From Chloroflexota bacterium (lineage in GTDB: Bacteria; Chloroflexota; UBA6077; CF-72), in contig JACPOP010000016.1 of assembly GCA_016191465.1 (NCBI GenBank), positions 62,001-126,000 on the forward strand: a stretch of DNA of 64,000 nucleotides, written 5' to 3'. Under the pieces are notes generated by a model. That model saw only the letters and a program-made list of their open reading frames with translations. It was not told the DNA's origin and searched no databases. The translations under genes were made by a program, and so were the position numbers. Position 1 is the stretch's first letter. Each line of letters begins with the position of its first letter. Below, piece by piece: positions 1 to 64,000 of this stretch.

Positions 1-2
1 CG

Positions 3-164
3 ATTGTTTTCGATGGCTCCGCGGAGCAACTGTTCTGCAAGCCCGATCTGTTGAAAGCTGCTCAGCTCATCCAGCCTCCCGTGGTCCAGATGTCACTCGA
101 GGCGTGCGGGCGGCCCAGCCTGACGACCGCAGCATTCGTCGGGTCGCTGCTCGGGGACGGTTGA
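3..164 (+). CDS. C-terminal end of ABC/ECF transporter ATP-binding protein (partial, cut by window start)
   Basis: Open frame from base 3: IVFDGSAEQLFCKPDLLKAAQLIQPPVVQMSLEACGRPSLTTAAFVGSLLGDG*, typical CbiO/EcfA tail, directly upstream of EcfT. Confidence 0.6.
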   Translation: MVFDGSAEQLFCKPDLLKAAQLIQPPVVQMSLEACGRPSLTTAAFVGSLLGDG

Positions 165-170
165 GCGGGC

Positions 171-953
171 ATGGCGGCGCGTGTCGACCTCGCCTACCGC
201 GAGGGTACCTCGTTCTTCCACCGGACGGACCCGATGAGCAAGCTCGTGTACGTGATCGCCGCGAGCGTCTTAATCATCAACAGCTTCAACCTGGTAAAGC
301 AGTTCTCGTTGCTGGCGATCAGTGCAGCGATCGCGCTTCTCCTGACTGGTCAGTCACCGCAGCGGTACTGGGCGGGCGTGAAACTCGTCTTGGCGTTGGC
401 CGTGTCGCTGGGCATCACAGGCGCGCTCTTGATTGACAAGCCGGGCCCTGTCGTCGTCGCCACCCCTTTGAGGAACTTCACGTATCGCGAGCTCACCGAT
501 GGCTTCACTATGGGGCTGCAGTTCGTGTCGCTCGCGTTCCTCGCGCTGTCATTTGTCTACACGACGCACCCACGTGATCTCTCCCAAGCGGTCAGCAAGT
601 GGGGGATGAGTTACCGCTACACACACGGCATGGTGCTCGCGCTCGTGTTCCTGCCCATCCTGCTCGCGGAAGCTGGCAACGTCGAGAAGGCGCACCGGAT
701 TCGGGACTTCGGTGCGACCATGAACCCGCTGCAACGGCGGCTCCAGTCGCTCCGTCATCTCATGGTGACCCTGGTCGCCAGGTCGCTCAGGCGAGCGGAA
801 ACACTGGCCTGCGCAATGGACGTGAAAGGGTTTGGGATGGCGCCACACCGGACCTACTTCAAGGAAGTCGAATGGTGGCGGCCGGGCCAGGTGTTTGCGG
901 TGCTGTCAGTGGGCGCGACGATCGCGTTCGCGCTGCTGTTCAACACTGGCTGA
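171..953 (+). CDS. ecfT: Energy-coupling factor transporter transmembrane protein EcfT (CbiQ family)
   Basis: Hydrophobic protein with DPMSKLVYVIAAS N-terminus and ARSLRRAETLACAMDVKGFG motif typical of EcfT/CbiQ. Confidence 0.88.
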   Translation: MAARVDLAYREGTSFFHRTDPMSKLVYVIAASVLIINSFNLVKQFSLLAISAAIALLLTGQSPQRYWAGVKLVLALAVSLGITGALLIDKPGPVVVATPLRNFTYRELTDGFTMGLQFVSLAFLALSFVYTTHPRDLSQAVSKWGMSYRYTHGMVLALVFLPILLAEAGNVEKAHRIRDFGATMNPLQRRLQSLRHLMVTLVARSLRRAETLACAMDVKGFGMAPHRTYFKEVEWWRPGQVFAVLSVGATIAFALLFNTG

Positions 954-1073
954 GCATCGGCCAGCGCGGAACACGCTCCGGAGCGGGCACGTGTCTGGAT
1001 TATCACGATGCGGCATCCTGACCCGCTGACGTTTTCGATCTGGAGAGTAAACGAGAAGGAGAGCACGACCACT

Positions 1074-1574
1074 ATGTACTATTTCGGCTACTGCACCTGG
1101 TTGAGCGATGCCGAGCTCCGCAAGTACATCCCGGAGGCGCGGTTCGTCACCAAGGCTACCGCGAAGAATCATCGTGTGGAGTTTCGCGCGGCGGGTGACC
1201 GGCGCGACCGTGGCTGGTGCCACCTGGCGAACAAGGACCGTGCGCTGGGACAGGAGACACAGGGCATCGTCTTTGACGTTGACGACGCGCACTTGCAAGA
1301 CACCTTTGAAGATTTCGACATTGTCTACCTGACAGTCCACGGTGCCGACGGGCGGGCGTACGACTGCTTCACGTACGTACTCAGCCACCCCGGCACACCG
1401 ATGCGGCCCCCCAATTTCTACTGGCGCCACGTGCCACATGGATTAGAAGAGCAGGACTTTCCGGCAGTTTACCGTGCGCGTGTCCTCGCAACCTACAACG
1501 AAGCAGCCGAATGCCCGGATGCCGATCGTCCCGCGCCGTCCGCCAAGCCGAGTCGGGAAGCGAGCACGCGCTGA
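1074..1574 (+). CDS. Gamma-glutamylcyclotransferase-like (AIG2/GGCT fold) protein
   Basis: MYYFGYCTWLSDAELRKYIPEARFVTKATAKNHRVEFRAAG..., GGCT-like N-terminus; start placed at internal ATG of ORF 1008..1574. Confidence 0.7.
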   Translation: MYYFGYCTWLSDAELRKYIPEARFVTKATAKNHRVEFRAAGDRRDRGWCHLANKDRALGQETQGIVFDVDDAHLQDTFEDFDIVYLTVHGADGRAYDCFTYVLSHPGTPMRPPNFYWRHVPHGLEEQDFPAVYRARVLATYNEAAECPDADRPAPSAKPSREASTR

Positions 1575-2464
1575 TGCCTACCATTCCGATGGAGCGGTGG
1601 TCAGTGAGCCCTCCGCGGTCCGATGGGAACGGTCCGGTGGACGAGACGCGGCCGGTCCATTCTCCGGGGATAGGAGGCCTTGCCGTCATTCCGACCCGGC
1701 TCCCACGCGGCGACGGGGCGACCTGGGCGTCTGATCCCCGCCCGTCCCCTACCCTGCACCGTGTGGAACCCACCATTGGCACGGCACCACTGCGCCGGAA
1801 GGCGCAGGAGAACACCCGCGTGGTGGCCGATTCGGTGTACGCCCGCCTCCGAGCGGCCATCCTAAGCGCCGAATTGCGACCTAACCGACGCCTGGTTGAG
1901 GACGATCTGGCTGACTGGCTGAGGGTCAGCCGGACACCTGTCCGTGAGGCGCTTCTCCGCCTGGAGCAGGAAGGGCTTGTGGAGAGGGACCGAGGTTGGA
2001 TCGTCAGGGAGCGGAACCCCACGGAGACCCGCGCGCTCGTTGAGTGCCGCCTCGCCATCGAAGGCTACGCCGCACGACTGGCCGCGGCGCGGATTTCGCA
2101 GGCTTCTCTGGCGGAGCTCACGACTCTTGCGGACGCGATGGAGGAGTCTGGCCTCTCCCGCCTTGAGTTCAACCGTCTAAACGAGGAGTTCCACCGCCTG
2201 ATTACGCTTGCTGCAGACAACCCGATGCTGGCGAACCTCCACGCGCAGACCAAGATGAACTACTGGAACCTGAGCGTCCCGGTTGTCTTCACCCCTGATG
2301 TTGATCGACAGGTACACGAGCATCACCGTTCCCTCTTGGTGGCGCTGGCCGCCGGTGACGGCAGTACGGCCGAACAGATCGCCCGAAGGCATGTCCAGCT
2401 CACCATGGACATTGTCCTTGAAGCAGTGGGGCTACAGGTCGAGCGGCCCGCCCCACCTGGTTAG
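1574..2464 (+). CDS. GntR family transcriptional regulator (FadR/FCD subfamily)
   Basis: wHTH: VADSVYARLRAAILSAELRPNRRLVEDDLADWLRVSRTPVREALLRLEQEGLV followed by FCD-type helical domain; TGATG overlap with upstream CDS. Confidence 0.88.
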   Translation: MPTIPMERWSVSPPRSDGNGPVDETRPVHSPGIGGLAVIPTRLPRGDGATWASDPRPSPTLHRVEPTIGTAPLRRKAQENTRVVADSVYARLRAAILSAELRPNRRLVEDDLADWLRVSRTPVREALLRLEQEGLVERDRGWIVRERNPTETRALVECRLAIEGYAARLAAARISQASLAELTTLADAMEESGLSRLEFNRLNEEFHRLITLAADNPMLANLHAQTKMNYWNLSVPVVFTPDVDRQVHEHHRSLLVALAAGDGSTAEQIARRHVQLTMDIVLEAVGLQVERPAPPG

Positions 2465-2585
2465 GCTGCGCGGGTATGCCAATGGAAGGGCGATCTGACT
2501 TCGGCCGGCCTTCACGCGACGCTTGTGGGAATAAAATACGGACGGGCTCGGTGGGGGCCCATCGAGCGGACAACCCGCGTCCACT

Positions 2586-2924
2586 TTGATTTTTCGCGTT
2601 CCGTACTCCCACCTGTTTCGGGGCCTGCGGTTGCAAGCCATGCTCGATCGGCTTGAAGCCCCTTCTGCTCCGCACGGCCAACTTGCGGACCTCGGAGATT
2701 GCCTACTGCAATTCTCCGATGGCACGTTCACGGTTGCCCGGCTCGTGGAGGGATCCCAAGGACACCCCACGCTCGCCGTGGAAGGCTATCGGACTGGAAG
2801 TGGAACGCATCTGGCCAGTCGCACCTGGAAGGCGAGCGTGTCCATGGAATCTCATAGAGGCATCGAAATCCGCCTTGGTGACCCCATCCCGCTTGGACTC
2901 TTGGCCGTGGTCCCAATTGCCTAG
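2586..2924 (+). CDS. Hypothetical protein (doubtful ORF)
   Basis: 112-aa ORF with protein-like composition (QFSDGTFTVARLVEGSQGHPTLAVEGYRTGSGTH) but no recognised family. Confidence 0.25.
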   Translation: MIFRVPYSHLFRGLRLQAMLDRLEAPSAPHGQLADLGDCLLQFSDGTFTVARLVEGSQGHPTLAVEGYRTGSGTHLASRTWKASVSMESHRGIEIRLGDPIPLGLLAVVPIA

Positions 2925-3362
2925 ATGCTTCCAGCTACACGGTGCGGCATGTGCAGTGGCCGCCGCAGTGCCTCTGACAAGTTGCGCCGTGCCCGCACCG
3001 GGACACGCGCGATGCCGGGGCCATTCCTGGGAAGCATTTAGGTGGGCGCGGTGCAGACGTTGCCGATGGAGTATCGCGCAGGCCCCGCACGCCGGGCACT
3101 ATCCGCGCCCGGCCACGCTCGCGCGACAACCGGCCCGATTGGACCGGCAGAGCCCGCTCCAGCGGGCATGGAGTGTGCATATCACGATGTATACCCTGAC
3201 TCCATTACCCACGCCTACCCTGGCGAAGTCCGTCACCCCTCCCCCACCTCGGGCTTCGCTGTTTCGCAACGGCCGACGCGTCCCCCCCCCGCGACGGCCG
3301 TTGCTATGCTGGGGTTGTGGAGCCCGGTTGAAGCGGGCCCGCGGGTGGAGGGATGCCAACCG

Positions 3363-4496
3363 ATGATGGGAGCCGCGATGGCCCACGACGCTCCGCTGGC
3401 GCCACAGACGCTGGCCGAGGACCGCCTCTACAACTTCGCGGCGGGGCCAGCGATGTTACCGGCGGAGGTGCTCGAAGCCTCCGCCCGAGCGCTGGTGGAC
3501 TACCGCGGCATGGGCATCGGCGTGGCCGAGCTGAGCCACCGCGGCCCCGAGTTCGACGCCATCCTGGACGAGGCGATCGAGCGTTGCAAGAGCCTGTGCG
3601 GCATCCCGGGCAACCCCGATTACGACGTCCTCTTCCTCCAGGGTGGCGCAACCCAGCTCTTCACCACGATCCCTATGAACTTCCTGCAGGGGTCGGCGGA
3701 CTACCTGGAGACGGGCGAGTGGGCGAAGAAGGCCATCGAGGCCGCTCGGCCCTACGGCACCGCCAACGTCGTGGGATCGAGCGCGGTAACCGGCTATGAC
3801 CGCGTTCCCGACGGCTGGACGGCGACGCCAGACGCCAGCTACCTGTACGTGTGTACCAACGAGACGATTAACGGCACGCGGATCGGGCACCTGCCGCACC
3901 ACCCCACGCTCGTGGCAGACGTCTCGTCCGAGTTCATGGCGCGGCCGATTGACGCGCGCCAGTTCGCATTGATCTTTGGCGGCGCCCAGAAGAACCTGGG
4001 GCCCGCGGGGGTGGTCGTGGCGATCGTGCGGCGCGACCTGTACGCGCGCATTCCGAAAGACGTCCCGCCGATCTTCAGCTTCGCCGCCCACGCAAAGGCG
4101 AAGTCGTGCCTGAACACGCCGCCCACGTTCGCCATCTACATGCTGCTCGAAACGTTCCGCTGGATCGAGCGCCAGGGCGGCCTGGCCAGCGTGGAAGCGC
4201 GCAACGAGCGCAAGGCCACGCTCATCTACGACGTCCTCGACGAGCAGTCGGACTTCTATCGGGCTACCGTCCACGACCGGCCGGAAAACCGCAGCCGCAT
4301 GAACGTCACGTTCCACCTGCCCACCCAAGAGTTGACCGGCCGCTTCCTGGCGGAAGCCGAAGCCCGGGGCATGGTTGGGCTGCAGGGCTACCGGACCGTG
4401 GGCGGCGTCCGCGCGAGCATCTACAACGCCATGCCAGAAGCCGGCTGTGCGCTCCTCGCGGAGCACATGCGCGACTTTGCCGAGATCAACGGCTGA
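3363..4496 (+). CDS. serC: Phosphoserine aminotransferase
   Basis: YNFAAGPAMLPAEVLEAS, FLQGGATQLFTTIPMNFL, FGGAQKNLGPAG are class V SerC signatures. Confidence 0.95.
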   Translation: MMGAAMAHDAPLAPQTLAEDRLYNFAAGPAMLPAEVLEASARALVDYRGMGIGVAELSHRGPEFDAILDEAIERCKSLCGIPGNPDYDVLFLQGGATQLFTTIPMNFLQGSADYLETGEWAKKAIEAARPYGTANVVGSSAVTGYDRVPDGWTATPDASYLYVCTNETINGTRIGHLPHHPTLVADVSSEFMARPIDARQFALIFGGAQKNLGPAGVVVAIVRRDLYARIPKDVPPIFSFAAHAKAKSCLNTPPTFAIYMLLETFRWIERQGGLASVEARNERKATLIYDVLDEQSDFYRATVHDRPENRSRMNVTFHLPTQELTGRFLAEAEARGMVGLQGYRTVGGVRASIYNAMPEAGCALLAEHMRDFAEING

Positions 4497-4959
4497 GTCC
4501 GCCTCGCGCGCTGTTCTTCCTATGCGGCGCCTCACCACGCTTCGGTTCGACCCCCATGACCCACTCGTCGTGCAAGAGGCATCGGAAAGGGCAGCGCGCA
4601 GGCCACGGCGCGGCGGACCCGCTCGGCTGCTGACGTCAAGGCTGATCACGAGATCGCCAGTCTGGCCGCGCTGCCTGCCTTCCTCGGCCAGCGCTAAGCA
4701 CGTCGTGGCTCCGCGCTGAGACCTACTCGGCACCTGCCCGCGGCTCCGTAGAGCCAAGCCGATCCCGTGTGCACGTGCTCAGCTCGGGTATGTACTCCTG
4801 ACGAAGCGTCGGCGAACCCGGTCCCTCCGGTGCGCCCATCTGGTCACTGGGTCCGTCTCGGCCAAGTCTCCATCGCCAGGGGGCTTTCTTTCTGACGCGG
4901 GATACGATACATATCGCGCCTGTGACACCCTGTCCGGAGCACCACGTGAGACGGAGACC

Positions 4960-5589
4960 GTGAGGGCCTCGGAAAGCGACCTTCCTTCTCCCGCCAGCCC
5001 ACGCCCGGCTTCCAACGTGTGGTACGTGCAAGACCTGGTGCGACGGGCGAACGAGGACCGCGATGCGCAGGCGTTCACGGAGCTGTACGAGCGGTACGCG
5101 CCGCGGATTTACGCCTACCTGTTCCAACACGTCCATGGGCGTACCCAGGAGGCCGAGGACCTGACGGCCGAGGTGTTCGTGAAGGTGTACGAGCGGCTGA
5201 ACGCGTACCAGTTCCGCGGCGTCCCCTTCTCCGCCTGGCTATTCCGGGTGGCGCGCAACCACCTGATCGACCACGTCCGGCGGCAGGGGCCGCGGCAGGC
5301 AGCGGCGCCTATCGAGGCCGCGGAGAACCTGCCCGAGCCCGGCTCCGGTGCCACGCTCGACCGCCGGCTGGTCGCAGCTGGAATCGAAGGCGCGATGCGC
5401 CACCTCACGGAGGAGCAGCGCCGCGTCATCCTGCTGCGCTTCGTCGATGGCCTTAGCACGGCGGAAGCCGCGCGGGTGGTCGGCAAGAGCGAGGAGGCCG
5501 CCAAGAAGCTCCAGGCGCGTGGACTGGCTGCCCTCAAACGCACGATGGACTGCCCCAGCGGTTGCTGGCGGGCCGTCGACGCGGGCTGA
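4960..5589 (+). CDS. RNA polymerase sigma-70 family (ECF) factor
   Basis: Region 2 (FTELYERYAPRIYAYLFQHVHGRTQEAEDLTAEVFVKVYERL) and region 4 (LTEEQRRVILLRFVDGLSTAEAARVVGKSEEAAKKLQARGLAALKR). Confidence 0.93.
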   Translation: MRASESDLPSPASPRPASNVWYVQDLVRRANEDRDAQAFTELYERYAPRIYAYLFQHVHGRTQEAEDLTAEVFVKVYERLNAYQFRGVPFSAWLFRVARNHLIDHVRRQGPRQAAAPIEAAENLPEPGSGATLDRRLVAAGIEGAMRHLTEEQRRVILLRFVDGLSTAEAARVVGKSEEAAKKLQARGLAALKRTMDCPSGCWRAVDAG

Positions 5590-5666
5590 CAATCCTTCAA
5601 GCGCCCTGTCCTCGTTTTGCCGTCTTCCGAAGGAACAACGCCGAGCGTACGCGCGGCCCAGCGCGC

Positions 5667-6893
5667 TCAGTAGCGGCCGGTGAGAGAGCCGGGTGGGGCG
5701 GTGCGGGGGCCATAGGGAGCGCGTTCGAGCCACTCCCCGAAGCGGCGCAGGCGCGGGGCGAGGGTGGCGGCCATGCGCTGCTGGGCACGCACGGGCGGCG
5801 AGGGCCGCAGGTGCGTCAGGGCGGCGCCAGCCGCATCACGGTTAAACCGCGCCGCGGCCACCCGCAGCGCCGAGAACTCCTCGACGGCCCCTTTTGCCCG
5901 GAGCGGATTGGTCGCCGAGAGGCCCACGTGGACCGCCGCCGCTGCTGCTTCAGCGTCGGCCACGCCGGAGTTCATGCCGCGGGCGCCAAAGGGGGCGAAC
6001 AGGTGGGCCGCCTCACCAACCAGCAGGACCCGGTCATGGTCGTCGGTGAACCGGCTGGCGACCAGTTGGAGGAACTGGTAGCTGGAGACCCACTTGATGC
6101 GGTCGGCGTACCGGGCGTCGATCACCCGCGGCAGCCAGCGTCGGACACCATCTTCGCTCTCGAACTCCTCCAGCACGTCGTGCTCATGCAGCTGGAGGTC
6201 GATCCGCCAGCCGCCCTTGAACGGCACCAGCAGCACGTTGCGCCCCTCCACCTCGGGGTGCTCGTAGTGGAAGACCCGCTCCACGGGCAGCGGATCAGCC
6301 GGATCCTCAGCGACGTCGACCACGATGTACCGGCCCGGCGCACGGCTGCCCTCCATGCCGATGCCCAGGGATTGCCGAACGCTGGAGCGGGCGCCATCGG
6401 CGGCCACCACGTACGGCGCCGTCCAGGTCGCACCCGCGGCGGTGGCGAGCTCGACACCTGACTCGTCGGTACGCACGGCCGAGACGGCCGAGTCCCAGAC
6501 CAGCTCCACCCCGGCGCGCTTGCAGGCCTCCAGCAGGTAGCGCTCGGTTTCGACCTGGGGCAGGCTGGTGAACTGCGGCACTGCCCCGGGACGGGTAGGC
6601 GGATAGGTCTTGGCGTAGACCTCCTTGCCGCGATAGAGGGTGCGTTTCGTCTGCCAGACCAGCCCGTGCTCTACGAGGGTCGCGCTGAGCCCCGGACTGA
6701 ATTGCTCCAGGAGCCGCAGCGTCTCCTTGTGGACGAAGATGGCGCGGCTGCCGGGGCGGGGGCGGTTATTCGGCCCAACCTCAAGAAGGGTCACGCTCCG
6801 CCCGAGGGAGGCGAGGGCCAGCGCGGCCGTCAGCCCCACCGGCCCGGCACCGACGACGATCGTTTCACGCTCAGCGTTCCCAGCAGGAGCCAC
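5667..6893 (-). CDS. FAD-dependent monooxygenase (aromatic hydroxylase/UbiH-like)
   Basis: ETIVVGAGPVGLTAALALASLGRSVTLLE Rossmann motif and VLLVGEAAHLFAPFGARGMNSGVADA FAD motif. Confidence 0.9.
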   Translation of the reverse strand: MAPAGNAERETIVVGAGPVGLTAALALASLGRSVTLLEVGPNNRPRPGSRAIFVHKETLRLLEQFSPGLSATLVEHGLVWQTKRTLYRGKEVYAKTYPPTRPGAVPQFTSLPQVETERYLLEACKRAGVELVWDSAVSAVRTDESGVELATAAGATWTAPYVVAADGARSSVRQSLGIGMEGSRAPGRYIVVDVAEDPADPLPVERVFHYEHPEVEGRNVLLVPFKGGWRIDLQLHEHDVLEEFESEDGVRRWLPRVIDARYADRIKWVSSYQFLQLVASRFTDDHDRVLLVGEAAHLFAPFGARGMNSGVADAEAAAAAVHVGLSATNPLRAKGAVEEFSALRVAAARFNRDAAGAALTHLRPSPPVRAQQRMAATLAPRLRRFGEWLERAPYGPRTAPPGSLTGRY

Positions 6894-7440
6894 GGGAAAC
6901 CTCCCAACGCCGCCTGGCGCTGAATCTCGCACGCCCACTTTCGCTCAAGCTCGATCGTGCGATAGAGAGAGTAGAAGTGCCGCACGGGTCGCTGCAACTG
7001 TCCATTCCCGGAAGAATCCTCGGGATGTGCCCGGGGCCAGGAGCGAGTTCCAGGTCACCGCCTCTCGACTGCCGGCTCGCCGGGGGCATCATCGGCGGTC
7101 CTGGCGCTGAAAGGCACAGTACGTGGCGGATTCCCTCACTTTTCGTTGGGAGGGTGCCCGCCATAGCCTGAACGTGGCGCTCCCTTGCGGATCGCGGAGA
7201 GGCACGATGGTCTGCCGCACTGGCCTTGCTACACACCCGGAGCCCCCTGGACGATACTGTTCGATGCGCAGCCGCACGTAGTCCCAGATCCATGGCCCAC
7301 CGAGCGGCAAGCCTGGGAGCGTGCGCCCGACGCACGCATCGGGGTGATTGACGAGTGGGTCGTTTGACACGCTGTGCGGCATTCCGGGGGTACCCACCCC
7401 CTCGCCCCCTCCCGTGCGCGGAAGGGGGAAATTTTCTTCC

Positions 7441-7467
7441 CGGAGGGGGCGCGGCGCGCCCCCTCCG
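7441..7467. repeat. Perfect 12-bp inverted repeat (hairpin), part of a GC-rich intergenic stem-loop tract
   Basis: cggagggggcgc-ggc-gcgccccctccg; adjacent ccccctcccgtgcgcggaaggggg also folds. 48 nt past the stop of the minus-strand MmgE/PrpD CDS. Confidence 0.7.
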
Positions 7468-7514
7468 ACTCCCTGCGCTCCGGTCGAATAGCCCAATGCA
7501 AGGCAGTCGGCCCA

Positions 7515-8909
7515 CTAGGTCCCGCCGATGCGCGGCAGCGCCAGGTCAAAAAAGGTGTCCAGACCGGGCTGATGCTCCAGATCCAGGATCCAGGCAAACA
7601 GCGCGGTGGCCCCGTCGGAGCCCAGGTACGGCAGCACCAGGCCGTCGAACTTGGCGCGCAGCTCGGCCTCGGAGAGCGGGTTCTCGGGCTCGCCACGGGG
7701 GATGGGCACAAGCTCGGAGAATGATTGGCCGGACTGGGTGGTGATGGTCACCCGTCCAGCCACCTGGGATGGGAAGAGGGCCTCGACATCGGCATCGTGG
7801 ACCGAGTGAATGCGGGACATCAGCGCACGGATCGTGGGGTCGCAGAGTTCCGTGGCGTAGTCGGACCAGCCCAGACGGCCGTGCCGGAGCCCGACGGCGA
7901 CGCCGAATGGCGCTGAGAACTGCGCCTCTATGACGCTGGTCGGCTGCTGCTTCCGGTCCTCGGGCCATCCGACCAGATCCAGGCTCTGCCGACACAGGCC
8001 GACGGTCGCACTGGCGATTTCGGCCGAGGGCACCTGATGCCGAACGTAGAGGGCAAGCGCCGCGTCCACGGCAGCGTGCATCCCGCGGCACGCCGGGTAC
8101 GGCTTGAACCCGATGCGGGCAATCTCCCACTGCTGGCCGAGATCCTGGACGGTTCGCTCCGGCCGGGCCTCGTTCGAATACAGGCGATAGAACCCGCTAG
8201 CGCCCTCCAGGGCCTCGCTAGCACCGGTGAACCCGGCCTGGGCGAGCGCCGCTGCCGTGAGGCCGCAAGCCGCGGCATGGCCGACCTGGAACCGCTTGGT
8301 CCACGCGCCATTGACGTGGAACTGGCCGGAGCCGGAGGTCTCGCTCAAGGCGGTTCCGAACGCGTGCTCTACCTGAGTCGCGGAGAGGCCCAGCACCCGA
8401 GCGGCGGCTGCCGTTGCGCCGAAGGCCCCGCAGGTGGGCGTGGCGTAGAACCCTTTGCCGTAGTGGCTGCCAGGGCCGAGCGCCACGCCGATGCGGCACA
8501 TCACCTCGACGCCGACGACGATCCCCGCCAGGAGCTCGCGGCCGCTGGCGCCAGCGACCTGCGCCGCGACGAGCGCCGCGGGGATAACCGGTGCGCTTGG
8601 GTGGTGCAGGGCGGCCACGTGCGTATCGTCGAAGTCGATGCTGTGCGCCATGGCGCCGGTCAGCAACGCCGCTGCCGGGGCCGCGTAGCCGGCGGGATCA
8701 CCGATGCAGCGAAAGCGCCCGCGGTCCAGCTCCAGCGCGCGCAGCGCCCCGACGAGGGACGGCGTCGATTCGCTCTCCTGGCGCGTTAGCAGCGCGATGC
8801 CGGTGATGTCGGCGAGGAGCAGCTTCGCCTTGGCCACCACCGAGGCGGGGACAGCATCCAGCGACAGGCCGGCCGCCCACGCCGCGACCTGGGCGGTGAC
8901 ATCCTGCAT
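7515..8909 (-). CDS. MmgE/PrpD family protein
   Basis: AKLLLADITGIALLTRQ..., HSIDFDDTHVAALHHPSAPVIPAALVAAQVAGASGRELLAGIVVGVEVMCRIG, GFYATPTCGAFGATAAAARVLGLS. Confidence 0.92.
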   Translation of the reverse strand: MQDVTAQVAAWAAGLSLDAVPASVVAKAKLLLADITGIALLTRQESESTPSLVGALRALELDRGRFRCIGDPAGYAAPAAALLTGAMAHSIDFDDTHVAALHHPSAPVIPAALVAAQVAGASGRELLAGIVVGVEVMCRIGVALGPGSHYGKGFYATPTCGAFGATAAAARVLGLSATQVEHAFGTALSETSGSGQFHVNGAWTKRFQVGHAAACGLTAAALAQAGFTGASEALEGASGFYRLYSNEARPERTVQDLGQQWEIARIGFKPYPACRGMHAAVDAALALYVRHQVPSAEIASATVGLCRQSLDLVGWPEDRKQQPTSVIEAQFSAPFGVAVGLRHGRLGWSDYATELCDPTIRALMSRIHSVHDADVEALFPSQVAGRVTITTQSGQSFSELVPIPRGEPENPLSEAELRAKFDGLVLPYLGSDGATALFAWILDLEHQPGLDTFFDLALPRIGGT

Positions 8910-10324
8910 CAGTCCACCGCCCCAGCCGGACGGATGATGCCCACACCGTCCTCGGTGTGGATGAACGTTCCGAACGGCTCGGAGCAGCGCCGGAGGCGGT
9001 CCAGTACCTCCCGTCCAACCGTCTCGCCGGCGAGAACCGGCCGTCCTCGCTGGCCCGTCGGTAGGCCCATGCCCAGGTCGACCGGATACAGGCGGATCTC
9101 CGCCAGGCGGCGGTCGTCCCAATCGACGACCGCCAGGGTGCTCTGCCACTGGTCGCGCAGGATGGCCTGGCCCTGCGACTGCCCGCCGCTGCGGTCCTCG
9201 TAGAACGCCGACAATGGGGCGTTCGGCGGCAGTCGTCGGCGCGTGTAGGCGCTGGCGGGTTGGCGCAGCACGGTATCGCTCTGGAGGATGAAATCGCCCA
9301 GGCTGTAAAAGATCGGCTTGCCACGGTAGAGCTCAATCGCCTGGTCGCGGTGGGGGCCGTGGCCCACCACGGCGTCGGCGCCCGCGTCGATCGCGTGGTG
9401 GGCCAGCCGGACAATGTTCTCGCCGGGCTCGTCGTAGGGACTGCCCTGCAGCCCCGTGGGATAGCCCGGCGAGAAATGGTGGATGCTGAAGATCACCCAG
9501 TCGGCCATTCGGCGGGCATCCTCGATCCAGCCCAGGGTGGCGGCGACGTCCTCCTCGTTCAGGGTGTAGTGGGTCTCAAAGTGGTTCCCGGCCCGGAAGT
9601 GGAGTGGGGCCATGCCCCCGTACTCGCCCCGCAGGCCGAGCTCGAACGGCGGCCCTTCCGGGTCGCCAATGGCGACCCGGGCCCGTCCCTGGAGCCAGGC
9701 CATCACACCCTCCAGATCGAGGTTGCGCTGGTCCCAGCCGAGATGCTGGCTGATACGGCGAAGCGCGGCCATCGCCTCGCCGTCGACGGTGTAGCTGGCC
9801 TGGACCCTGATGTGGTGAATACCAGGCTTCCCGGGCACATCGCCCCGCGGGTCGACGGCGCGCCCGTACGTTCCGCCATTGAGGTGATCGGTCGCGGCGA
9901 CCAGTGCCACCCGGCCCTTGGGCGTATCCAGGTAGGCCGGCGACTGGGCCAGGGACAGGGTGGCGCCGGTGCCGGCGTGGGCCAGGCCGTACTCGTCGAG
10001 GTGGCGGATGTTGGCCAGGACGCCCGCGTCGCCGTAGTCGTAGGCGTGGTTCTGCGCGCAGGCGACCATGCCGAAGCCCATCCACTTGAGATCCTCGATC
10101 AGCCTCGGATCGGCGCGCATGTAGGTCCCGGAGTTGTCGGGCGCGGGGGGACCCTCGTAGTCGTGGAACAGACACTCCGAATTGCCGAACGCGACGTCTG
10201 CCCCACGCACGAGCTCGACGAGGCGGAGGTATTCGGGCTCCCGGAAGGGGCGCAGCGCCCGGGTCACGATCAGCTCTCCAGCCAGGGCCATGCGGATGGC
10301 GCCCCGCTGGGACTCGTACAGCAT
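8909..10324 (-). CDS. CapA family (poly-gamma-glutamate synthesis-type metallophosphatase) protein
   Basis: GADVAFGNSECLFHDYEG, MVACAQNHAYDYGDAGVLANIRHLDEYGLAHAGTG, ADAVVGHGPHRDQAIELYRGKPIFYSLGDFI; stop/start overlap (ATGA) with downstream MmgE/PrpD. Confidence 0.87.
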   Translation of the reverse strand: MLYESQRGAIRMALAGELIVTRALRPFREPEYLRLVELVRGADVAFGNSECLFHDYEGPPAPDNSGTYMRADPRLIEDLKWMGFGMVACAQNHAYDYGDAGVLANIRHLDEYGLAHAGTGATLSLAQSPAYLDTPKGRVALVAATDHLNGGTYGRAVDPRGDVPGKPGIHHIRVQASYTVDGEAMAALRRISQHLGWDQRNLDLEGVMAWLQGRARVAIGDPEGPPFELGLRGEYGGMAPLHFRAGNHFETHYTLNEEDVAATLGWIEDARRMADWVIFSIHHFSPGYPTGLQGSPYDEPGENIVRLAHHAIDAGADAVVGHGPHRDQAIELYRGKPIFYSLGDFILQSDTVLRQPASAYTRRRLPPNAPLSAFYEDRSGGQSQGQAILRDQWQSTLAVVDWDDRRLAEIRLYPVDLGMGLPTGQRGRPVLAGETVGREVLDRLRRCSEPFGTFIHTEDGVGIIRPAGAVD

Positions 10325-10659
10325 GAGCTCGGCCGGTCGGTCGTTCCCCACGGTCTCTCCTCTGGCATGGCGCCGCCCCGCGGCCGGGTGAAGCGTAGTG
10401 GGGCCAGCCCGTCCGAACGAGTGACCGCCGCACGACGAACCTGTTCCAGATGGCGACAGGTCACAGGACGAGAAGCGCACCTACCACGAAGAGCGCGCTG
10501 ATAGGGCGGTCCTGGCGCCTCGGGGCACCCAACATGGGTTATCTGGTCACTATTGGCCGATGCGTCAGGCCCATAGCCTCTTGGGATGTGGAGCAGCCGC
10601 GCAGGGACGGTGCGTCCCCTCCGTGAGACGGGCTCTGGGCAGATGCTGCGTGAGGAACC

Positions 10660-11901
10660 ATGAACGACAAGGTTGAAGCGGTGGGCCCGCTTTCCCCCGT
10701 GCCGCCGCCCGCGGGCGGCGGCACGGACTGGGCCCGGGAGTGGGATCCGCTCGCCCCGGGCACCTTCGACGATCCCGCGGCCACGTACGCCGAGATGCGC
10801 GCGCGCTGCCCCGTCGCCCAGTCTGACCGCTGGGGTGGTTTCTGGGCCCTCACCCGCTACGACGACGTCGTGGCCGTCGCGGCGGACTACGAGACGTTCA
10901 CGACCGCGGTCCAGAACCTGGTCCCGCGGTCGCCCCGGTCAGGCGTCGCTCGCCGTCCGCTGCAGGTCGATCCGCCCGAACACGCCCAGTTCCGGCGTGC
11001 CATGAACCCCTACTTCGAGGTCGACCGGGTGGCGCTCCTCGAGCCCACGCTGCGGGAGGTGGCGGCTCGGTTCCTCCAGCCACTGCTGGACCGGGGCGCG
11101 GGTGACCTGGCCGAGGAGTGGGCGCGCCATTTGCCCATCCGCGCCGTGTGCGCGCTCCTCCGAGTGCCGGAAGGGGATGCGGAGTGGATCCAGTCGCGCA
11201 GCCGGCGGTATGTGGCGTCGATTGCCAGCGATCCGGAGACCGCGAACCGCCTGAGCGGCGAGCTCGACGACTATGCCCGACGCCTGGTCGCCACCCGGCG
11301 CGCCTCCCCGATCGACGCCCATCTCGACATCGTCAGCGGGCTGCTGGAGCAGGGCATCGGCGGCCGGCCGGTGGGGGACGAGGTCGTGGCGAGCTTCGTC
11401 CGTGGCCTCATCGTGGCGGCCGATCGGAGCACCACCCATGGCATCAGCAACGGAGCCCTGCACCTGGCCCGCGACCCGCGTCTCCAGGAGTACCTGCGCC
11501 AGCATCCCGGGCGACTGCCAGACGCAATCGAAGAGCTTGTGCGGCTCTACGCGCCCAGCCACGCCACCGCTCGCACGGCCACGCGAGACGTCGAGCTCGG
11601 CGGCTGTCCGATCAAGCAGGGCGATCCGGTCGCACTGGTTTGGATGGCGGCGAACCGCGACCCCGAGGTCTTCCCCGATCCCGACACTTTCGACATGGAC
11701 AGACGGCCGAATCGCCACGTCGGGTTCGGGCACGGCATCCACAAGTGCGGCGGCCAAACCGTTGCCCGTCTCCAGCTCCGGGTGGCGCTCGAGGTCCTGC
11801 TCGGCAGCACGAGCCATTTCGAGGTGGTCGGCCCGGTCGCGTACCAGACCTGGCCGGAGTACGGGCCGAACCAGCTCCCGGTGCGGCTCGTCCAACGATA
11901 G
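10660..11901 (+). CDS. Cytochrome P450
   Basis: Heme signature VGFGHGIHKCGG; ExxR in AIEELVRLYAPSHATARTATRDVELGG. Confidence 0.95.
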   Translation: MNDKVEAVGPLSPVPPPAGGGTDWAREWDPLAPGTFDDPAATYAEMRARCPVAQSDRWGGFWALTRYDDVVAVAADYETFTTAVQNLVPRSPRSGVARRPLQVDPPEHAQFRRAMNPYFEVDRVALLEPTLREVAARFLQPLLDRGAGDLAEEWARHLPIRAVCALLRVPEGDAEWIQSRSRRYVASIASDPETANRLSGELDDYARRLVATRRASPIDAHLDIVSGLLEQGIGGRPVGDEVVASFVRGLIVAADRSTTHGISNGALHLARDPRLQEYLRQHPGRLPDAIEELVRLYAPSHATARTATRDVELGGCPIKQGDPVALVWMAANRDPEVFPDPDTFDMDRRPNRHVGFGHGIHKCGGQTVARLQLRVALEVLLGSTSHFEVVGPVAYQTWPEYGPNQLPVRLVQR

Positions 11902-11905
11902 CCGG

Positions 11906-12176
11906 ATGCCCGACCAGCCACACGCGCAGATCTGGAGACCCTTGGAGTCCGCGTTGCTGACGGACCCGGCGCGGGAGCACGCCTGGTTCCGCGACCGCTG
12001 CCCTGTTGCCTGGTCCGACACGCTGGGGGGCTCTTGGGCGGTCTTTCAATACGAGATCCTGGACGCGGGTCGAGGAGGTGCTCGCGCGGACGACCGGCTT
12101 CGCAGTGGCCGGCGAGGTGGGGCGCTCGTCCTGGCCACGCTACGGGGTGACGATGCTGCCGCTGACGTTTCAGTGA
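11906..12176 (+). pseudogene. Internally deleted cytochrome P450 remnant (N- and C-termini only, in different frames)
   Basis: N-term MPDQPHAQIWRPLESALLTDPAREHAWFRDRCPVAWSDTLGGSWAVFQYE, then in another frame VEEVLARTTGFAVAGEVGRSSWPRYGVTMLPLTFQ*, a typical P450 C-terminus; no heme-binding region between. Confidence 0.8.
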
Positions 12177-12281
12177 GCAGGTTTGGCGTCGGGGAGACCC
12201 GAGACTTGGGCTCGTCGACTGAGGCGCGGGAATCGAGGTCCGAACGCCCGTTGACACTCGCTGAGCGCGCCCCTAGACTCA

Positions 12282-12303
12282 CTCGATCGATTGACCGATC
12301 GAG
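12282..12303. promoter_or_regulatory. Putative TetR-type operator, site 1 (upstream of solute-binding protein)
   Basis: CTCGATCGattgacCGATCGAG, perfect 8-bp arms; 20/22 identical to the site at 21623. Confidence 0.65.
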
Positions 12304-12389
12304 TATGGGACCGCGACCGTGGACCGGTGGAGGAACCGCGGGCGGGGACCATCGTCAACTCGACTGGCAAGGAGCACAAGGGGAACTGG

Positions 12390-13586
12390 ATGACTGGACC
12401 ATCGAATCCCACGCGGCGTGATGTCCTTCGGCTAAGCGGCCTGCTGGGCCTCGGCGCCGCCGGGCTGTCAACCCTCGCCGCGTGCACGTCCGCACCCGCC
12501 GCCTCCACGGCGGTGCCGACCACCGCGCCGAAGCCGGCTGCCACGACAGCACCAGCCGTACCCGCGGCAGCAACGGCAAGTCCGGCCGCGGCTGGGAAAC
12601 CCGCAGCCTCACCCGTTGCGGCCGCTTCGCCCGCCGCGGCAGCGTCGCCCGCGGCCAACGCCGCGAACGAGGCTGCCCTGGTGGAAGCGGCCCGGCGCGA
12701 AGGACGCGGGCTCCTGTACGCGGTGAGTGACCCCGCCGCCTCGATGGCGACACTGGCAGCGTTCAAGGCGAAATACGGCATCGAGGTTGAGTTCCAGCGC
12801 CTCACCTCCGGCCCACTGGCGCAGCGGTATGCCGCCGAAGCCGATGCGGGCAATATCCAGGCGGACATGCTGATCACTTCCGATCCTGCATTCATGGAGC
12901 AGGCCACTGGTCGTGGCTGGCTGGCCAAGATTGGCCCCACCGACGTGCCGCTGCTGGCGCAGATGCCCAGGGAGTACGTCACCGACAGCACCGTGGTGGT
13001 GGCCTTTACACCCAGCGGCATCGCGTGGAACAAGAACCTCGTCAAAGACGCGGATGCGCCGAAGGCGTGGCAGGATGTATTGGACCCGAAGTGGAAAGGG
13101 CAGATCATCCTGCTCGACCCCAAGGGCTCAGCGCCCGTGCTGGAGTTCCTGACCGTCATGCGGGAGAACTTTGGGGATGATTTCCTGCGCAAGCTAGGCG
13201 CCCAGCAGCCACAGTTGGTGGCAAGCGCGGTCACGGCCTCGCAGCAGCTCGCGGCCGGCGGCGCCGCGCTGACCGTGCCGGCGGTACACGCGACGATCGT
13301 CCCTCTCCTGGCGCAAGGTGCGCCCATCGTCGAGGCGTTCCCGAACCCTGCCGCGCCAGCAGCAAGCGTGGCGGGAATCTCGGCCAAGGCGCCCCGTCCC
13401 AACGTCGCGCGCCTCCTCCTCAACTACTACCTGACCGTCGAAGGGCAGACGATCTTCAACAAGGACCTCTGGTCGCCACTCCCGAACATCGCGGGGACCC
13501 GCCCCCTGCCGCAGCTCTCGCCGAGTCGGGTGAAGGAAGGCCTCGCGGCCCAGGCGGACATCCTGCGGCTCCTCGGGTTGAGCTAG
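12390..13586 (+). CDS. ABC transporter extracellular solute-binding lipoprotein (Fe3+/spermidine-type)
   Basis: Tat/lipoprotein leader RRDVLRLSGLLGLGAAGLSTLAAC, Ala/Pro-rich linker, periplasmic-binding fold (NIQADMLITSDPAFMEQATGRGWLAKI). Confidence 0.88.
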   Translation: MTGPSNPTRRDVLRLSGLLGLGAAGLSTLAACTSAPAASTAVPTTAPKPAATTAPAVPAAATASPAAAGKPAASPVAAASPAAAASPAANAANEAALVEAARREGRGLLYAVSDPAASMATLAAFKAKYGIEVEFQRLTSGPLAQRYAAEADAGNIQADMLITSDPAFMEQATGRGWLAKIGPTDVPLLAQMPREYVTDSTVVVAFTPSGIAWNKNLVKDADAPKAWQDVLDPKWKGQIILLDPKGSAPVLEFLTVMRENFGDDFLRKLGAQQPQLVASAVTASQQLAAGGAALTVPAVHATIVPLLAQGAPIVEAFPNPAAPAASVAGISAKAPRPNVARLLLNYYLTVEGQTIFNKDLWSPLPNIAGTRPLPQLSPSRVKEGLAAQADILRLLGLS

Positions 13587-13692
13587 ACGGACAGTCTTTC
13601 CCACCAGGGCAGCAACGGTGGGCGTTCACGTCCCTTCCGCCACGGTTGCTGATCCAGGCGGCCGTCCGGTTACGCTTCTTTCCTCGATCCCT

Positions 13693-14835
13693 ATGCCGAT
13701 CGCTTCAGCGGCTCCTGGCCAGACTTCGCCCAGCGTCCGTATTAGCGGCCTCTCCAAGGCCTACCGGGCACGCCGGGGAGAGGTGCCAGCGCTGGCGAAC
13801 GTGTCGCTGGAGATCGCGGATGGGGAGATCCTCGTATTGCTCGGCCCTAGTGGCTGCGGGAAGACCACCTTGCTGCGCTGCGTGGCGGGGTTGGAGCGCC
13901 CTGATGCGGGCGAGATTAAGATTGGCGGGTCGGTCGTCTTCTCCTCGGTGCGCGGCATCTCCGTGCCGCCCGAGCGGCGCAACCTGGGCATGGTGTTCCA
14001 GAGCTATGCGCTCTGGCCGCACATGACCGTCTTCGACAATATCGCTTACCCGCTCCGAAACCTGAAGATGGCGGCGGCTGAGGTGGGCGAGCGCACCCGC
14101 GCCGTACTGGGTGTGGTAGGCCTGGACGCGCTCGCGCGCGCCTACCCAGGCCAGCTCTCGGGCGGACAGCAGCAGCGGGTGGCCCTGGCCCGTGCGATCG
14201 TCAGCAACGAGGGTGTGATCCTGTTCGACGAGCCGCTCTCCAATCTCGACGCCAAGGTCCGCGAGCGGATTCGGCTGGAGTTGCTGGCCCTCCACAAGGA
14301 CATCCGCTTCTCCGCGCTGTACGTCACCCACGATCAGACCGAGGCCGCGGCCCTGGGTGACCGCATCGCAGTCATGAATGCGGGCGAAGTGGCGCAGGTC
14401 GGAACGCCGGCGGAGGTCTACCACCGGCCCGAGACCCGGTACGTGGCCGACTTCGTGGGCAGCACGAACGAGCTGGCAGGCACGATCATAGAGTTCCCCG
14501 ATAACGAAGGGTCTTGCCGGGTGGAGACGGCAGTGGGGCGCATCCACGGGCGGATGACGCCCGTGGCCGACGCACATCCCGGTGACGCGGTAACGGTGAT
14601 CTTCCGCCCCGAGCACTGCCGTATCGGCGAAGCGGGCGTTGGAGACGCCCGCGCCAATCGCTTCGTCGGCCACGTCGAACGGTCGATCTTCCTGGGCTCG
14701 TACGTTGAATACCTGGTCCGGGCGGGCGGTGCGCAGCTCGTGCTGCGGAGCATGGACGGCGACCTCCTCCCCGAGGGAACCGAGCTCTCGGTGTACCTGG
14801 CACCAGAGCGGGCCCGGGTCTTCCCCCGGGTCTGA
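13693..14835 (+). CDS. ABC transporter ATP-binding protein (FbpC/PotA type)
   Basis: Walker [31 protein letters not shown], Walker [14 protein letters not shown]-terminal TOBE-like region. Start chosen at internal ATG. Confidence 0.93.
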
Positions 14836-14854
14836 GCGGAGGGACGGACGAAGC

Positions 14855-16576
14855 ATGGCCGCGGCCACGGGTGAGGCGGTGAGCCGCAGGCAGTCTCCGG
14901 CGTGGACCCGCCTGCCGAGCATGGGACTCGTGGTCGGTGTCGTCACGGTCCTGCTGGCGTTGTTGGTGCTTTACCCGCTCGTCACCACCCTCGTGCGAGT
15001 CCTGCTCGATCCGGAGCAGCTCCGACTGGCGGAGATCGACTCCGCCGTTCCCGGAATGCTGGCGAACACGGCGATCGTGGTGCTCTTCAGCGCCGCGCTG
15101 GCGCTGCTGGTGGGCTCCGTTTTCGCCTGGCTGAACGAGCGGACCGATGCATCTCTCCGGGCGGTTGGCGAAATGCTGCCATTGGCCCCGCTCCTGACCC
15201 CGCCGCTGGCCGGGGTGATCGGCCTGGTCGTGCTGTTCGAGCCGCGGGCGGGGTTGGTCAACGGCTGGCTGCGTGCGCTGCTGGGCGCGGTGGGAATATC
15301 CACCTCCTCCGGCCCTATCAACCTTTACACCCTGCCTGGGCTTGTTGCGGTGACCGCGCTGTACCTGGTGCCGTACGTGTACCTGGTGGTCTCGACGTCT
15401 TTGCGCAAGCTGGACCCTTCACTTGAAGAGGCATCGCGGCTGAACCGAGCAGGTCCGCTGCGTACCCTGGTATGCGTGACGTTGCCGGCCATCAAGCCGT
15501 CCCTGATTGCCGCCGGACTGCTCGCCGTCATCAGCGCCCTGGGGCTGTTCTCGGTGCCGGTCGTGATTGGCACCGGCGCCCGGGTCGAGGTGCTCTCGGT
15601 CTACATCTTCCGGCTGCTGGAGAACTTCCCGCCGAAAACCGGCTCGGCGCTGATCCTGGCGGCGCTGCTGCTGGTGCTGGTGCAGGCGCTCCTCTTCGCT
15701 CAGCGTTGGCTGGCGCCAGCGGGTCGGCACGCCGCCGTCGGGGGACGCGGGTTTCGGACGAATCCGGTGCTGCTGGGCCGGCTGCGGCCCTGGGCGCGGG
15801 GCATGATGGTGCTGTACCTGCTGGTGACCGCGATCCTGCCGCTGGCGGGGCTGGTGTTCGTCTCGCTCCAGCCGTTCTGGACGCCCGCGGTCCAGTGGGA
15901 CCGGCTCTCCCTGAACAACTACAAGACCGTGCTGATCGATACCCGCGCGACCTCGCAGGCGCTCCTGAACAGCCTGGGCCTTGGCGCGGCGACGGCGACC
16001 ATCGTGATGCTCGCGGCCGGGCTGCTGATGCTGTACGTACACCAGGCGCGCGGGCGGGGGCGCCGATTCGTCGACGTCGTCACCAGCCTGCCGGCAACGT
16101 TCCCGCACACCATCATCGGCGTGAGCGTGCTCGTCGCCTTCAGCCGGCCGCCCTTGCCGCTGTACGGCACGGTGGGGATCTTACTGGTGGCCTACCTGAT
16201 CATGGGGCTGCCCTACGCCGCCCGCGCCGCGAGTGCCGCGACGGACGACATTGGGCTGGAGCTGGTCGAGGCGTCGCGCGTGTTTCGGGCGTCCGAACGA
16301 CGCACGTTCGTGCGGATCCTGCTGCCAATTGCGCTGCCCGGCCTCGCCGCGGGCTGGATCATTGTGTTCGTCACTACCGCGGGGGAGCTGACGGCCTCGG
16401 TGCTGCTCTCGAGTACGGGAAACCCGGTGCTGGGGCGAGTCATGATCGACCTGTGGGCGTACGGCAGCTACCCGCAGGTGACGGCGCTCGCGGTGATCAT
16501 CACCGCTCTGAACGGGGTGTTCGTGGCGATCATGCTCCGCGTTGCGCGCCGAACCCTGAGCCGAGCCGTGGCGTAG
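14855..16576 (+). CDS. ABC transporter permease, double-domain iron/thiamine type (FbpB-like)
   Basis: ~573 aa, two TM domains, each with an EAA loop (LDPSLEEASRLNRAGPLRTLVCVTLPAIKPSL; LELVEASRVFRASERRTFVRILLPIALPGL). Confidence 0.9.
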   Translation: MAAATGEAVSRRQSPAWTRLPSMGLVVGVVTVLLALLVLYPLVTTLVRVLLDPEQLRLAEIDSAVPGMLANTAIVVLFSAALALLVGSVFAWLNERTDASLRAVGEMLPLAPLLTPPLAGVIGLVVLFEPRAGLVNGWLRALLGAVGISTSSGPINLYTLPGLVAVTALYLVPYVYLVVSTSLRKLDPSLEEASRLNRAGPLRTLVCVTLPAIKPSLIAAGLLAVISALGLFSVPVVIGTGARVEVLSVYIFRLLENFPPKTGSALILAALLLVLVQALLFAQRWLAPAGRHAAVGGRGFRTNPVLLGRLRPWARGMMVLYLLVTAILPLAGLVFVSLQPFWTPAVQWDRLSLNNYKTVLIDTRATSQALLNSLGLGAATATIVMLAAGLLMLYVHQARGRGRRFVDVVTSLPATFPHTIIGVSVLVAFSRPPLPLYGTVGILLVAYLIMGLPYAARAASAATDDIGLELVEASRVFRASERRTFVRILLPIALPGLAAGWIIVFVTTAGELTASVLLSSTGNPVLGRVMIDLWAYGSYPQVTALAVIITALNGVFVAIMLRVARRTLSRAVA

Positions 16577-16633
16577 CGGCTCGCACCCCGGATCGGACTA
16601 CCCTCCGCGGGCCTTCGCCGCTGCGCTGGTCGC

Positions 16634-17338
16634 CTAAGACCGGGCCGGGCGCAATGCGTGCAGCAAGAGGTCCACGTACGCCCGGCCGATCTCTTCGGGC
16701 GTCAGCGGGCCGTCCGGCCGATACCAGCGGCCGACGGTCAGCCCAGTACCGATGATGGCGAACACCGTGAGCTTGGGGTCCACCGGCCGGAGCTCGCCGC
16801 TCTCGATGCCCCCTCGCACCAGATCGCGAAACTGGTGCTCGTAGCTGTCGCGCATCGCCAGGTACTCGGCGCGGTGCGCCGGGCTGAGATGGTTCATGTC
16901 GGTGCGATTGACCGTAGTCCCGAACGCGCGCTCGGCGGAGTACTGCACATGGAACGCGATGGCGGCGGCAAGGCGCTCTGTCCAGGAGGGGCCAACCTCC
17001 TCGATGCGAGCCTTCAGACCGCTGGCCAGCTCGACCATCGAATCCTGGAGCACGTCGAAGAGGAGCTGCTCCTTGGTCGTGCAGTGGAAGTAGAGGGTCG
17101 AAATGCGAATACCCGCGGAGGCGGCAATGTCGCGCATCGAGGCGGCCTCATAGCCGCGTTCGGCGAAATGGGTCCGAGCCGCCTCGCGCACCAGCTCCAG
17201 CCGGGGTGGTCCCTCGACACCGGAGGGGCTCCCCGTCTGGCGCCGGGGGCGCGTCGCCGCCGGAGTATGCTTCGGCACCGCGGCCACGTGGCCGCGGTTG
17301 GCAGAATGCCGCGAGGGAGTTCTCTTGGTGGGCATGGA
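16634..17338 (-). CDS. TetR/AcrR family transcriptional regulator
   Basis: RLELVREAARTHFAERGYEAASMRDIAASAGIRISTLYFHCTTKEQLLFDVL; C-terminal domain resembles KstR2/FadR-type regulators. Confidence 0.93.
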   Translation of the reverse strand, partial: SMPTKRTPSRHSANRGHVAAVPKHTPAATRPRRQTGSPSGVEGPPRLELVREAARTHFAERGYEAASMRDIAASAGIRISTLYFHCTTKEQLLFDVLQDSMVELASGLKARIEEVGPSWTERLAAAIAFHVQYSAERAFGTTVNRTDMNHLSPAHRAEYLAMRDSYEHQFRDLVRGGIESGELRPVDPKLTVFAIIGTGLTVGRWYRPDGPLTPEEIGRAYVDLLLHALRPARS

Positions 17339-17368
17339 ATAGGGCGTCGCGGCGCCCGGGTGTCCAGG

Positions 17369-17387
17369 CCGATCGATCGCCCGATAG
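17369..17387. promoter_or_regulatory. Putative TetR-type operator, site 2 (upstream of tetR)
   Basis: Minus strand CTATCGGGCGATCGATCGG, ~31 bp upstream of tetR ATG. Confidence 0.6.
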
Positions 17388-17399
17388 TGTACGCCAACC

Positions 17400-18599
17400 T
17401 CAGTCCCCGACGCGCAGCACGATCGCGGCGCCGGTGTCGCCGGCGGCGCAGCCGGTGAACAGCCCAATACCCCCACCACGCAGCCGCAGCGTCTCGATGA
17501 GCTCCGCGATCGCCCGCAGCCCGGTCGGCCCCTGCGGATGGCCCCACACCAGGCTGCAGCCGTAGACGTTCATCCGCTCCAGCGGGATGCCGGACTCGCG
17601 GTGGAAGTAGACGTCGTTGACGGCGAACGGGTTATGGGTGGTTACCAGGTCCACGTCGGCGAACGTCAGCCCCGCGGCCGCCAGCGCCTTGCGGGCCGCG
17701 GGCACGGGCGCCTTCGGCATGCGCGCCTTCTCCGCGCGCGCCACGCCGCTCCCCAGAATCCGCGCCACGCCCTCACCCTGGGAGAGCTGCCGGGCCTGCT
17801 CCTCGGTAGTGACCAGGGCACCGGCGGTCCCGTCGGCGGGGTGGGTCTGCATCCCAAAGGTGACCACCCCCTCCGGCAGCACCGGCTTCAGGGCGGCCAG
17901 GCCCTCGGCAGAGGTGGGAAAGATACCCTCGTCGGCCTCCACCAACCGTTGAGGCACGCCCCGCTTGCGGCCCGGCAACGCCGCTGGCACGAAGTAGCGC
18001 TTCTGGAAGGCCCGGTCATGGGCTAACGCCTGGTCGTACTGCCGGTAGCGCAGCAGCGTGACCTCGTCGAGCTCCTCGCGGGTGACGCCGATCTCCTCGG
18101 CCACGTTCTCGGCCGTCTGGAGCATGCTCTGGCCGGTGTTCGGGTCGGCCTGGAAGTTGTCCAGCACCCAGTGCTCCGTGCTCGGCGCACCGCCCGCCGA
18201 TGAGGGTGCCGGGTGGAGCAGGAGCGGCCCGTTGCTGGTGCGGTCGGTGGCCAGGACCAGCGTCAGGCCCGCCTCGCCTTGCTCAATGCCGGCGGCGGCG
18301 TGCTCGAGGCAGATGGCGCTGGTCGCGCAGGCCTGACTGAGCATCGGCCCCGTCACCCCGGGCAGGCCGAGCCGGGCGGCCACGGTGGGCGCCCCGTAGA
18401 AGCTCCCTGGCTGCGGCACGGTCCAGCCCAGGACCAGCCGCTCGATGCGATCGCGGTCCACCTGGCGTTCGTCCAGCGCACGGCTGGTGACGTCGACGGC
18501 CAGATCCAGGGCATTGACCTCGGCCAGGCTGCCCTGCCAACGCGTGAATGGGGACGACCAGGCGCCCCCGAGCGGGATGCTCGCGTGCTCAAATCGCAT
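17400..18599 (-). CDS. Thiolase family / acetyl-CoA acetyltransferase
   Basis: QACATSAICLEHAAAGIEQGEAGLTLVLATDRTS, VTTHNPFAVNDVYFHRE, NVYGCSLVWGHPQGPTGLRAIAELIE. Confidence 0.93.
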   Translation of the reverse strand: MRFEHASIPLGGAWSSPFTRWQGSLAEVNALDLAVDVTSRALDERQVDRDRIERLVLGWTVPQPGSFYGAPTVAARLGLPGVTGPMLSQACATSAICLEHAAAGIEQGEAGLTLVLATDRTSNGPLLLHPAPSSAGGAPSTEHWVLDNFQADPNTGQSMLQTAENVAEEIGVTREELDEVTLLRYRQYDQALAHDRAFQKRYFVPAALPGRKRGVPQRLVEADEGIFPTSAEGLAALKPVLPEGVVTFGMQTHPADGTAGALVTTEEQARQLSQGEGVARILGSGVARAEKARMPKAPVPAARKALAAAGLTFADVDLVTTHNPFAVNDVYFHRESGIPLERMNVYGCSLVWGHPQGPTGLRAIAELIETLRLRGGGIGLFTGCAAGDTGAAIVLRVGD

Positions 18600-18612
18600 G
18601 GCTCGGCACTCC

Positions 18613-18632
18613 CTCGATCGGTCTATCGGCCG
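18613..18632. promoter_or_regulatory. Putative TetR-type operator, site 3 (upstream of thiolase)
   Basis: Plus strand CTCGATCGGTCTATCGGCCG; reverse complement contains CGATAGACCGATCGAG. Confidence 0.6.
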
Positions 18633-20149
18633 CTTACCGGCTGGCGCGCAACCTCGTCGCGGAGGACCCGCTTGAGAATCTTGCCCGTCGCACTCTTCGG
18701 CAATGCGGGCACCAGGTCGAAGCCGCGCGGGACCTTGTACGCGGCCAGCCGTTCCCGACAGTACGCCTCGAGCTCGGCGGCCGTCGTGGCCGCGCCCGCG
18801 GCGAGCACCACGGCTGCCAGGGGGACCTCGCCCTTGACGGGGTCAGGAGCCCCGTAGACGGCGCACTCACCGACGGCTGGATGCTGGTAGAGCACCTCCT
18901 CCACTTCCCGCGGCCACACCTTGAAGCCGGCCGCATTGATCATGTCCTTGGTGCGGTCGACGATGAAGACGAACCCGTCCTCGTCCATGTAGCCCACATC
19001 ACCCGTGTGGAACCAGCCCCCGCGTAGCGCCTCCGCCGATTCGCTGGGGCGGTTCCAGTAGCCCAGCATGACGTTCGGCCCCTTGATGCAGATCTCGCCC
19101 CACGTCCCGCTCGGCACCTCGTGGTCCTCCGGATCCACGATGCGCAGATCGACGTTCGCGATGGCCGCGCCGACGGATCCCGGACGATGGTGCCACTCGT
19201 GGTTGTACGAGGCAAACGGGGAGGTCTCGCTCAATCCATAGCCCTCGTATACGGGGCTCTGGAAGATGGCCTTCCAGCGTTCCGCGACCTCCACCGGCAT
19301 GGTCGCCGCGGCGCTAAAGAAGTAGCGCACGCCGGGCATGTCCTCGCGTCGTATGCCGCTGTCCAGCAGCATGATGAAGATCGTGGGCACCGCGAAGAAC
19401 ATCGTGACGCGATCCCGGACGATGGAGGCGAGCACGCCCTCCCGATCGAAGCGGCGGTGCAGCACCACCGCGGCGCCGGCCGCGAACGCGGCGTTCATGA
19501 TGAAGTTCTGCCCGAAGACGTGAAAGAGTGGGAGGAACAGCAAGAGCCGATCGTCGGGATCCACGCGCATGTACTGGCGGGTAGCCTCCATGTTGGAGAC
19601 CACGTTGCCGATGCTGAGCGTTGCACCCTTCTGCTTGCCGGTGGTGCCGCTGGTGTAGAGGATCGCGGCCGGGTCATCCTTCTCGCGGAACGCCAGCGGG
19701 GGTGTGGATGCGCCCAATCCGAAAGCGGCAAGCGGTGTCGTGCCTGCCACGGCACCTTCGCACAGGACCACGCGCGACAGGTCCCCGAGGTGCTTCGCAG
19801 CCAGAGGCGCCAGCGCGGGCCAGAGCGCCTCGGTGGTAAAGGCCAGACGAGCGCCGCTGTCTTCGAGCAGGTACCGAAGCTCCTCGGTCGTCAGCATCAC
19901 GTTGGCGGAGACCGTGATGGCGCCCAGCCACTGGCACGCCTGATAGGCAATGACGAAGCTCGGCGTGTTTGGGAGGAACAGAGCCACGCGGTCACCCGGC
20001 TGTACCCCCGCCGCGGCCAGCCCGCCCGCCACCTGCTGCACCCGCTGGCGCAAGTCCCTGTAGCTGATGGCGGCTTCGCCTTCAAACAGAATGGCGGGCT
20101 GCCCTGGGAAGTGTCGTGCCGCCCGCTCGATGTGCCCCGCGATATTCAT
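18623..20149 (-). CDS. AMP-dependent acyl-CoA synthetase/ligase
   Basis: AILYTSGTTGKQKGATLS, VYEGYGLSETSPFASYN, GGWFHTGDVGYMDEDGFVFIVDRTKDMI, KSATGKILKRVLRDE. Confidence 0.95.
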   Translation of the reverse strand: MNIAGHIERAARHFPGQPAILFEGEAAISYRDLRQRVQQVAGGLAAAGVQPGDRVALFLPNTPSFVIAYQACQWLGAITVSANVMLTTEELRYLLEDSGARLAFTTEALWPALAPLAAKHLGDLSRVVLCEGAVAGTTPLAAFGLGASTPPLAFREKDDPAAILYTSGTTGKQKGATLSIGNVVSNMEATRQYMRVDPDDRLLLFLPLFHVFGQNFIMNAAFAAGAAVVLHRRFDREGVLASIVRDRVTMFFAVPTIFIMLLDSGIRREDMPGVRYFFSAAATMPVEVAERWKAIFQSPVYEGYGLSETSPFASYNHEWHHRPGSVGAAIANVDLRIVDPEDHEVPSGTWGEICIKGPNVMLGYWNRPSESAEALRGGWFHTGDVGYMDEDGFVFIVDRTKDMINAAGFKVWPREVEEVLYQHPAVGECAVYGAPDPVKGEVPLAAVVLAAGAATTAAELEAYCRERLAAYKVPRGFDLVPALPKSATGKILKRVLRDEVARQPVSGR

Positions 20150-20186
20150 GATGCTGCCGTCCCCCTACCGTACGTTGCGGCTACTG

Positions 20187-20214
20187 GCCAAGCACTTCGT
20201 GCTTGATCTTCAGA
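20187..20214. promoter_or_regulatory. Palindromic motif shared with 34804-34831
   Basis: GCCAAGCACTTCGTGCTTGATCTTCAGA with core CAAGCAC-TTC-GTGCTTG, ~40 bp upstream of acyl-CoA ligase. Confidence 0.5.
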
Positions 20215-20282
20215 AATGCTCAGCACGTGCAATCAGTTCCGTAGCACCATGCCAAGCTTAGGCTCACGTGCTGAGCCTGGGC

Positions 20283-21074
20283 CTACAAGGTGGAGCCGAC
20301 GGAGGCGCCGCCATCCACGAACAACACCTGGCCGGTGATGAAGGAGGCGTCGTCGCTGACCAGGAAGGCGTGGGCCGCGGCAATCTCGCCGGGTTGCGCG
20401 AACCGTTTGAGTGGGATCCCGGCCATCAGCTTCTCCTTGATCTCGGCCGGGATGCCCGCCGTCATGCGGGTCTCGGTACCGCCTGGTGCCACGCAGTTGA
20501 CGCGAATGCCGTAGCGGCTCCACTCGAGGGCGAGCGTCCTGGTGAGCCCGATCACGCCGGCCTTGCTGGCCGCGTAATTCGCCTGGCCGACGTTGCCGAG
20601 CGCGGCGATCGACGCCGTGTTGACGATGCGGCCGTCGTTGTGCTCGCGCATGACCGGCTGCACCGCCTGGGCGCACAGAAAGGTGGCCTTCAGGTTCACC
20701 GTCAGCACCGCGTCCCACTGTTCCTCGGTTAGCCTGGCGGCCAGGCCGTCGCGGTTGATCCCCGCGTTATTGATGAGGATGTCGATCCGCCCCCCGAATC
20801 GCTCGCGGGCCTGCCGGACCAGGTCCGTGATCGTGGCGGTGCTCGTCACGTCGCCCACCAGCGCCAGCGCCTGGCCCCCAGCGGCTCCGATGGCGGCCAC
20901 GGTCGTCTGGACGCCCTCTTCCTGGAGGTCGACCACGCCCACCGCGGCTCCCTCGCTGGCCAGCCGGTGCGCCGTAGCCGCGCCGATCCCGCCGCCGGCG
21001 CCGGTCACCAGCGCTACCTTGCCTACCAGGCGCCGGACCACCGCCTCCGCCCCGCCGTCGGCCTGGGCGTTCAT
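20283..21074 (-). CDS. SDR family oxidoreductase (3-oxoacyl-ACP reductase-like)
   Basis: VALVTGAGGGIGAATAHRLASEGAAV, ILINNAGINRDG, NYAASKAGVIGLTRTLALEW, FITGQVLFVDGG. Confidence 0.95.
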   Translation of the reverse strand: MNAQADGGAEAVVRRLVGKVALVTGAGGGIGAATAHRLASEGAAVGVVDLQEEGVQTTVAAIGAAGGQALALVGDVTSTATITDLVRQARERFGGRIDILINNAGINRDGLAARLTEEQWDAVLTVNLKATFLCAQAVQPVMREHNDGRIVNTASIAALGNVGQANYAASKAGVIGLTRTLALEWSRYGIRVNCVAPGGTETRMTAGIPAEIKEKLMAGIPLKRFAQPGEIAAAHAFLVSDDASFITGQVLFVDGGASVGSTL

Positions 21075-21586
21075 CGTCCCGCTCCCGTGGCAGTCGCCGT
21101 TGCTTCCAGGTGGTCGGCGCCAGGCCGGCGGCGCAGCATGATCACCTGCTGCGCCTGGATAACCGGTTCCCCACGCTGGTTGAGCACCGTGGTCTTCAGC
21201 GTGACGACGCCGCGGTCGGGCTTGCTGGTCTCCTTCTTCTCGGTGACTTCGAGCTTGGTCTGGACGGTGTCCCCGAATTTCACCGCGCCCACGAACTTCA
21301 GCGTGAGCTCGAGGAGAGCGATCGTCGTGCCAAGCACCCAACCCGCCTGGTTGACCTGTCCGGTCATGACCGATGCCACGAGCATGCCGTGGGCGACCCG
21401 GCCACCGAATGGCGTGGATTCGCCAAAGACCTGGTCCGTGTGGAGCGGGTTGAAGTCCCCCGACACACCCGCAAAGGCGGCTACGTCGGCCTCGGTGATC
21501 GTCCGGCGTCCGGTGACCAGCACCTCGCCGAGGGTAAAGTCTTCGAAATAGCGGCCCCGCGGTGAATCCGACACGCTGCGTTCCAT
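21071..21586 (-). CDS. MaoC family dehydratase
   Basis: GRYFEDFTLGEVLVTGRRTITEADVAAFAGVSGDFNPLHTDQVFGESTPFGGRVAHGMLVASV; ATGA overlap with SDR. Confidence 0.95.
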   Translation of the reverse strand: MERSVSDSPRGRYFEDFTLGEVLVTGRRTITEADVAAFAGVSGDFNPLHTDQVFGESTPFGGRVAHGMLVASVMTGQVNQAGWVLGTTIALLELTLKFVGAVKFGDTVQTKLEVTEKKETSKPDRGVVTLKTTVLNQRGEPVIQAQQVIMLRRRPGADHLEATATATGAGR

Positions 21587-21622
21587 TCCTTTGTTCGAGC
21601 AAACAGATGGCCGAGCACGGCA

Positions 21623-21644
21623 CTCGATCTATCGACCGATCGAG
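21623..21644. promoter_or_regulatory. Putative TetR-type operator, site 4 (upstream of maoC-SDR-ligase-thiolase-tetR run)
   Basis: CTCGATCTATCGACCGATCGAG, ~37 bp upstream of MaoC start. Confidence 0.65.
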
Positions 21645-21697
21645 AGCACGAGTATACGCACCCGAGGGGCGGGCATTCACCCCGCGAAGCCGCACCG

Positions 21698-21890
21698 TCA
21701 GGTGGTGATGCCGCCCTCGGGCAGCGCGTGTTCCGCCCTGATCGCCTCGAGGGCTTCGAGGTCGAGCAGGTCCTTCGGACGGCCCGCGGTCCGCTTCATC
21801 TCGACGAGGTCCGGCACCCCTCCTCCGACAGGAGGCGCAGGATTACTTCGGGGTCGAACTCGCCGGTCGTAGTCGTGCGATCCGGCGCGC
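21698..21890 (-). pseudogene. Internally deleted nucleotidyltransferase-like gene remnant
   Basis: N-term TTGEFDPEVILRLLSEEG in one frame; C-term DLVEMKRTAGRPKDLLDLEALEAIR in another; resembles DUF6036/MNT-like nucleotidyltransferase termini. Confidence 0.55.
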
Positions 21891-22025
21891 GGCCCGCAGC
21901 CGGCGCGCGAAGCGGGAGAGGGTGACACCCTGGCGAAACCGCTCGGCCGGCGTCCGCTGGAGCGCCGCTCGGATGAGCGTCAGGTCCACGCTGCCCTTCG
22001 GCGGCTCCGGGACCGAGGATTCCAT
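21843..22025 (-). CDS. Small conserved-looking protein, possible partner of the nucleotidyltransferase remnant
   Basis: MESSVPEPPKGSVDLTLIRAALQRTPAERFRQGVTLSRFARRLRAARRIA..., overlapping upstream position relative to the remnant. Confidence 0.4.
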   Translation of the reverse strand: MESSVPEPPKGSVDLTLIRAALQRTPAERFRQGVTLSRFARRLRAARRIARLRPASSTPK

Positions 22026-22129
22026 CGAGCACAGGATACGCCAGCGGCGCCGCGATAGCGGGCTCACCGAGCGCGGAGCGCTTCCCACGGTATGATGGGG
22101 TCAACGCCCTGTCATACACTCCTCGCTCG

Positions 22130-23473
22130 GTGGCAGGTCGAACGATCGATCGAGACTCCGAGCGGGATTGGCAGGGGCGCCGCAGCGCCAAGGCGCTTGC
22201 GTGCACCAGGGCGTTTTCCGCGCACCAGCGGGCCTGGTTTGGCGAGCTGCAGGCGCGGGCTCGGCTGGGTGACCCGATCGCGCTGGTCAACGCCGACGTG
22301 CCGCACGAGATCTTCCGGGCCATGGACATCCCCTACGTAGTCAACCAGTGGTGGGCTTCGGTAGTTTCGGCCAAACAGAAGTCTGCGCAGTACCTGGGCT
22401 CCTTGCGGGAGCGGGGCTACCCCGACGACTCGGAGCAGTACAACGCCCTGGCCCTCGCCTCGGCCTTCGATCGCGACCCCGAGCAGGCGCCCTGGGGCGG
22501 TCTGCCGCTCCCGACTATCGTCGTCGCCGAAGCGTACGGCGATGCCATGCCGAAGGTATTCGAGCTGTGGGCTCTGGAGCACGGCGCCGCGTTCTACCCC
22601 CTCGAGAAGACCGTGCTGACGGAGGACCCAGACCCGCGCTGGTGGGAGCGTGTCCAGGATGATTGGGAGGCGCTCATTGGAAGCGAGCGCATCGACCTGC
22701 TGGTCGACGAGCTGAAGGGGCTGATCCGATTTCTGGAGCAGACGACGGGACGGATCTTCGACGAAACCCGTTTTCGCCGCGTGATGCTGCTCGCCAACGA
22801 GCAGGCCGCCTTCAACGCCGCCGCGCGGGATCTGGTAGCCCGGACCACCCCGGCGCCGATCAGCATCACGGACAGCATCCCGGCGGTGATGCTCCCGCAG
22901 TGGCACCGGGGTACCGAATGGGGACGGGATGCGGCGCGCACCTTCTTCGAGGAAGTCGAGGCGCGGGTCGAGCAGGGTGAAGCGGCCTATCCGGGCGAGC
23001 GCATGCGGCTCATGTGGGTCGGCCGCGGGTTGTGGTTCAATCTTGGCTTTTACCAGTTCTTTCAGGAACGGTTCGGAGCGGTGTTCGTGTGGTCCATGTA
23101 CCTGGCGATCGCCGCCGACGGCTACATTCGACGGGGCGCCGATCCGCTGCGCACGCTGGCTGGACGGTTCGCGGCGTTCACCGAGCAACTGAATGCGCCC
23201 CCCTGGAACGCGGCCTGGTTCGTCAAGGAGGCGCATCACAACCAGATCGACGGTGTTATCCACCTGGCTGGCGGCGCCCAGCGAGGAGCGTACTTCGTGA
23301 CCAGGGCGCTGGAGGAGGCTGGCTTTCCGGTGTTCCAGATCGACGCCGACAACGTCGATGCCAGGAACTGGAACGAAGAGGCGCTCAAAGATAACCTATC
23401 AGCCTTCCTCGAGCACCGCGTCGCGGCCCGTGCATACGCACGCCTCGCGGCCGCCCGACCAGCCGCCACCTGA
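22130..23473 (+). CDS. 2-hydroxyacyl-CoA dehydratase family protein, subunit A-like (HgdB/BcrB-related)
   Basis: LGDPIALVNADVPHEIFRAMDIPYVVNQWW..., TPAPISITDSIPAVMLPQWHRGTEWG, C-terminal DGVIHLAGGAQRGAYFVTRALEEAGFPVFQIDADNVDARNWNEE. Start GTG uncertain. Confidence 0.8.
   Translation: MAGRTIDRDSERDWQGRRSAKALACTRAFSAHQRAWFGELQARARLGDPIALVNADVPHEIFRAMDIPYVVNQWWASVVSAKQKSAQYLGSLRERGYPDDSEQYNALALASAFDRDPEQAPWGGLPLPTIVVAEAYGDAMPKVFELWALEHGAAFYPLEKTVLTEDPDPRWWERVQDDWEALIGSERIDLLVDELKGLIRFLEQTTGRIFDETRFRRVMLLANEQAAFNAAARDLVARTTPAPISITDSIPAVMLPQWHRGTEWGRDAARTFFEEVEARVEQGEAAYPGERMRLMWVGRGLWFNLGFYQFFQERFGAVFVWSMYLAIAADGYIRRGADPLRTLAGRFAAFTEQLNAPPWNAAWFVKEAHHNQIDGVIHLAGGAQRGAYFVTRALEEAGFPVFQIDADNVDARNWNEEALKDNLSAFLEHRVAARAYARLAAARPAAT
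22135..22154. promoter_or_regulatory. Putative TetR-type operator, site 5 (weaker; overlaps predicted start of 2-HAD subunit)
   Basis: AGGTCGAACGATCGATCGAG; right half CGATCGAG as in sites 1, 3 and 4. Confidence 0.4.
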
Positions 23474-23483
23474 AGGGACTGCG

Positions 23484-24299
23484 ATGCCAACCGTTCGCCT
23501 GAGCGATTGTGAGCTCTATTACGAGGAGTACGGTAGCGGTGATCGATGTGTCCTGTCCGCGCACGTGTCCCTCACGCCGGGCGACTCGTACCAGAAGCTC
23601 CTGGCGTCGCAGGCAGGCCTGCACGTCTACGACATCCAGATCCGGGGCTTCGGGCGCTCGACACATGTGATCGAGCCTCCAGTCGGCGGCTGGTACCAGA
23701 CCTGGGCCAACGACGTGGTCCAGTTCGCGCGGGTGATCGGTCTCGGCAGGTTCATCTATACCGGAGTGTCCCACGGCGCGGGGATCGGGTGGTCGCTGGC
23801 CCTGGACCACCCGGAGGTGCTCGAGGCATTCGTCGCCGTTGTCGGCGGCCCGCACGATCGCTCAACGCCCCGCGGTACGGGAATGGGCGTTGGTTCGGGA
23901 GGTGCCCCGGCCCCACCGAGCTTCCATTTCGTGCCCACACATGATCCGGTTCGGCGGCAGCGGCAGGAGGCGATCCGGGCGCATCTCCAGGATCGAGCCA
24001 CGGCAATGGCGCCCGAAGAGCGGGCCATCAATCCCGGAAAGGTGTTCCCGGACCTGGCCTCCAACGAGGAGGTGGCGGCCCGTCTCGCGCAGGTGGCCGT
24101 TCCCACGCTGCTCCTGTACGGCGCCCAGGACGAGATCATCCCCGTCGGAATGGCGCTCCTTGCCGCCCGAGCGATCCCTGGCGCGAAGCTGGTGCTCTAC
24201 CAGGACCAGAGCCACACGATGTCGCGAGAGATCCCCGAGCGGCTGGTCTCGGAAGTCCGCCTGTTCCTCGACGAGCTCGCCACGGCGCAAGCGAGCTAA
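23484..24299 (+). CDS. Alpha/beta fold hydrolase
   Basis: IYTGVSHGAGIGWSLALDHPE nucleophile elbow (GVSHGAG), TLLLYGAQDEIIPVGMALLAARAIPGAKLVLYQDQSHTM. Confidence 0.9.
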   Translation: MPTVRLSDCELYYEEYGSGDRCVLSAHVSLTPGDSYQKLLASQAGLHVYDIQIRGFGRSTHVIEPPVGGWYQTWANDVVQFARVIGLGRFIYTGVSHGAGIGWSLALDHPEVLEAFVAVVGGPHDRSTPRGTGMGVGSGGAPAPPSFHFVPTHDPVRRQRQEAIRAHLQDRATAMAPEERAINPGKVFPDLASNEEVAARLAQVAVPTLLLYGAQDEIIPVGMALLAARAIPGAKLVLYQDQSHTMSREIPERLVSEVRLFLDELATAQAS

Positions 24300-25501
24300 C
24301 CCGTCGCGGCCTCGGCCTGGATCGGGCGCAGTCGCATCAAGAACCCTGCAACGGCGTCCTGCGCGGCGGCCGGTACCGCCGCCCCGTACGGGACGCGGTC
24401 GACCAGCAGCGAGGGGATGCCGTGGCGATCGAGCGCCATCCGCTGGCGCGGGAAGTCCCAGGCGGGCGCCTCGTCGCCGGCCCGTACGAACGCGATGACC
24501 GCCTGCGCCCGGCAGGCAGCAGCCCGGCGTTCCAGGTAGGCCGCGCGCGCGGCGATGGAGGAGCGGCTGGCGGAGGGCGCACGGTACTGGTAGCGGTCGG
24601 CCAGGGCGTCGATGGGGTCGGCGTCCTCGTCCACCAGGTCCTCGTACCAGGGATCGCCCCAGTCGTGGTCCTCTCCGACCACGAGCGCGCCGTGAGCCTC
24701 CACGAGCTGGTACAGCTCCGGCCACTCGTGGGCGCTCCCGGTCAGGAACACCCGCACTCGGTCGGGGTAGCGAGGCAGCGCAGCGCACAGCTCGAGCAAT
24801 GCCCGCAGGAGCGCGGCATGGGCGGTCTTCGGGAGCACCATGCCCGATCCGATCAGACGGAGCGCCTCGACGCCCGTGAGACGCGGCGGGCTGGCCGTCC
24901 GGAGCTCCAACACCCGGCCGAGCAGGCGGCGATGCTCATTGCAGCGGACGATGGTGGCGTGCAGGTCCGCGTCAGTAATCTCACGGTCCGTCCAGCTCTC
25001 GAGAACCTGCCGCAGCTCCCTCGTCCGCGCCCGGTTGTAGAGCGCGGTGGTGCGGTGCGGCAGGTGCAGCAGGTCAAAGAAGTGAAACGGCGGGAGCGTC
25101 ACGCCTGGCTCCACGCGCCGGAGCTCTCGGATGGTGTAGAAGAGCCGCACGAGGCCCTCGGTGTCGTGGGCGATGACCAGGAAATCGAGGAATCCATAGG
25201 TTCCGTCCAGGATGCGCTCAAGCTGCGAGCGCGTGACCGCATCCACTTCACCGCCGATGTAGCGGTCGGCCAGGGGCATGGACGGCATGGGCCGGCCGGA
25301 TACCCGGACGGGCCGGGCGCCCGCGGCGAGGATAAGCTCTTCGGGTATGTCGGCGCCCAGGTAGCCGATCACGGGACCCGTGCCGGGCTCGGCGTTCGGA
25401 TCGAGCGGAACCTGCTCGCGATGTTCGTACGCGCGCCGCAGCTCGGCCATCACCGCGCCGAGCTCCGCGGCCCCGTCGCGCCCTGGCCTGGGACTCATCA
25501 T
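24296..25501 (-). CDS. 2-hydroxyacyl-CoA dehydratase family protein, subunit B-like
   Basis: GPVIGYLGADIPEELILAAGARPVRVSGRP..., LDFLVIAHDTEGLVRLFYTIRELR, FPRQRMALDRHGIPSLLVDRV. Confidence 0.8.
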   Translation of the reverse strand: MMSPRPGRDGAAELGAVMAELRRAYEHREQVPLDPNAEPGTGPVIGYLGADIPEELILAAGARPVRVSGRPMPSMPLADRYIGGEVDAVTRSQLERILDGTYGFLDFLVIAHDTEGLVRLFYTIRELRRVEPGVTLPPFHFFDLLHLPHRTTALYNRARTRELRQVLESWTDREITDADLHATIVRCNEHRRLLGRVLELRTASPPRLTGVEALRLIGSGMVLPKTAHAALLRALLELCAALPRYPDRVRVFLTGSAHEWPELYQLVEAHGALVVGEDHDWGDPWYEDLVDEDADPIDALADRYQYRAPSASRSSIAARAAYLERRAAACRAQAVIAFVRAGDEAPAWDFPRQRMALDRHGIPSLLVDRVPYGAAVPAAAQDAVAGFLMRLRPIQAEAATG

Positions 25502-25502
25502 C

Positions 25503-26632
25503 TCAGGGCGCGTGGACGGCCACGCGATCGCCATCCCAGGCGAAACCTGCCCGCAGGCCAGCGCGGTGGGTAATGTCCGCGAGATAGGCCGCCACCTGCT
25601 CACCGCGCGCGTCGTGGCCCAGCACCTCCGGCTGACTGCGACGATTGATGAAGCACGGCTGGAAACTGGACACAAGCGACCCGTCATCATGCACGTCGAG
25701 CCGGGCGATCAGGGTGTTCCGGGACTCCGGGTGGAACGGGTATTCCGGTGTTTCGGGATCCGGTTCGAACCCATACAGCTGCTTCCGCCGCTTTGCCCAG
25801 GCGGCCCGCTGCGGATCGCTTGTGTCCAGTGAGAGGGCGTGGGTCACGGTTACGAAGTTCCCCAGGCCGTGGAAGATGGCACGTCCCCGATACACCTCCA
25901 CGCCGCGGCAAATGTGGGGGTGGTGCGAGACCACCAGATCCGCGCCGGCGTCGATGGCCGCCCGTCCCACTTGCTTTTCGTACTGCGCCACCGCCGCCGG
26001 GACGTGGCCAATGCCCTTGTGGAACGCGACGAGCAGCACGTCGCAGCGCGGGCGCAGTGCCTCCACCGCGCCCATCATGCGCTCGAGGCTGTCCAGCTCG
26101 GCAAAGGTGTAGATGCTGGGCGGGCCGCCGGGGCTCGCGTGATCGAGCTCATAGTGTGTGAGCACGTGGACGTACGCGCAGCCAGCCTTCCGAACCCCGG
26201 CCCACGAGTCCCTGGGGCCCACACAATTGAAGCTCAGCACCCCGAAACGAACCCCGGCCCGCTCGACAACTGCTGGCTCGAGCGCTTCGGCCAGGTTCAT
26301 GCCGGCCCCGACGGGCGCGACGCCGACCGCACGCAGCCCATCGACGGTGTCACGGATACCGAAGTCTCCCTGGTCGTAAATGTGGTTCCCCGCGAGCGTC
26401 GCGACGCCAAATCCCGCCCGTGCCAGCGCGGCGAGATGGGCCGGATCGGCACCTTCGGCCGGGACATCGCTCGACTGGGTGGTCCCGCGCGAGGTGTGCG
26501 GCACCTCCACGTGGCCGACCGCGAGGTTCGCGGCTCGGAGCGTCTCGGAGGCCAGGGAAAGTACTGGTCGGGGTCGGGCTCGTCCAGGATCAGGTCGCCG
26601 ACGGCCAACACGGTGGCGGTGACTGGACTCAT
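25503..26632 (-). pseudogene. CapA family metallophosphatase, apparently frameshifted near its N-terminus
   Basis: N-term MSPVTATVLAVGDLILDEPDPDQYF in one frame continues as SLASETLRAANLAVGHVEVPHTSRG in the -1 frame at TTTCCC (26555-26560); rest is intact CapA (ATLAGNHIYDQGDFGIRDTVDGLR, VSHHPHICRGVEVYRGRAIFHGLGNFV). Confidence 0.75.
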
Positions 26633-26666
26633 GCGGATTCGCTCGTTTCATCTGGCGCGACGGACA

Positions 26667-27932
26667 TTAGATCGCGCCCTCCGACTGCAGGGCCGCAAGC
26701 CGATCAGCGTCATACCCCAGCAGCTCCTGGTACACATACGTATTGTGTTCGCCCAGCCACGGCGCCGGGCGATCGAACCCGACCTCGGCGTTCGAGAACC
26801 GGATTGGCAGCCCGGCGCCATAGACCTCGTCGATGGCCCCGTAGGTGGGATGCTCCAGTCGGACCACCTCGCCGCGGCGCAGCACGTCCGGGTCCTGTAC
26901 GGCTTCGATAGGCGAGCGGACGGGTGCGCACGGAACGCCCTCCGCCTCGAGCGCGGCCAGGGCCTCGCCACGGGTACGTCCCGCGGTCCAGGGGCGGATC
27001 AGCGCATCGACCTCCACCGTGTGGCGCACCCGCTGGTCGCGCGAACGGAAGCGGGGATCCTCGTTGAGCTCGGGGTGTCCGATCGCGCGGAAGACGCCGG
27101 CCGCGAACGCGTCGGTTGGGGCAGCCAGGGCGATCCAGCCGTCGCTCGTAGAGTAGACGCCGAAGGGCGTCAAACGCGGGAGCGTCGAACCGGTCCGGAG
27201 CGGGACGCCCAATCGATCCAGGACGTCGAAGTGCTCGCCGGCGACGAGGGAGGAGAGGACCCCGAGCATAGAAATGTCCAGGTACTGGCCGACGCCCGTC
27301 TGGCGTGCCTGGTGGACCGCCGAGAGGATCCCGATGACCGCGAAGAGCGGCGCCTGGAGGTCGGCAACGGGCACGCCGACCCGGATGGGCGGGTCACCCG
27401 GCCCTCCGCTGGTCAACATGAGGCCGCTCATCGCCTGGATGATGGCGTCCATGGCCTTGCCGCCGCCGGGCTCGCCATCCTGGCCGAACCCGCTGATCGA
27501 GCAATACACGATGCGCGGGGTCACCGAGGAAGCGAAGCTGTAGCCGACCCCCAACCGCTCGACCGTCCCACGGCTGAAGTTTTCGACCACGATATCCGCG
27601 TCCCGCACAAGGTCGGCGAACACCTCGCGCGCCGCGGGGTGCTTGAGGTTTAGCGTTACCCCGAGCTTGTTGCGCGACCGATTGATGTTCGTGATCGACA
27701 TGTCGTCATCGCGGTCCCGGGCGAGCTTGATGCCTTCCCGCCCCAGATACGGCGCGTTGGTGCGCGAGGTATCTCCAGCGGCAGGGTTCTCGACCTTGAT
27801 AACGCGGGCGCCGAGGCCAGCCAGCAGGAACGTCGCGTAGGGGCCGGCGAGGGCCGTCGTGAGGTCGATAACCGTCAGGTCTTCCAGGGGCTTCCTGAGC
27901 CCATGCGTCGGCGGGGCGGGAACAGTCGTCAA
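26667..27932 (-). CDS. CaiB/BaiF (family III) CoA-transferase
   Basis: PLEDLTVIDLTTALAGPYATFLLAGLGARVIKVENP, NRSRNKLGVTLNLKHPAAREVFADLVRDADIVVENFSRG. Confidence 0.95.
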   Translation of the reverse strand: MTTVPAPPTHGLRKPLEDLTVIDLTTALAGPYATFLLAGLGARVIKVENPAAGDTSRTNAPYLGREGIKLARDRDDDMSITNINRSRNKLGVTLNLKHPAAREVFADLVRDADIVVENFSRGTVERLGVGYSFASSVTPRIVYCSISGFGQDGEPGGGKAMDAIIQAMSGLMLTSGGPGDPPIRVGVPVADLQAPLFAVIGILSAVHQARQTGVGQYLDISMLGVLSSLVAGEHFDVLDRLGVPLRTGSTLPRLTPFGVYSTSDGWIALAAPTDAFAAGVFRAIGHPELNEDPRFRSRDQRVRHTVEVDALIRPWTAGRTRGEALAALEAEGVPCAPVRSPIEAVQDPDVLRRGEVVRLEHPTYGAIDEVYGAGLPIRFSNAEVGFDRPAPWLGEHNTYVYQELLGYDADRLAALQSEGAI

Positions 27933-28002
27933 ACGTGGTGCCTCCTTCGAGCGAAGCGTGCGCGCGACTTGCGATGCTGCTGGTCCTCCGTCCGCCGACT
28001 GT

Positions 28003-28962
28003 CTACCGCAGCCCCACCCGGCGCGGGTCGAGCGCGTCGCGGAGCGCGTCGGAGAGGAAGTTCAGGCCGATCAGGAGCGAGGCCAGGGCCACGCCGGGCC
28101 AGACGCCGTACCACGGGGCCTGGCGCAGGTACTGGCGGCTGTCGTTCAGCATGCCGCCCCAGGATGGTGTCGGCGGCTGGGTGCCAAGGCCGAGGAACGA
28201 GAGCGCGGCTTCGGCCAAGATGGCGAAGCCCATGGCCAGGCTCACCTGAACGAGAAGCGGCGCCACGGTGTTCGGCAGGACGTGGCGCACCATGATGCGT
28301 CCGCTGCCAGCGCCAAGGTTGCGGGCGGCCTCCACGTACTCACGCCGCCGCTCGCCAATCACGAGCGCCCGTGTGAGTCGCGCGAAGTCGGGCATCTGCG
28401 CCAGCGCGATGGCCAACGCCACGTTGAGGATGCCCGGCCCGAGCACCGCCACCACGCCGATCCCCAGGAGGATCGCCGGAAACGCCAGGAGCGCATCGTA
28501 GGCGCGCATCAGCACCGCATCGAGCCACCCACCCAGGAACCCAGCGAGAAGCCCGGAGCCGATCCCGACGGTGGCGCCGAGTGCGACCGCCAGGACGCCC
28601 ACCAGCAGCGAGGCCCGGCTCCCAAAAATGATGCGGCTGAGCAGGTCGCGGCCCAGGTTGTCCGTTCCGAGCAGGAAGGCCCCGGACGGCGGAGCCATCT
28701 CCTTGCCCGGGTTCTGCACGAGCGGGTCGTACGGCGCCAGGAGCGGCGCGGCAATCGCCACCAGCACCAGGGCCAGCAGGATGCCCAGGCCCAGCGTGCC
28801 CTGGGGGTTGCGCAGCACCGAGCTGGCAGCGCGGAGCGCGGGGCGCCGCGGCTGGTGGGCCCGCGAAGCGCGCGGGTGGCTCGCGGCCAGTGGTGCCGCC
28901 GCCGGCCCGCCGATCGAAGCCGCGGCCACCGCGTGCGGTTGAGGCCCGGGAACCGCGTTCAC
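28003..28962 (-). CDS. ABC transporter permease (DppC-like)
   Basis: LLGTDNLGRDLLSRIIFGSRASLLVG, YVEAARNLGAGSGRIMVRHVLPNTVAPLLV; GTG start overlaps upstream stop. Confidence 0.93.
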   Translation of the reverse strand: MNAVPGPQPHAVAAASIGGPAAAPLAASHPRASRAHQPRRPALRAASSVLRNPQGTLGLGILLALVLVAIAAPLLAPYDPLVQNPGKEMAPPSGAFLLGTDNLGRDLLSRIIFGSRASLLVGVLAVALGATVGIGSGLLAGFLGGWLDAVLMRAYDALLAFPAILLGIGVVAVLGPGILNVALAIALAQMPDFARLTRALVIGERRREYVEAARNLGAGSGRIMVRHVLPNTVAPLLVQVSLAMGFAILAEAALSFLGLGTQPPTPSWGGMLNDSRQYLRQAPWYGVWPGVALASLLIGLNFLSDALRDALDPRRVGLR

Positions 28963-29915
28963 GCGGTCCCGCTTCGCGATCGCGTGCGTGGATCCAGGAG
29001 GCCGTAGGTCAGGTCCGTCAGGAGGTTCACCACGAGGACCGCCATCACCAGCAGCAGGAGCGCCGATTGCACGATGGCGTAGTCGCGGTTCCCAATCGCC
29101 GTCAGCAGGAGCGTCCCCACGCCCGGCCAGGCGAAGACCGACTCGACCACCACGGCTCCGCCGAGCAGGCGGCCGAACAGGAGGGCAAGGATCGTGACGA
29201 TGGGGATCAAGGCGTTCCGCAGCGCGTGGCGGATGACCACGCCCGTCCTGCCGACGCCCTTCGCTTGCGCGGTCCGGATGTAATCCTCGTGGAGCACTTC
29301 GAGCATGGATGCGCGGGCCAGCCGGGAGAGCGCGGCGATCGGCAGCAAGGAGAGCGTGATGGATGGGAGGGCCAGCGATCGCAGGGCCTGGCCGGCGTCG
29401 CGGGCGAAGTCCACCCGCCCGCCGGGCGGGAGCCAGCCGAGGACGAGTGAGAACAGGATGATCGCCAGAATCCCCAGCCAGAAGTTCGGGAGCGCCAGGG
29501 CTACCGCGCTGAACGACGAGACGAGCCAGGACGTCCATCCGCGTGGGTGCAGTGCGGCGAAAATACCCAGGGGCAGTCCGGCGGCGATCGTCAGGAGCAT
29601 GGCCGCGGTGGTGAGCTCCAGGGTGGCGGGGAGGCGCTGTCCAATAAGCTGGGCGACCGGAATGCGGCTCAGAATAGAGATCCCGAGGTCCCCGCGGACG
29701 ACCCTTCCCAGCCACACCACGTACTGGATCGGGAGGGGCTGGTCGAGTCCGAGGCTGTCGCGGATCGCCTCCACCGATTCGCGGGGCGCGTCGGGTCCCG
29801 CGAGGACCTGGGCGGGATCGCCCGGCAGGACACGGAGCAAGAGGAAGACCGCCACTGTCGAGAGGAACACCGTGGGCACGGCCTGGGCAAGGCGACGCAG
29901 CGCAAACGACACCAT
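28959..29915 (-). CDS. ABC transporter permease (DppB-like)
   Basis: MVSFALRRLAQAVPTVFLSTVAVFLLLRVLPGDPA, YIRTAQAKGVGRTGVVIRHALRNALIPIVT. Confidence 0.94.
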   Translation of the reverse strand: MVSFALRRLAQAVPTVFLSTVAVFLLLRVLPGDPAQVLAGPDAPRESVEAIRDSLGLDQPLPIQYVVWLGRVVRGDLGISILSRIPVAQLIGQRLPATLELTTAAMLLTIAAGLPLGIFAALHPRGWTSWLVSSFSAVALALPNFWLGILAIILFSLVLGWLPPGGRVDFARDAGQALRSLALPSITLSLLPIAALSRLARASMLEVLHEDYIRTAQAKGVGRTGVVIRHALRNALIPIVTILALLFGRLLGGAVVVESVFAWPGVGTLLLTAIGNRDYAIVQSALLLLVMAVLVVNLLTDLTYGLLDPRTRSRSGTA

Positions 29916-30180
29916 GTGCTGGCAAAACCGACCGCTAGACTGCCCGGCCACGCGGCGCGGAGGCAGAAGGGGTCAATGCGCCGGAGCGTCCATTACGTGG
30001 GTTCGCCAGCAGCGACAACGGTCGTTCATCCCTCTCGTCCCCGGGTTGCGCCATGGGCGCACGCGGAGCAGTCATCGATAGAGCGCTGTGCCGGGGACTC
30101 TAGGTCGCGCCGCGCGCCGCGTCAACGGTGGGCCGCGGCCCGCCGAGCTCGATGGGCGGCCGTCCCTCTCGATGCGGGAC

Positions 30181-31902
30181 TCAAGCCAGCCAGCCGCCGC
30201 TCACATCCACGTAGTACGACTGACGGACGCGGATGTCGCGCACGTTGGCGCGCGCGGTCAGCGCCGCGCGGGTGGCCACGAAGGGCTGATTGAAGGCCTC
30301 ATCCAGCATGATGCCCGTGAGCTCCTGGTAGATCTGCTTCCGCTTCGCCGGGTCCGGCTCCACGCCACCTGCCTTGATGAGGTCCGCGTACCGCGCGTTC
30401 TTGAAGTTGCCAATGTTCCCGGCTGGGTTGAGATAGGGGCTGCTGGGGAAAAGGCCATCGGGGTCCAGGGTGAGGGACGTCCAGGGGCCTACCGTCAGGT
30501 GCTGGTAGGTCTGGTTGGGCGGGGTCACCATCTGCAACCACTGAGCCGCCTCGACCGGACGGATCGTCATCTTGACCCCGATCTTGGCCAGATCCTGTTG
30601 AAGAATCTCCCCGATGGTGATCATCTCCGGGATCGTCGCATAGCCGAGGTACTCGATCTCGGCACCGGCGACTCCTGACTGTCGGAGCAGCGCCTGAGCC
30701 TTGTCGAGGTCGTAGCTATAGGCGTTCGTTTTCGACGGATCGAAGGCCAGGGACGACGGGGGCCACTGCACCGTCGGCGCGCCCAGGCCCAGCAGGACAG
30801 ACTCGGCAATGCGCTGGCGGTCAATGGCGAAGTAGATGGCTTGCCGGAACTGCTTGTTGCTGGTGGGCGCGTTGGCGGTGTTCATGACCATCGTGTACAC
30901 GCCGCCAATGTCGTTGAGCGTGACCTGGAACCCGCTCAGCTTCTGGAACCGCGCGATCTCGCGGTTCGTCAGCCCGGCGAGTGGGTCGACGACGTCGATC
31001 GCTCCCGCCTCGAGCTGGAGTGCCAGCGCCTGGGGGTCCTTCATCTGCTGGATGACCACGCCGTCGAGGTAGGGCCTCCCGCTCTGCCAGTAGTTGGCGT
31101 TCCGGGTGTACTGGGCGTTGTCGCCCTGGACCCACTGGGCGAGCTTGAACGGGCCGGTGCCGACCAGGTGCTTGGTTGCCTCCTCACTCTCGAAAGCCCG
31201 GGGGTCGGCCATGTTGAGGCGCCAGAGCAGGTCGGCCGCGACGGGTCGGGGCTGCTCCATCCCCAACACCAGCGTGTACGCGTCGGGCGTCTCAACGGTG
31301 GTGAAGCTCTTGCTCAGACCCGCGAGCTGCTGTGCCGGGACCTTGGGGTCACGGACGCGCTCGATGTTCCACTTCGCGTCGCCGCTGGTGAGCTCGCGGC
31401 CGGAGTGGAATTGGACCCCCTTGCGTAGCTTCAGGGTGATCTGCTTGCCGTCGCTGCTGGTCTCCCAGCTCTCGGCCAATCCCGGCGAGAGCTTGCCGTC
31501 GAGGTCGCGCTCGACCAGGCGATCGAAGAGGTGCCAGAGCGTTGCCTGCGTCGGCGGCCCCGAGAAATGCGGGTCGATCGGCGAAATGTCGCCGACGTGC
31601 CCCACCCGCAGGGTTCCACCCGGACGCGGCTGCGCTTGCGCCGCGGGAGCCGCCGTGCCTGATGGCTTGCTCGCCGGCTGCGCGGTCGCGGCCGCCGGGG
31701 CGGGGGGCGATGCTGGTGTTGGCGCTGGCGCGGGCTGCTGCGCCGCCGGCGGCTGGCCGGCGGGCGTGATGGGCGCGCACGCCGCCGCGAGGCCGGCCGC
31801 GCCACCGAGCGCGAGGAGCTGGAGGACGGAACGCCGATCAAGCCGGCGTTCCTGCACCGCCGGCGGCGCAACGCTCCCGAACGGGTCGTCATGTTGATGC
31901 AT
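30181..31902 (-). CDS. ABC transporter substrate-binding lipoprotein, family 5
   Basis: RRSVLQLLALGGAAGLAAAC leader; LSPGLAESWETSSDGKQITLKLRKGVQFHSGRELTSGDAKWNIERV. Confidence 0.94.
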   Translation of the reverse strand: MHQHDDPFGSVAPPAVQERRLDRRSVLQLLALGGAAGLAAACAPITPAGQPPAAQQPAPAPTPASPPAPAAATAQPASKPSGTAAPAAQAQPRPGGTLRVGHVGDISPIDPHFSGPPTQATLWHLFDRLVERDLDGKLSPGLAESWETSSDGKQITLKLRKGVQFHSGRELTSGDAKWNIERVRDPKVPAQQLAGLSKSFTTVETPDAYTLVLGMEQPRPVAADLLWRLNMADPRAFESEEATKHLVGTGPFKLAQWVQGDNAQYTRNANYWQSGRPYLDGVVIQQMKDPQALALQLEAGAIDVVDPLAGLTNREIARFQKLSGFQVTLNDIGGVYTMVMNTANAPTSNKQFRQAIYFAIDRQRIAESVLLGLGAPTVQWPPSSLAFDPSKTNAYSYDLDKAQALLRQSGVAGAEIEYLGYATIPEMITIGEILQQDLAKIGVKMTIRPVEAAQWLQMVTPPNQTYQHLTVGPWTSLTLDPDGLFPSSPYLNPAGNIGNFKNARYADLIKAGGVEPDPAKRKQIYQELTGIMLDEAFNQPFVATRAALTARANVRDIRVRQSYYVDVSGGWLA

Positions 31903-31995
31903 CGTGTCGTGCCCTCCCTCGCGGACGCTACGATCGGGCGGCACCGGCCTGGCGCACGCAGTCGGTTCCCCGGTCGCAGACTACGCGGGCGTCGA

Positions 31996-32052
31996 GCGCC
32001 CAACCAGGGCTAATTCCACGCCATTTCTGGCGCTCGGGGCGCCAGGACGGGG
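31996..32052. repeat. 57-bp direct repeat, copy 1
   Basis: gcgcccaaccagggctaattccacgccatttctggcgctcggggcgccaggacgggg; 55/57 identical to 33570-33626; contains TGGCGC-TCGGG-GCGCCA hairpin. Confidence 0.85.
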
Positions 32053-32195
32053 ATGAGGCTTCGACCCGGCGGGCTACGAATACCCGGACCTGCCGTGTTG
32101 GCTCGTCGTCGACGCTGGAGAGAGCCAGCCAGCGGCGCGTCGTGGGCCGCGGCGCCGCTCCTGACGGCCAGGCTTCGCCGGCGGTTGGTGGACAC

Positions 32196-32226
32196 GCAGG
32201 GGTAGTGAATGATTCGCCGCCCCTGC
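32196..32226. repeat. Stem-loop GCAGGGG...CCCCTGC containing GTGAATGATTCG
   Basis: Inverted 7-bp arms; loop includes a half-site-like match to the 32301-32343 palindrome. Confidence 0.5.
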
Positions 32227-32300
32227 TCCTGCGGGAATGGCTGCCTGGCTCGCCTCCGGCGCGGTAGCGGGCGGTGTCGTCGGACGTCCCGCCGGCAGGC

Positions 32301-32343
32301 TTGATGGGGAATGATACGACCCCCTCGTATCATTCCCCATCAA
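32301..32343. promoter_or_regulatory. Perfect 19-bp inverted repeat immediately upstream of AAA+ ATPase start codon
   Basis: TTGATGGGGAATGATACGA-CCCCC-TCGTATCATTCCCCATCAA. Confidence 0.8.
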
Positions 32344-33533
32344 TGGCCGAGCGCATACGCAGCCCCTACCGCCCGGGGATGGGTCTCGATCCACCGTATC
32401 TGGGCGACCGCGAGGAGCAGCTGGCGCGGTTCCGGGACTTCCTGACCGAGCCCGAGGCAGCCCACAACATCCTGGTGACGGGGCTGCGCGGTGTTGGCAA
32501 GACGGTCCTCCTGAATTACTACTCCGATGAGGCGGAGTCAGCGGGCTGGCTCGTCGCCGATCGGGAGTGGAGCCAGAACGACGCGTCGCCCGACCTCTTC
32601 CGCCAACTGGTGCTTGAGGACCTGGTGCGCCTCACGCTCAAGCTCTCCGTCGCCGAGCGGGTCAGGACGCTTGGCGAGGGCCTTGTGAAGCGGCTGCGGA
32701 ACGTGCTCGGTGGTCTCGGGATCGCGTACGAGGGCGTCGAGGTGAGGTACGAGGCGCGCGAGGCGAGGGCGGTCTCGCGGCGCCTCGACGACGAGCTGCG
32801 TGAGCTGCTGGTGCAGGTCGGGAAGCTGTGCCGGACCAGCGACAGCAAGGGCGTCATCCTCTGCTACGACGAGTTCCACGTCGTCGAGGAGAAAAGGGGC
32901 ACCACCACGCTCAGCGCACTGCTGGCGGCGGTCGCCGCGGCGCAGCAGCAGGAGCTGCCGGTGATGCTCATCCTGTGCGGGCTCCCGCCGATCGTCGAGC
33001 ACCTGGTCAACGCGAAGAACTACTCGGAGCGTATGTTTACGCCCGAGCGCCTCGCCAACCTGCGACAGGACGAGGCGCGCGCCGCGCTGGTGGATCCCGC
33101 CCGGGCACACGGCCGAGCGTTCGAGGAGCCGGTCGTGGCCGCGGTGCTCCAGGACACCCAGGGCTACCCGTATTTCCTCCAGCTCTATGGCGACCGCCTG
33201 TGGAAGGGCAGCCCGCGGGACACCATTACCGGGGCGGACTTCGAGCGGCTCCGGCCGGCGGTCCTGCGCGATCTTGACGACATGTTCTTCGAGGGCCGCT
33301 ACCAGCGCGCCACGCGGCGCGAGCGCGCGGTGCTCCACGCGATCTCGGCCAGCGGGGAGGAGTCCGCCACCGTGAAACAGATCGTGGAGAAGGGGCAGAT
33401 CAAGAACAACGAGCTGCAGCCGCTGCTCGCCAATCTGGTCGGCAAGGGCCTGATCTTTCGACCGGGCCGCGGGGTGATCGCCTTCACGGCCCCGATGTTC
33501 GGGGCGTACCTCCGTCGCACCGATCCCCACTGA
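32343..33533 (+). CDS. AAA+ ATPase with C-terminal winged helix, Orc1/Cdc6-like
   Basis: Walker A ILVTGLRGVGKTVLLNYY, Walker B GVILCYDEFHVVEE, C-terminal RERAVLHAISASGEESATVKQIVEKGQIKNNELQPLLANLVGKGLIFRPGRG. Confidence 0.85.
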   Translation: MAERIRSPYRPGMGLDPPYLGDREEQLARFRDFLTEPEAAHNILVTGLRGVGKTVLLNYYSDEAESAGWLVADREWSQNDASPDLFRQLVLEDLVRLTLKLSVAERVRTLGEGLVKRLRNVLGGLGIAYEGVEVRYEAREARAVSRRLDDELRELLVQVGKLCRTSDSKGVILCYDEFHVVEEKRGTTTLSALLAAVAAAQQQELPVMLILCGLPPIVEHLVNAKNYSERMFTPERLANLRQDEARAALVDPARAHGRAFEEPVVAAVLQDTQGYPYFLQLYGDRLWKGSPRDTITGADFERLRPAVLRDLDDMFFEGRYQRATRRERAVLHAISASGEESATVKQIVEKGQIKNNELQPLLANLVGKGLIFRPGRGVIAFTAPMFGAYLRRTDPH

Positions 33534-33569
33534 CGGCAGTTGATGCGGGTCGTCGTCGCACGCGCAGCT

Positions 33570-33626
33570 GCGCCCGACCAGGGCCAATTCCACGCCATTT
33601 CTGGCGCTCGGGGCGCCAGGACGGGG
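33570..33626. repeat. 57-bp direct repeat, copy 2
   Basis: gcgcccgaccagggccaattccacgccatttctggcgctcggggcgccaggacgggg. Confidence 0.85.
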
Positions 33627-33637
33627 CGGCGCTGGCG

Positions 33638-34546
33638 TCAGCCCGCCGCCGGCTTCGGCGCCAGGCGCTCGCGCACGAGCGCGCAGAACGCGCGCTCCGG
33701 CTGCGTGGGCGTGCGCCCGGACCGCGTGAATAGGACATACGCGACGGGCATGGTGACATCGGCCAGGTGGAGGGCCACCAGACGCCCGTCGCCAAGCTCC
33801 TCCTCCACGGCGGAACGCGGCAGCACCCCAACGCCGTCGCTCTCCGCGACCAGGCGCTTGATGGCCTCGGCCGTGCGGAGCTCCACTGTGTGCTGGGCGT
33901 CGAACGGCTTGCGCGTCAGGGCGCCCCACACCTGGCCCCAGAAGGGTTGGCGGAACTGGCCGATGAGGAGCTGGGTGCGCAGCTCCGCCCAGAAAATGTC
34001 CCGCGCCGGCGCCAGCCGCGACCGGGGGGCGACCACGAACGTCATCGCGTCCTCGTAGAGTGGCTCGGACTGCCAGCCACTGGGCGGGGGAAAGGGCGCG
34101 CCGATCCCCAGGTCGACCTCGCCACTGGCCAGGTCCTGGGACATGCCCATGAGTGCGCTCACCCTGAGCTCGACCCGTACATCGGGGTAGGTGCGGATGA
34201 ACTCGCCGATAACCGGTGGGAGCAGGTAATCGGCGGGTGTGGCGCTGGCGACGATCCGCAAGAGGCCGTGGGTACCGGCCTTGATGTTGTCGGCCAGATC
34301 ATTCAGCTCGTCCACCTCACGCACGAGACTCTGCGCCCGGCCGGCCAGCACCTGGCCCGCGGCGGTGAGAAAGATGCGCCGGCCGCGCTGCTCGACCAGC
34401 GGGAAACCGGCCCGCGTCTCGGTGACGTGGAGGGCCTTGCTCACCGATGAATGGCCCATGGCCAGTTGCTCGCCGATCTCGGTGACGGTCTTGCCCTCCG
34501 CCAGGCCTGCCAGAACCCGCAATTCGGTCAGAGAAAACTGCACCAC
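33638..34546 (-). CDS. LysR family transcriptional regulator
   Basis: FSLTELRVLAGLAEGKTVTEIGEQLAMGHSSVSKALHVTETRAGFPLVEQRGRRIFLTAAGQ plus LysR substrate-binding domain. Confidence 0.9.
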   Translation of the reverse strand: MVQFSLTELRVLAGLAEGKTVTEIGEQLAMGHSSVSKALHVTETRAGFPLVEQRGRRIFLTAAGQVLAGRAQSLVREVDELNDLADNIKAGTHGLLRIVASATPADYLLPPVIGEFIRTYPDVRVELRVSALMGMSQDLASGEVDLGIGAPFPPPSGWQSEPLYEDAMTFVVAPRSRLAPARDIFWAELRTQLLIGQFRQPFWGQVWGALTRKPFDAQHTVELRTAEAIKRLVAESDGVGVLPRSAVEEELGDGRLVALHLADVTMPVAYVLFTRSGRTPTQPERAFCALVRERLAPKPAAG

Positions 34547-34803
34547 CCCGAACCCCTCCCCACAGGGTGCCCCAGGCGCCGCCCTGTGCGCAATTCCACC
34601 GTCGGAGGACGGCTCCCCGATTTGTCGAAAGGATCCCATCGGAACAGGTTCCGTCGCTCGGGCCCACCTGTGGCGCCGTCGACGAGCAGACGTCCTGCGC
34701 CCGGGGGCAACAGGACGTGTGCCGATTCGACGCTGGTCCGCTGTAGGCAGGAGGGCTACCCTTCCGACAAGCACCGGGTACGGCGCGTGATGGTTGACCG
34801 GGC

Positions 34804-34831
34804 GCCAAGCACGTCGTGCTGGATCTTCTGA
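34804..34831. promoter_or_regulatory. Palindromic motif shared with 20187-20214
   Basis: GCCAAGCACGTCGTGCTGGATCTTCTGA, 25/28 identical, ~40 bp upstream of P450 start. Confidence 0.5.
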
Positions 34832-34870
34832 GCAGCGAGCCGAGCAGCCGGCAAAGGGGATGGGCACCAG

Positions 34871-36067
34871 GTGGCAGACGAGCGCCTCACCGACGACTTC
34901 AACCCGCTCCCGCCTGAGACGTTCACGAGCGCGCACGAGACGTTCGCCGAGATGCGGCAGACGTGCCCGGTCGCACACACCAGCGCCTGGAATGGGTTCT
35001 GGGCGTTGTTGCGCCACGAGGACGTCAGCGCCGTCCTGAAGGACTACCAGACCTACACCACCATGGTCCAGAACGTGGTTCCCCGGGTGGCGTTCACCGG
35101 TCGCAGACCCCCGCTCCATCTTGATCCCCCCGAGCACACCGTCTATCGGCGGATCCTGGTCCCGTTCTTCACGCCGGAGAAGATGGCCCGGTTCGAGCCC
35201 GCCGTGCGCCGCGTGACCGTGGAGCTGCTCCAGCCATTCATTGCCGCGGGCGGCGGCGACATCTGCGCCGAGTTCACGCATCGCCTCCCTGGCTACGTCT
35301 TCGCCGAGTTCTTTAATCTCTCGACCCAGCTTTCCATGGCTATCCGGGAGGTCACCCGGCTGTACGACCTGGCGCTTCAAGAGGCCGACGATCAGCTCGT
35401 CAAGCAGACGAGCCTTCAACTGTACGACCTCGCGCGGGGGATCATAGAGCTCCGCAAGGCCGAGCCGATGGACCCGGCCGAGGACATGACAAGCGCCTTC
35501 CTGGCGGCCCGCGACAGCAACGGCGAGCCGCTCCCGGAGGCGATGATCCTCGGCACCATTCGCCAGCTCATCGTGGTTGGCATGATCGCGCCGAGCGTCT
35601 TCATCGGCAGCGTCGCCATACACCTTTCGGAGCACCCCCAGGTCCAGGCGCAGCTTCGCGGCGACCGGAGCTTGATCCCCGCGGCCGTGGAGGAATACCT
35701 CCGCCTGTTCACTCCCTACCGTGGGTTCGCCCGGACCGCGACCCGCGACGTGGTCATTCGGGGTCGGACAATCAAGAAAGATGAGCCCATCGCGCTCGTG
35801 TACGCCTCCGCGAACCGTGACGAGTCGGTCTTTCCCGACGGGGACCAGTTCATCCTCAACCGGCCAAACCTGAAGCAGCACGTCGCCTTTGGCGGAGGGC
35901 CGCACCAGTGCGCCGGGGCTCCGCTGGCGCGGATGATGCTGGCGATCACGCTGGAGGAGCTCCTCGGCCGCTCCCGCCACATTGAGGTGTCGGGGCCACC
36001 GCGTATGACGGGATGGCCCGAGTGGGGGACGCTCTCGGCACCGCTCCGCATCGTCCCTGCCTCGTGA
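34871..36067 (+). CDS. Cytochrome P450
   Basis: Heme signature VAFGGGPHQCAGAPLARMMLA; ExxR AVEEYLRLFTPYRGFARTATRDV. Confidence 0.95.
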   Translation: MADERLTDDFNPLPPETFTSAHETFAEMRQTCPVAHTSAWNGFWALLRHEDVSAVLKDYQTYTTMVQNVVPRVAFTGRRPPLHLDPPEHTVYRRILVPFFTPEKMARFEPAVRRVTVELLQPFIAAGGGDICAEFTHRLPGYVFAEFFNLSTQLSMAIREVTRLYDLALQEADDQLVKQTSLQLYDLARGIIELRKAEPMDPAEDMTSAFLAARDSNGEPLPEAMILGTIRQLIVVGMIAPSVFIGSVAIHLSEHPQVQAQLRGDRSLIPAAVEEYLRLFTPYRGFARTATRDVVIRGRTIKKDEPIALVYASANRDESVFPDGDQFILNRPNLKQHVAFGGGPHQCAGAPLARMMLAITLEELLGRSRHIEVSGPPRMTGWPEWGTLSAPLRIVPAS

Positions 36068-36155
36068 TGGGTACGGGGCGTCCATTCACGGAGCACCGGA
36101 CACTACCGCTACGCGGTGAGAGGTTCGATACGATCACACAATCAGGGGGAATCTG

Positions 36156-37838
36156 ATGGACCGGGACATGGACGTATCTGAACGGTCGACGCGCCGGCGG
36201 ACCCTCGATCGACGGGCGGCCCTACGACTGGCGTTCGGGGCCTCGACGGCATCGCTGCTCGCGGCCTGTGCGCCGATCGCGCCCGCCGCGCCGACTGCCC
36301 AGCCCCCTGCGAAGCCCGCGGGGAGTACCGCCACCACGACCACGGGCGCGTCTCCGGTCAGCGCCGCGCCGAGCGCCCCCGCGGCTGCCCAGCCCCGGAG
36401 CGGCGGGACGCTCCGGGTCGGCATCGGGGCCGATCTCACTACGCTCGACGCTCACTTCGTCGGGAACTCGTGGTTCGATACGACCTGGCAAGCGTACGAC
36501 CGCCTGGTGGCGCTCAATAACAAGCTTCAACCCCAGCCCCAGCTCGCCGAGAGCTGGGAGGTGAGCCCTGACCTGAAGAAGGTCACCTTCAAGCTCCGCA
36601 AGGGCGTCACGTTCCACTCCGGCCGCCCCTTCACGAGCGACGACGTCAAGTGGAACATCCTGCGCGTGCGTGACCCGAAGCTGGGCGTGGCGCAGCTCAC
36701 CAACATGAGCAATTGGTTTCCGAGCATCGAGACACCGGATCTCTCGACGATTACCCTCACGTCGGAACAGCCCCGGCCGGCGCTCTTCGACTTCTTCGAG
36801 TACCTGAACATCGCCGACCAGACCGTGCTGACCACCCCGGAAGAAGGCAAGGTCAGGATCGCCGGAACTGGGCCGTTCGTCTTCCAGGAATGGATCCCCG
36901 GGCAGGAGATCCGGTTTGTCAAGAACAAGAATTACTGGCAAAGTGGCAAGCCGTACCTCGATGGTCTGACGTTCGTCCCACACCGTGACGCGCTTGCCAT
37001 GGTGGTGCAGCTCGAGGGCGGCTCCATCGACGCCGCGGACAACCCGCCCACCGCCGAGGCCGCCCGGTTGAAGCAAGGTTCGAAGTTCCGCGTGGTCTCC
37101 GATCCGCAGCCGGGCCAGTACTTCATTCTGGCCGCGCAGGTCACCCGGCCACCGATGGACAACAAGCTGGTCCGCCAGGCGCTGCAGTATGGCGTCGACC
37201 GCAAACGCTTCGTCGACACCGTCCTCGGCGGTATTGGCGAGCCGGGCGCGCTGCCGTGGCCATCGTTCTCGCCCGCCTACGACGCCGCCAAGAACCAGCG
37301 GTACGCCTTCGATCCCGCGAAGGCGTCGACCCTGTTGAAGCAGGCCGGCGCCGACGGCGCCGAATTCGACATCACCTACTCGGCAGCTTCGCCGGACGCG
37401 GCCGGGCTCGCCCAGATCATGCAGGCGGACTACACGAAAATCGGCGCCAAAACGACCCTGCGCGGCCTGGAAGGGCTGGCCTTTCAGAACGCGTTGAACA
37501 ACAGCGACTATCGCGGGTTCATCATCAATCTCGGCGGCTACGCAGAGATCGACCCCAGCTCGTTGTTCACCATCGGACGGACCTGGAACTTCTCCATCAA
37601 TATGGCCCAGTTCAAGAGTGACCAGTACACCCAACTGGTGACCGCCGCCGGGAGTGAGCCGGACCCGACGAAGCGGAAGCAGATCTTCGATCAGCTCAAT
37701 GACCTGATCCTCGACGAGGCGTTCGTCGTCCCGGTCACCTCTGCCCCCGCCAAGATCGCCGCGCGGGCTGGCGTGGAGGGGATCACGTACAACCAGCACC
37801 AGGGGATCAACTTCAGCGACGTCTGGCTCGGCGCCTGA
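36156..37838 (+). CDS. ABC transporter substrate-binding lipoprotein, family 5
   Basis: RRAALRLAFGASTASLLAAC leader; LAESWEVSPDLKKVTFKLRKGVTFHSGRPFTSDDVKWNILRV. Confidence 0.94.
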   Translation: MDRDMDVSERSTRRRTLDRRAALRLAFGASTASLLAACAPIAPAAPTAQPPAKPAGSTATTTTGASPVSAAPSAPAAAQPRSGGTLRVGIGADLTTLDAHFVGNSWFDTTWQAYDRLVALNNKLQPQPQLAESWEVSPDLKKVTFKLRKGVTFHSGRPFTSDDVKWNILRVRDPKLGVAQLTNMSNWFPSIETPDLSTITLTSEQPRPALFDFFEYLNIADQTVLTTPEEGKVRIAGTGPFVFQEWIPGQEIRFVKNKNYWQSGKPYLDGLTFVPHRDALAMVVQLEGGSIDAADNPPTAEAARLKQGSKFRVVSDPQPGQYFILAAQVTRPPMDNKLVRQALQYGVDRKRFVDTVLGGIGEPGALPWPSFSPAYDAAKNQRYAFDPAKASTLLKQAGADGAEFDITYSAASPDAAGLAQIMQADYTKIGAKTTLRGLEGLAFQNALNNSDYRGFIINLGGYAEIDPSSLFTIGRTWNFSINMAQFKSDQYTQLVTAAGSEPDPTKRKQIFDQLNDLILDEAFVVPVTSAPAKIAARAGVEGITYNQHQGINFSDVWLGA

Positions 37839-37869
37839 GAGCGCCCACCGCTCGAGAGGTTGGGAGGCG

Positions 37870-39087
37870 GTGGAGAACGACCGCATCAGCGCGTTCGAGG
37901 ATGGGCCGCCCGCGACCCCGGACTGGGATCCCCTCGCCTCCAACGGCGAGACGGACCCGGCCGCGCTGTATGCGCGCCTGCGTACGGAGTGCCCCGTGGC
38001 CTACAGCGAACGCTATGGCGGCTTCTGGTCGCTGACCCGCTACGACGACATCGCCCGGGCTGCACTGGACACGGAGACGTTCAGTAGCGCCACCCTGGCC
38101 ACGATCCCCCCGCTCGGAGGACCGCGCCGCATCCCCCTCGAATCCGATCCTCCCGAGCACACCAGCATCCGGCGCATCCTCCAGCCGTACTTCAACCCGG
38201 CGGCGGTGCAGGTGCTCGAACCCGGCATTCGGCGCCACGTGACGGAGCTCCTCGCTCCACTCCTGCAGGTCGGCGGGGGCGACGCCGTCAGCGCGCTGAC
38301 GCACCCCCTTCCCATCCGCGTCCTGTGCGAGCTGCTGCACGTGCCGCTGGCCGCCTTCCCCGAAATCGAGCGCTGGTCCCGCGCCGTGGTCGGCGCCGCC
38401 GTGCGGGAGGATCAGAATGCTTTGCGGGAGGCGAACGAGGGCTTTGCCGCCTGTGTGCGTGGCATCGTTGCCGAGCGACGGTCCGAGCCGCTCGACCCGG
38501 CGGTCAACGTGATCAGCGCCCTCTTCGCCGCCACGATCGAGGGCCGCCCATTGTCCGAGGCGGAGATCGTGGGGATCACCCGCTTGATCCTGAGCGCGGG
38601 CCACAGCACGACCACCGACGGCCTGGGCAATGCGCTGCTGCGGCTCGCCCGCGATGCCGACCTCCAGGATCGGCTCCGAGCCACCCCCGATCCGGGCTTG
38701 GTGCGATCCGCCGTGGAGGAGTTTCTCCGCCTGGACGCGCCGATCCAGTCCCGCGGGCGGACCGTGACGCGCGAGGTCGAGATCGCGGGTCGCCATCTGC
38801 GGGCCGGCGACAGGGTCTCGCTCGTCGTCGGCTCGGCAAACCGCGATTCCGCCGCCTTCGCCGATCCAGACTCCTGCGAGGTCCAGCGGCGCCCGAACCG
38901 TCACATGGCCTTCGGGTATGGCATCCACCGCTGCATCGGGGAGCATCTCGCGCGGATCGAGATGCGGATTGCCCTTGAGGAGGTGTTGGCCCGAACCCGC
39001 TCCTTCCGTCTCAATGGGCCGGCCGCGCGTCGACCGTGGCCACAGCTCGGGGTGTCGCGCCTGCCGCTCGCCATCGATCCACGGTAG
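37870..39087 (+). CDS. Cytochrome P450
   Basis: MAFGYGIHRCIGEHLARIEMRIALEEVLARTRSF; I-helix ILSAGHSTTTDGLGNALL. Confidence 0.95.
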   Translation: MENDRISAFEDGPPATPDWDPLASNGETDPAALYARLRTECPVAYSERYGGFWSLTRYDDIARAALDTETFSSATLATIPPLGGPRRIPLESDPPEHTSIRRILQPYFNPAAVQVLEPGIRRHVTELLAPLLQVGGGDAVSALTHPLPIRVLCELLHVPLAAFPEIERWSRAVVGAAVREDQNALREANEGFAACVRGIVAERRSEPLDPAVNVISALFAATIEGRPLSEAEIVGITRLILSAGHSTTTDGLGNALLRLARDADLQDRLRATPDPGLVRSAVEEFLRLDAPIQSRGRTVTREVEIAGRHLRAGDRVSLVVGSANRDSAAFADPDSCEVQRRPNRHMAFGYGIHRCIGEHLARIEMRIALEEVLARTRSFRLNGPAARRPWPQLGVSRLPLAIDPR

Positions 39088-39138
39088 ACGGCGCCAGGCC
39101 CCGGGATTCTCCATACCACGCCGTGCCCATACGGGAGG

Positions 39139-40050
39139 ATGTCCGTGCCGCTCATCCGGGCGAATGGCGCTGATCTGTACTACGAGGAGCTTGGCAGCGG
39201 CCACGAGGTGGTCTTCTCGTCGCAGCAGGCATTCGATCGCGATCCTGATGCCTACCAGGCCCTGCTCGCCGGTCCACTTGGCCGCTGCCGCGTGTTCTGT
39301 GTCACGGCGCGCGGCTTCCCGCCTTCCGGTCGCGTGTGGGAGGACCTCGGCCCGCGCTGGTACCCCACCTGGGCTGACGACGTGTACGTGGTGGCCCGCG
39401 CCCTCGGCTTCGTTCGTTTCGTGTACACCGGCGTTTCCCATGGAGCCGTGATCGGCTGGCACCTTGCCACGCAGCATCCGGGGGCGCTGAAAGCGCTGGT
39501 CTCGGTGGTTGGCGCACCGCACGATCGAGCCGGCGGCACCGCGCGATCAGAAGGTCGTCAGTCGCTGGCCCGCGCGGCGGACGACGCCGCCACGCGCCGC
39601 GCACGCGTGGAGCAGGTGTTCGCACGGCCGAGAACCGAGGCGCAGCGGGTTCGACGCGACGCGCTCGTCGATCGTGCCCTGGCACGCTCCGCGGCCGGCA
39701 CCGATCCGGATGGCTGGTCCGCACGGATCGGCAAGGCGTTCCCCAGCCTGGCGACCAATGAAGCCCTCGAGGAGGCGCTTGCCTCGATCATGGTACCCAC
39801 GCTCATCCTGGGCGGAGCGCAGGATCCGCTCTGCAAGCCGGAGGACAACCTCCGCGCCGCCCGCGCTGTCGCCGGCGCCCGGATGGTGCTCTGGGAAGAC
39901 GCCGGCCACATGCTGGCCTGGGAGCGGCCCAGGGCGGTCATCGGTGCGGTACGACAGTTCCTGGATGATGTGCATGCGGCATCCGGTGCTGCCACGCCGT
40001 CCGTCCGAGGCGGCGGGCCCACGCAGATCCTGGCGCCTGGGGACTCGTGA
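39139..40050 (+). CDS. Alpha/beta fold hydrolase (paralogue of 23484-24299)
   Basis: VYTGVSHGAVIGWHLATQHPGALKALVSVVGAPHDR and TLILGGAQDPLCKPEDNLRAARAVAGARMVLWEDAGHML. Confidence 0.9.
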   Translation: MSVPLIRANGADLYYEELGSGHEVVFSSQQAFDRDPDAYQALLAGPLGRCRVFCVTARGFPPSGRVWEDLGPRWYPTWADDVYVVARALGFVRFVYTGVSHGAVIGWHLATQHPGALKALVSVVGAPHDRAGGTARSEGRQSLARAADDAATRRARVEQVFARPRTEAQRVRRDALVDRALARSAAGTDPDGWSARIGKAFPSLATNEALEEALASIMVPTLILGGAQDPLCKPEDNLRAARAVAGARMVLWEDAGHMLAWERPRAVIGAVRQFLDDVHAASGAATPSVRGGGPTQILAPGDS

Positions 40051-40125
40051 CCTGGCGCAAACCGCGCCTTTTCCGCCAGGCCCGTGGCCCCTACCGTGAA
40101 TGGAGACCACATGTCGGGGGAACGA

Positions 40126-41553
40126 ATGAAACGGACTGCATGGCGCCGCTCGGCGTCCACCGCGGCGCTGGCGGTGGTGCTGGCGAGTACCTCGGGCCTA
40201 GCACCGGTCGCGGGAGCACGGCAGATTCCGCAGGAAGCTGCTGGGTGCGCGACCGATGACCGGGGCGTGGAGCGGTGTACGGGAACGATCGCGAACGGCG
40301 CGCCGTACACGTGGGAGATACCGTCCAACTGGAACGGCACGCTGCTCGTCTACAGCCGCGGCGGGCCGGTGGTGATCGTGCCGGCGCTCGATGCGCCGCG
40401 CGGCGTCTCCGCATGGCTCCTGCAGCAGGGATACGCGCTGCTCGGGTCCTCCTATTCCGCGCCCGGATGGGCGGTGGCCGAGGGCCCGGCGGACCAGGTC
40501 GCCACGATGGACGCCTTTGAAGGAACGTACGGCAAACCGACCCGCACCATCGCCTGGGGCGAGTCCCTGGGTGGCAGCGTCACCCATGCCCTCATTCAGC
40601 GCTACCCGGCGCGCTTCGACGGCGCGCTGCCACTCTGCAACGCCGGGGGTGGGATGGCCGCGCAGTGGAACCAGCTCCTGGATGCGACTTTTGCCCTGAA
40701 GACGCTACAGGCGCCGACGTCGAGCCTGGCATTAGTCAACCTGCCGCGCTTCCCCGCCGCGACCCCTGACGCCACCGCGGCCGATGCGCTCGTCACTGAA
40801 GCCCAGAAAACGGCCGCGGGCCGGGCGCGTGTCGCGATGGCGGCGGCCTTCAACAATGCGCCGTTGTGGGTAGACCCCGCGGATCCCGAGCCAGTTGACC
40901 TGGCCGGCCAGCAGGCCCAGATGGCGAAGGCACTCCGGAACGCTATCCGCCTGGGCATGTCCGTGCCGCGCCAGGAGATCGAGCTCCGCGCCGGCGGGAA
41001 TTTCTCCTGGAACACCGGCGTGGATTACGCCAAACAGCTCGCGCTCTCCGGCCGCTGGGAGATCGTGAGCGCACTCTATCAACAGGCGGGGCTGAGTCTT
41101 GAGCAGGACTTGCGAACTCTGCAAGCGGCACCCCGGGTCGCTGGCAACGCGGCGGCGGTCGCTTATGCCAAGGCCAACGTCGCCCCCAACGGCGTCCTCT
41201 CGTTTCCGGTGCTCACCATGAACACGACCGGCGATCCTTCAGCGCTCCCCGCGCACGAGCAGGCCTACGCGGCGACGGTCAGCGCCACGGGCTCCGCCGG
41301 GCTGCTACGGCAGACGTTTGTCAACCGCGCCGGCCACTGCAACTTCACGCCGGCCGAGTACGCGGGCGCGTTGCTCACGCTGGAGGCGCGACTTGACACC
41401 GGCACGTGGGGAGACTCCACCCGTCCGGAGGCGCTCAACGCGACGGCGGCCTCAACGGACCTGCCAGGCGGCACCCGCTTCGTGAGCTACCGGCCCGATC
41501 AATTCCTCCGCCCGTGCAGCCTGCTCGAGGCACGGTGCGAGGGCGAGCCGTAG
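40126..41553 (+). CDS. Secreted alpha/beta hydrolase-like protein
   Basis: Signal peptide MKRTAWRRSASTAALAVVLASTSGLAPVAGA; IAWGESLGGSVTHALIQRYPARFDGALPLC nucleophile elbow GESLGG. Confidence 0.75.
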   Translation: MKRTAWRRSASTAALAVVLASTSGLAPVAGARQIPQEAAGCATDDRGVERCTGTIANGAPYTWEIPSNWNGTLLVYSRGGPVVIVPALDAPRGVSAWLLQQGYALLGSSYSAPGWAVAEGPADQVATMDAFEGTYGKPTRTIAWGESLGGSVTHALIQRYPARFDGALPLCNAGGGMAAQWNQLLDATFALKTLQAPTSSLALVNLPRFPAATPDATAADALVTEAQKTAAGRARVAMAAAFNNAPLWVDPADPEPVDLAGQQAQMAKALRNAIRLGMSVPRQEIELRAGGNFSWNTGVDYAKQLALSGRWEIVSALYQQAGLSLEQDLRTLQAAPRVAGNAAAVAYAKANVAPNGVLSFPVLTMNTTGDPSALPAHEQAYAATVSATGSAGLLRQTFVNRAGHCNFTPAEYAGALLTLEARLDTGTWGDSTRPEALNATAASTDLPGGTRFVSYRPDQFLRPCSLLEARCEGEP

Positions 41554-42116
41554 ACGACGACCGCGCGGCACCGCGCTGGCCTAGCCAGCCACGGAGGTGA
41601 TTGAGCAGGAGGGGCTGTGTGGCTGGCTGAACTGGTGCAAAGCCAGCGGCGCGCAGCACCTGCTGGCCATTCATACCCAAGGCCGTCGGCGAGAATCAGC
41701 AGAGCCTCCTGACCGCAATGCTCGCGGCGAATTCACGTTTGTCATGCAGCTCTCCCATTTCGTCGCACCCGGTGCCAGGTCCTTGGTCAGCGACGCGACG
41801 GCCGTGGGCACCTCAAACTAGCTACGGGACTCTTCTCACCGTGGATTGTCTTGACTCGATGTGACCCACCACCAAGCCGCGCACTGAAGCAGAGATTCAC
41901 CGACATCGTAGGGTGGAACTCGTAGCGGTTCGCCGTTTGATCGGGCAGGGAGATCATGAGCGGCTGGTGGTCGCCGAGAACTGCGGTGCGAGATAATCCG
42001 GCATCGACCTACCCAGCATCCGGCAAGTCACTGCTTCACAGAAAGTAAGTGTACACTTTCCGAAACTGGCCGACGCACGCACCGGTGTTCCACGGAAGTC
42101 ATGGGGAGGTACCGCG

Positions 42117-43538
42117 ATGAAAGGCCATTTGGCTTCCGGGAATAGTGTCCGCGCAGCAGCGCGCCGGGGAACGTTCAGGACAGTTCTGGTCGCCACACTC
42201 CTACTGACTGGCTGGAGCGCGGCACCGCCCAGTCATGCGGGCACGGCTCAGGTACAGGACTCAAATTTGTCGGCATGGGTTGGGGCGATTCGCAAAGGCC
42301 CCGCAGCGCCAATCGAACGCTCATTGGGCTATTTCCGGGGTGTTCTTGCACTGCCTCCCGCGCGACTGTTGACCGCGGACGGGTTAGTCGTCCAACTGGC
42401 AGAGGTCACTACTTCCCCCTATGGGTATTCGATCCTATTGACGCGCCCCGAGCCGGCCGGCGGAGAAGCCATCCGCCTCCGTGGTGAGCCCGGGCCGGGC
42501 GCGTGGAATGCACTCGCCCCCGAATCGATCGGGTTGGCCTGTCAGGAGGATGCGGCAGATTGCCCAATTGAAGGGAGCGAGCCTCAGCCAGGAATTGTCG
42601 GCGGCTTCTTCCCGCGGCTCGTGTCCCCAGCGGGAATCTCGTCGAGAATTCGGCACGTATGGTGCTGCGAGGGTGACTACTGGTCCATCGCTTGGTACGA
42701 CGCCCAACTGAACCAGTCGTACAGCATTGATACACCAGCCTCGCTCGCAGCAGTATTAGTCGGCCAACTTCGCACAGGAATCGAAGGCGAACAAGGGCCG
42801 CTGGATGCCCAGGTTCTCGTAGATACCCTCGATTCCTTCCTCTTCATCGATGCTTCCGCGCTTGCGGTCGACCGCAAGCGACCGGCCACTCCAGGCGCTA
42901 CTGCGTCAGTGTCACCGAGTCCTACCGCAACTCGGGTGCAGCCAACGGCAACAGTTGTCCCCAATTCTGGTCCAAACGCCCCCAGTTCCTTGGCGTATTG
43001 TCTCAGCCGCGCCGATCTGCTGGTGCGCCCGGATGCAACCCTGGAGCGGGCGCAGCAACGCTACGCTCAAGCACTGGCCGAGATCTCCTTGCCCTTCAAG
43101 CAGCAAGCGCAATTCGGGGCAGAGGCCATCCTGTACGCCGCTGGCGCCTATGGCGGCCCAGTATTGGATCTGCGCGATGGCACGGAGCAGTGGGCAGACT
43201 ACTTCGTCCGTCGCCAGTTTGACAGCAATTACCGTGGACCAAACCCGAGCATGGAGGATGAGGTAGCAGCGTACCGCCGCGCTGGCAATGCGCTCTGGGC
43301 GGCGCGGCGCCTGCCGGATGTGGCAGTGAACAATTGCGCTCTGGTGGTTCTCCGGACGACGATTCGGCAGACACCAGATGCGGCCGGCCAGATGTATCTG
43401 GCCCTAATGGCGCCGCAGTCGAGCGCGTTCGTTCTTCGCGGATTCACGTCGTTGGTTCGAGCGAGAACGACAAGTTGCCTGGCCGACACCGAGTGTTCTG
43501 CCTATCCCGAAGGGATCATGCTTCTGGTCGCCGCCTAG
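42117..43538 (+). CDS. Hypothetical secreted protein
   Basis: Signal-like N-terminus (FRTVLVATLLLTGWSAAPPSHAG), Thr/Pro/Ser linker (PGATASVSPSPTATRVQPTATVVP), several cysteines; no family recognised. Confidence 0.7.
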   Translation: MKGHLASGNSVRAAARRGTFRTVLVATLLLTGWSAAPPSHAGTAQVQDSNLSAWVGAIRKGPAAPIERSLGYFRGVLALPPARLLTADGLVVQLAEVTTSPYGYSILLTRPEPAGGEAIRLRGEPGPGAWNALAPESIGLACQEDAADCPIEGSEPQPGIVGGFFPRLVSPAGISSRIRHVWCCEGDYWSIAWYDAQLNQSYSIDTPASLAAVLVGQLRTGIEGEQGPLDAQVLVDTLDSFLFIDASALAVDRKRPATPGATASVSPSPTATRVQPTATVVPNSGPNAPSSLAYCLSRADLLVRPDATLERAQQRYAQALAEISLPFKQQAQFGAEAILYAAGAYGGPVLDLRDGTEQWADYFVRRQFDSNYRGPNPSMEDEVAAYRRAGNALWAARRLPDVAVNNCALVVLRTTIRQTPDAAGQMYLALMAPQSSAFVLRGFTSLVRARTTSCLADTECSAYPEGIMLLVAA

Positions 43539-43759
43539 CACCGCGAGGCTCCGCTCAGACTCGGATAGCGGTCCGCCTATCTCAACCGCACCAAGGTCCA
43601 GCGCGAGACGGAGCAAGGTTGCCTCGCTTGCGCTGACGATGAGGTTGGGGACCCGCGGCGCAAGCGCGATTAACCCCGTCGCTAAGTCCCGCACATCGGT
43701 TCACCCGCACGCCGCCGGCAACAAGGGCGAGCGCTCGGGCAAGGCGTCCAGTCGATCGG

Positions 43760-44759
43760 CTACACCACGAGCCGCTGGCCAACGCCCTGTGCGGCTGCTT
43801 TCTGGCACAGGTGGTACGAGACAGCCGTGTCCATAATGGCGAGGCCTTCCAGGCGAACCAGGATGCGCTCGTCGGGTCGCTCGCGGCCGGGCTTCTGGCC
43901 GCTTACCAGCTCCAGGTAGTCGGCGTGCACCTTCGATCGGTCCAGCGTGCCCTCGGCGATGAGGGTTCGCATGTCGCGCTTGTTGCGCACACCGTCCCAG
44001 TCGTCGACCACGAGCTTATCGACGAGGGCATAGGCATCGAGGTCCACCTCGGGTTCGCCACCCAGGCTGCATACGGTGCAGCCTGGGCGAAGCCAGGCGC
44101 TCCGCACGAACGCATCGGGCGCCGTCGTGGCGATCACCACCGCGTCCGCGGCAGCCAGCACGGCTTCGGGGCTCGCCAGGACCGTCACCTCAAGGTCCGT
44201 GTGGCCACCGTGCTGCTCGCGCACCAGGTTCGCCAGTTGCTCGCCCGCGCCCGGCATGGGGTCCGTCACCAGGATCCGCCGCACCAACGGCAATGCCGCG
44301 GGAACCGTGTAGGCCGCCCCGCGACCGACCTGCCCCGCGCCGATGATGCCCACCGTGTGCGTGTTCTTCGGCGCCAGGTACTTCAGCGCCAGCACGGCAC
44401 TCCCGCCGGTGCGCACCGCGAAGCTCCAGCGCTCGTCGACGATGCCGATGAGCGCTCCGGTGAGCGCATCGTTCAGCAGCACCATGCGTGTTGGAACATC
44501 GCCCGCTTCAGGCGAGCGCGGGCTCAAGGCCGTCAGCCGCGTGCCGATGACGCTGGCTGCCTCGCCGTCGAGCGCACAGGACTTCACGCGCAGGCGCGTG
44601 GGGTGTCGCTCCGTGTCGCCCGCGGCCAGTGTCATCGGCACGCGGCTCCGACCAGCGCACGGTCCCGGCAACGGCTTGCCGAAGGGCATCTTCGGCAACC
44701 TGCATCACCTCGGCGGGATCGAGCAGCGCGGCGACGTCGTGGTGCGAGAGGAAGAGCAT
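43760..44759 (-). pseudogene. Ornithine cyclodeaminase/mu-crystallin family protein, apparently frameshifted
   Basis: N-term MLFLSHHDVAALLDPAEVMQVAEDALRQAVAGTVRWSEPR in one frame; VPMTLAAGDTERHPTRLRVKSCALDGEAASVIGTRLTAL...HTVGIIGAGQVGRG in another; junction ~44636-44650. Confidence 0.75.
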
Positions 44760-44763
44760 GTGC

Positions 44764-45747
44764 TCAGTACTCCCCAAAGATGCGCCGCAGCTCGGCAAGA
44801 TTGGTCGTCCGGGTTAGCGCCAGCGAGAGGAGCACCCGGGCCTTCTGGGCGCTCAGGTTGTCCCCGCGCACGAACTCGTCCTGGCCGTCCGGCTCGTTGG
44901 GCGCTCGGCCGCCCCCGCCGCGGTTCACCAAGACCACGGGAACACCGCGCTCAACGGCTTCGTGCAGAGCCGCCACCTGGTTCTGGTGTGGCTTGCCGCT
45001 GTACGAGAAGCCGTTGACGACGATGCCCTTCGCTCCGGCCTCGACGAACGCCCTGACTGCAACGCCATCCGCGCCCGCGTACGTGGCCACCACGTCCACG
45101 CGCGGCAGGTTGCCGTCTGCGGGCACCGTCAGCTCAGAGCTGGTGGTGTGGCGCCGCGTAGGCTGGCGGTAGAACGAGACCTGGTCCGCCTCCACGCTTC
45201 CAAGCAGCCCCAGCAGGCCCGAGACGAAACCGCTCGGCCGCTGGTTGGTCTTCGTGACCTCGCGGGCGCTATGGATCTCCTCGTTCAGCAGCAGCAGCAC
45301 CCCCCGCCCGCGGGCGGCTGGATCGACGGCAACCCGAATGGCGTCCAGCAGGTTCTTGTCGCCGTCGTTGCCGATGGTCGAGTGCTTGCGCTGCGAGCAC
45401 ACCACGACGACCGGTTTTGGCGAGCGGACTGTCAGGTGGAGAAAATAGGCAGTCTCTTCGGCGGTGAAGGTGCCGTGCGTCACAATCACCGCATCCACGT
45501 CTAGCTGCTCAATCGCCGAGGTGACGCCGCGGGCGATGGTCACCCATTCGGCGGGCGTGAACGTCTCGGCGCCTTCTCGCAGGACTTCCGTGACGGTGAT
45601 GTCCGCGATCTGTCTGGGGTCGGCGGTGGGGTGCCACCGAGCGATATCGCTGAGAACCTGGTCAATCGTCAGCCGCCCGGTGGGCGTGTTGGCGATGGTC
45701 CCGCCCGTCGAGACAATGCGGACCCGGGGAAGCGTGGAGCCTTGCAT
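44764..45747 (-). CDS. Asparaginase family protein
   Basis: VRIVSTGGTIANTPTG, DAVIVTHGTFTAEETAYFLHLTV, GADGVAVRAFVEAGAKGIVVNGFSYSGKPHQNQVAAL. Confidence 0.92.
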   Translation of the reverse strand: MQGSTLPRVRIVSTGGTIANTPTGRLTIDQVLSDIARWHPTADPRQIADITVTEVLREGAETFTPAEWVTIARGVTSAIEQLDVDAVIVTHGTFTAEETAYFLHLTVRSPKPVVVVCSQRKHSTIGNDGDKNLLDAIRVAVDPAARGRGVLLLLNEEIHSAREVTKTNQRPSGFVSGLLGLLGSVEADQVSFYRQPTRRHTTSSELTVPADGNLPRVDVVATYAGADGVAVRAFVEAGAKGIVVNGFSYSGKPHQNQVAALHEAVERGVPVVLVNRGGGGRAPNEPDGQDEFVRGDNLSAQKARVLLSLALTRTTNLAELRRIFGEY

Positions 45748-45812
45748 GCGGTCGCGTATTGTATGCAGTAGGGTCTACCGAGGTTCGCGCTGGAGGCGAG
45801 GTTTCAGATGCC

Positions 45813-45946
45813 AGTTCCAAGTTCCAAGTTCCAAGTTCAGAGTTGCCAGAGCTCGCGAGCAATGTGTCAAGGGTCCGTCCTCGCCCGCCTGAGGCATTCC
45901 GTCAACTGAAAACTTGGAACTTGGAACTTGGAACTTGGAACTTGGA
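45813..45946. repeat. Two inverted heptanucleotide arrays (AGTTCCA)3 ... (ACTTGGA)5
   Basis: agttccaagttccaagttcca at 45813-45833 and acttgga x5 at 45912-45946, inverse orientation, ~75-bp spacer. Confidence 0.9.
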
Positions 45947-45954
45947 ACTCGCCA

Positions 45955-47556
45955 GTGAACACCGCTGAGATCATCGTTCGGCGCCTGGAGGCGGCCGGCG
46001 TTCGCTGGGTGTTTGGCATCCCCAGTGGACCGGTGCTGCCGTTGATCGACGCCCTGCGCCAGAGCACGATCGAGTTTGTGCTCACCACCAACGAGACGTC
46101 CGCGGGGTTCATGGCGACGGTCGTCGGCCAGCTCACCGGCTCCCCAGGCGTGTGCGTGGCCACCGTTGGGCCGGGGGCCACCAACCTCACCACCGGCGTT
46201 GGCGCGGCCTGGCTGGACCGCGCGCCGTGCCTGGCCATCACCTGCAACGTCGCCACGCCGTGGCTTAACCGACGCATCCAGATGCGCATTGACCACCACG
46301 CGCTCTTCCGTCCTCTGAGCAAGGACACCGTCGCGCTTACGGCCGCGAACGCCGATCTCGCCCTGCAGGAGGCGATCGCGCTGGCCTGCGCCGAGCCGCC
46401 GGGGCCTGTCCACCTCGACCTGCCGGAAGACGTCGCCGTCGCCCCCGCCGCCCAGGGCGCGCCGCCATTGCACGAGCGGGCGCCGAAACCAGCCGATATC
46501 TCCGCGACGGTGGAGGGAGTGCTCCAGAAGGCATTGGCCGAGAGCCGCCGCGCGCTGCTCATCACCGGCCTGAGTGTGAACCGGAGTCGCCTTGCGCAGC
46601 CGTTACGGCGGTTTGTGGAAGCACACGGCATCCCATTCATCTCCACCCTGCACGGCAAAGGGTTGCTGCCCGAGAGCCACCCGCTGTGGTGCGGCGTCCT
46701 CGGCCGTGCCCGCCGCACCACCGTCCAGGCGCTGGTCAAGCGAGCGGACCTGGTGATTGCCATCGGCTACGACCCCATCGAGATCAACTACGAGGAGTGG
46801 CTGGGGGATACTCCGCTCGTCCACGTGGACTACGAGGCCGCGGACATCAGCGCCAGCGTGAACACGCTGCTGAACGTCGGCGGCGACATGGACGGCGCCG
46901 TCGAGCGTATGGCCGCGATGCCGCCCAGCGGGAACGACTGGACGGCGGCGGAGCTTGATACCCATCGGCGGACACTCGAGTCGGCGCTCCGGCCGCCCAT
47001 GGGAGGCGACCTCGCCACCTACCACGTGCTGGATGCGCTCCGCGCCCGGCTTCCGGCCGATGGCATCCTGGCGTACGACGTCGGCGCCCACACCCACCAG
47101 ATCGCCACCCAGTGGCGCACGGACCAGCCGCTCACGTGTCTCGCGACGAACGGCTGGTCGTCGATGGGCTTCGGGATGCCGGCTGCGTACGCCGCCAAGC
47201 TCGTGTTCCCCGACCGCGCCGTGGCGTGCGTGGTGGGCGACGGCGGCTTCCTGATGACGGCCGGCGAGCTGAGCCTGGCGCGCCGCATGAATCTGGCCGT
47301 TCCGACGGTGGTGCTGAACGACGGCTGGCTGGGGCTGATGAAGGTCAAGCAGGAGCGTCGCGGCTACCAGCTCTCCGGCGTCCACCTCGGCGAGCCGCCG
47401 TCATCGCCACCGCACTACTTCGGCGTCCCGTGCCGCTCCGCGAGGACTCTCGATGAGCTGCACGCAGCCCTCGACTGGGGGCTGACGCTGGACGGCCCGA
47501 GCGTGATCGAGGCTTTCGTCACCGTCGAGCCGTACTCGGAGACGGTGTACGACTAG
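45955..47556 (+). CDS. Thiamine pyrophosphate-dependent enzyme (acetolactate synthase large subunit-like)
   Basis: TAEIIVRRLEAAGVRWVFGIPSGPVLPLIDAL, VATVGPGATNLTTGVGAAWLDRAP, VACVVGDGGFLMTAGELSLARRMNLAVPTVVLND. GTG start. Confidence 0.92.
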   Translation: MNTAEIIVRRLEAAGVRWVFGIPSGPVLPLIDALRQSTIEFVLTTNETSAGFMATVVGQLTGSPGVCVATVGPGATNLTTGVGAAWLDRAPCLAITCNVATPWLNRRIQMRIDHHALFRPLSKDTVALTAANADLALQEAIALACAEPPGPVHLDLPEDVAVAPAAQGAPPLHERAPKPADISATVEGVLQKALAESRRALLITGLSVNRSRLAQPLRRFVEAHGIPFISTLHGKGLLPESHPLWCGVLGRARRTTVQALVKRADLVIAIGYDPIEINYEEWLGDTPLVHVDYEAADISASVNTLLNVGGDMDGAVERMAAMPPSGNDWTAAELDTHRRTLESALRPPMGGDLATYHVLDALRARLPADGILAYDVGAHTHQIATQWRTDQPLTCLATNGWSSMGFGMPAAYAAKLVFPDRAVACVVGDGGFLMTAGELSLARRMNLAVPTVVLNDGWLGLMKVKQERRGYQLSGVHLGEPPSSPPHYFGVPCRSARTLDELHAALDWGLTLDGPSVIEAFVTVEPYSETVYD

Positions 47557-47565
47557 AGCCGGCGC

Positions 47566-48072
47566 TCAGCTACGCGGTTCCGTGGCCTCGCGCAGGCCGT
47601 AGTTGTGGTCGTGGCGCAACAGGCGGTCCAGTGATTCCACGGGCAGGAGCAGCCATTGGCAGCCGCCGCCGGGGCACCATTCGGCCAGCGCTTCGCGCAC
47701 CTGCTCCAGGCTCATGGGCGCGTTGCCATTGGCCAGCAGGACGCGGAAGACCGCCTCCAGTGTGGGCATGTCGCGGGTGATGTAGTTCTTGGCGCGGCCG
47801 CAGTGGTCGCGGATGACCTTCACCGGGTCGCTCCCATAGAGCGCCTTGCGCACCTCGAACCGTGGACGGCCGGATTCCTGGTCGAAGATCGGAACCCGCT
47901 CCTCGCGTTCGCGGCCGAGCTCCTTCAGGTCAATCTCGCAGATGCGCGCCCGGACCACGTGCTCAAACGACAGCCCCTTGTCGGCGAACCAGGTGGGGTC
48001 GATCTGGAAGCGGGTAGCGGGCTCGGCAGGCTCATCGGCGGGTGCCGGCGTGGAGCGGAGTGCGTCGATCAA
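47566..48072 (-). CDS. Conserved hypothetical protein
   Basis: 168-aa ORF, TWFADKGLSFEHVVRARICEIDLKEL..., EWCPGGGCQWLLLPVESLDRLLRHD; coding-like, 8 bp past the TPP enzyme stop. Confidence 0.6.
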   Translation of the reverse strand: MIDALRSTPAPADEPAEPATRFQIDPTWFADKGLSFEHVVRARICEIDLKELGREREERVPIFDQESGRPRFEVRKALYGSDPVKVIRDHCGRAKNYITRDMPTLEAVFRVLLANGNAPMSLEQVREALAEWCPGGGCQWLLLPVESLDRLLRHDHNYGLREATEPRS

Positions 48073-48150
48073 TGGGGTACCTCGCGCGGATCTTCTGCGC
48101 TTGCGATCAAGCTGGGATGTGTTGGGGTCATGGGGCGATGGACCGGCCGC

Positions 48151-48903
48151 CTACGAGGCGAGCTGGGCCATCGCTTCGTCGGTCAGGTTCAGGTTCGTGT
48201 GGACGTCGCTGACGTCGTCCAGGTCTTCCAGCCGCTCCACCAGGCGCATGACCTGGGCAGCCTGGTCAGGGGGAACGTCGACGGTTGTTTTGGCCACCAT
48301 CGAGACTTCGGCACTGGTCACCGCCACACCACTGCGTTCCAGGGCCGCCCGGACGTCTTCGAGCTTCGCGGGTTCCGTCAACAGCTCGACCTCGTGGTCT
48401 TCAACGTTGAAGTCATCGGCGCCAGCATCGATGGCCTGGAGTGCCAGCTCTTCGGGATCCTGGCCCTTCGCTGCCTCCACCAGCAGCACGCCGCGCGACT
48501 CGAAGTTCCAGGCCACCGAGCCAGCCTCGCCGAGTGATCCACCACCCCGGGTGAGGGCCGCGCGCAGCTCGGCCACGGTCCGGTTGCGGTTGTCCGTGGT
48601 CGCCGCGATCAGGATCGCCACGCCGCCGGGCCCGTAGGCCTCGTACGTGATCTCTTCCAGATTCGCGCCATCGCCGCCGCCGGTACCACGGGCGATGGCG
48701 CGCTGGATCGTGTCCATGGCCATGTTTGCGGCCCGTGCTCGATCAATTGCCAGCCGGAGGCGGGCATTGCCATCAGGACTCCCACCGCCCTCCCGAGCTG
48801 CCATGGTGATCTCGCGGCCCAGCTTCGTGAACGCCTGGCCGCGCTTCACGTCGTTGGCGCCTTTGGCACGCTTGATCTGGGCCCATTTACTGTGACCAGA
48901 CAC
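48151..48903 (-). CDS. yebC: YebC/PmpR family DNA-binding regulatory protein
   Basis: VSGHSKWAQIKRAKGANDVKRGQAFTKLGREITMAAREGG, YEAYGPGGVAILIAATTDNRNRTVAELR. Confidence 0.96.
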   Translation of the reverse strand: MSGHSKWAQIKRAKGANDVKRGQAFTKLGREITMAAREGGGSPDGNARLRLAIDRARAANMAMDTIQRAIARGTGGGDGANLEEITYEAYGPGGVAILIAATTDNRNRTVAELRAALTRGGGSLGEAGSVAWNFESRGVLLVEAAKGQDPEELALQAIDAGADDFNVEDHEVELLTEPAKLEDVRAALERSGVAVTSAEVSMVAKTTVDVPPDQAAQVMRLVERLEDLDDVSDVHTNLNLTDEAMAQLAS

Positions 48904-49024
48904 CCGGGTCGGCCTCCCTCTGCATTGACGCTGGGCACGTTGGGCGCCCGTCTGAAGTGTCGTGCAGTCTACCACGGGTTCGGTCTGGCTCCGCCGCGGC
49001 ATCGCGAGCGTCCGCGCTGCCGTG

Positions 49025-49726
49025 CTACACCGCATAGGCCGCCGCGCGGCGGGGTCGGAAGACTACCAGCAGCACCATGCCCGCGACGAACCCGCCGACG
49101 TGCGCCCACACCGCCACGCCACCCGTCGCCTCGGACGGTGCGCCCAGGGACGCGATGCCACTGAAGAACTGCGTCACGAACCAGAAGCCGATCAGCAGGA
49201 ACGCCGAGACCCGGGTGACCGTGAAGAACGGCCCGATGAACAGCAGGGTACGCACCGACGCCCGCGGGAAGAGCACGAGGTACGCCCCCAGAACCCCCGC
49301 GATCGCACCCGAGGCGCCCACCGTCGGGACCGCCGAGTTGCCGTTCATGGCGATGTGCGTGGCGGCGGCAATCGTGCCTGTCAGCACATAGAACAGCAGG
49401 TAGCGAACGTGGCCCAGCCGGTCCTCCACGTTGTCGCCAAAGATGAACAGGTACAGCATGTTCGAGCCAATGTGCAGGAACCCGGCGTGCATGAACATGC
49501 TGGTGAGCACGGTGGTCCAGGTGGGACCGAACGGCGGCGGGGGACCCACCTCTTGGCCACGGGTGAACTCGACAGGCACCACGCCCGCGGCGTAGAAGAG
49601 CTGGCTCAAGGCACGGTCGCCCAGGCTGAGCTCGTACAGGAATACCCCGACATTCACCAGGATGAGCAGCCAGTTGACGATCGGCTTCAGCCGCCGCGGA
49701 CCCGGCGCATCGCTCAGCGGGATCAC
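49025..49726 (-). CDS. Rhomboid family intramembrane serine protease
   Basis: MFMHAGFLHIGSNMLYLFIFGDNVEDRLG, VGASGAIAGVLGAYLVLFP, WAHVGGFVAG. Confidence 0.95.
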   Translation of the reverse strand: MIPLSDAPGPRRLKPIVNWLLILVNVGVFLYELSLGDRALSQLFYAAGVVPVEFTRGQEVGPPPPFGPTWTTVLTSMFMHAGFLHIGSNMLYLFIFGDNVEDRLGHVRYLLFYVLTGTIAAATHIAMNGNSAVPTVGASGAIAGVLGAYLVLFPRASVRTLLFIGPFFTVTRVSAFLLIGFWFVTQFFSGIASLGAPSEATGGVAVWAHVGGFVAGMVLLVVFRPRRAAAYAV

Positions 49727-49836
49727 GGGGCCGCAGTCCGGAATAGGAACATAGGGTGGCTATAGACTAACGGAGCCAGCAAGACATTCGGGCGTGCGCA
49801 AACGCGTACGCCACTGCACCATTCGAGGGGGAGCCG

Positions 49837-51891
49837 ATGAAGGAGTACGCGCCAGCCGACCTGCGCAACGTGGGGCTTTTCTCACACGGTGGAGCCGGCA
49901 AAACCACCCTGGTCGAGGCGTTGCTGCACCGAGCCGGCGCAATTTCCCGAGCCGGGACCGTGGAGGACGGCAACACCGTCTCAGACTTCGATCCTGAAGA
50001 GCTGAAGCGGCGGATGTCCATCAGCCTGGCGGTTGCTCCCCTGGACTGGCGCGGCCATAAGATGAACCTGATCGACTCGCCCGGGTACGCCGACTTCTAC
50101 GGCGAAGTGGCCCAGGCGCTTCGGGTCGCCGATTCGGCGCTGATCCTCGTGGACAGTGTCGCCGGCCCGCAAGTGGGTACCGATGCGGTCTGGAAGCAGG
50201 CGGCCGCCCGCGGGCTGCCGCGCATGCTGCTGGTGAACAAGATGGACCGCGACAATGCGGATTTCGACGCCGTGCTGCACCAGCTGCGCGAGCGGTACGG
50301 CAAGGGAGTCGTGCCTCTCGTGGTCCCCGTGGGATCATCGGAACACCTCACGGGCGTCGTGGACCTGCTGAGCATGCAGGCGTTCCTCGCCGGGTCAAAC
50401 GATGCTCAGGCCGTGCCACCGGAGCTCCAATCGGCGCTGGAGAAGCTCCGCGAAGGCCTCGTCGAGAGCGCCTGCGAGTTGGACGACGACCTCCTCAATC
50501 GCTACCTCGAAGGCGAGGAGGTGGACGTCCAGGCGCTCCGCAAGGCCATCCGCACCGGCATCCGCGACGGGTGTCTGTTCCCGGTCCTGGCGGTCGCCGG
50601 GTCGAAGGGTGTGGGGCTGGGATGTGTCCTGGACATGATGGTCGACTTGCTGCCTTCGCCCGAGGAGGTTCAGCCCAGTGTGGCCGAAGGCTCGAAGGAT
50701 CCGGGCCCCGGCAAGCTCGCCGCGCTCATCTTCAAGACCGTTTCAGACCAGAATATCGGACGCCTGAGCTACGTCCGCGTGTTCGCCGGCACGCTCAGTG
50801 CCGATAGCCACGTCTGGAACGCGCTGCACAACAGGGACGAGCGTATCGGACAGGTCTTCCACGTCCGCGGCAAGACACAGGAGCCAGCGACGCGGCTGGT
50901 ACGTGGCGACATCGGCGTGCTCCCAAAACTTGCGGAGTCCTACACCGGCGACACCCTCAGCATGAAAGACAGCCCCGTCCAGCTCGATCGCATCCACTAC
51001 CCGGACGCGTCGTTCTTCGTCTCGGTCCACGCGAAGTCGCGCAACGACGTCGACAAGCTTGGCCCCGCTATGCAGCGGCTGCTGGAAGAGGACCCCAGCC
51101 TGCACCTCAGCCGTGACCCATCCACCGGCGAGACGATCCTGGCCGGCCTGGGCGATGCCCACGTCGACGTGGCCGTGCAGCGCCTGGAGCGCAAGTTCGG
51201 CGTCCACGTGACGCTGGAGACGCCACGCGTGGCGTACCGGGAAACCGTCAGCGGCAAAGGCGCCGCCGAGGGCCGGCACGTCCGCCAGAGCGGCGGACAC
51301 GGCCAGTACGGCGTGGTCAGCCTGGAGGTCGAGCCAGCCGCCCGCGGCGAGGGCTTCACGTTCCTCGACAAGGTTGTCGGCGGCGTGGTTCCCAAACAAT
51401 ACATCCCCGCGGTGGAGAAGGGGGTGCGCGAGGCCATGGAGGCGGGACCGCTCGCGGGATACCCCGTGGTGGACGTGAAGTGCGCGCTGGTCTTTGGCAA
51501 GTACCACGCGGTGGACTCCAATGAGGCAGCCTTCAAGACGGCCGGCTCGATCGGCTTCAAAGCCGCCTTCGCCGGCGCGAGCCCGGTGCTGCTGGAGCCG
51601 GTGATGCACGTCGAGGCCACCGTTCCCAGCGAGTTCGCCGGGGACATCATGGGCGACTTCAACACCCGCCGCGCGCACATCCACGGGATGAACCCGGACG
51701 GTCCGAACACCATCGTCGAAGCGAGCGTGCCGCAGAGCGAGATGCTGCACTACGCGACCGAGCTGCGCTCCATGACCCAGGGCCGAGGTACCTATACCAT
51801 GCGCTTCTCGCACTACGACCCCGTGCCCACGCACGTCCAGTCAAAAATCGTCGAGGAGCACAAGAAGCAGCACGCCCACCACGGGGAGTGA
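49837..51891 (+). CDS. Elongation factor G-like GTPase
   Basis: NVGLFSHGGAGKTTLVEALLHRAG, MNLIDSPGYADFYGEV, LVNKMDRDNADF, domain IV/V signatures (RQSGGHGQYGVVSLEVEP). Confidence 0.93.
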   Translation: MKEYAPADLRNVGLFSHGGAGKTTLVEALLHRAGAISRAGTVEDGNTVSDFDPEELKRRMSISLAVAPLDWRGHKMNLIDSPGYADFYGEVAQALRVADSALILVDSVAGPQVGTDAVWKQAAARGLPRMLLVNKMDRDNADFDAVLHQLRERYGKGVVPLVVPVGSSEHLTGVVDLLSMQAFLAGSNDAQAVPPELQSALEKLREGLVESACELDDDLLNRYLEGEEVDVQALRKAIRTGIRDGCLFPVLAVAGSKGVGLGCVLDMMVDLLPSPEEVQPSVAEGSKDPGPGKLAALIFKTVSDQNIGRLSYVRVFAGTLSADSHVWNALHNRDERIGQVFHVRGKTQEPATRLVRGDIGVLPKLAESYTGDTLSMKDSPVQLDRIHYPDASFFVSVHAKSRNDVDKLGPAMQRLLEEDPSLHLSRDPSTGETILAGLGDAHVDVAVQRLERKFGVHVTLETPRVAYRETVSGKGAAEGRHVRQSGGHGQYGVVSLEVEPAARGEGFTFLDKVVGGVVPKQYIPAVEKGVREAMEAGPLAGYPVVDVKCALVFGKYHAVDSNEAAFKTAGSIGFKAAFAGASPVLLEPVMHVEATVPSEFAGDIMGDFNTRRAHIHGMNPDGPNTIVEASVPQSEMLHYATELRSMTQGRGTYTMRFSHYDPVPTHVQSKIVEEHKKQHAHHGE

Positions 51892-52028
51892 GGAACGCCG
51901 GCGCCCCGCTGCCTGCCAACCTCTCGGCCACCAGCTCACTGTGGCGGAATGCCGCCGGCGGTTGATCCCGGGCCTCAGGCCAACAGCCGCTACCAACCAC
52001 CACCGTAGCTCTTGCGCCGTTCCGGCCC

Positions 52029-53246
52029 TCAGGGTTCCAGCAGTACCCGTCGCTTGCCGACGCCCAGCAGCGACGGCAGCTCGGAGGGGCGCACCGGGCG
52101 GTCGGTCGGCTCCTTGTTGGCCCCCAGGCGCACACCGCCGCCCTTGATGAGCCGCTTCTCCGCGCCGCGCGAATCGGCCAGGCCCGCCAGGACGATCAGC
52201 GCCGAGAGGTCCGCGACGTGTGACACGGTCACCGTGGGCCCCTGGTCCGCGGCGCCGGTGCTGCCGCCGAAGCGTGCCCGAGCCGTCTCCTGCGCCCGCG
52301 CCGCCTCGCTGTCGCCGTGGACGCGCCGCGTGACCTCGAACGCCAGGACTTCCTTGGCGCGGTTGATCTCGGCCCCTTTTAGCCGCTTGAGCCGCGCGAT
52401 CTCGTCCTCCGCCAGGAAGGTGAAAATGCGCAGAAAGCGACCAACGTCCAGATCCTCGGTATTGCGCCAGTACTGGTAAAAGTCGTACGGCGCCATCTGC
52501 TCCGGGTCCAGCCAGACCGCGCCGGCCTCGGTCTTGCCCATCTTGGCGCCGGACGCCGTGGTCAGGAGCGGCCCGGTCAGGGCGAACGCCTGACCGTCGG
52601 CGGCGCGCCGGGTCAGGTCTACCCCGGCCAGGATGTTGTACCACTGGTCGTTGCCGCCCACCTGGAGCCGACATCCGTGGGCGCGAAACAGGTGCAGAAA
52701 GTCGTACGCCTGGATCATGGCGTAGTTCATCTCGATGAAGCTCAGGCTGCTGTTCTGGAACCGCTCCCAGTACGTCTCGTGTTGCATGAGCTGGTTCACG
52801 GTGAAGTGCCGGCCGATCTCGCGCAGGAAGTCGATGTAGCCGAGCTTCAGAAGCCACTCGGCGTTGTTGACCATCAACGCCCGCCCCTCCGTAAAATCCA
52901 GGTGGTGGGCTAGCTGGCGCTGGATGCGCTCGACGTTGGCATCGATCTCCGCGTCGCCCATCATCGGCCGAACCGCGGACTTCCCGGTGGGGTCGCCGAT
53001 ACGCGTGGTGCCGCCGCCGACAACGGCGATGACCCGGTGGCCGGCCCGCTGCAGGTGGACGAGGATCGTGATCGGCACCAGGTGGCCCACGTGCAGGCTC
53101 GGTGCGGTGGCATCGTAGCCGCAGTACACGGTGATCGGCGGGCCGCCCGGCTCGAGCGCCGCGCGCAGCGCCGCGGCGTCGGAGCACTGGGCGATCAGGC
53201 CGCGCTGGAGCAGCGTGTCGTAGACGTTGGCCGCGTCGGCAGTCAT
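52029..53246 (-). CDS. tyrS: Tyrosyl-tRNA synthetase
   Basis: ITVYCGYDATAPSLHVGHLVPI, VGGNDQWYNILAG, LTTASGAKMGKTEAGAVWLD. Confidence 0.96.
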   Translation of the reverse strand: MTADAANVYDTLLQRGLIAQCSDAAALRAALEPGGPPITVYCGYDATAPSLHVGHLVPITILVHLQRAGHRVIAVVGGGTTRIGDPTGKSAVRPMMGDAEIDANVERIQRQLAHHLDFTEGRALMVNNAEWLLKLGYIDFLREIGRHFTVNQLMQHETYWERFQNSSLSFIEMNYAMIQAYDFLHLFRAHGCRLQVGGNDQWYNILAGVDLTRRAADGQAFALTGPLLTTASGAKMGKTEAGAVWLDPEQMAPYDFYQYWRNTEDLDVGRFLRIFTFLAEDEIARLKRLKGAEINRAKEVLAFEVTRRVHGDSEAARAQETARARFGGSTGAADQGPTVTVSHVADLSALIVLAGLADSRGAEKRLIKGGGVRLGANKEPTDRPVRPSELPSLLGVGKRRVLLEP

Positions 53247-53860
53247 AGCGGACTCACCAGGGGATCAGTGGTCCGTCCGGTGGGCACGTCGCGGCATGCA
53301 CCAGCCGGGCCCGCCTGGAGCGCGGCGTGAACCGAGGCTCGCCCCAACAGGCGCGCGGCCTCGGCAGCATCGCCACCCGAAAGCGCGGCCCTCACCCGCG
53401 AGCTACTGACCACCGTCCCGTCCAGGCGGAACGGAGGAACGACGTGCAGGCCCCACCCTTGCTCCGCTCCAAGCTGCACCAGCACCGGGATCGTGCCCGC
53501 GCGATCACGGCCGAGCGCGAAATCCGAACCCACCCACAGCTCCGCGACGGGCCCGTGCTGCTGGACCTCCGCGATGAACTCGGCCGGACCCATCGCCGCC
53601 ACATGCGGTGTGAACGGACACACCCAGATGTCCGACAGCCCCAGCTCGCGCAGGAGCCGCAGCTTCTCCGGAAGCTCGGTGAGCGCCACGAACGGTTGGT
53701 CCGGACGGAGGACCACCTGCGGATCAGGGTCGAACGTGACAGCCAGGCTCCGCATCCCCAGCGCCCGCGCGCGATCCACTACCTGGCGGAGCATGTACTG
53801 GTGGCCAACGTGGACGCCGTCGAAGTTGCCCACGGTCACCACGGCGGGCCGCCCGGTCAC
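53243..53860 (-). CDS. ribF: FAD synthetase (RibF N-terminal domain only)
   Basis: PAVVTVGNFDGVHVGHQYMLRQVVDRA, VSSSRVRAALSGGDAAEAARLLGR; ORF stops where the riboflavin kinase domain normally begins. Confidence 0.88.
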   Translation of the reverse strand: MTGRPAVVTVGNFDGVHVGHQYMLRQVVDRARALGMRSLAVTFDPDPQVVLRPDQPFVALTELPEKLRLLRELGLSDIWVCPFTPHVAAMGPAEFIAEVQQHGPVAELWVGSDFALGRDRAGTIPVLVQLGAEQGWGLHVVPPFRLDGTVVSSSRVRAALSGGDAAEAARLLGRASVHAALQAGPAGACRDVPTGRTTDPLVSPL

Positions 53861-54750
53861 CCGACGGGCTCCTGGAGCAGGATACGCGACCGCAGCGACG
53901 AGCCGTCAGAGGTTCCCACGCACAGCATCTGTCCGCTGGCATCGTACACACGCACGAGGGGCGCGGCCGGTCCGTCCCATGGCACGGCCCGGCCCAGCGC
54001 CAGGTCGCCCGCCTGCTGGCGAGCCGCGTGGTACGTCGGCGCGTCCGGCAGCCCGGCGTCGGCAGGTAGCAGGCACGCGGCCACGCCGCGGCGCTGGATC
54101 TCATCCACTGTCAGCGCCCCCTCGAGGGCGAACGGGCCGACCTCGGTGCGGACAAGCCCTGCCAGATGCGCCGCCGTACCCAGGGCCCGGCCAAGGTCAC
54201 GCGCCAGCGATCGGATGTACGTCCCGCGCGAGCACCGCACGTCCAGCACCAGCCGCTCGTGGGACACCTCCAGCACGTCGAGGCCGTAGATCGTCACCTC
54301 GCGCGCGGCAAGCTCCAGCGGCTGACCTCGGCGCGCTGCCGCATAGGCGCGCTGACCGTCAACCTGAATGGCGGAGAACGCCGGCGGCACCTGGCTGACG
54401 ACGCCGCGGAACCGCTCCAGCGTGTGCTCCAGGTCGTCGGCGGTAAGGACGGTGGGAAGAGGGGCTGTCTCCACGACCTCGCCCTCACGGTCGTCGGTCG
54501 TCGTCGCGATGCCAAGCGCCACCGTGGCGGTGTACCGCTTGCGGCCCTGCCCCACGAAGTCTGCCAGGCGGGTTGCTCGACCCAGCAGCACCGGCAGCAC
54601 ACCCTCGGCGAGTGGATCGAGGGTGCCGGCATGGCCAACCCGCCGCTCCCCGCTCAAACGCCGCACCCGTGCCACGACGTCGTGCGAGGTCCACCCCACG
54701 GACTTATGGACGTTCAGAATGCCTGCCGGCCCCAGTGTTCGCGGTGACAC
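53857..54750 (-). CDS. truB: tRNA pseudouridine(55) synthase TruB
   Basis: GILNVHKSVGWTSHDVVARVRRL, RVGHAGTLDPLAEGVLPVLLGRATRL. Confidence 0.96.
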   Translation of the reverse strand: MSPRTLGPAGILNVHKSVGWTSHDVVARVRRLSGERRVGHAGTLDPLAEGVLPVLLGRATRLADFVGQGRKRYTATVALGIATTTDDREGEVVETAPLPTVLTADDLEHTLERFRGVVSQVPPAFSAIQVDGQRAYAAARRGQPLELAAREVTIYGLDVLEVSHERLVLDVRCSRGTYIRSLARDLGRALGTAAHLAGLVRTEVGPFALEGALTVDEIQRRGVAACLLPADAGLPDAPTYHAARQQAGDLALGRAVPWDGPAAPLVRVYDASGQMLCVGTSDGSSLRSRILLQEPVG

Positions 54751-54767
54751 GAGCGGCGGCGGAATGG

Positions 54768-55139
54768 CTACGCCGGTTGGCCATCGGGGCTACTCGTATC
54801 GATCCCGCGCATCAACTGCATGATGCGGTCGCCGCGCGCGATCGATTCGTCAAGCACGAACTCCAGCCGCGGGACCTGCCGAAGCTCGACCCGTCCCATG
54901 AGCTGGCGGTGCAGAAACCCGCCGGCACGCTCCAGGTGCAGCTGTGCCTGCCGCACCTGTTCGTCGTCCCCGTACACGCTGAAGAACACCCGCGCATTGC
55001 GCAGGTCGGGCGACGTTTCCACTTCGGTGATGGAGATCAGCGCGTCGGTCAGGGCGGCGTCCTTCACCTCGCGGCGGAGAAGCTCGGCAATCTCCTCGCG
55101 GATCAATCCGTTGATCCGGGCGATGCGGCGGCTGGGCAT
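54768..55139 (-). CDS. rbfA: 30S ribosome-binding factor RbfA
   Basis: RIARINGLIREEIAELLRREVKDAAL...ITEVETSPDLRNARVFFSVYG. Confidence 0.93.
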   Translation of the reverse strand: MPSRRIARINGLIREEIAELLRREVKDAALTDALISITEVETSPDLRNARVFFSVYGDDEQVRQAQLHLERAGGFLHRQLMGRVELRQVPRLEFVLDESIARGDRIMQLMRGIDTSSPDGQPA

Positions 55140-55191
55140 GGACCCTCCCGTATATGGTTTGTCTCGGCAATGCGAGCCGCCCGCGGGCGGC

Positions 55192-57120
55192 TCAGACCCG
55201 CTCGCTGGAGTAAATCTCCAGAATGTCGCCCACCTGGAGATCGTCGTTCCCCTCCAGCAGGATGCCGCACTCGAACCCTTCGCGGACCTCGGCAACGTCA
55301 TCCTTGAAGCGCTTGAGAGAATCCAGTCCTCCGTCCCAGACCTGGGCACCGCCCCGCATCAGCCGCGCGCGGTCCTTGCGATGCACGATGCCGTCCGTGA
55401 CGTAGCAGCCCGCGATCGTCCGTTTGCCGGCCTTGAAGGTGGCGCGGACTTCGACGTGCCCGTGGATGACCTCCTCGAACTTCGGCTCCGCGGAGCCCAG
55501 GAGCAGCGCCTCGATCTCCTCGATCAAGGTATAGATCACGCTGTACTCGCGGATGGCCACCCCGGTGCGCTCGGCAGCCCGCTTCGCGTCGGGCTCTACC
55601 TTGACGTTGAAGCTCACGATCAGCGCCCCAGAGGCCACCGCCAGGTTGACGTCGGTGACGTTGATGTTGCCCATGCCCGCGTGAATGACCTTCGGCTTCG
55701 CCTGCCCTTCGCCGCCGAGTCGCTCAAGTGAGTTGACCACGGGCTCGAGGCTGCCCTGGACGTCGGCCTTGACGATGAGGTTCAGCTCCTTTGCGGCCGC
55801 CGAGCGGACGCGTGCAAACACGGCTTCCGCCGAGTTGTCCGTCTCGCCATCACGCTGCCCGGCCCGCTGCGTCGATTCCACCTGCAGGCGAGCGATCCGC
55901 TCATCAGCAGCCACGGTGAATCGGTCTCCCGCCGACGGGACGCCGGTCAGGCCCAGGACTTCCACTGGGAAGGAAGGTCCAGCCTCCTTGACCCGCTGGC
56001 CGTGGTCGTCAAACAGCGCCTTCACCTTGCCGAAGGCGGTACCAGCCACCACCACATCGCCGACGCGCAGCGTTCCCCGCTGCACCAGCAGCGTCGCCAC
56101 CGCGCCCCGGAACTTATCCATTCGGGCCTCGATCACCACACCGCGAGCAGCCCTGGTCGGGTTTGCCTTCGGGTCCACCTCAGCCTCAGAGACGAGCAGC
56201 AGCGTCTCCAGGAGGGAATCGAGCCCCTCGCGCGTGGTGGCGGAAACGGGCACTGCTTCAATGGTGCCGCCGTACTCGGTTACCACAACCCCGAAGTCGG
56301 CGAGCTCCTGCTTCACGCGCTCCGGTTGCGCGTTGGGCCGATCAATCTTGTTGATCGCCACCACCATGGGCACCTTGGCCGCCCGCGCATGGTCGATCGC
56401 TTCGCGGGTCTGTGGCATGACGCCGTCGTCCGCGGCCACGACGACCACGGCGATGTCGGTGGCCTGGGCACCGCGGGCCCGCATCGCGGTGAACGCCTCG
56501 TGCCCCGGCGTATCCAGGAACGTGACCTTCCGGCCATTCACCTCCACCTGGTAGGCACCGATGTGCTGGGTAATCCCCCCCGCCTCGCCGGATGCCACTC
56601 GGGTGGACCGGATGGCATCCAGCAGGCTGGTCTTGCCGTGGTCGACGTGGCCCATGATGGTGATGACGGGCGGACGAGGCACCAGGAGGGCTTCATCTTC
56701 GGCCTCTTCGAGCACCGCCTCAGCCGCGGCGACGGCCTGTGCGCCGGCGCTGGCGCCATCAGCGTCGCCCGCCGCGGGCTGGGCCTCGGGGGTGCCTTGC
56801 TCGCGCACCTCGAATCCCAGGTCGGCCGCCACGACTGCCGCTGTATCGAAATCCAGCGACTGGTTAATGGTGGCGATAACGCCGTTGGTAAAGAGCGCCT
56901 TGATCACCTGCGGCGGCGTCACGTTGAGCCGCGCAGCGAGCTCGCCGGCGCTGACGACGGAGGGCAGCTCGATCGGACCAATCTGAGCGGGCTTGGACGA
57001 GCCGTTCTCGCCACCGCGCTCGGCCTGGCGTTGGAAAGCCTCGAGACGGCCCGCGCGGCCGCCGCGCGTCTGGCCTGGCCGACTGGCCGGCCGTCCTCTG
57101 TTGGGTAGTGGTCGAGGCAT
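55192..57120 (-). CDS. infB: Translation initiation factor IF-2
   Basis: [62 protein letters not shown]. Confidence 0.97.
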
Positions 57121-57148
57121 GTATGGCTCCTTGGCTGCGCTTTGAGCG

Positions 57149-57517
57149 TCAGTCGCTCGCTGGGGCCGGCTCGGTGCCAGCCAGGGTGATCGGTAGGTGA
57201 GAGATGGAGGGAGAAACGGGCGCCGGCAGCGCCCGGGAATAGGCTTCCAGGGCCGCGGCATCGGCAGCCACCAGGTGGTCGAGCTTGAGCGCGCGGACCA
57301 GCACGCCGCGCTTCAGGCCGGCCTGCCAGCAGGCCGGATCACTGCACAGATAGGCTCCACGACCGGATTTCTTACCCGTGGGGTCGACCGCCACGTTGCC
57401 TTCCGCCAGGCGCACGAGGCGGACCATCTCTCGCTTGGGCTTGCCCAGACGGCAGGCCACGCAGGTCCGCTGCGGGACGTGCCGCGGGCGCCCCGCCGGG
57501 CGGGGGCCGCGGGTCAC
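57149..57517 (-). CDS. YlxR family (DUF448) nucleic-acid-binding protein
   Basis: [52 protein letters not shown]. Confidence 0.92.
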
Positions 57518-57524
57518 GTGCCGA

Positions 57525-58763
57525 TTACTCCGCGCCGCCGGCGGTGACCGGCTGCTGCGCCGCGTCTGGCACGTCCGCAACGCCATCGGCGCCGGCCGCT
57601 CCGTCGGGAGCGGCCTCCGACACCGCTGCCGCGCCACCACTCGCGATGGCAGCCTGCCCGTTGTCCGAGTCGCGGCGCGGGCCATCGCCCTCGTCGGCAT
57701 GCGAATCACTCTTGATGTCGATGCGCCAACCGGTCAGCTTGGCGGCGAGGCGGGCGTTCTGGCCTTCCTTACCGATCGCCAGCGAGAGCTGCCGCTCCGG
57801 CACCAGCACCTTCGCGGTTCGCGAGGGCTCGTCAATACTGACGCGCGTTACCTGGGCGGGACTCAGCGCATTCCCAACATACGTCCCCGGGTCTTCGTCC
57901 CACGGCACGACGTCGATCTTCTCGCCGTTGAGCTCGTTGACGATATTCTGGATGCGCACCCCGCGCACGCCCACACAGGAGCCGACCGGGTCAATACCTT
58001 CCTGGCGGGCGAAAACGGCCACCTTGGAGCGGAAGCCGGCCTCCCGGGCAATGGCCTTGATCTCCACCGCGCCGCTGAAGATCTCGGGCACCTCCTGCTC
58101 GAAGAGGCGGCGCAGCATCAAGCGGTGCGCCCGCGAGACGATGATCTGCGGCCCTCTCGGCGTGGGGCGGACGTCTGCCACGTACACGCGCAGCCGCTGG
58201 CCCTGGTAGTACCGCTCTGTGGGAACCTGCTCCTGGGGCGGCATGACGGCCTCCGCGCGCTCGATCTCTACCACCGCGGTGCGGTTCTCGATGCGCTGGA
58301 TCACGCCGTGGACGATCTCGTCCTTGCGGTCCTCGAACTGTTTGAAGACCAGGTCGCGCTCCGCGTCACGCAGCTTCTGCATCACCACCTGCTTGGCCAT
58401 CTGCGCCGCGATGCGTCCAAAGGCTGGCGGGGTGACGTCCTCGTAGACCTGGTCACCGGGTTGCGCTTCCGGCCATTGGATCTCGCCTTCGGCGTTCTTC
58501 AGCTTGCGCGCCTGCTCCACGATGATCATGTTCGAATCGTCGACGTCCTCTTCGTCAGGGACCTCGTCGACGACGGTCAGCCAGTGGTACACGCGTGGCG
58601 TGCCATTCCCGGGATCGATGTCCGCGGAGATGTTGCGCGTGTCGTCCTGGTCCTTCTTGTAGGCCGAAACCAGGGCGTCCTGGATAGCCGTGACCACGGT
58701 GTCCGAGGGAACGCCCTTCTCGGCGGCAAGCTGAGTGATTGCGGTCATGAACTCGCTTTTCAT
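57525..58763 (-). CDS. nusA: Transcription termination/antitermination protein NusA
   Basis: [84 protein letters not shown]. Confidence 0.96.
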
Positions 58764-59099
58764 GCTGGCGACCTCCCCTTCTCGGACTGGTTGGTGGGTA
58801 GTGGGTGAATCGAGCACCTGCAGACGGCCCTGACAGCAAAAGAAGTGGGATAACCCACTTCCGCGCAGAACAGGACCGGGTGCGTGGACTCGCGTTGGCA
58901 GCGCCAGTATACCAACCCTCCGCCCACCCGAGGCCACGTTGAAACGCCACCAATCTTGTCAGCGGCTTGCGCCGCCGCCCCCAGTTGCCCGGACAGCGCC
59001 CCGGCCGAGGACTTGCCGCGGGCTGTATGCCCTCGGCCTCCTGAATCCCTCAGAACTGATGACGGAAAATCGGAAGACTCAGAACGGCGCGAACGCGCC

Positions 59100-60782
59100 T
59101 CAAGCGCCTTCCGGCGGCTCGGCCCAGCGTCCGCGCTGGCGGATGAGAGCCGCGAGCCGCTCGTCGGCTTCGGCTTCCGGAACGGTGCGCTCCACCAAAT
59201 CCTTGCCCACGTACAAGTTCACGTGGCCGGGGGAGCCGCCAACGTACCCGAAATCCGCGTCCGCCATCTCACCGGGACCGTTGACGACACAGCCCATGAT
59301 GGCGATCTTCACACCTTGCAGATGGCTCGTCTTCGATCGGATGCGTTCTGTCGTAGCCTGAAGGTCAAAGAGCGTGCGTCCGCACGAGGGACACGAAACG
59401 TACTCGGTCCTGGTGATCCGCGCTCCAGAGCCCTGGAGCACCCCGAACAGCAGCCGCTCGCGCGTCTCGTTGTCCAGCGGAGCCGCCAGCCCGACGCTAT
59501 CGCCAAGCCCATCGCACAACAAGGACCCGAGCGCGGACGCGGTGCGTAACAGCACCTCTTCCTCATCAGTGCTGGGGACCCCAATGGCCAGGTGCAGCGG
59601 GCGCATGTCCCCCGCCAGCGCCATCTCGGCGGCCCGCGCCCGGTAGGCCCGTACGGCATCCCACCACGGTGGTGGAGGCGTCAAGGTCACCAACCCCGTC
59701 AGGTCCAGCGGGCCCTTGCGCCCGGCTGCTTCCGGAGGCTCCAGGACCGCCACCGGCTGGCTGGTCCCCACTTCGATCGGACCGAGGGAGACCGCGCGCG
59801 ATGGCCGACGCGCGTAGTCGTACGGATCGATGCGCTCGACGGGACCGCACAGGTCGGTGCGCGCCGCTGGAAGCCCCGCGTCGTACGGCGCCACCAGCCG
59901 CTGGGCAACGGGTATCTCGGCCTCCGGCTCCTCGGTGAGCGAAACCCGAACCGTGTCGCCGAGGCCATCATCCAGCAGCGCGCCAATACCGACCGCGGAC
60001 TTGATTCGGCCGTCCTCGCCCAGCCCGGCCTCGGTGACGCCGAGGTGCAGGGGGTACGGCTCCAGCCCCTCCTCGTCCATCCGTGCGACAAGCAGGCGGT
60101 ACGCCTGGATCATAACCTTGGCGTTCGATGCCTTCATCGACAGGACGATGTCGTGGTAGTCGTTTCGGGCGGCGATACGCACGAACTCCAGGGCCGACTC
60201 CACCATCCCGCGCGGCGTATCGCCGAAGCGGTTCAGGATGCGGTCCGAGAGCGACCCGTGGTTCGAGCCGATGCGCATCGCGACACCCAGTTGTTTGCAC
60301 TTCCGGACCAGCGGTGTGAAGCGCTCCTCGATCCGCTCCAGCTCCGCGCGGTACTCGTGGTTCTCGTACTCGCGCACTCGGAAGAGCTTCTGGTCGGCGA
60401 AGTTCCCGGGGTTGATGCGGACCTTCTCCACGTGCTCCGCGGCTTCCAGCGCCGCGGCCGGACTGAAGTGGATGTCCGCTACCAATGGCACCTGGATGCC
60501 GCGTGCCCGGAGGCGGCGGCGGATCTCGCCGATCGCCTTCGCGTCGGTCACCGTCGGCGCGGTGATCCGCACGATCTCACAACCGACGTCGACTAACCGG
60601 ACAGTCTGCGCGACCGTGGCGTCCAGGTCCTGGGTCCGGGTGGTGGTCATCGACTGCACGCGAATGGGCTGGTTGCCGCCCACGGCAACGCTGCCGATCT
60701 GGACCTCACGCGCGCGCCGCCGCCGGTACTGATAGCGGCTTGCGGTGTAGACGAGCGGGAGCGCAAGAGTGGGCGCGCTCAT
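59100..60782 (-). CDS. ispG: (E)-4-hydroxy-3-methylbut-2-enyl-diphosphate synthase, long (inserted-domain) form
   Basis: GGNQPIRVQSMTTTRTQDLDATVAQTVRLVDVGCEIVRI, VEKVRINPGNFAD; C-terminal SCPSCGRTLFDLQ...IAIMGCVVNGPGEMADADFGYVGGSPG; ~560 aa. Confidence 0.94.
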   Translation of the reverse strand: MSAPTLALPLVYTASRYQYRRRRAREVQIGSVAVGGNQPIRVQSMTTTRTQDLDATVAQTVRLVDVGCEIVRITAPTVTDAKAIGEIRRRLRARGIQVPLVADIHFSPAAALEAAEHVEKVRINPGNFADQKLFRVREYENHEYRAELERIEERFTPLVRKCKQLGVAMRIGSNHGSLSDRILNRFGDTPRGMVESALEFVRIAARNDYHDIVLSMKASNAKVMIQAYRLLVARMDEEGLEPYPLHLGVTEAGLGEDGRIKSAVGIGALLDDGLGDTVRVSLTEEPEAEIPVAQRLVAPYDAGLPAARTDLCGPVERIDPYDYARRPSRAVSLGPIEVGTSQPVAVLEPPEAAGRKGPLDLTGLVTLTPPPPWWDAVRAYRARAAEMALAGDMRPLHLAIGVPSTDEEEVLLRTASALGSLLCDGLGDSVGLAAPLDNETRERLLFGVLQGSGARITRTEYVSCPSCGRTLFDLQATTERIRSKTSHLQGVKIAIMGCVVNGPGEMADADFGYVGGSPGHVNLYVGKDLVERTVPEAEADERLAALIRQRGRWAEPPEGA

Positions 60783-60786
60783 TAGG

Positions 60787-61851
60787 TTACCGCAGCCCCC
60801 AGTTCACGCTGGGTATGGGCGATGTGATGTCGTTGATCGAGATCAGGACCATCAGTGCGAGCAGCACGACGATGCCCACGAAGTGGTAAGCCGCCTCGCG
60901 CTCGGGCTCGACGCGACGGCCACGGACCCATTCGATGAATACAAAGAGCAAACGGCCGCCGTCCAGCGCGGGGATCGGCAGCAAGTTCGCCACAGAAAGG
61001 CCCGCGCTGAACATGCCCGTCAGCACGAAAATGGGGTACCAGAAGCCGGTATCGACCACGTAGTCCAGGGCCTCGCCCGTCACCCGGGCCATGCCCGGGA
61101 GGCCAATGGGGCGCGCGTCCTGCGGGGTGATGACACCGTCCATGAGCAGCTTGGGCACCATCAGCGTCGTGCCCACCGCGAACCCCGCCTGCTTCACGCC
61201 CGAAAGAAGCGCTGGCCCGACCGCCTCCTGGTACACGCCGTTCGAGTCGAGTCGCACGCCCAGCGCACCCTGCCCGGTTGGCGGGTTGGAGCGCGGGGTG
61301 GCCGTCACCTGGACCTCCGATCCGCCGCGCCGCACGCCGAGCCGTAGCGGTGTATCGGCTCGGTCGCGGGTGAGGGTGCGGAACTCGTCCACGTTCACTG
61401 GCCTGCCGTCCAGCGACGTGATCTGGTCGCCAGCCTGCAAGCCGCTTTCCGCGGCGGGCGTGCCGGTAACTACCTCGGCCAGCCTGACCGGGCCCGTTGG
61501 TGAGATCGTGGGATAGCCCACCATCAGCGCGATGGCGAAGGCCACGATCGCGAGTAGGAAGTTCATCGCCGCACCAGCCGCCAGCACGATTGCCCGCACC
61601 TTGCGCGACTTGCCGGCGAAGCTGCCCGGGGCAGTCGGGTCCTCCTCGCCGAGCATCTTCACGAATGCGCCGAACGGAATCCAGTTGATGGAGTAGACGA
61701 CGCCCCTGTACGTGAAGCCGAACATCCGGGGTGGAAGCCCGAACCCGAACTCCTGGACGGTGATCCCGAACAGCTTGGCGGTGATGAAGTGCCCAAGCTC
61801 GTGGACAAGCATCATCACACTGAGAATGGGCACGAACGCGAGAACGTTCAT
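60787..61851 (-). CDS. rseP: M50 site-2 protease with PDZ domain
   Basis: MMLVHELGHFITAKLFGI, PDZ EVVTGTPAAESGLQAGDQITSLDGRPV, LLPIPALDGGRLLFVFIEWVRGR. Confidence 0.94.
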   Translation of the reverse strand: MNVLAFVPILSVMMLVHELGHFITAKLFGITVQEFGFGLPPRMFGFTYRGVVYSINWIPFGAFVKMLGEEDPTAPGSFAGKSRKVRAIVLAAGAAMNFLLAIVAFAIALMVGYPTISPTGPVRLAEVVTGTPAAESGLQAGDQITSLDGRPVNVDEFRTLTRDRADTPLRLGVRRGGSEVQVTATPRSNPPTGQGALGVRLDSNGVYQEAVGPALLSGVKQAGFAVGTTLMVPKLLMDGVITPQDARPIGLPGMARVTGEALDYVVDTGFWYPIFVLTGMFSAGLSVANLLPIPALDGGRLLFVFIEWVRGRRVEPEREAAYHFVGIVVLLALMVLISINDITSPIPSVNWGLR

Positions 61852-62009
61852 GATGCGAGGTGGACCTCTCCTAAATCATACCAACGCCATTTGCCGCCGC
61901 CGGACCTATTGGTGCGTCCATTGGTCAGGAGGAGGGGCCGTCTTCCGGTACCGGTGGAGCCCGCGCGCGGTGTGGTGAAGTCATGCACGGTGGTTCGCTG
62001 CACCTCGTC

Positions 62010-62918
62010 TCAGCGCGATCCGAACGCCTGGAGGAACATCACCCCCACGGGAACGGTGAACAACAGGCTGTCCATGCGATCCAAGATGCCGCCGTGCCCG
62101 GGTAGGAAGGCTCCAGAATCCTTGGTCCCGGTCTGGCGCTTCAGCAGTGATTCGGCGAGGTCGCCCAGCACCGCCGCGATCCCAATCGCCGCGCCGAACC
62201 CGAGCAGGAGGAGAGGACTGTTCCCGGTCAGTGCGCCCCAGCCGGCAGCCACCAGCGCCGAGGCGGCAACACCGCCCAGCGCACCCTCCAGCGACTTCTT
62301 GGGGCTGATCAAAGGCGCCAGTGGCGTGCGTCCGAAAGCCCGCCCCACAAAGAAAGCAGCGGTATCGCAGATGAAATTCAGGCCCATCACCGTGATGACC
62401 CAGTAGCCGCCTTCGGGCCGATCCCGGAGCGGGGCAAAGAACTGCAGCAAGCCGCCGATGTACAAACCGAACGCGAGCGAAGTCGCCCAATCGAACAGGA
62501 CGTTCTCCAGTCGTTGGCGTCGTATGGGGATCAGCAGGCTGGCCATGAGCGCCACCCCGAGCAGCAGGAAGCCGTCCTCGCCGAAGAGCGGCCGGCCAGC
62601 CTGGCGGTTCACCAGGAACCAGGCATTCAACGGCAAGAAGATAGCCACGCCGAACAGCACCGGATCGACGGATTCGCTGCCTACCGAGCGCAGCATGGCG
62701 CGGCCTTCCAGCGCCCCCAGCAGCGCCGCGATTGCCAGCACGCCACCGTAGACGTAGCCACCAAATGTGCCCTTCTCGCCAAACAGGGCCACGGCGAACA
62801 GGAAGGGCACTGCCACCGCCGCGCTCAGGAGGCGCAGGGTCAGCACGGCGCCTGCCATCCGCCGGGCGGCGGCCACTGGCAGCGCACGGGCGAGCATCGC
62901 CATGCCCATGCGCGCCAC
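62010..62918 (-). CDS. cdsA: Phosphatidate cytidylyltransferase
   Basis: FICDTAAFFVGRAFGRTPLAPLISPKKSLEGALGGVAASAL ... GDLAESLLKRQTGTKDSGAFLPGHGGILDRMDSLLFTVPV. Confidence 0.95.
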   Translation of the reverse strand: MARMGMAMLARALPVAAARRMAGAVLTLRLLSAAVAVPFLFAVALFGEKGTFGGYVYGGVLAIAALLGALEGRAMLRSVGSESVDPVLFGVAIFLPLNAWFLVNRQAGRPLFGEDGFLLLGVALMASLLIPIRRQRLENVLFDWATSLAFGLYIGGLLQFFAPLRDRPEGGYWVITVMGLNFICDTAAFFVGRAFGRTPLAPLISPKKSLEGALGGVAASALVAAGWGALTGNSPLLLLGFGAAIGIAAVLGDLAESLLKRQTGTKDSGAFLPGHGGILDRMDSLLFTVPVGVMFLQAFGSR

Positions 62919-63107
62919 CGTCGCCAGGCGCTGCCGCTCCTACGATGCACGGACGCACACGCCTGGGATGAGTCCGTGGACCGGTTGGCACGCGCCTAAC
63001 AGGTCCACACACCGTTGGCATGGTTCCACGGTTCTGCCGGCACGTGCTATGGAAGCAGCTCTCAAGATTCTGCACGAAGTGCCAGGGGTGGCAGGCTCTG
63101 GTAGCCG

Positions 63108-63869
63108 TCAGACGAGCCCGCCGAAGCGGCGGGTCCGGCGGCCGAAATCGGCGAATGCCCGGTACAGCTCCTCGCGCCCGAACTCGGGCCAACAGACCGG
63201 CGTGGCGTAGTACTCCGCGTACGCGGCCTGCCAGAGCAGGAAGTTGCTGAGGCGCATCTCGCCCGCCGTACGGATTACCAGGTCTGGATCAGGCAGGCCC
63301 GCGGTATCGAGGAACTCGCCAATCCGCTCTTCGGTGATTCCCTCGGGATCGACGCCCTGTGCGAGCATGCGGCGCACGGCACGGGCAATCTCGGCGCGTC
63401 CGCCGTAGTTGAAGGCCACGTTCAGCACCATGCGCGTGTTGCTGGCGGTCAGGTCGACCGCGCGCTGGACACTCTTTGCCAGTGCCGCCGAAATCCCGTC
63501 AAGGCTCCCAGAGTGGTGGATGCGCACGTTGTTGCGGTTCAGGTCCGCGGCCTCACGATCGATGGCCTCGGCCAGCAGCGACATCAAGCCCCACACTTCG
63601 TCGGCTGGTCGCCGCCAGTTCTCGGTGGAGAACGCATAGATGGTGAGCACCTCCACCCCCGCGTCCGCGCACGCCATGGTGATCCGGCGCACGTTCTCGC
63701 GCCCGGCGTGGTGGCCGGCCAGGCGCGGCATGCCGCGCGCACGCGCCCAACGACCGTTGCCATCCATGATGATGGCCACGTGGCGTGGCACGGCGCTCAG
63801 CCCGTACTCCGCCAGGATCCGCTCGGCCGTCTCGGAATCTGCGCGCTTCTGCGCGGCCGCAACCGCCAC
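63108..63869 (-). CDS. uppS: Isoprenyl transferase (undecaprenyl diphosphate synthase)
   Basis: PRHVAIIMDGNGRWARARGMPRLAGHHAGRENVRRI, LTIYAFSTENWRRPADEV, DLVIRTAGEMRLSNFLLWQAAYAE. Confidence 0.96.
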   Translation of the reverse strand: MAVAAAQKRADSETAERILAEYGLSAVPRHVAIIMDGNGRWARARGMPRLAGHHAGRENVRRITMACADAGVEVLTIYAFSTENWRRPADEVWGLMSLLAEAIDREAADLNRNNVRIHHSGSLDGISAALAKSVQRAVDLTASNTRMVLNVAFNYGGRAEIARAVRRMLAQGVDPEGITEERIGEFLDTAGLPDPDLVIRTAGEMRLSNFLLWQAAYAEYYATPVCWPEFGREELYRAFADFGRRTRRFGGLV

Positions 63870-63876
63870 GTTCCGC

Positions 63877-64000
63877 CTAGACCTCCAGCACCTCGGTCTC
63901 CTTCTGCTTGGAGACCTCATCGACCTCGTGGATGTGCTGGCTCGTGATCTTCTCCAGCCGCTCCTGGCCACGCTTGATGTCGGCCTCGGAAACGCTCTCC
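63877..64000 (-). CDS. frr: Ribosome recycling factor, C-terminal part (cut by window end)
   Basis: Reverse strand reads ESVSEADIKRGQERLEKITSQHIHEVDEVSKQKETEVLEV*. Confidence 0.88.
   Translation of the reverse strand, partial: ESVSEADIKRGQERLEKITSQHIHEVDEVSKQKETEVLEV

Follow-up and report, generated by a model that had tools for sequence, protein, structure and literature searches.

The 64-kb stretch of DNA analysed here (the window) carries genes for a TetR-family regulator, an ABC importer and a set of putative CoA-ester enzymes (Table 1). The best PDB matches of the acyl-CoA ligase, 8weu and 8wev, are named fatty-acyl-CoA synthase and feruloyl-CoA synthetase, and the binding protein of the importer belongs to the Fe3+/P5P/aminoethylphosphonate class. 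A preliminary description of this DNA had called one gene 2-hydroxyacyl-CoA-dehydratase-like. Its product does match the HGD-D family, but a single Cys is present in its 447 aa and the Fe-S ligands of the family appear to be missing, and therefore its chemistry is uncertain. With this one Cys, and with no BcrAD_BadFG activator over the cut-off in the 78%-complete genome, we doubt that it is a canonical Fe-S 2-hydroxyacyl-CoA dehydratase. We looked for the enzyme module in relatives by way of its thiolase, using 16 genomes of the order including its own; no thiolase orthologue was found at E ≤ 1e-80 in the 15 others.

Table 1. Genes, candidate operators and promoter of the locus (positions in the window)
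Feature	Position	Strand	Remarks
FAD monooxygenase, MhpA/PheA-like	5667..6938	-	FAD_binding_3
Candidate flavin monooxygenase operator CTCTATCGCACGATCGAG	6950..6967	-	exact 18-mer dyad; 11 bp from GTG 6938
Sigma-70-like promoter TTGACA-17-TAGACT	12251..12279	+	10/12 matches; directly before SBP operator
Candidate operator of SBP/ABC transporter operon, 22-bp palindrome CTCGATCGATTGACCGATCGAG	12282..12303	+	18-mer 12286-12303
ABC importer	12390..16576	+	binding protein (SBP) 12390-13586, ATPase 13618-14835, fused permease ending 16576
TetR-family repressor gene, 233 aa	16634..17335	-	ATG 17335; TetR_N + TetR_C_24
Candidate tetR operator CACTATCGGGCGATCGAT (autoregulatory)	17372..17389	-	36 bp from ATG; overlaps TACACT -10-like hexamer
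Thiolase	17400..18599	-	Thiolase_N/C; closest PDB entries are thiolases
Candidate thiolase operator GCCGATAGACCGATCGAG	18613..18630	-	13 bp from ATG; overlaps ligase gene 3' end
AMP-forming acyl-CoA ligase	18623..20149	-	domain match; PDB best 8weu/8wev
SDR, FabG-like, candidate 3-hydroxyacyl-CoA dehydrogenase	20283..21074	-	domain match
MaoC-type hydratase	21071..21586	-	domain match and SGDFNPLH hydratase motif
Candidate MaoC operator, 22-bp palindrome CTCGATCTATCGACCGATCGAG (+ strand letters)	21623..21644	-	18-mer 21627-21644; TATACT -10-like hexamer precedes; ATG 36 bp away
HGD-D protein (BzdO/MbdO/HadB-like; HAD1), then alpha/beta hydrolase	22130..24299	+	domain match
Operator-like site at HGD-D gene start GTCGAACGATCGATCGAG	22137..22154	+	codons 3-9, ORF from GTG 22130

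Six near-palindromic sites had been claimed at or just upstream of gene starts in this region. All six were found again, at the stated coordinates or a few bases away. They share one register, the 18-bp dyad CTCKATCG-NN-CGATMGAG, and fall within 15 kb of the window. The SBP and MaoC sites also form 22-bp palindromes with CTCGATC/GATCGAG arms. Both the 18-bp and the 22-bp form fit these two sites, and the register of the dyad is ambiguous in this respect. The thiolase and HGD-D sites are less regular than the others, and the thiolase site is the weakest dyad, with one good half. The position relative to genes held for all six, which lie within -110 to +25 of a start while such intervals cover about 10% of the region, a post hoc comparison because the sites had been selected near starts. 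Two qualifications apply: the HGD-D site lies just inside its ORF rather than upstream, and the thiolase site, close as it is to its start codon, overlaps the final codons of the ligase.

Most of the candidate operators span -10-like hexamers or come just after them, and therefore a dimer sitting there would obstruct RNA polymerase. The SBP operator begins 2 nt after the TTGACA-17-TAGACT promoter and overlaps its probable start. This was the only promoter match in 19 kb, and the number of matches equals the shuffle expectation.

The TetR protein has the N-terminal HTH (PF00440, 7.5e-13) and the all-helical C-terminal ligand domain (PF17932, 8.5e-34) of the TetR family, and within that family it falls into the acyl-CoA-sensing TetR_C_24 group. 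The best PDB sequence match was 3vpr, PfmR (phmmer, 3e-28). The AlphaFold 2 model reached a pLDDT of 81.6 from 10 aligned sequences; without an alignment the value was 41.6 and the model was not usable. In a Foldseek search with the former, PfmR ranked first, its TM score reaching 0.88 when normalised to target length. KstR2 came next, and then AibR and FadR, whose structures were solved with isovaleryl-CoA and stearoyl-CoA, respectively. PfmR is thus the closest solved homologue by both sequence and fold, a match that does not imply orthology.

KstR2 of mycobacteria, a close fold match, represses a local cluster for CoA-thioester degradation. Its operator is of the CAAG/CTTG type, whereas the corresponding bases of the six sites are CGATCG/CGATAG, and no steroid-ring genes were recognised locally. 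BkaR, AibR and FadR are TetR repressors of CoA metabolism, as proposed here, but have other targets. BkaR is an autoregulated repressor of adjacent genes with the operator GTTA(N)T(N4)A(N)TAAC (PMC3920632), which is unlike the local dyad. MbdR of Azoarcus is a TetR repressor released by an aromatic acyl-CoA; its operators span the transcription start at several promoters of one catabolic cluster, including that of a CoA-ligase gene (PMC4424350). It differs in its operator, ATACN10GTAT, and in serving an anaerobic 3-methylbenzoate pathway.

PfmR offers the closest comparison. The 3VPR entry is named as PfmR (PMC6657595), and PfmR (TTHB023) of Thermus thermophilus HB8 has the REPSA-derived consensus mYkAMYGryCRkTmRk (PMC7022988). 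Its regulon takes in an SDR, MaoC, acyl-CoA ligase and thiolase as well as an autoregulatory site, and its operon contains two acyl-CoA dehydrogenases (PMC7022988). The local system shares the TetR fold, a CG-NN-CG-type dyad centre and a site at the regulator's own gene, and its sites at tetR, the thiolase and the MaoC-SDR-ligase run make up a PfmR-type target set. When the degenerate PfmR consensus was placed at the same dyad centre, 7–9 of its 9 strong positions agreed with each of the six sites, and all 9 with the HGD-D site. Scores of at least 8/9 were reached by 0.3% of the positions in the window, and by 1% of those that are equally palindromic. There are also differences. The local TetR is 33% identical to PfmR, its sites carry A where the consensus has G/T at the fourth and eighth positions counted from the dyad centre, with outer CTC/GAG arms besides, and the targets add the ABC importer, the FAD monooxygenase and HGD-D. 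The local module contains no recognised acyl-CoA dehydrogenase, and none was found among window genes annotated up to 47.6 kb, in contrast to the two in the PfmR operon.

Related palindromes adjoin tetR for two of the three closest homologues, near uptake or esterase genes. In genome G003 (TetR 55% identical), a 20-bp palindrome lies between tetR and a divergent SBP gene; it is perfect, has CTCGATCGG as an arm, and its arms are 12 bp apart. In G002 (47% identical), CTCGATCAAGCGCTTGATCTAG lies between tetR and a tannase/feruloyl-esterase gene with a Liv operon and fits the 22-bp dyad form. In the 7.2 Mb of that genome no other place matches CTMGATCN8GATCKAG exactly (17 places with at most one mismatch), a uniqueness partly by construction because the M/K letters were put into the pattern to cover this very site. 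The third close homologue, L035 (48% identical), had no clear site. Among the homologues outside the family (at most 36% identical) that were examined, no CTCGATC-type palindrome was evident.

The sites might instead be operators of another regulator, either a different TetR or one encoded outside the window, while the local TetR reads another sequence. The inexact match to the PfmR consensus and the irregular thiolase and HGD-D sites would agree with this. However, the strict core CKATNGNNCGATCGAK had exactly five matches in the 2.15-Mb assembly, all within the same 15 kb around the local tetR and one at tetR itself. The partial fit of the PfmR consensus at the same dyad centre and the CTCGATC-armed palindromes beside two close homologues also point to the local protein. 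In addition, no other regulator was found among the annotated genes of 5.7–25.7 kb; an ECF sigma factor (4.96–5.59 kb), a GntR (1.5 kb) and a LysR (33.6 kb) lie outside this interval. We therefore regard another regulator as unlikely.

CGATCG is common in GC-rich DNA, and the palindromes could be compositional noise of a 68% GC genome, chosen for their nearness to starts. Relatives carry the exact core too, with at least 4 copies in G001 and at least 8 in G002 among the matches listed. In the genome of this locus, however, the exact core is confined to the 15 kb, and the reversed core, used as a control, had no match in the assembly. With at most one mismatch, 22 distinct places were found genome-wide, six local and 16 elsewhere. 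All six local places were at gene starts, versus none of the 16; 15 of the latter were within predicted ORFs, and the remaining one lay between genes, with the nearest start about 290 bp away. When two mismatches to the 18-mer were allowed, all seven further matches fell inside ORFs. The test set in the preliminary description, a random spread of matches through coding sequence genome-wide, thus did not refute its reading. These genome-wide counts came from pattern searches with mismatches, and PWM scans covered the 64-kb window. There the dyad pattern matched 20 times against 4.1 expected, a number reached in 0 of 100 shuffles, and in a leave-one-out test every held-out site (6/6) scored above all 63,857 background positions. 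The noise explanation is largely refuted and highly improbable. It does account for a weak partial match that had been suggested at 10550–10564, which was outside the 25 best PWM positions.

The sites are palindromic, mostly intergenic and multi-copy, as mobile or structural repeats (REP-like elements, terminator hairpins or a methylation/GATC-type element) would be, but such an origin is scarcely credible: only the dyad is common to them while flanks and central bases differ, they lie at 5' ends, mostly by -10-like hexamers, no copy with conserved flanking sequence was found, nor any at a 3' end, they are absent elsewhere in the genome, and an Rfam search of the window gave no match.

We consider it very likely that the TetR encoded here is an autoregulated, PfmR-like TetR_C_24 repressor that binds the 18-bp dyad at nearby CoA and uptake genes and is released by an acyl-CoA. 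The TetR dimer would sit on the dyads at tetR, the MaoC-SDR-ligase run, the thiolase, the ABC importer, the flavin monooxygenase and the HGD-D/hydrolase pair, and would keep RNA polymerase from the -10-like hexamers. The importer would bring in an acid, which the local ligase would activate to its acyl-CoA. This acyl-CoA, or a downstream thioester, may then bind the C-terminal domain of TetR, and the repressor would leave the DNA. The preliminary description had proposed a local TetR repressor that uses sites beside its own gene and beside CoA genes, and genome specificity, start positions, the acyl-CoA-sensor fold, PfmR operator geometry and the palindromes beside homologues all argue for it. 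As a whole, that interpretation is partly supported, and its observation of the sites is confirmed. Its single unit of 6–24 kb was too broad. The regulon is patchy, with about six transcription units, because the stretches with MmgE/PrpD, CapA and P450 (7.5–11.9 kb) and with a second HGD-D protein (24.3–25.7 kb) have no site. The assembly is only 78% complete, and therefore distant targets could be missing.

The lack of an acyl-CoA dehydrogenase in the module hints at an acid that is already alpha,beta-unsaturated; speculatively, it could be a phenylpropanoid. A more specific proposal, that the ligand of TetR is an aromatic alpha,beta-unsaturated (phenylpropanoid-type) acyl-CoA and that its regulon encodes a route of CoA-dependent side-chain shortening without an acyl-CoA dehydrogenase, is tentative and rather doubtful. 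The parts of such a scheme would be the ligase, MaoC hydratase, SDR, thiolase, ABC importer, FAD hydroxylase and the unusual HGD-D protein.

This kind of control is ordinary for bacteria, yet convincing here. An importer and CoA-ester degradation cluster that was otherwise uncharacterised now has a proposed regulator, with its operator and its targets. Given this set of targets, the identity of the imported, ligase-activated acid that is degraded becomes a testable question. PfmR-type control would thereby extend beyond Thermus, and to importer, FAD monooxygenase and HGD-D genes that are not in the PfmR regulon.

All six sequences named in the preliminary description, which proposed a local TetR regulon, were present in the window. 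Their alignment gave a common 18-bp dyad, CTCKATCG-NN-CGATMGAG. Each of the 22-bp palindromes at the solute-binding protein (SBP) and MaoC sites can alternatively be divided into two 18-mers that overlap with a 4-bp shift, and the second 18-mer readings scored above all background with the position weight matrix (PWM).

Predicted operators and related features in the window
Feature	Position	Strand	Description
FMO (FAD monooxygenase) site	6950-6967		18-mer dyad
SBP site	12286-12303; 12282-12303		18-mer; 22-bp palindrome
tetR site	17372-17389		18-mer dyad
Thiolase site	18613-18630		18-mer dyad
MaoC site	21627-21644; 21623-21644		18-mer; 22-bp palindrome
HGD-D (HAD1) site	22137-22154		18-mer dyad
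TetR gene	16634-17335	minus	ORF; TetR_N + TetR_C_24
Second HGD-D gene (HAD2)	24296-25690
Paired gene types and CoA-transferase III	8909-11901; 23358-26651; 36156-40050

With up to two mismatches, the degenerate core matched 20 times in the window vs 4.1 expected (0/100 shuffles). When a symmetric PWM was built from five sites at a time and applied to the one left out, each held-out site outscored all 63,857 background positions of the window. The strict core occurred five times in the 2.15-Mb assembly, 5/5 in this region, and its reversed control gave none in the assembly. The proposed local regulon thus survived the refuting condition set in the preliminary description, a random genome-wide spread of hits in coding sequence. 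When one mismatch was allowed, the assembly contained 22 distinct places, 6 here and 16 elsewhere. All six local places were at gene starts; 15 of the 16 others were within predicted ORFs, and the remaining one was intergenic, ~290 bp from the closest start. The seven other 18-mer matches with at most two mismatches were all within ORFs. By our own arithmetic, the six start-proximal places as a random draw from the 22 have a probability of 1 in 74,613. Gene calls for these counts were mechanical, using open frame and third-position GC. All six sites fell in the start-near 10% of the region, a post hoc estimate.

By sequence, the closest solved structure to the window TetR was 3vpr, PfmR of Thermus thermophilus (PMC6657595); AibR (5k7f), a Thermobifida protein and KstR2 came next. 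The AlphaFold2 model (pLDDT 81.6, graded good) matched the folds of PfmR, KstR2, AibR and FadR, in agreement with the sequence ranking. AibR was solved with isovaleryl-CoA and FadR with stearoyl-CoA. These sequence and fold neighbours make a CoA-thioester the leading candidate ligand.

For PfmR (TTHB023), in vitro selection yielded the consensus (a/c)Y(g/t)A(A/C)YGryCR(g/t)T(c/a)R(g/t); among the PfmR targets are the regulator's own gene, acyl-CoA dehydrogenases, SDRs, MaoC, acyl-CoA ligase and thiolase (PMC7022988). Of the nine strong consensus positions, the six sites, centred on the same dyad, matched 8, 8, 8, 7, 8 and 9; they differed from the consensus at bases four and eight counted from the dyad centre. 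At least eight strong positions were matched by 0.3% of all window positions and by 14 of 1,354 equally palindromic positions. The predicted operator thus appears to agree with that of the nearest CHARACTERISED homolog, PfmR; the consensus is degenerate, and this is support, not proof.

TTGACA-17-TAGACT was found at 12251-12279, and the SBP site starts 2 nt after it, so this site should cover the transcription start. This sequence was the sole promoter-like match in 19 kb, a scan yield equal to that of shuffles. Hexamers resembling -10 elements preceded or overlapped the MaoC (TATACT), tetR and HAD1 (both TACACT) sites; none was recognised at the FMO and thiolase sites. Predicted operators beside such hexamers would have the placement required by a blocking repressor.

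TetR homologs of 47-55% identity were found in only two genomes, both from the host's family. At the locus of the 55% homolog, the segment separating tetR from a divergent SBP_bac_5 gene contains a perfect 20-bp palindrome with a CTCGATCGG arm, and an Opp-type ABC operon is downstream of tetR. At the locus of the 47% homolog, the segment separating tetR from a tannase/feruloyl-esterase gene contains CTCGATCAAGCGCTTGATCTAG, and a Liv-type importer comes after the esterase gene. In that 7.2-Mb genome, CTCGATCAAGCGCTTGATCTAG was the sole exact match to CTMGATCN8GATCKAG, a pattern widened to include it; one mismatch gave 17 places. The precise spacing of the arms varied. A third homolog (48%) adjoins CoA ligase, CoA transferase, Rieske oxygenase and P450 genes, and no clear palindromic site was found at its locus. 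This TetR group is recurrently associated with uptake, ester or CoA-ligase genes. In a Rubrivivax MAG (locus L044, 6533-8806), a TetR homolog and the AMP-forming acyl-CoA ligase that follows it share one uninterrupted reading frame (758 aa), possibly a regulator-ligase fusion or a frame artefact.

The sites are at the heads of tetR, thiolase, the MaoC-SDR-ligase run, the FAD monooxygenase, HAD1 with an alpha/beta hydrolase, and an ABC importer whose class is that of Fe3+, P5P and aminoethylphosphonate binding proteins. MmgE/PrpD, CapA and P450 (7.5-11.9 kb) and HAD2 (24.3-25.7 kb) had no site. Ligase, MaoC hydratase, SDR and thiolase form a beta-oxidation set; unlike the PfmR operon, the module has no acyl-CoA dehydrogenase, and none was found among annotated window genes up to 47.6 kb. 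An already unsaturated acid would fit such a set as its substrate. The ligase's best PDB matches, 8weu and 8wev, carry the names fatty-acyl-CoA synthase and feruloyl-CoA synthetase, and the FMO belongs to an MhpA-like group. Together with the relatives' tannase/feruloyl esterase and Rieske oxygenase, these make a phenylpropanoid-like substrate a reasonable but weak guess.

HAD1 (22130-23473) encodes a BzdO/MbdO/HadB-like HGD-D protein with one Cys in 447 aa; where MbdO has its cysteines around NNYCNT and KSC, the aligned HAD1 residues are non-Cys. No BcrAD_BadFG activator scored over the cut-off in the 78%-complete genome. In the SDR-ligase gap (20150-20282), GCTCAGCACGTG and CACGTGCTGAGC form a perfect inverted repeat of 12 bp whose arms are 35 nt apart, and there is also a short hairpin, CAAGCACTTCGTGCTTG; Rfam gave no match. 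A gene for an ECF/sigma-70-type sigma factor (4960-5589) lies directly upstream of the regulon. A span of 32 kb has two each of CapA-like (PGA_cap), P450, alpha/beta hydrolase, HGD-D and SBP_bac_5 genes together with a CoA-transferase III gene, a pattern that suggests duplication of a catabolic module.

The six sites very probably mark a real local regulon controlled by a PfmR-like TetR repressor. It is a new instance of an ordinary kind.
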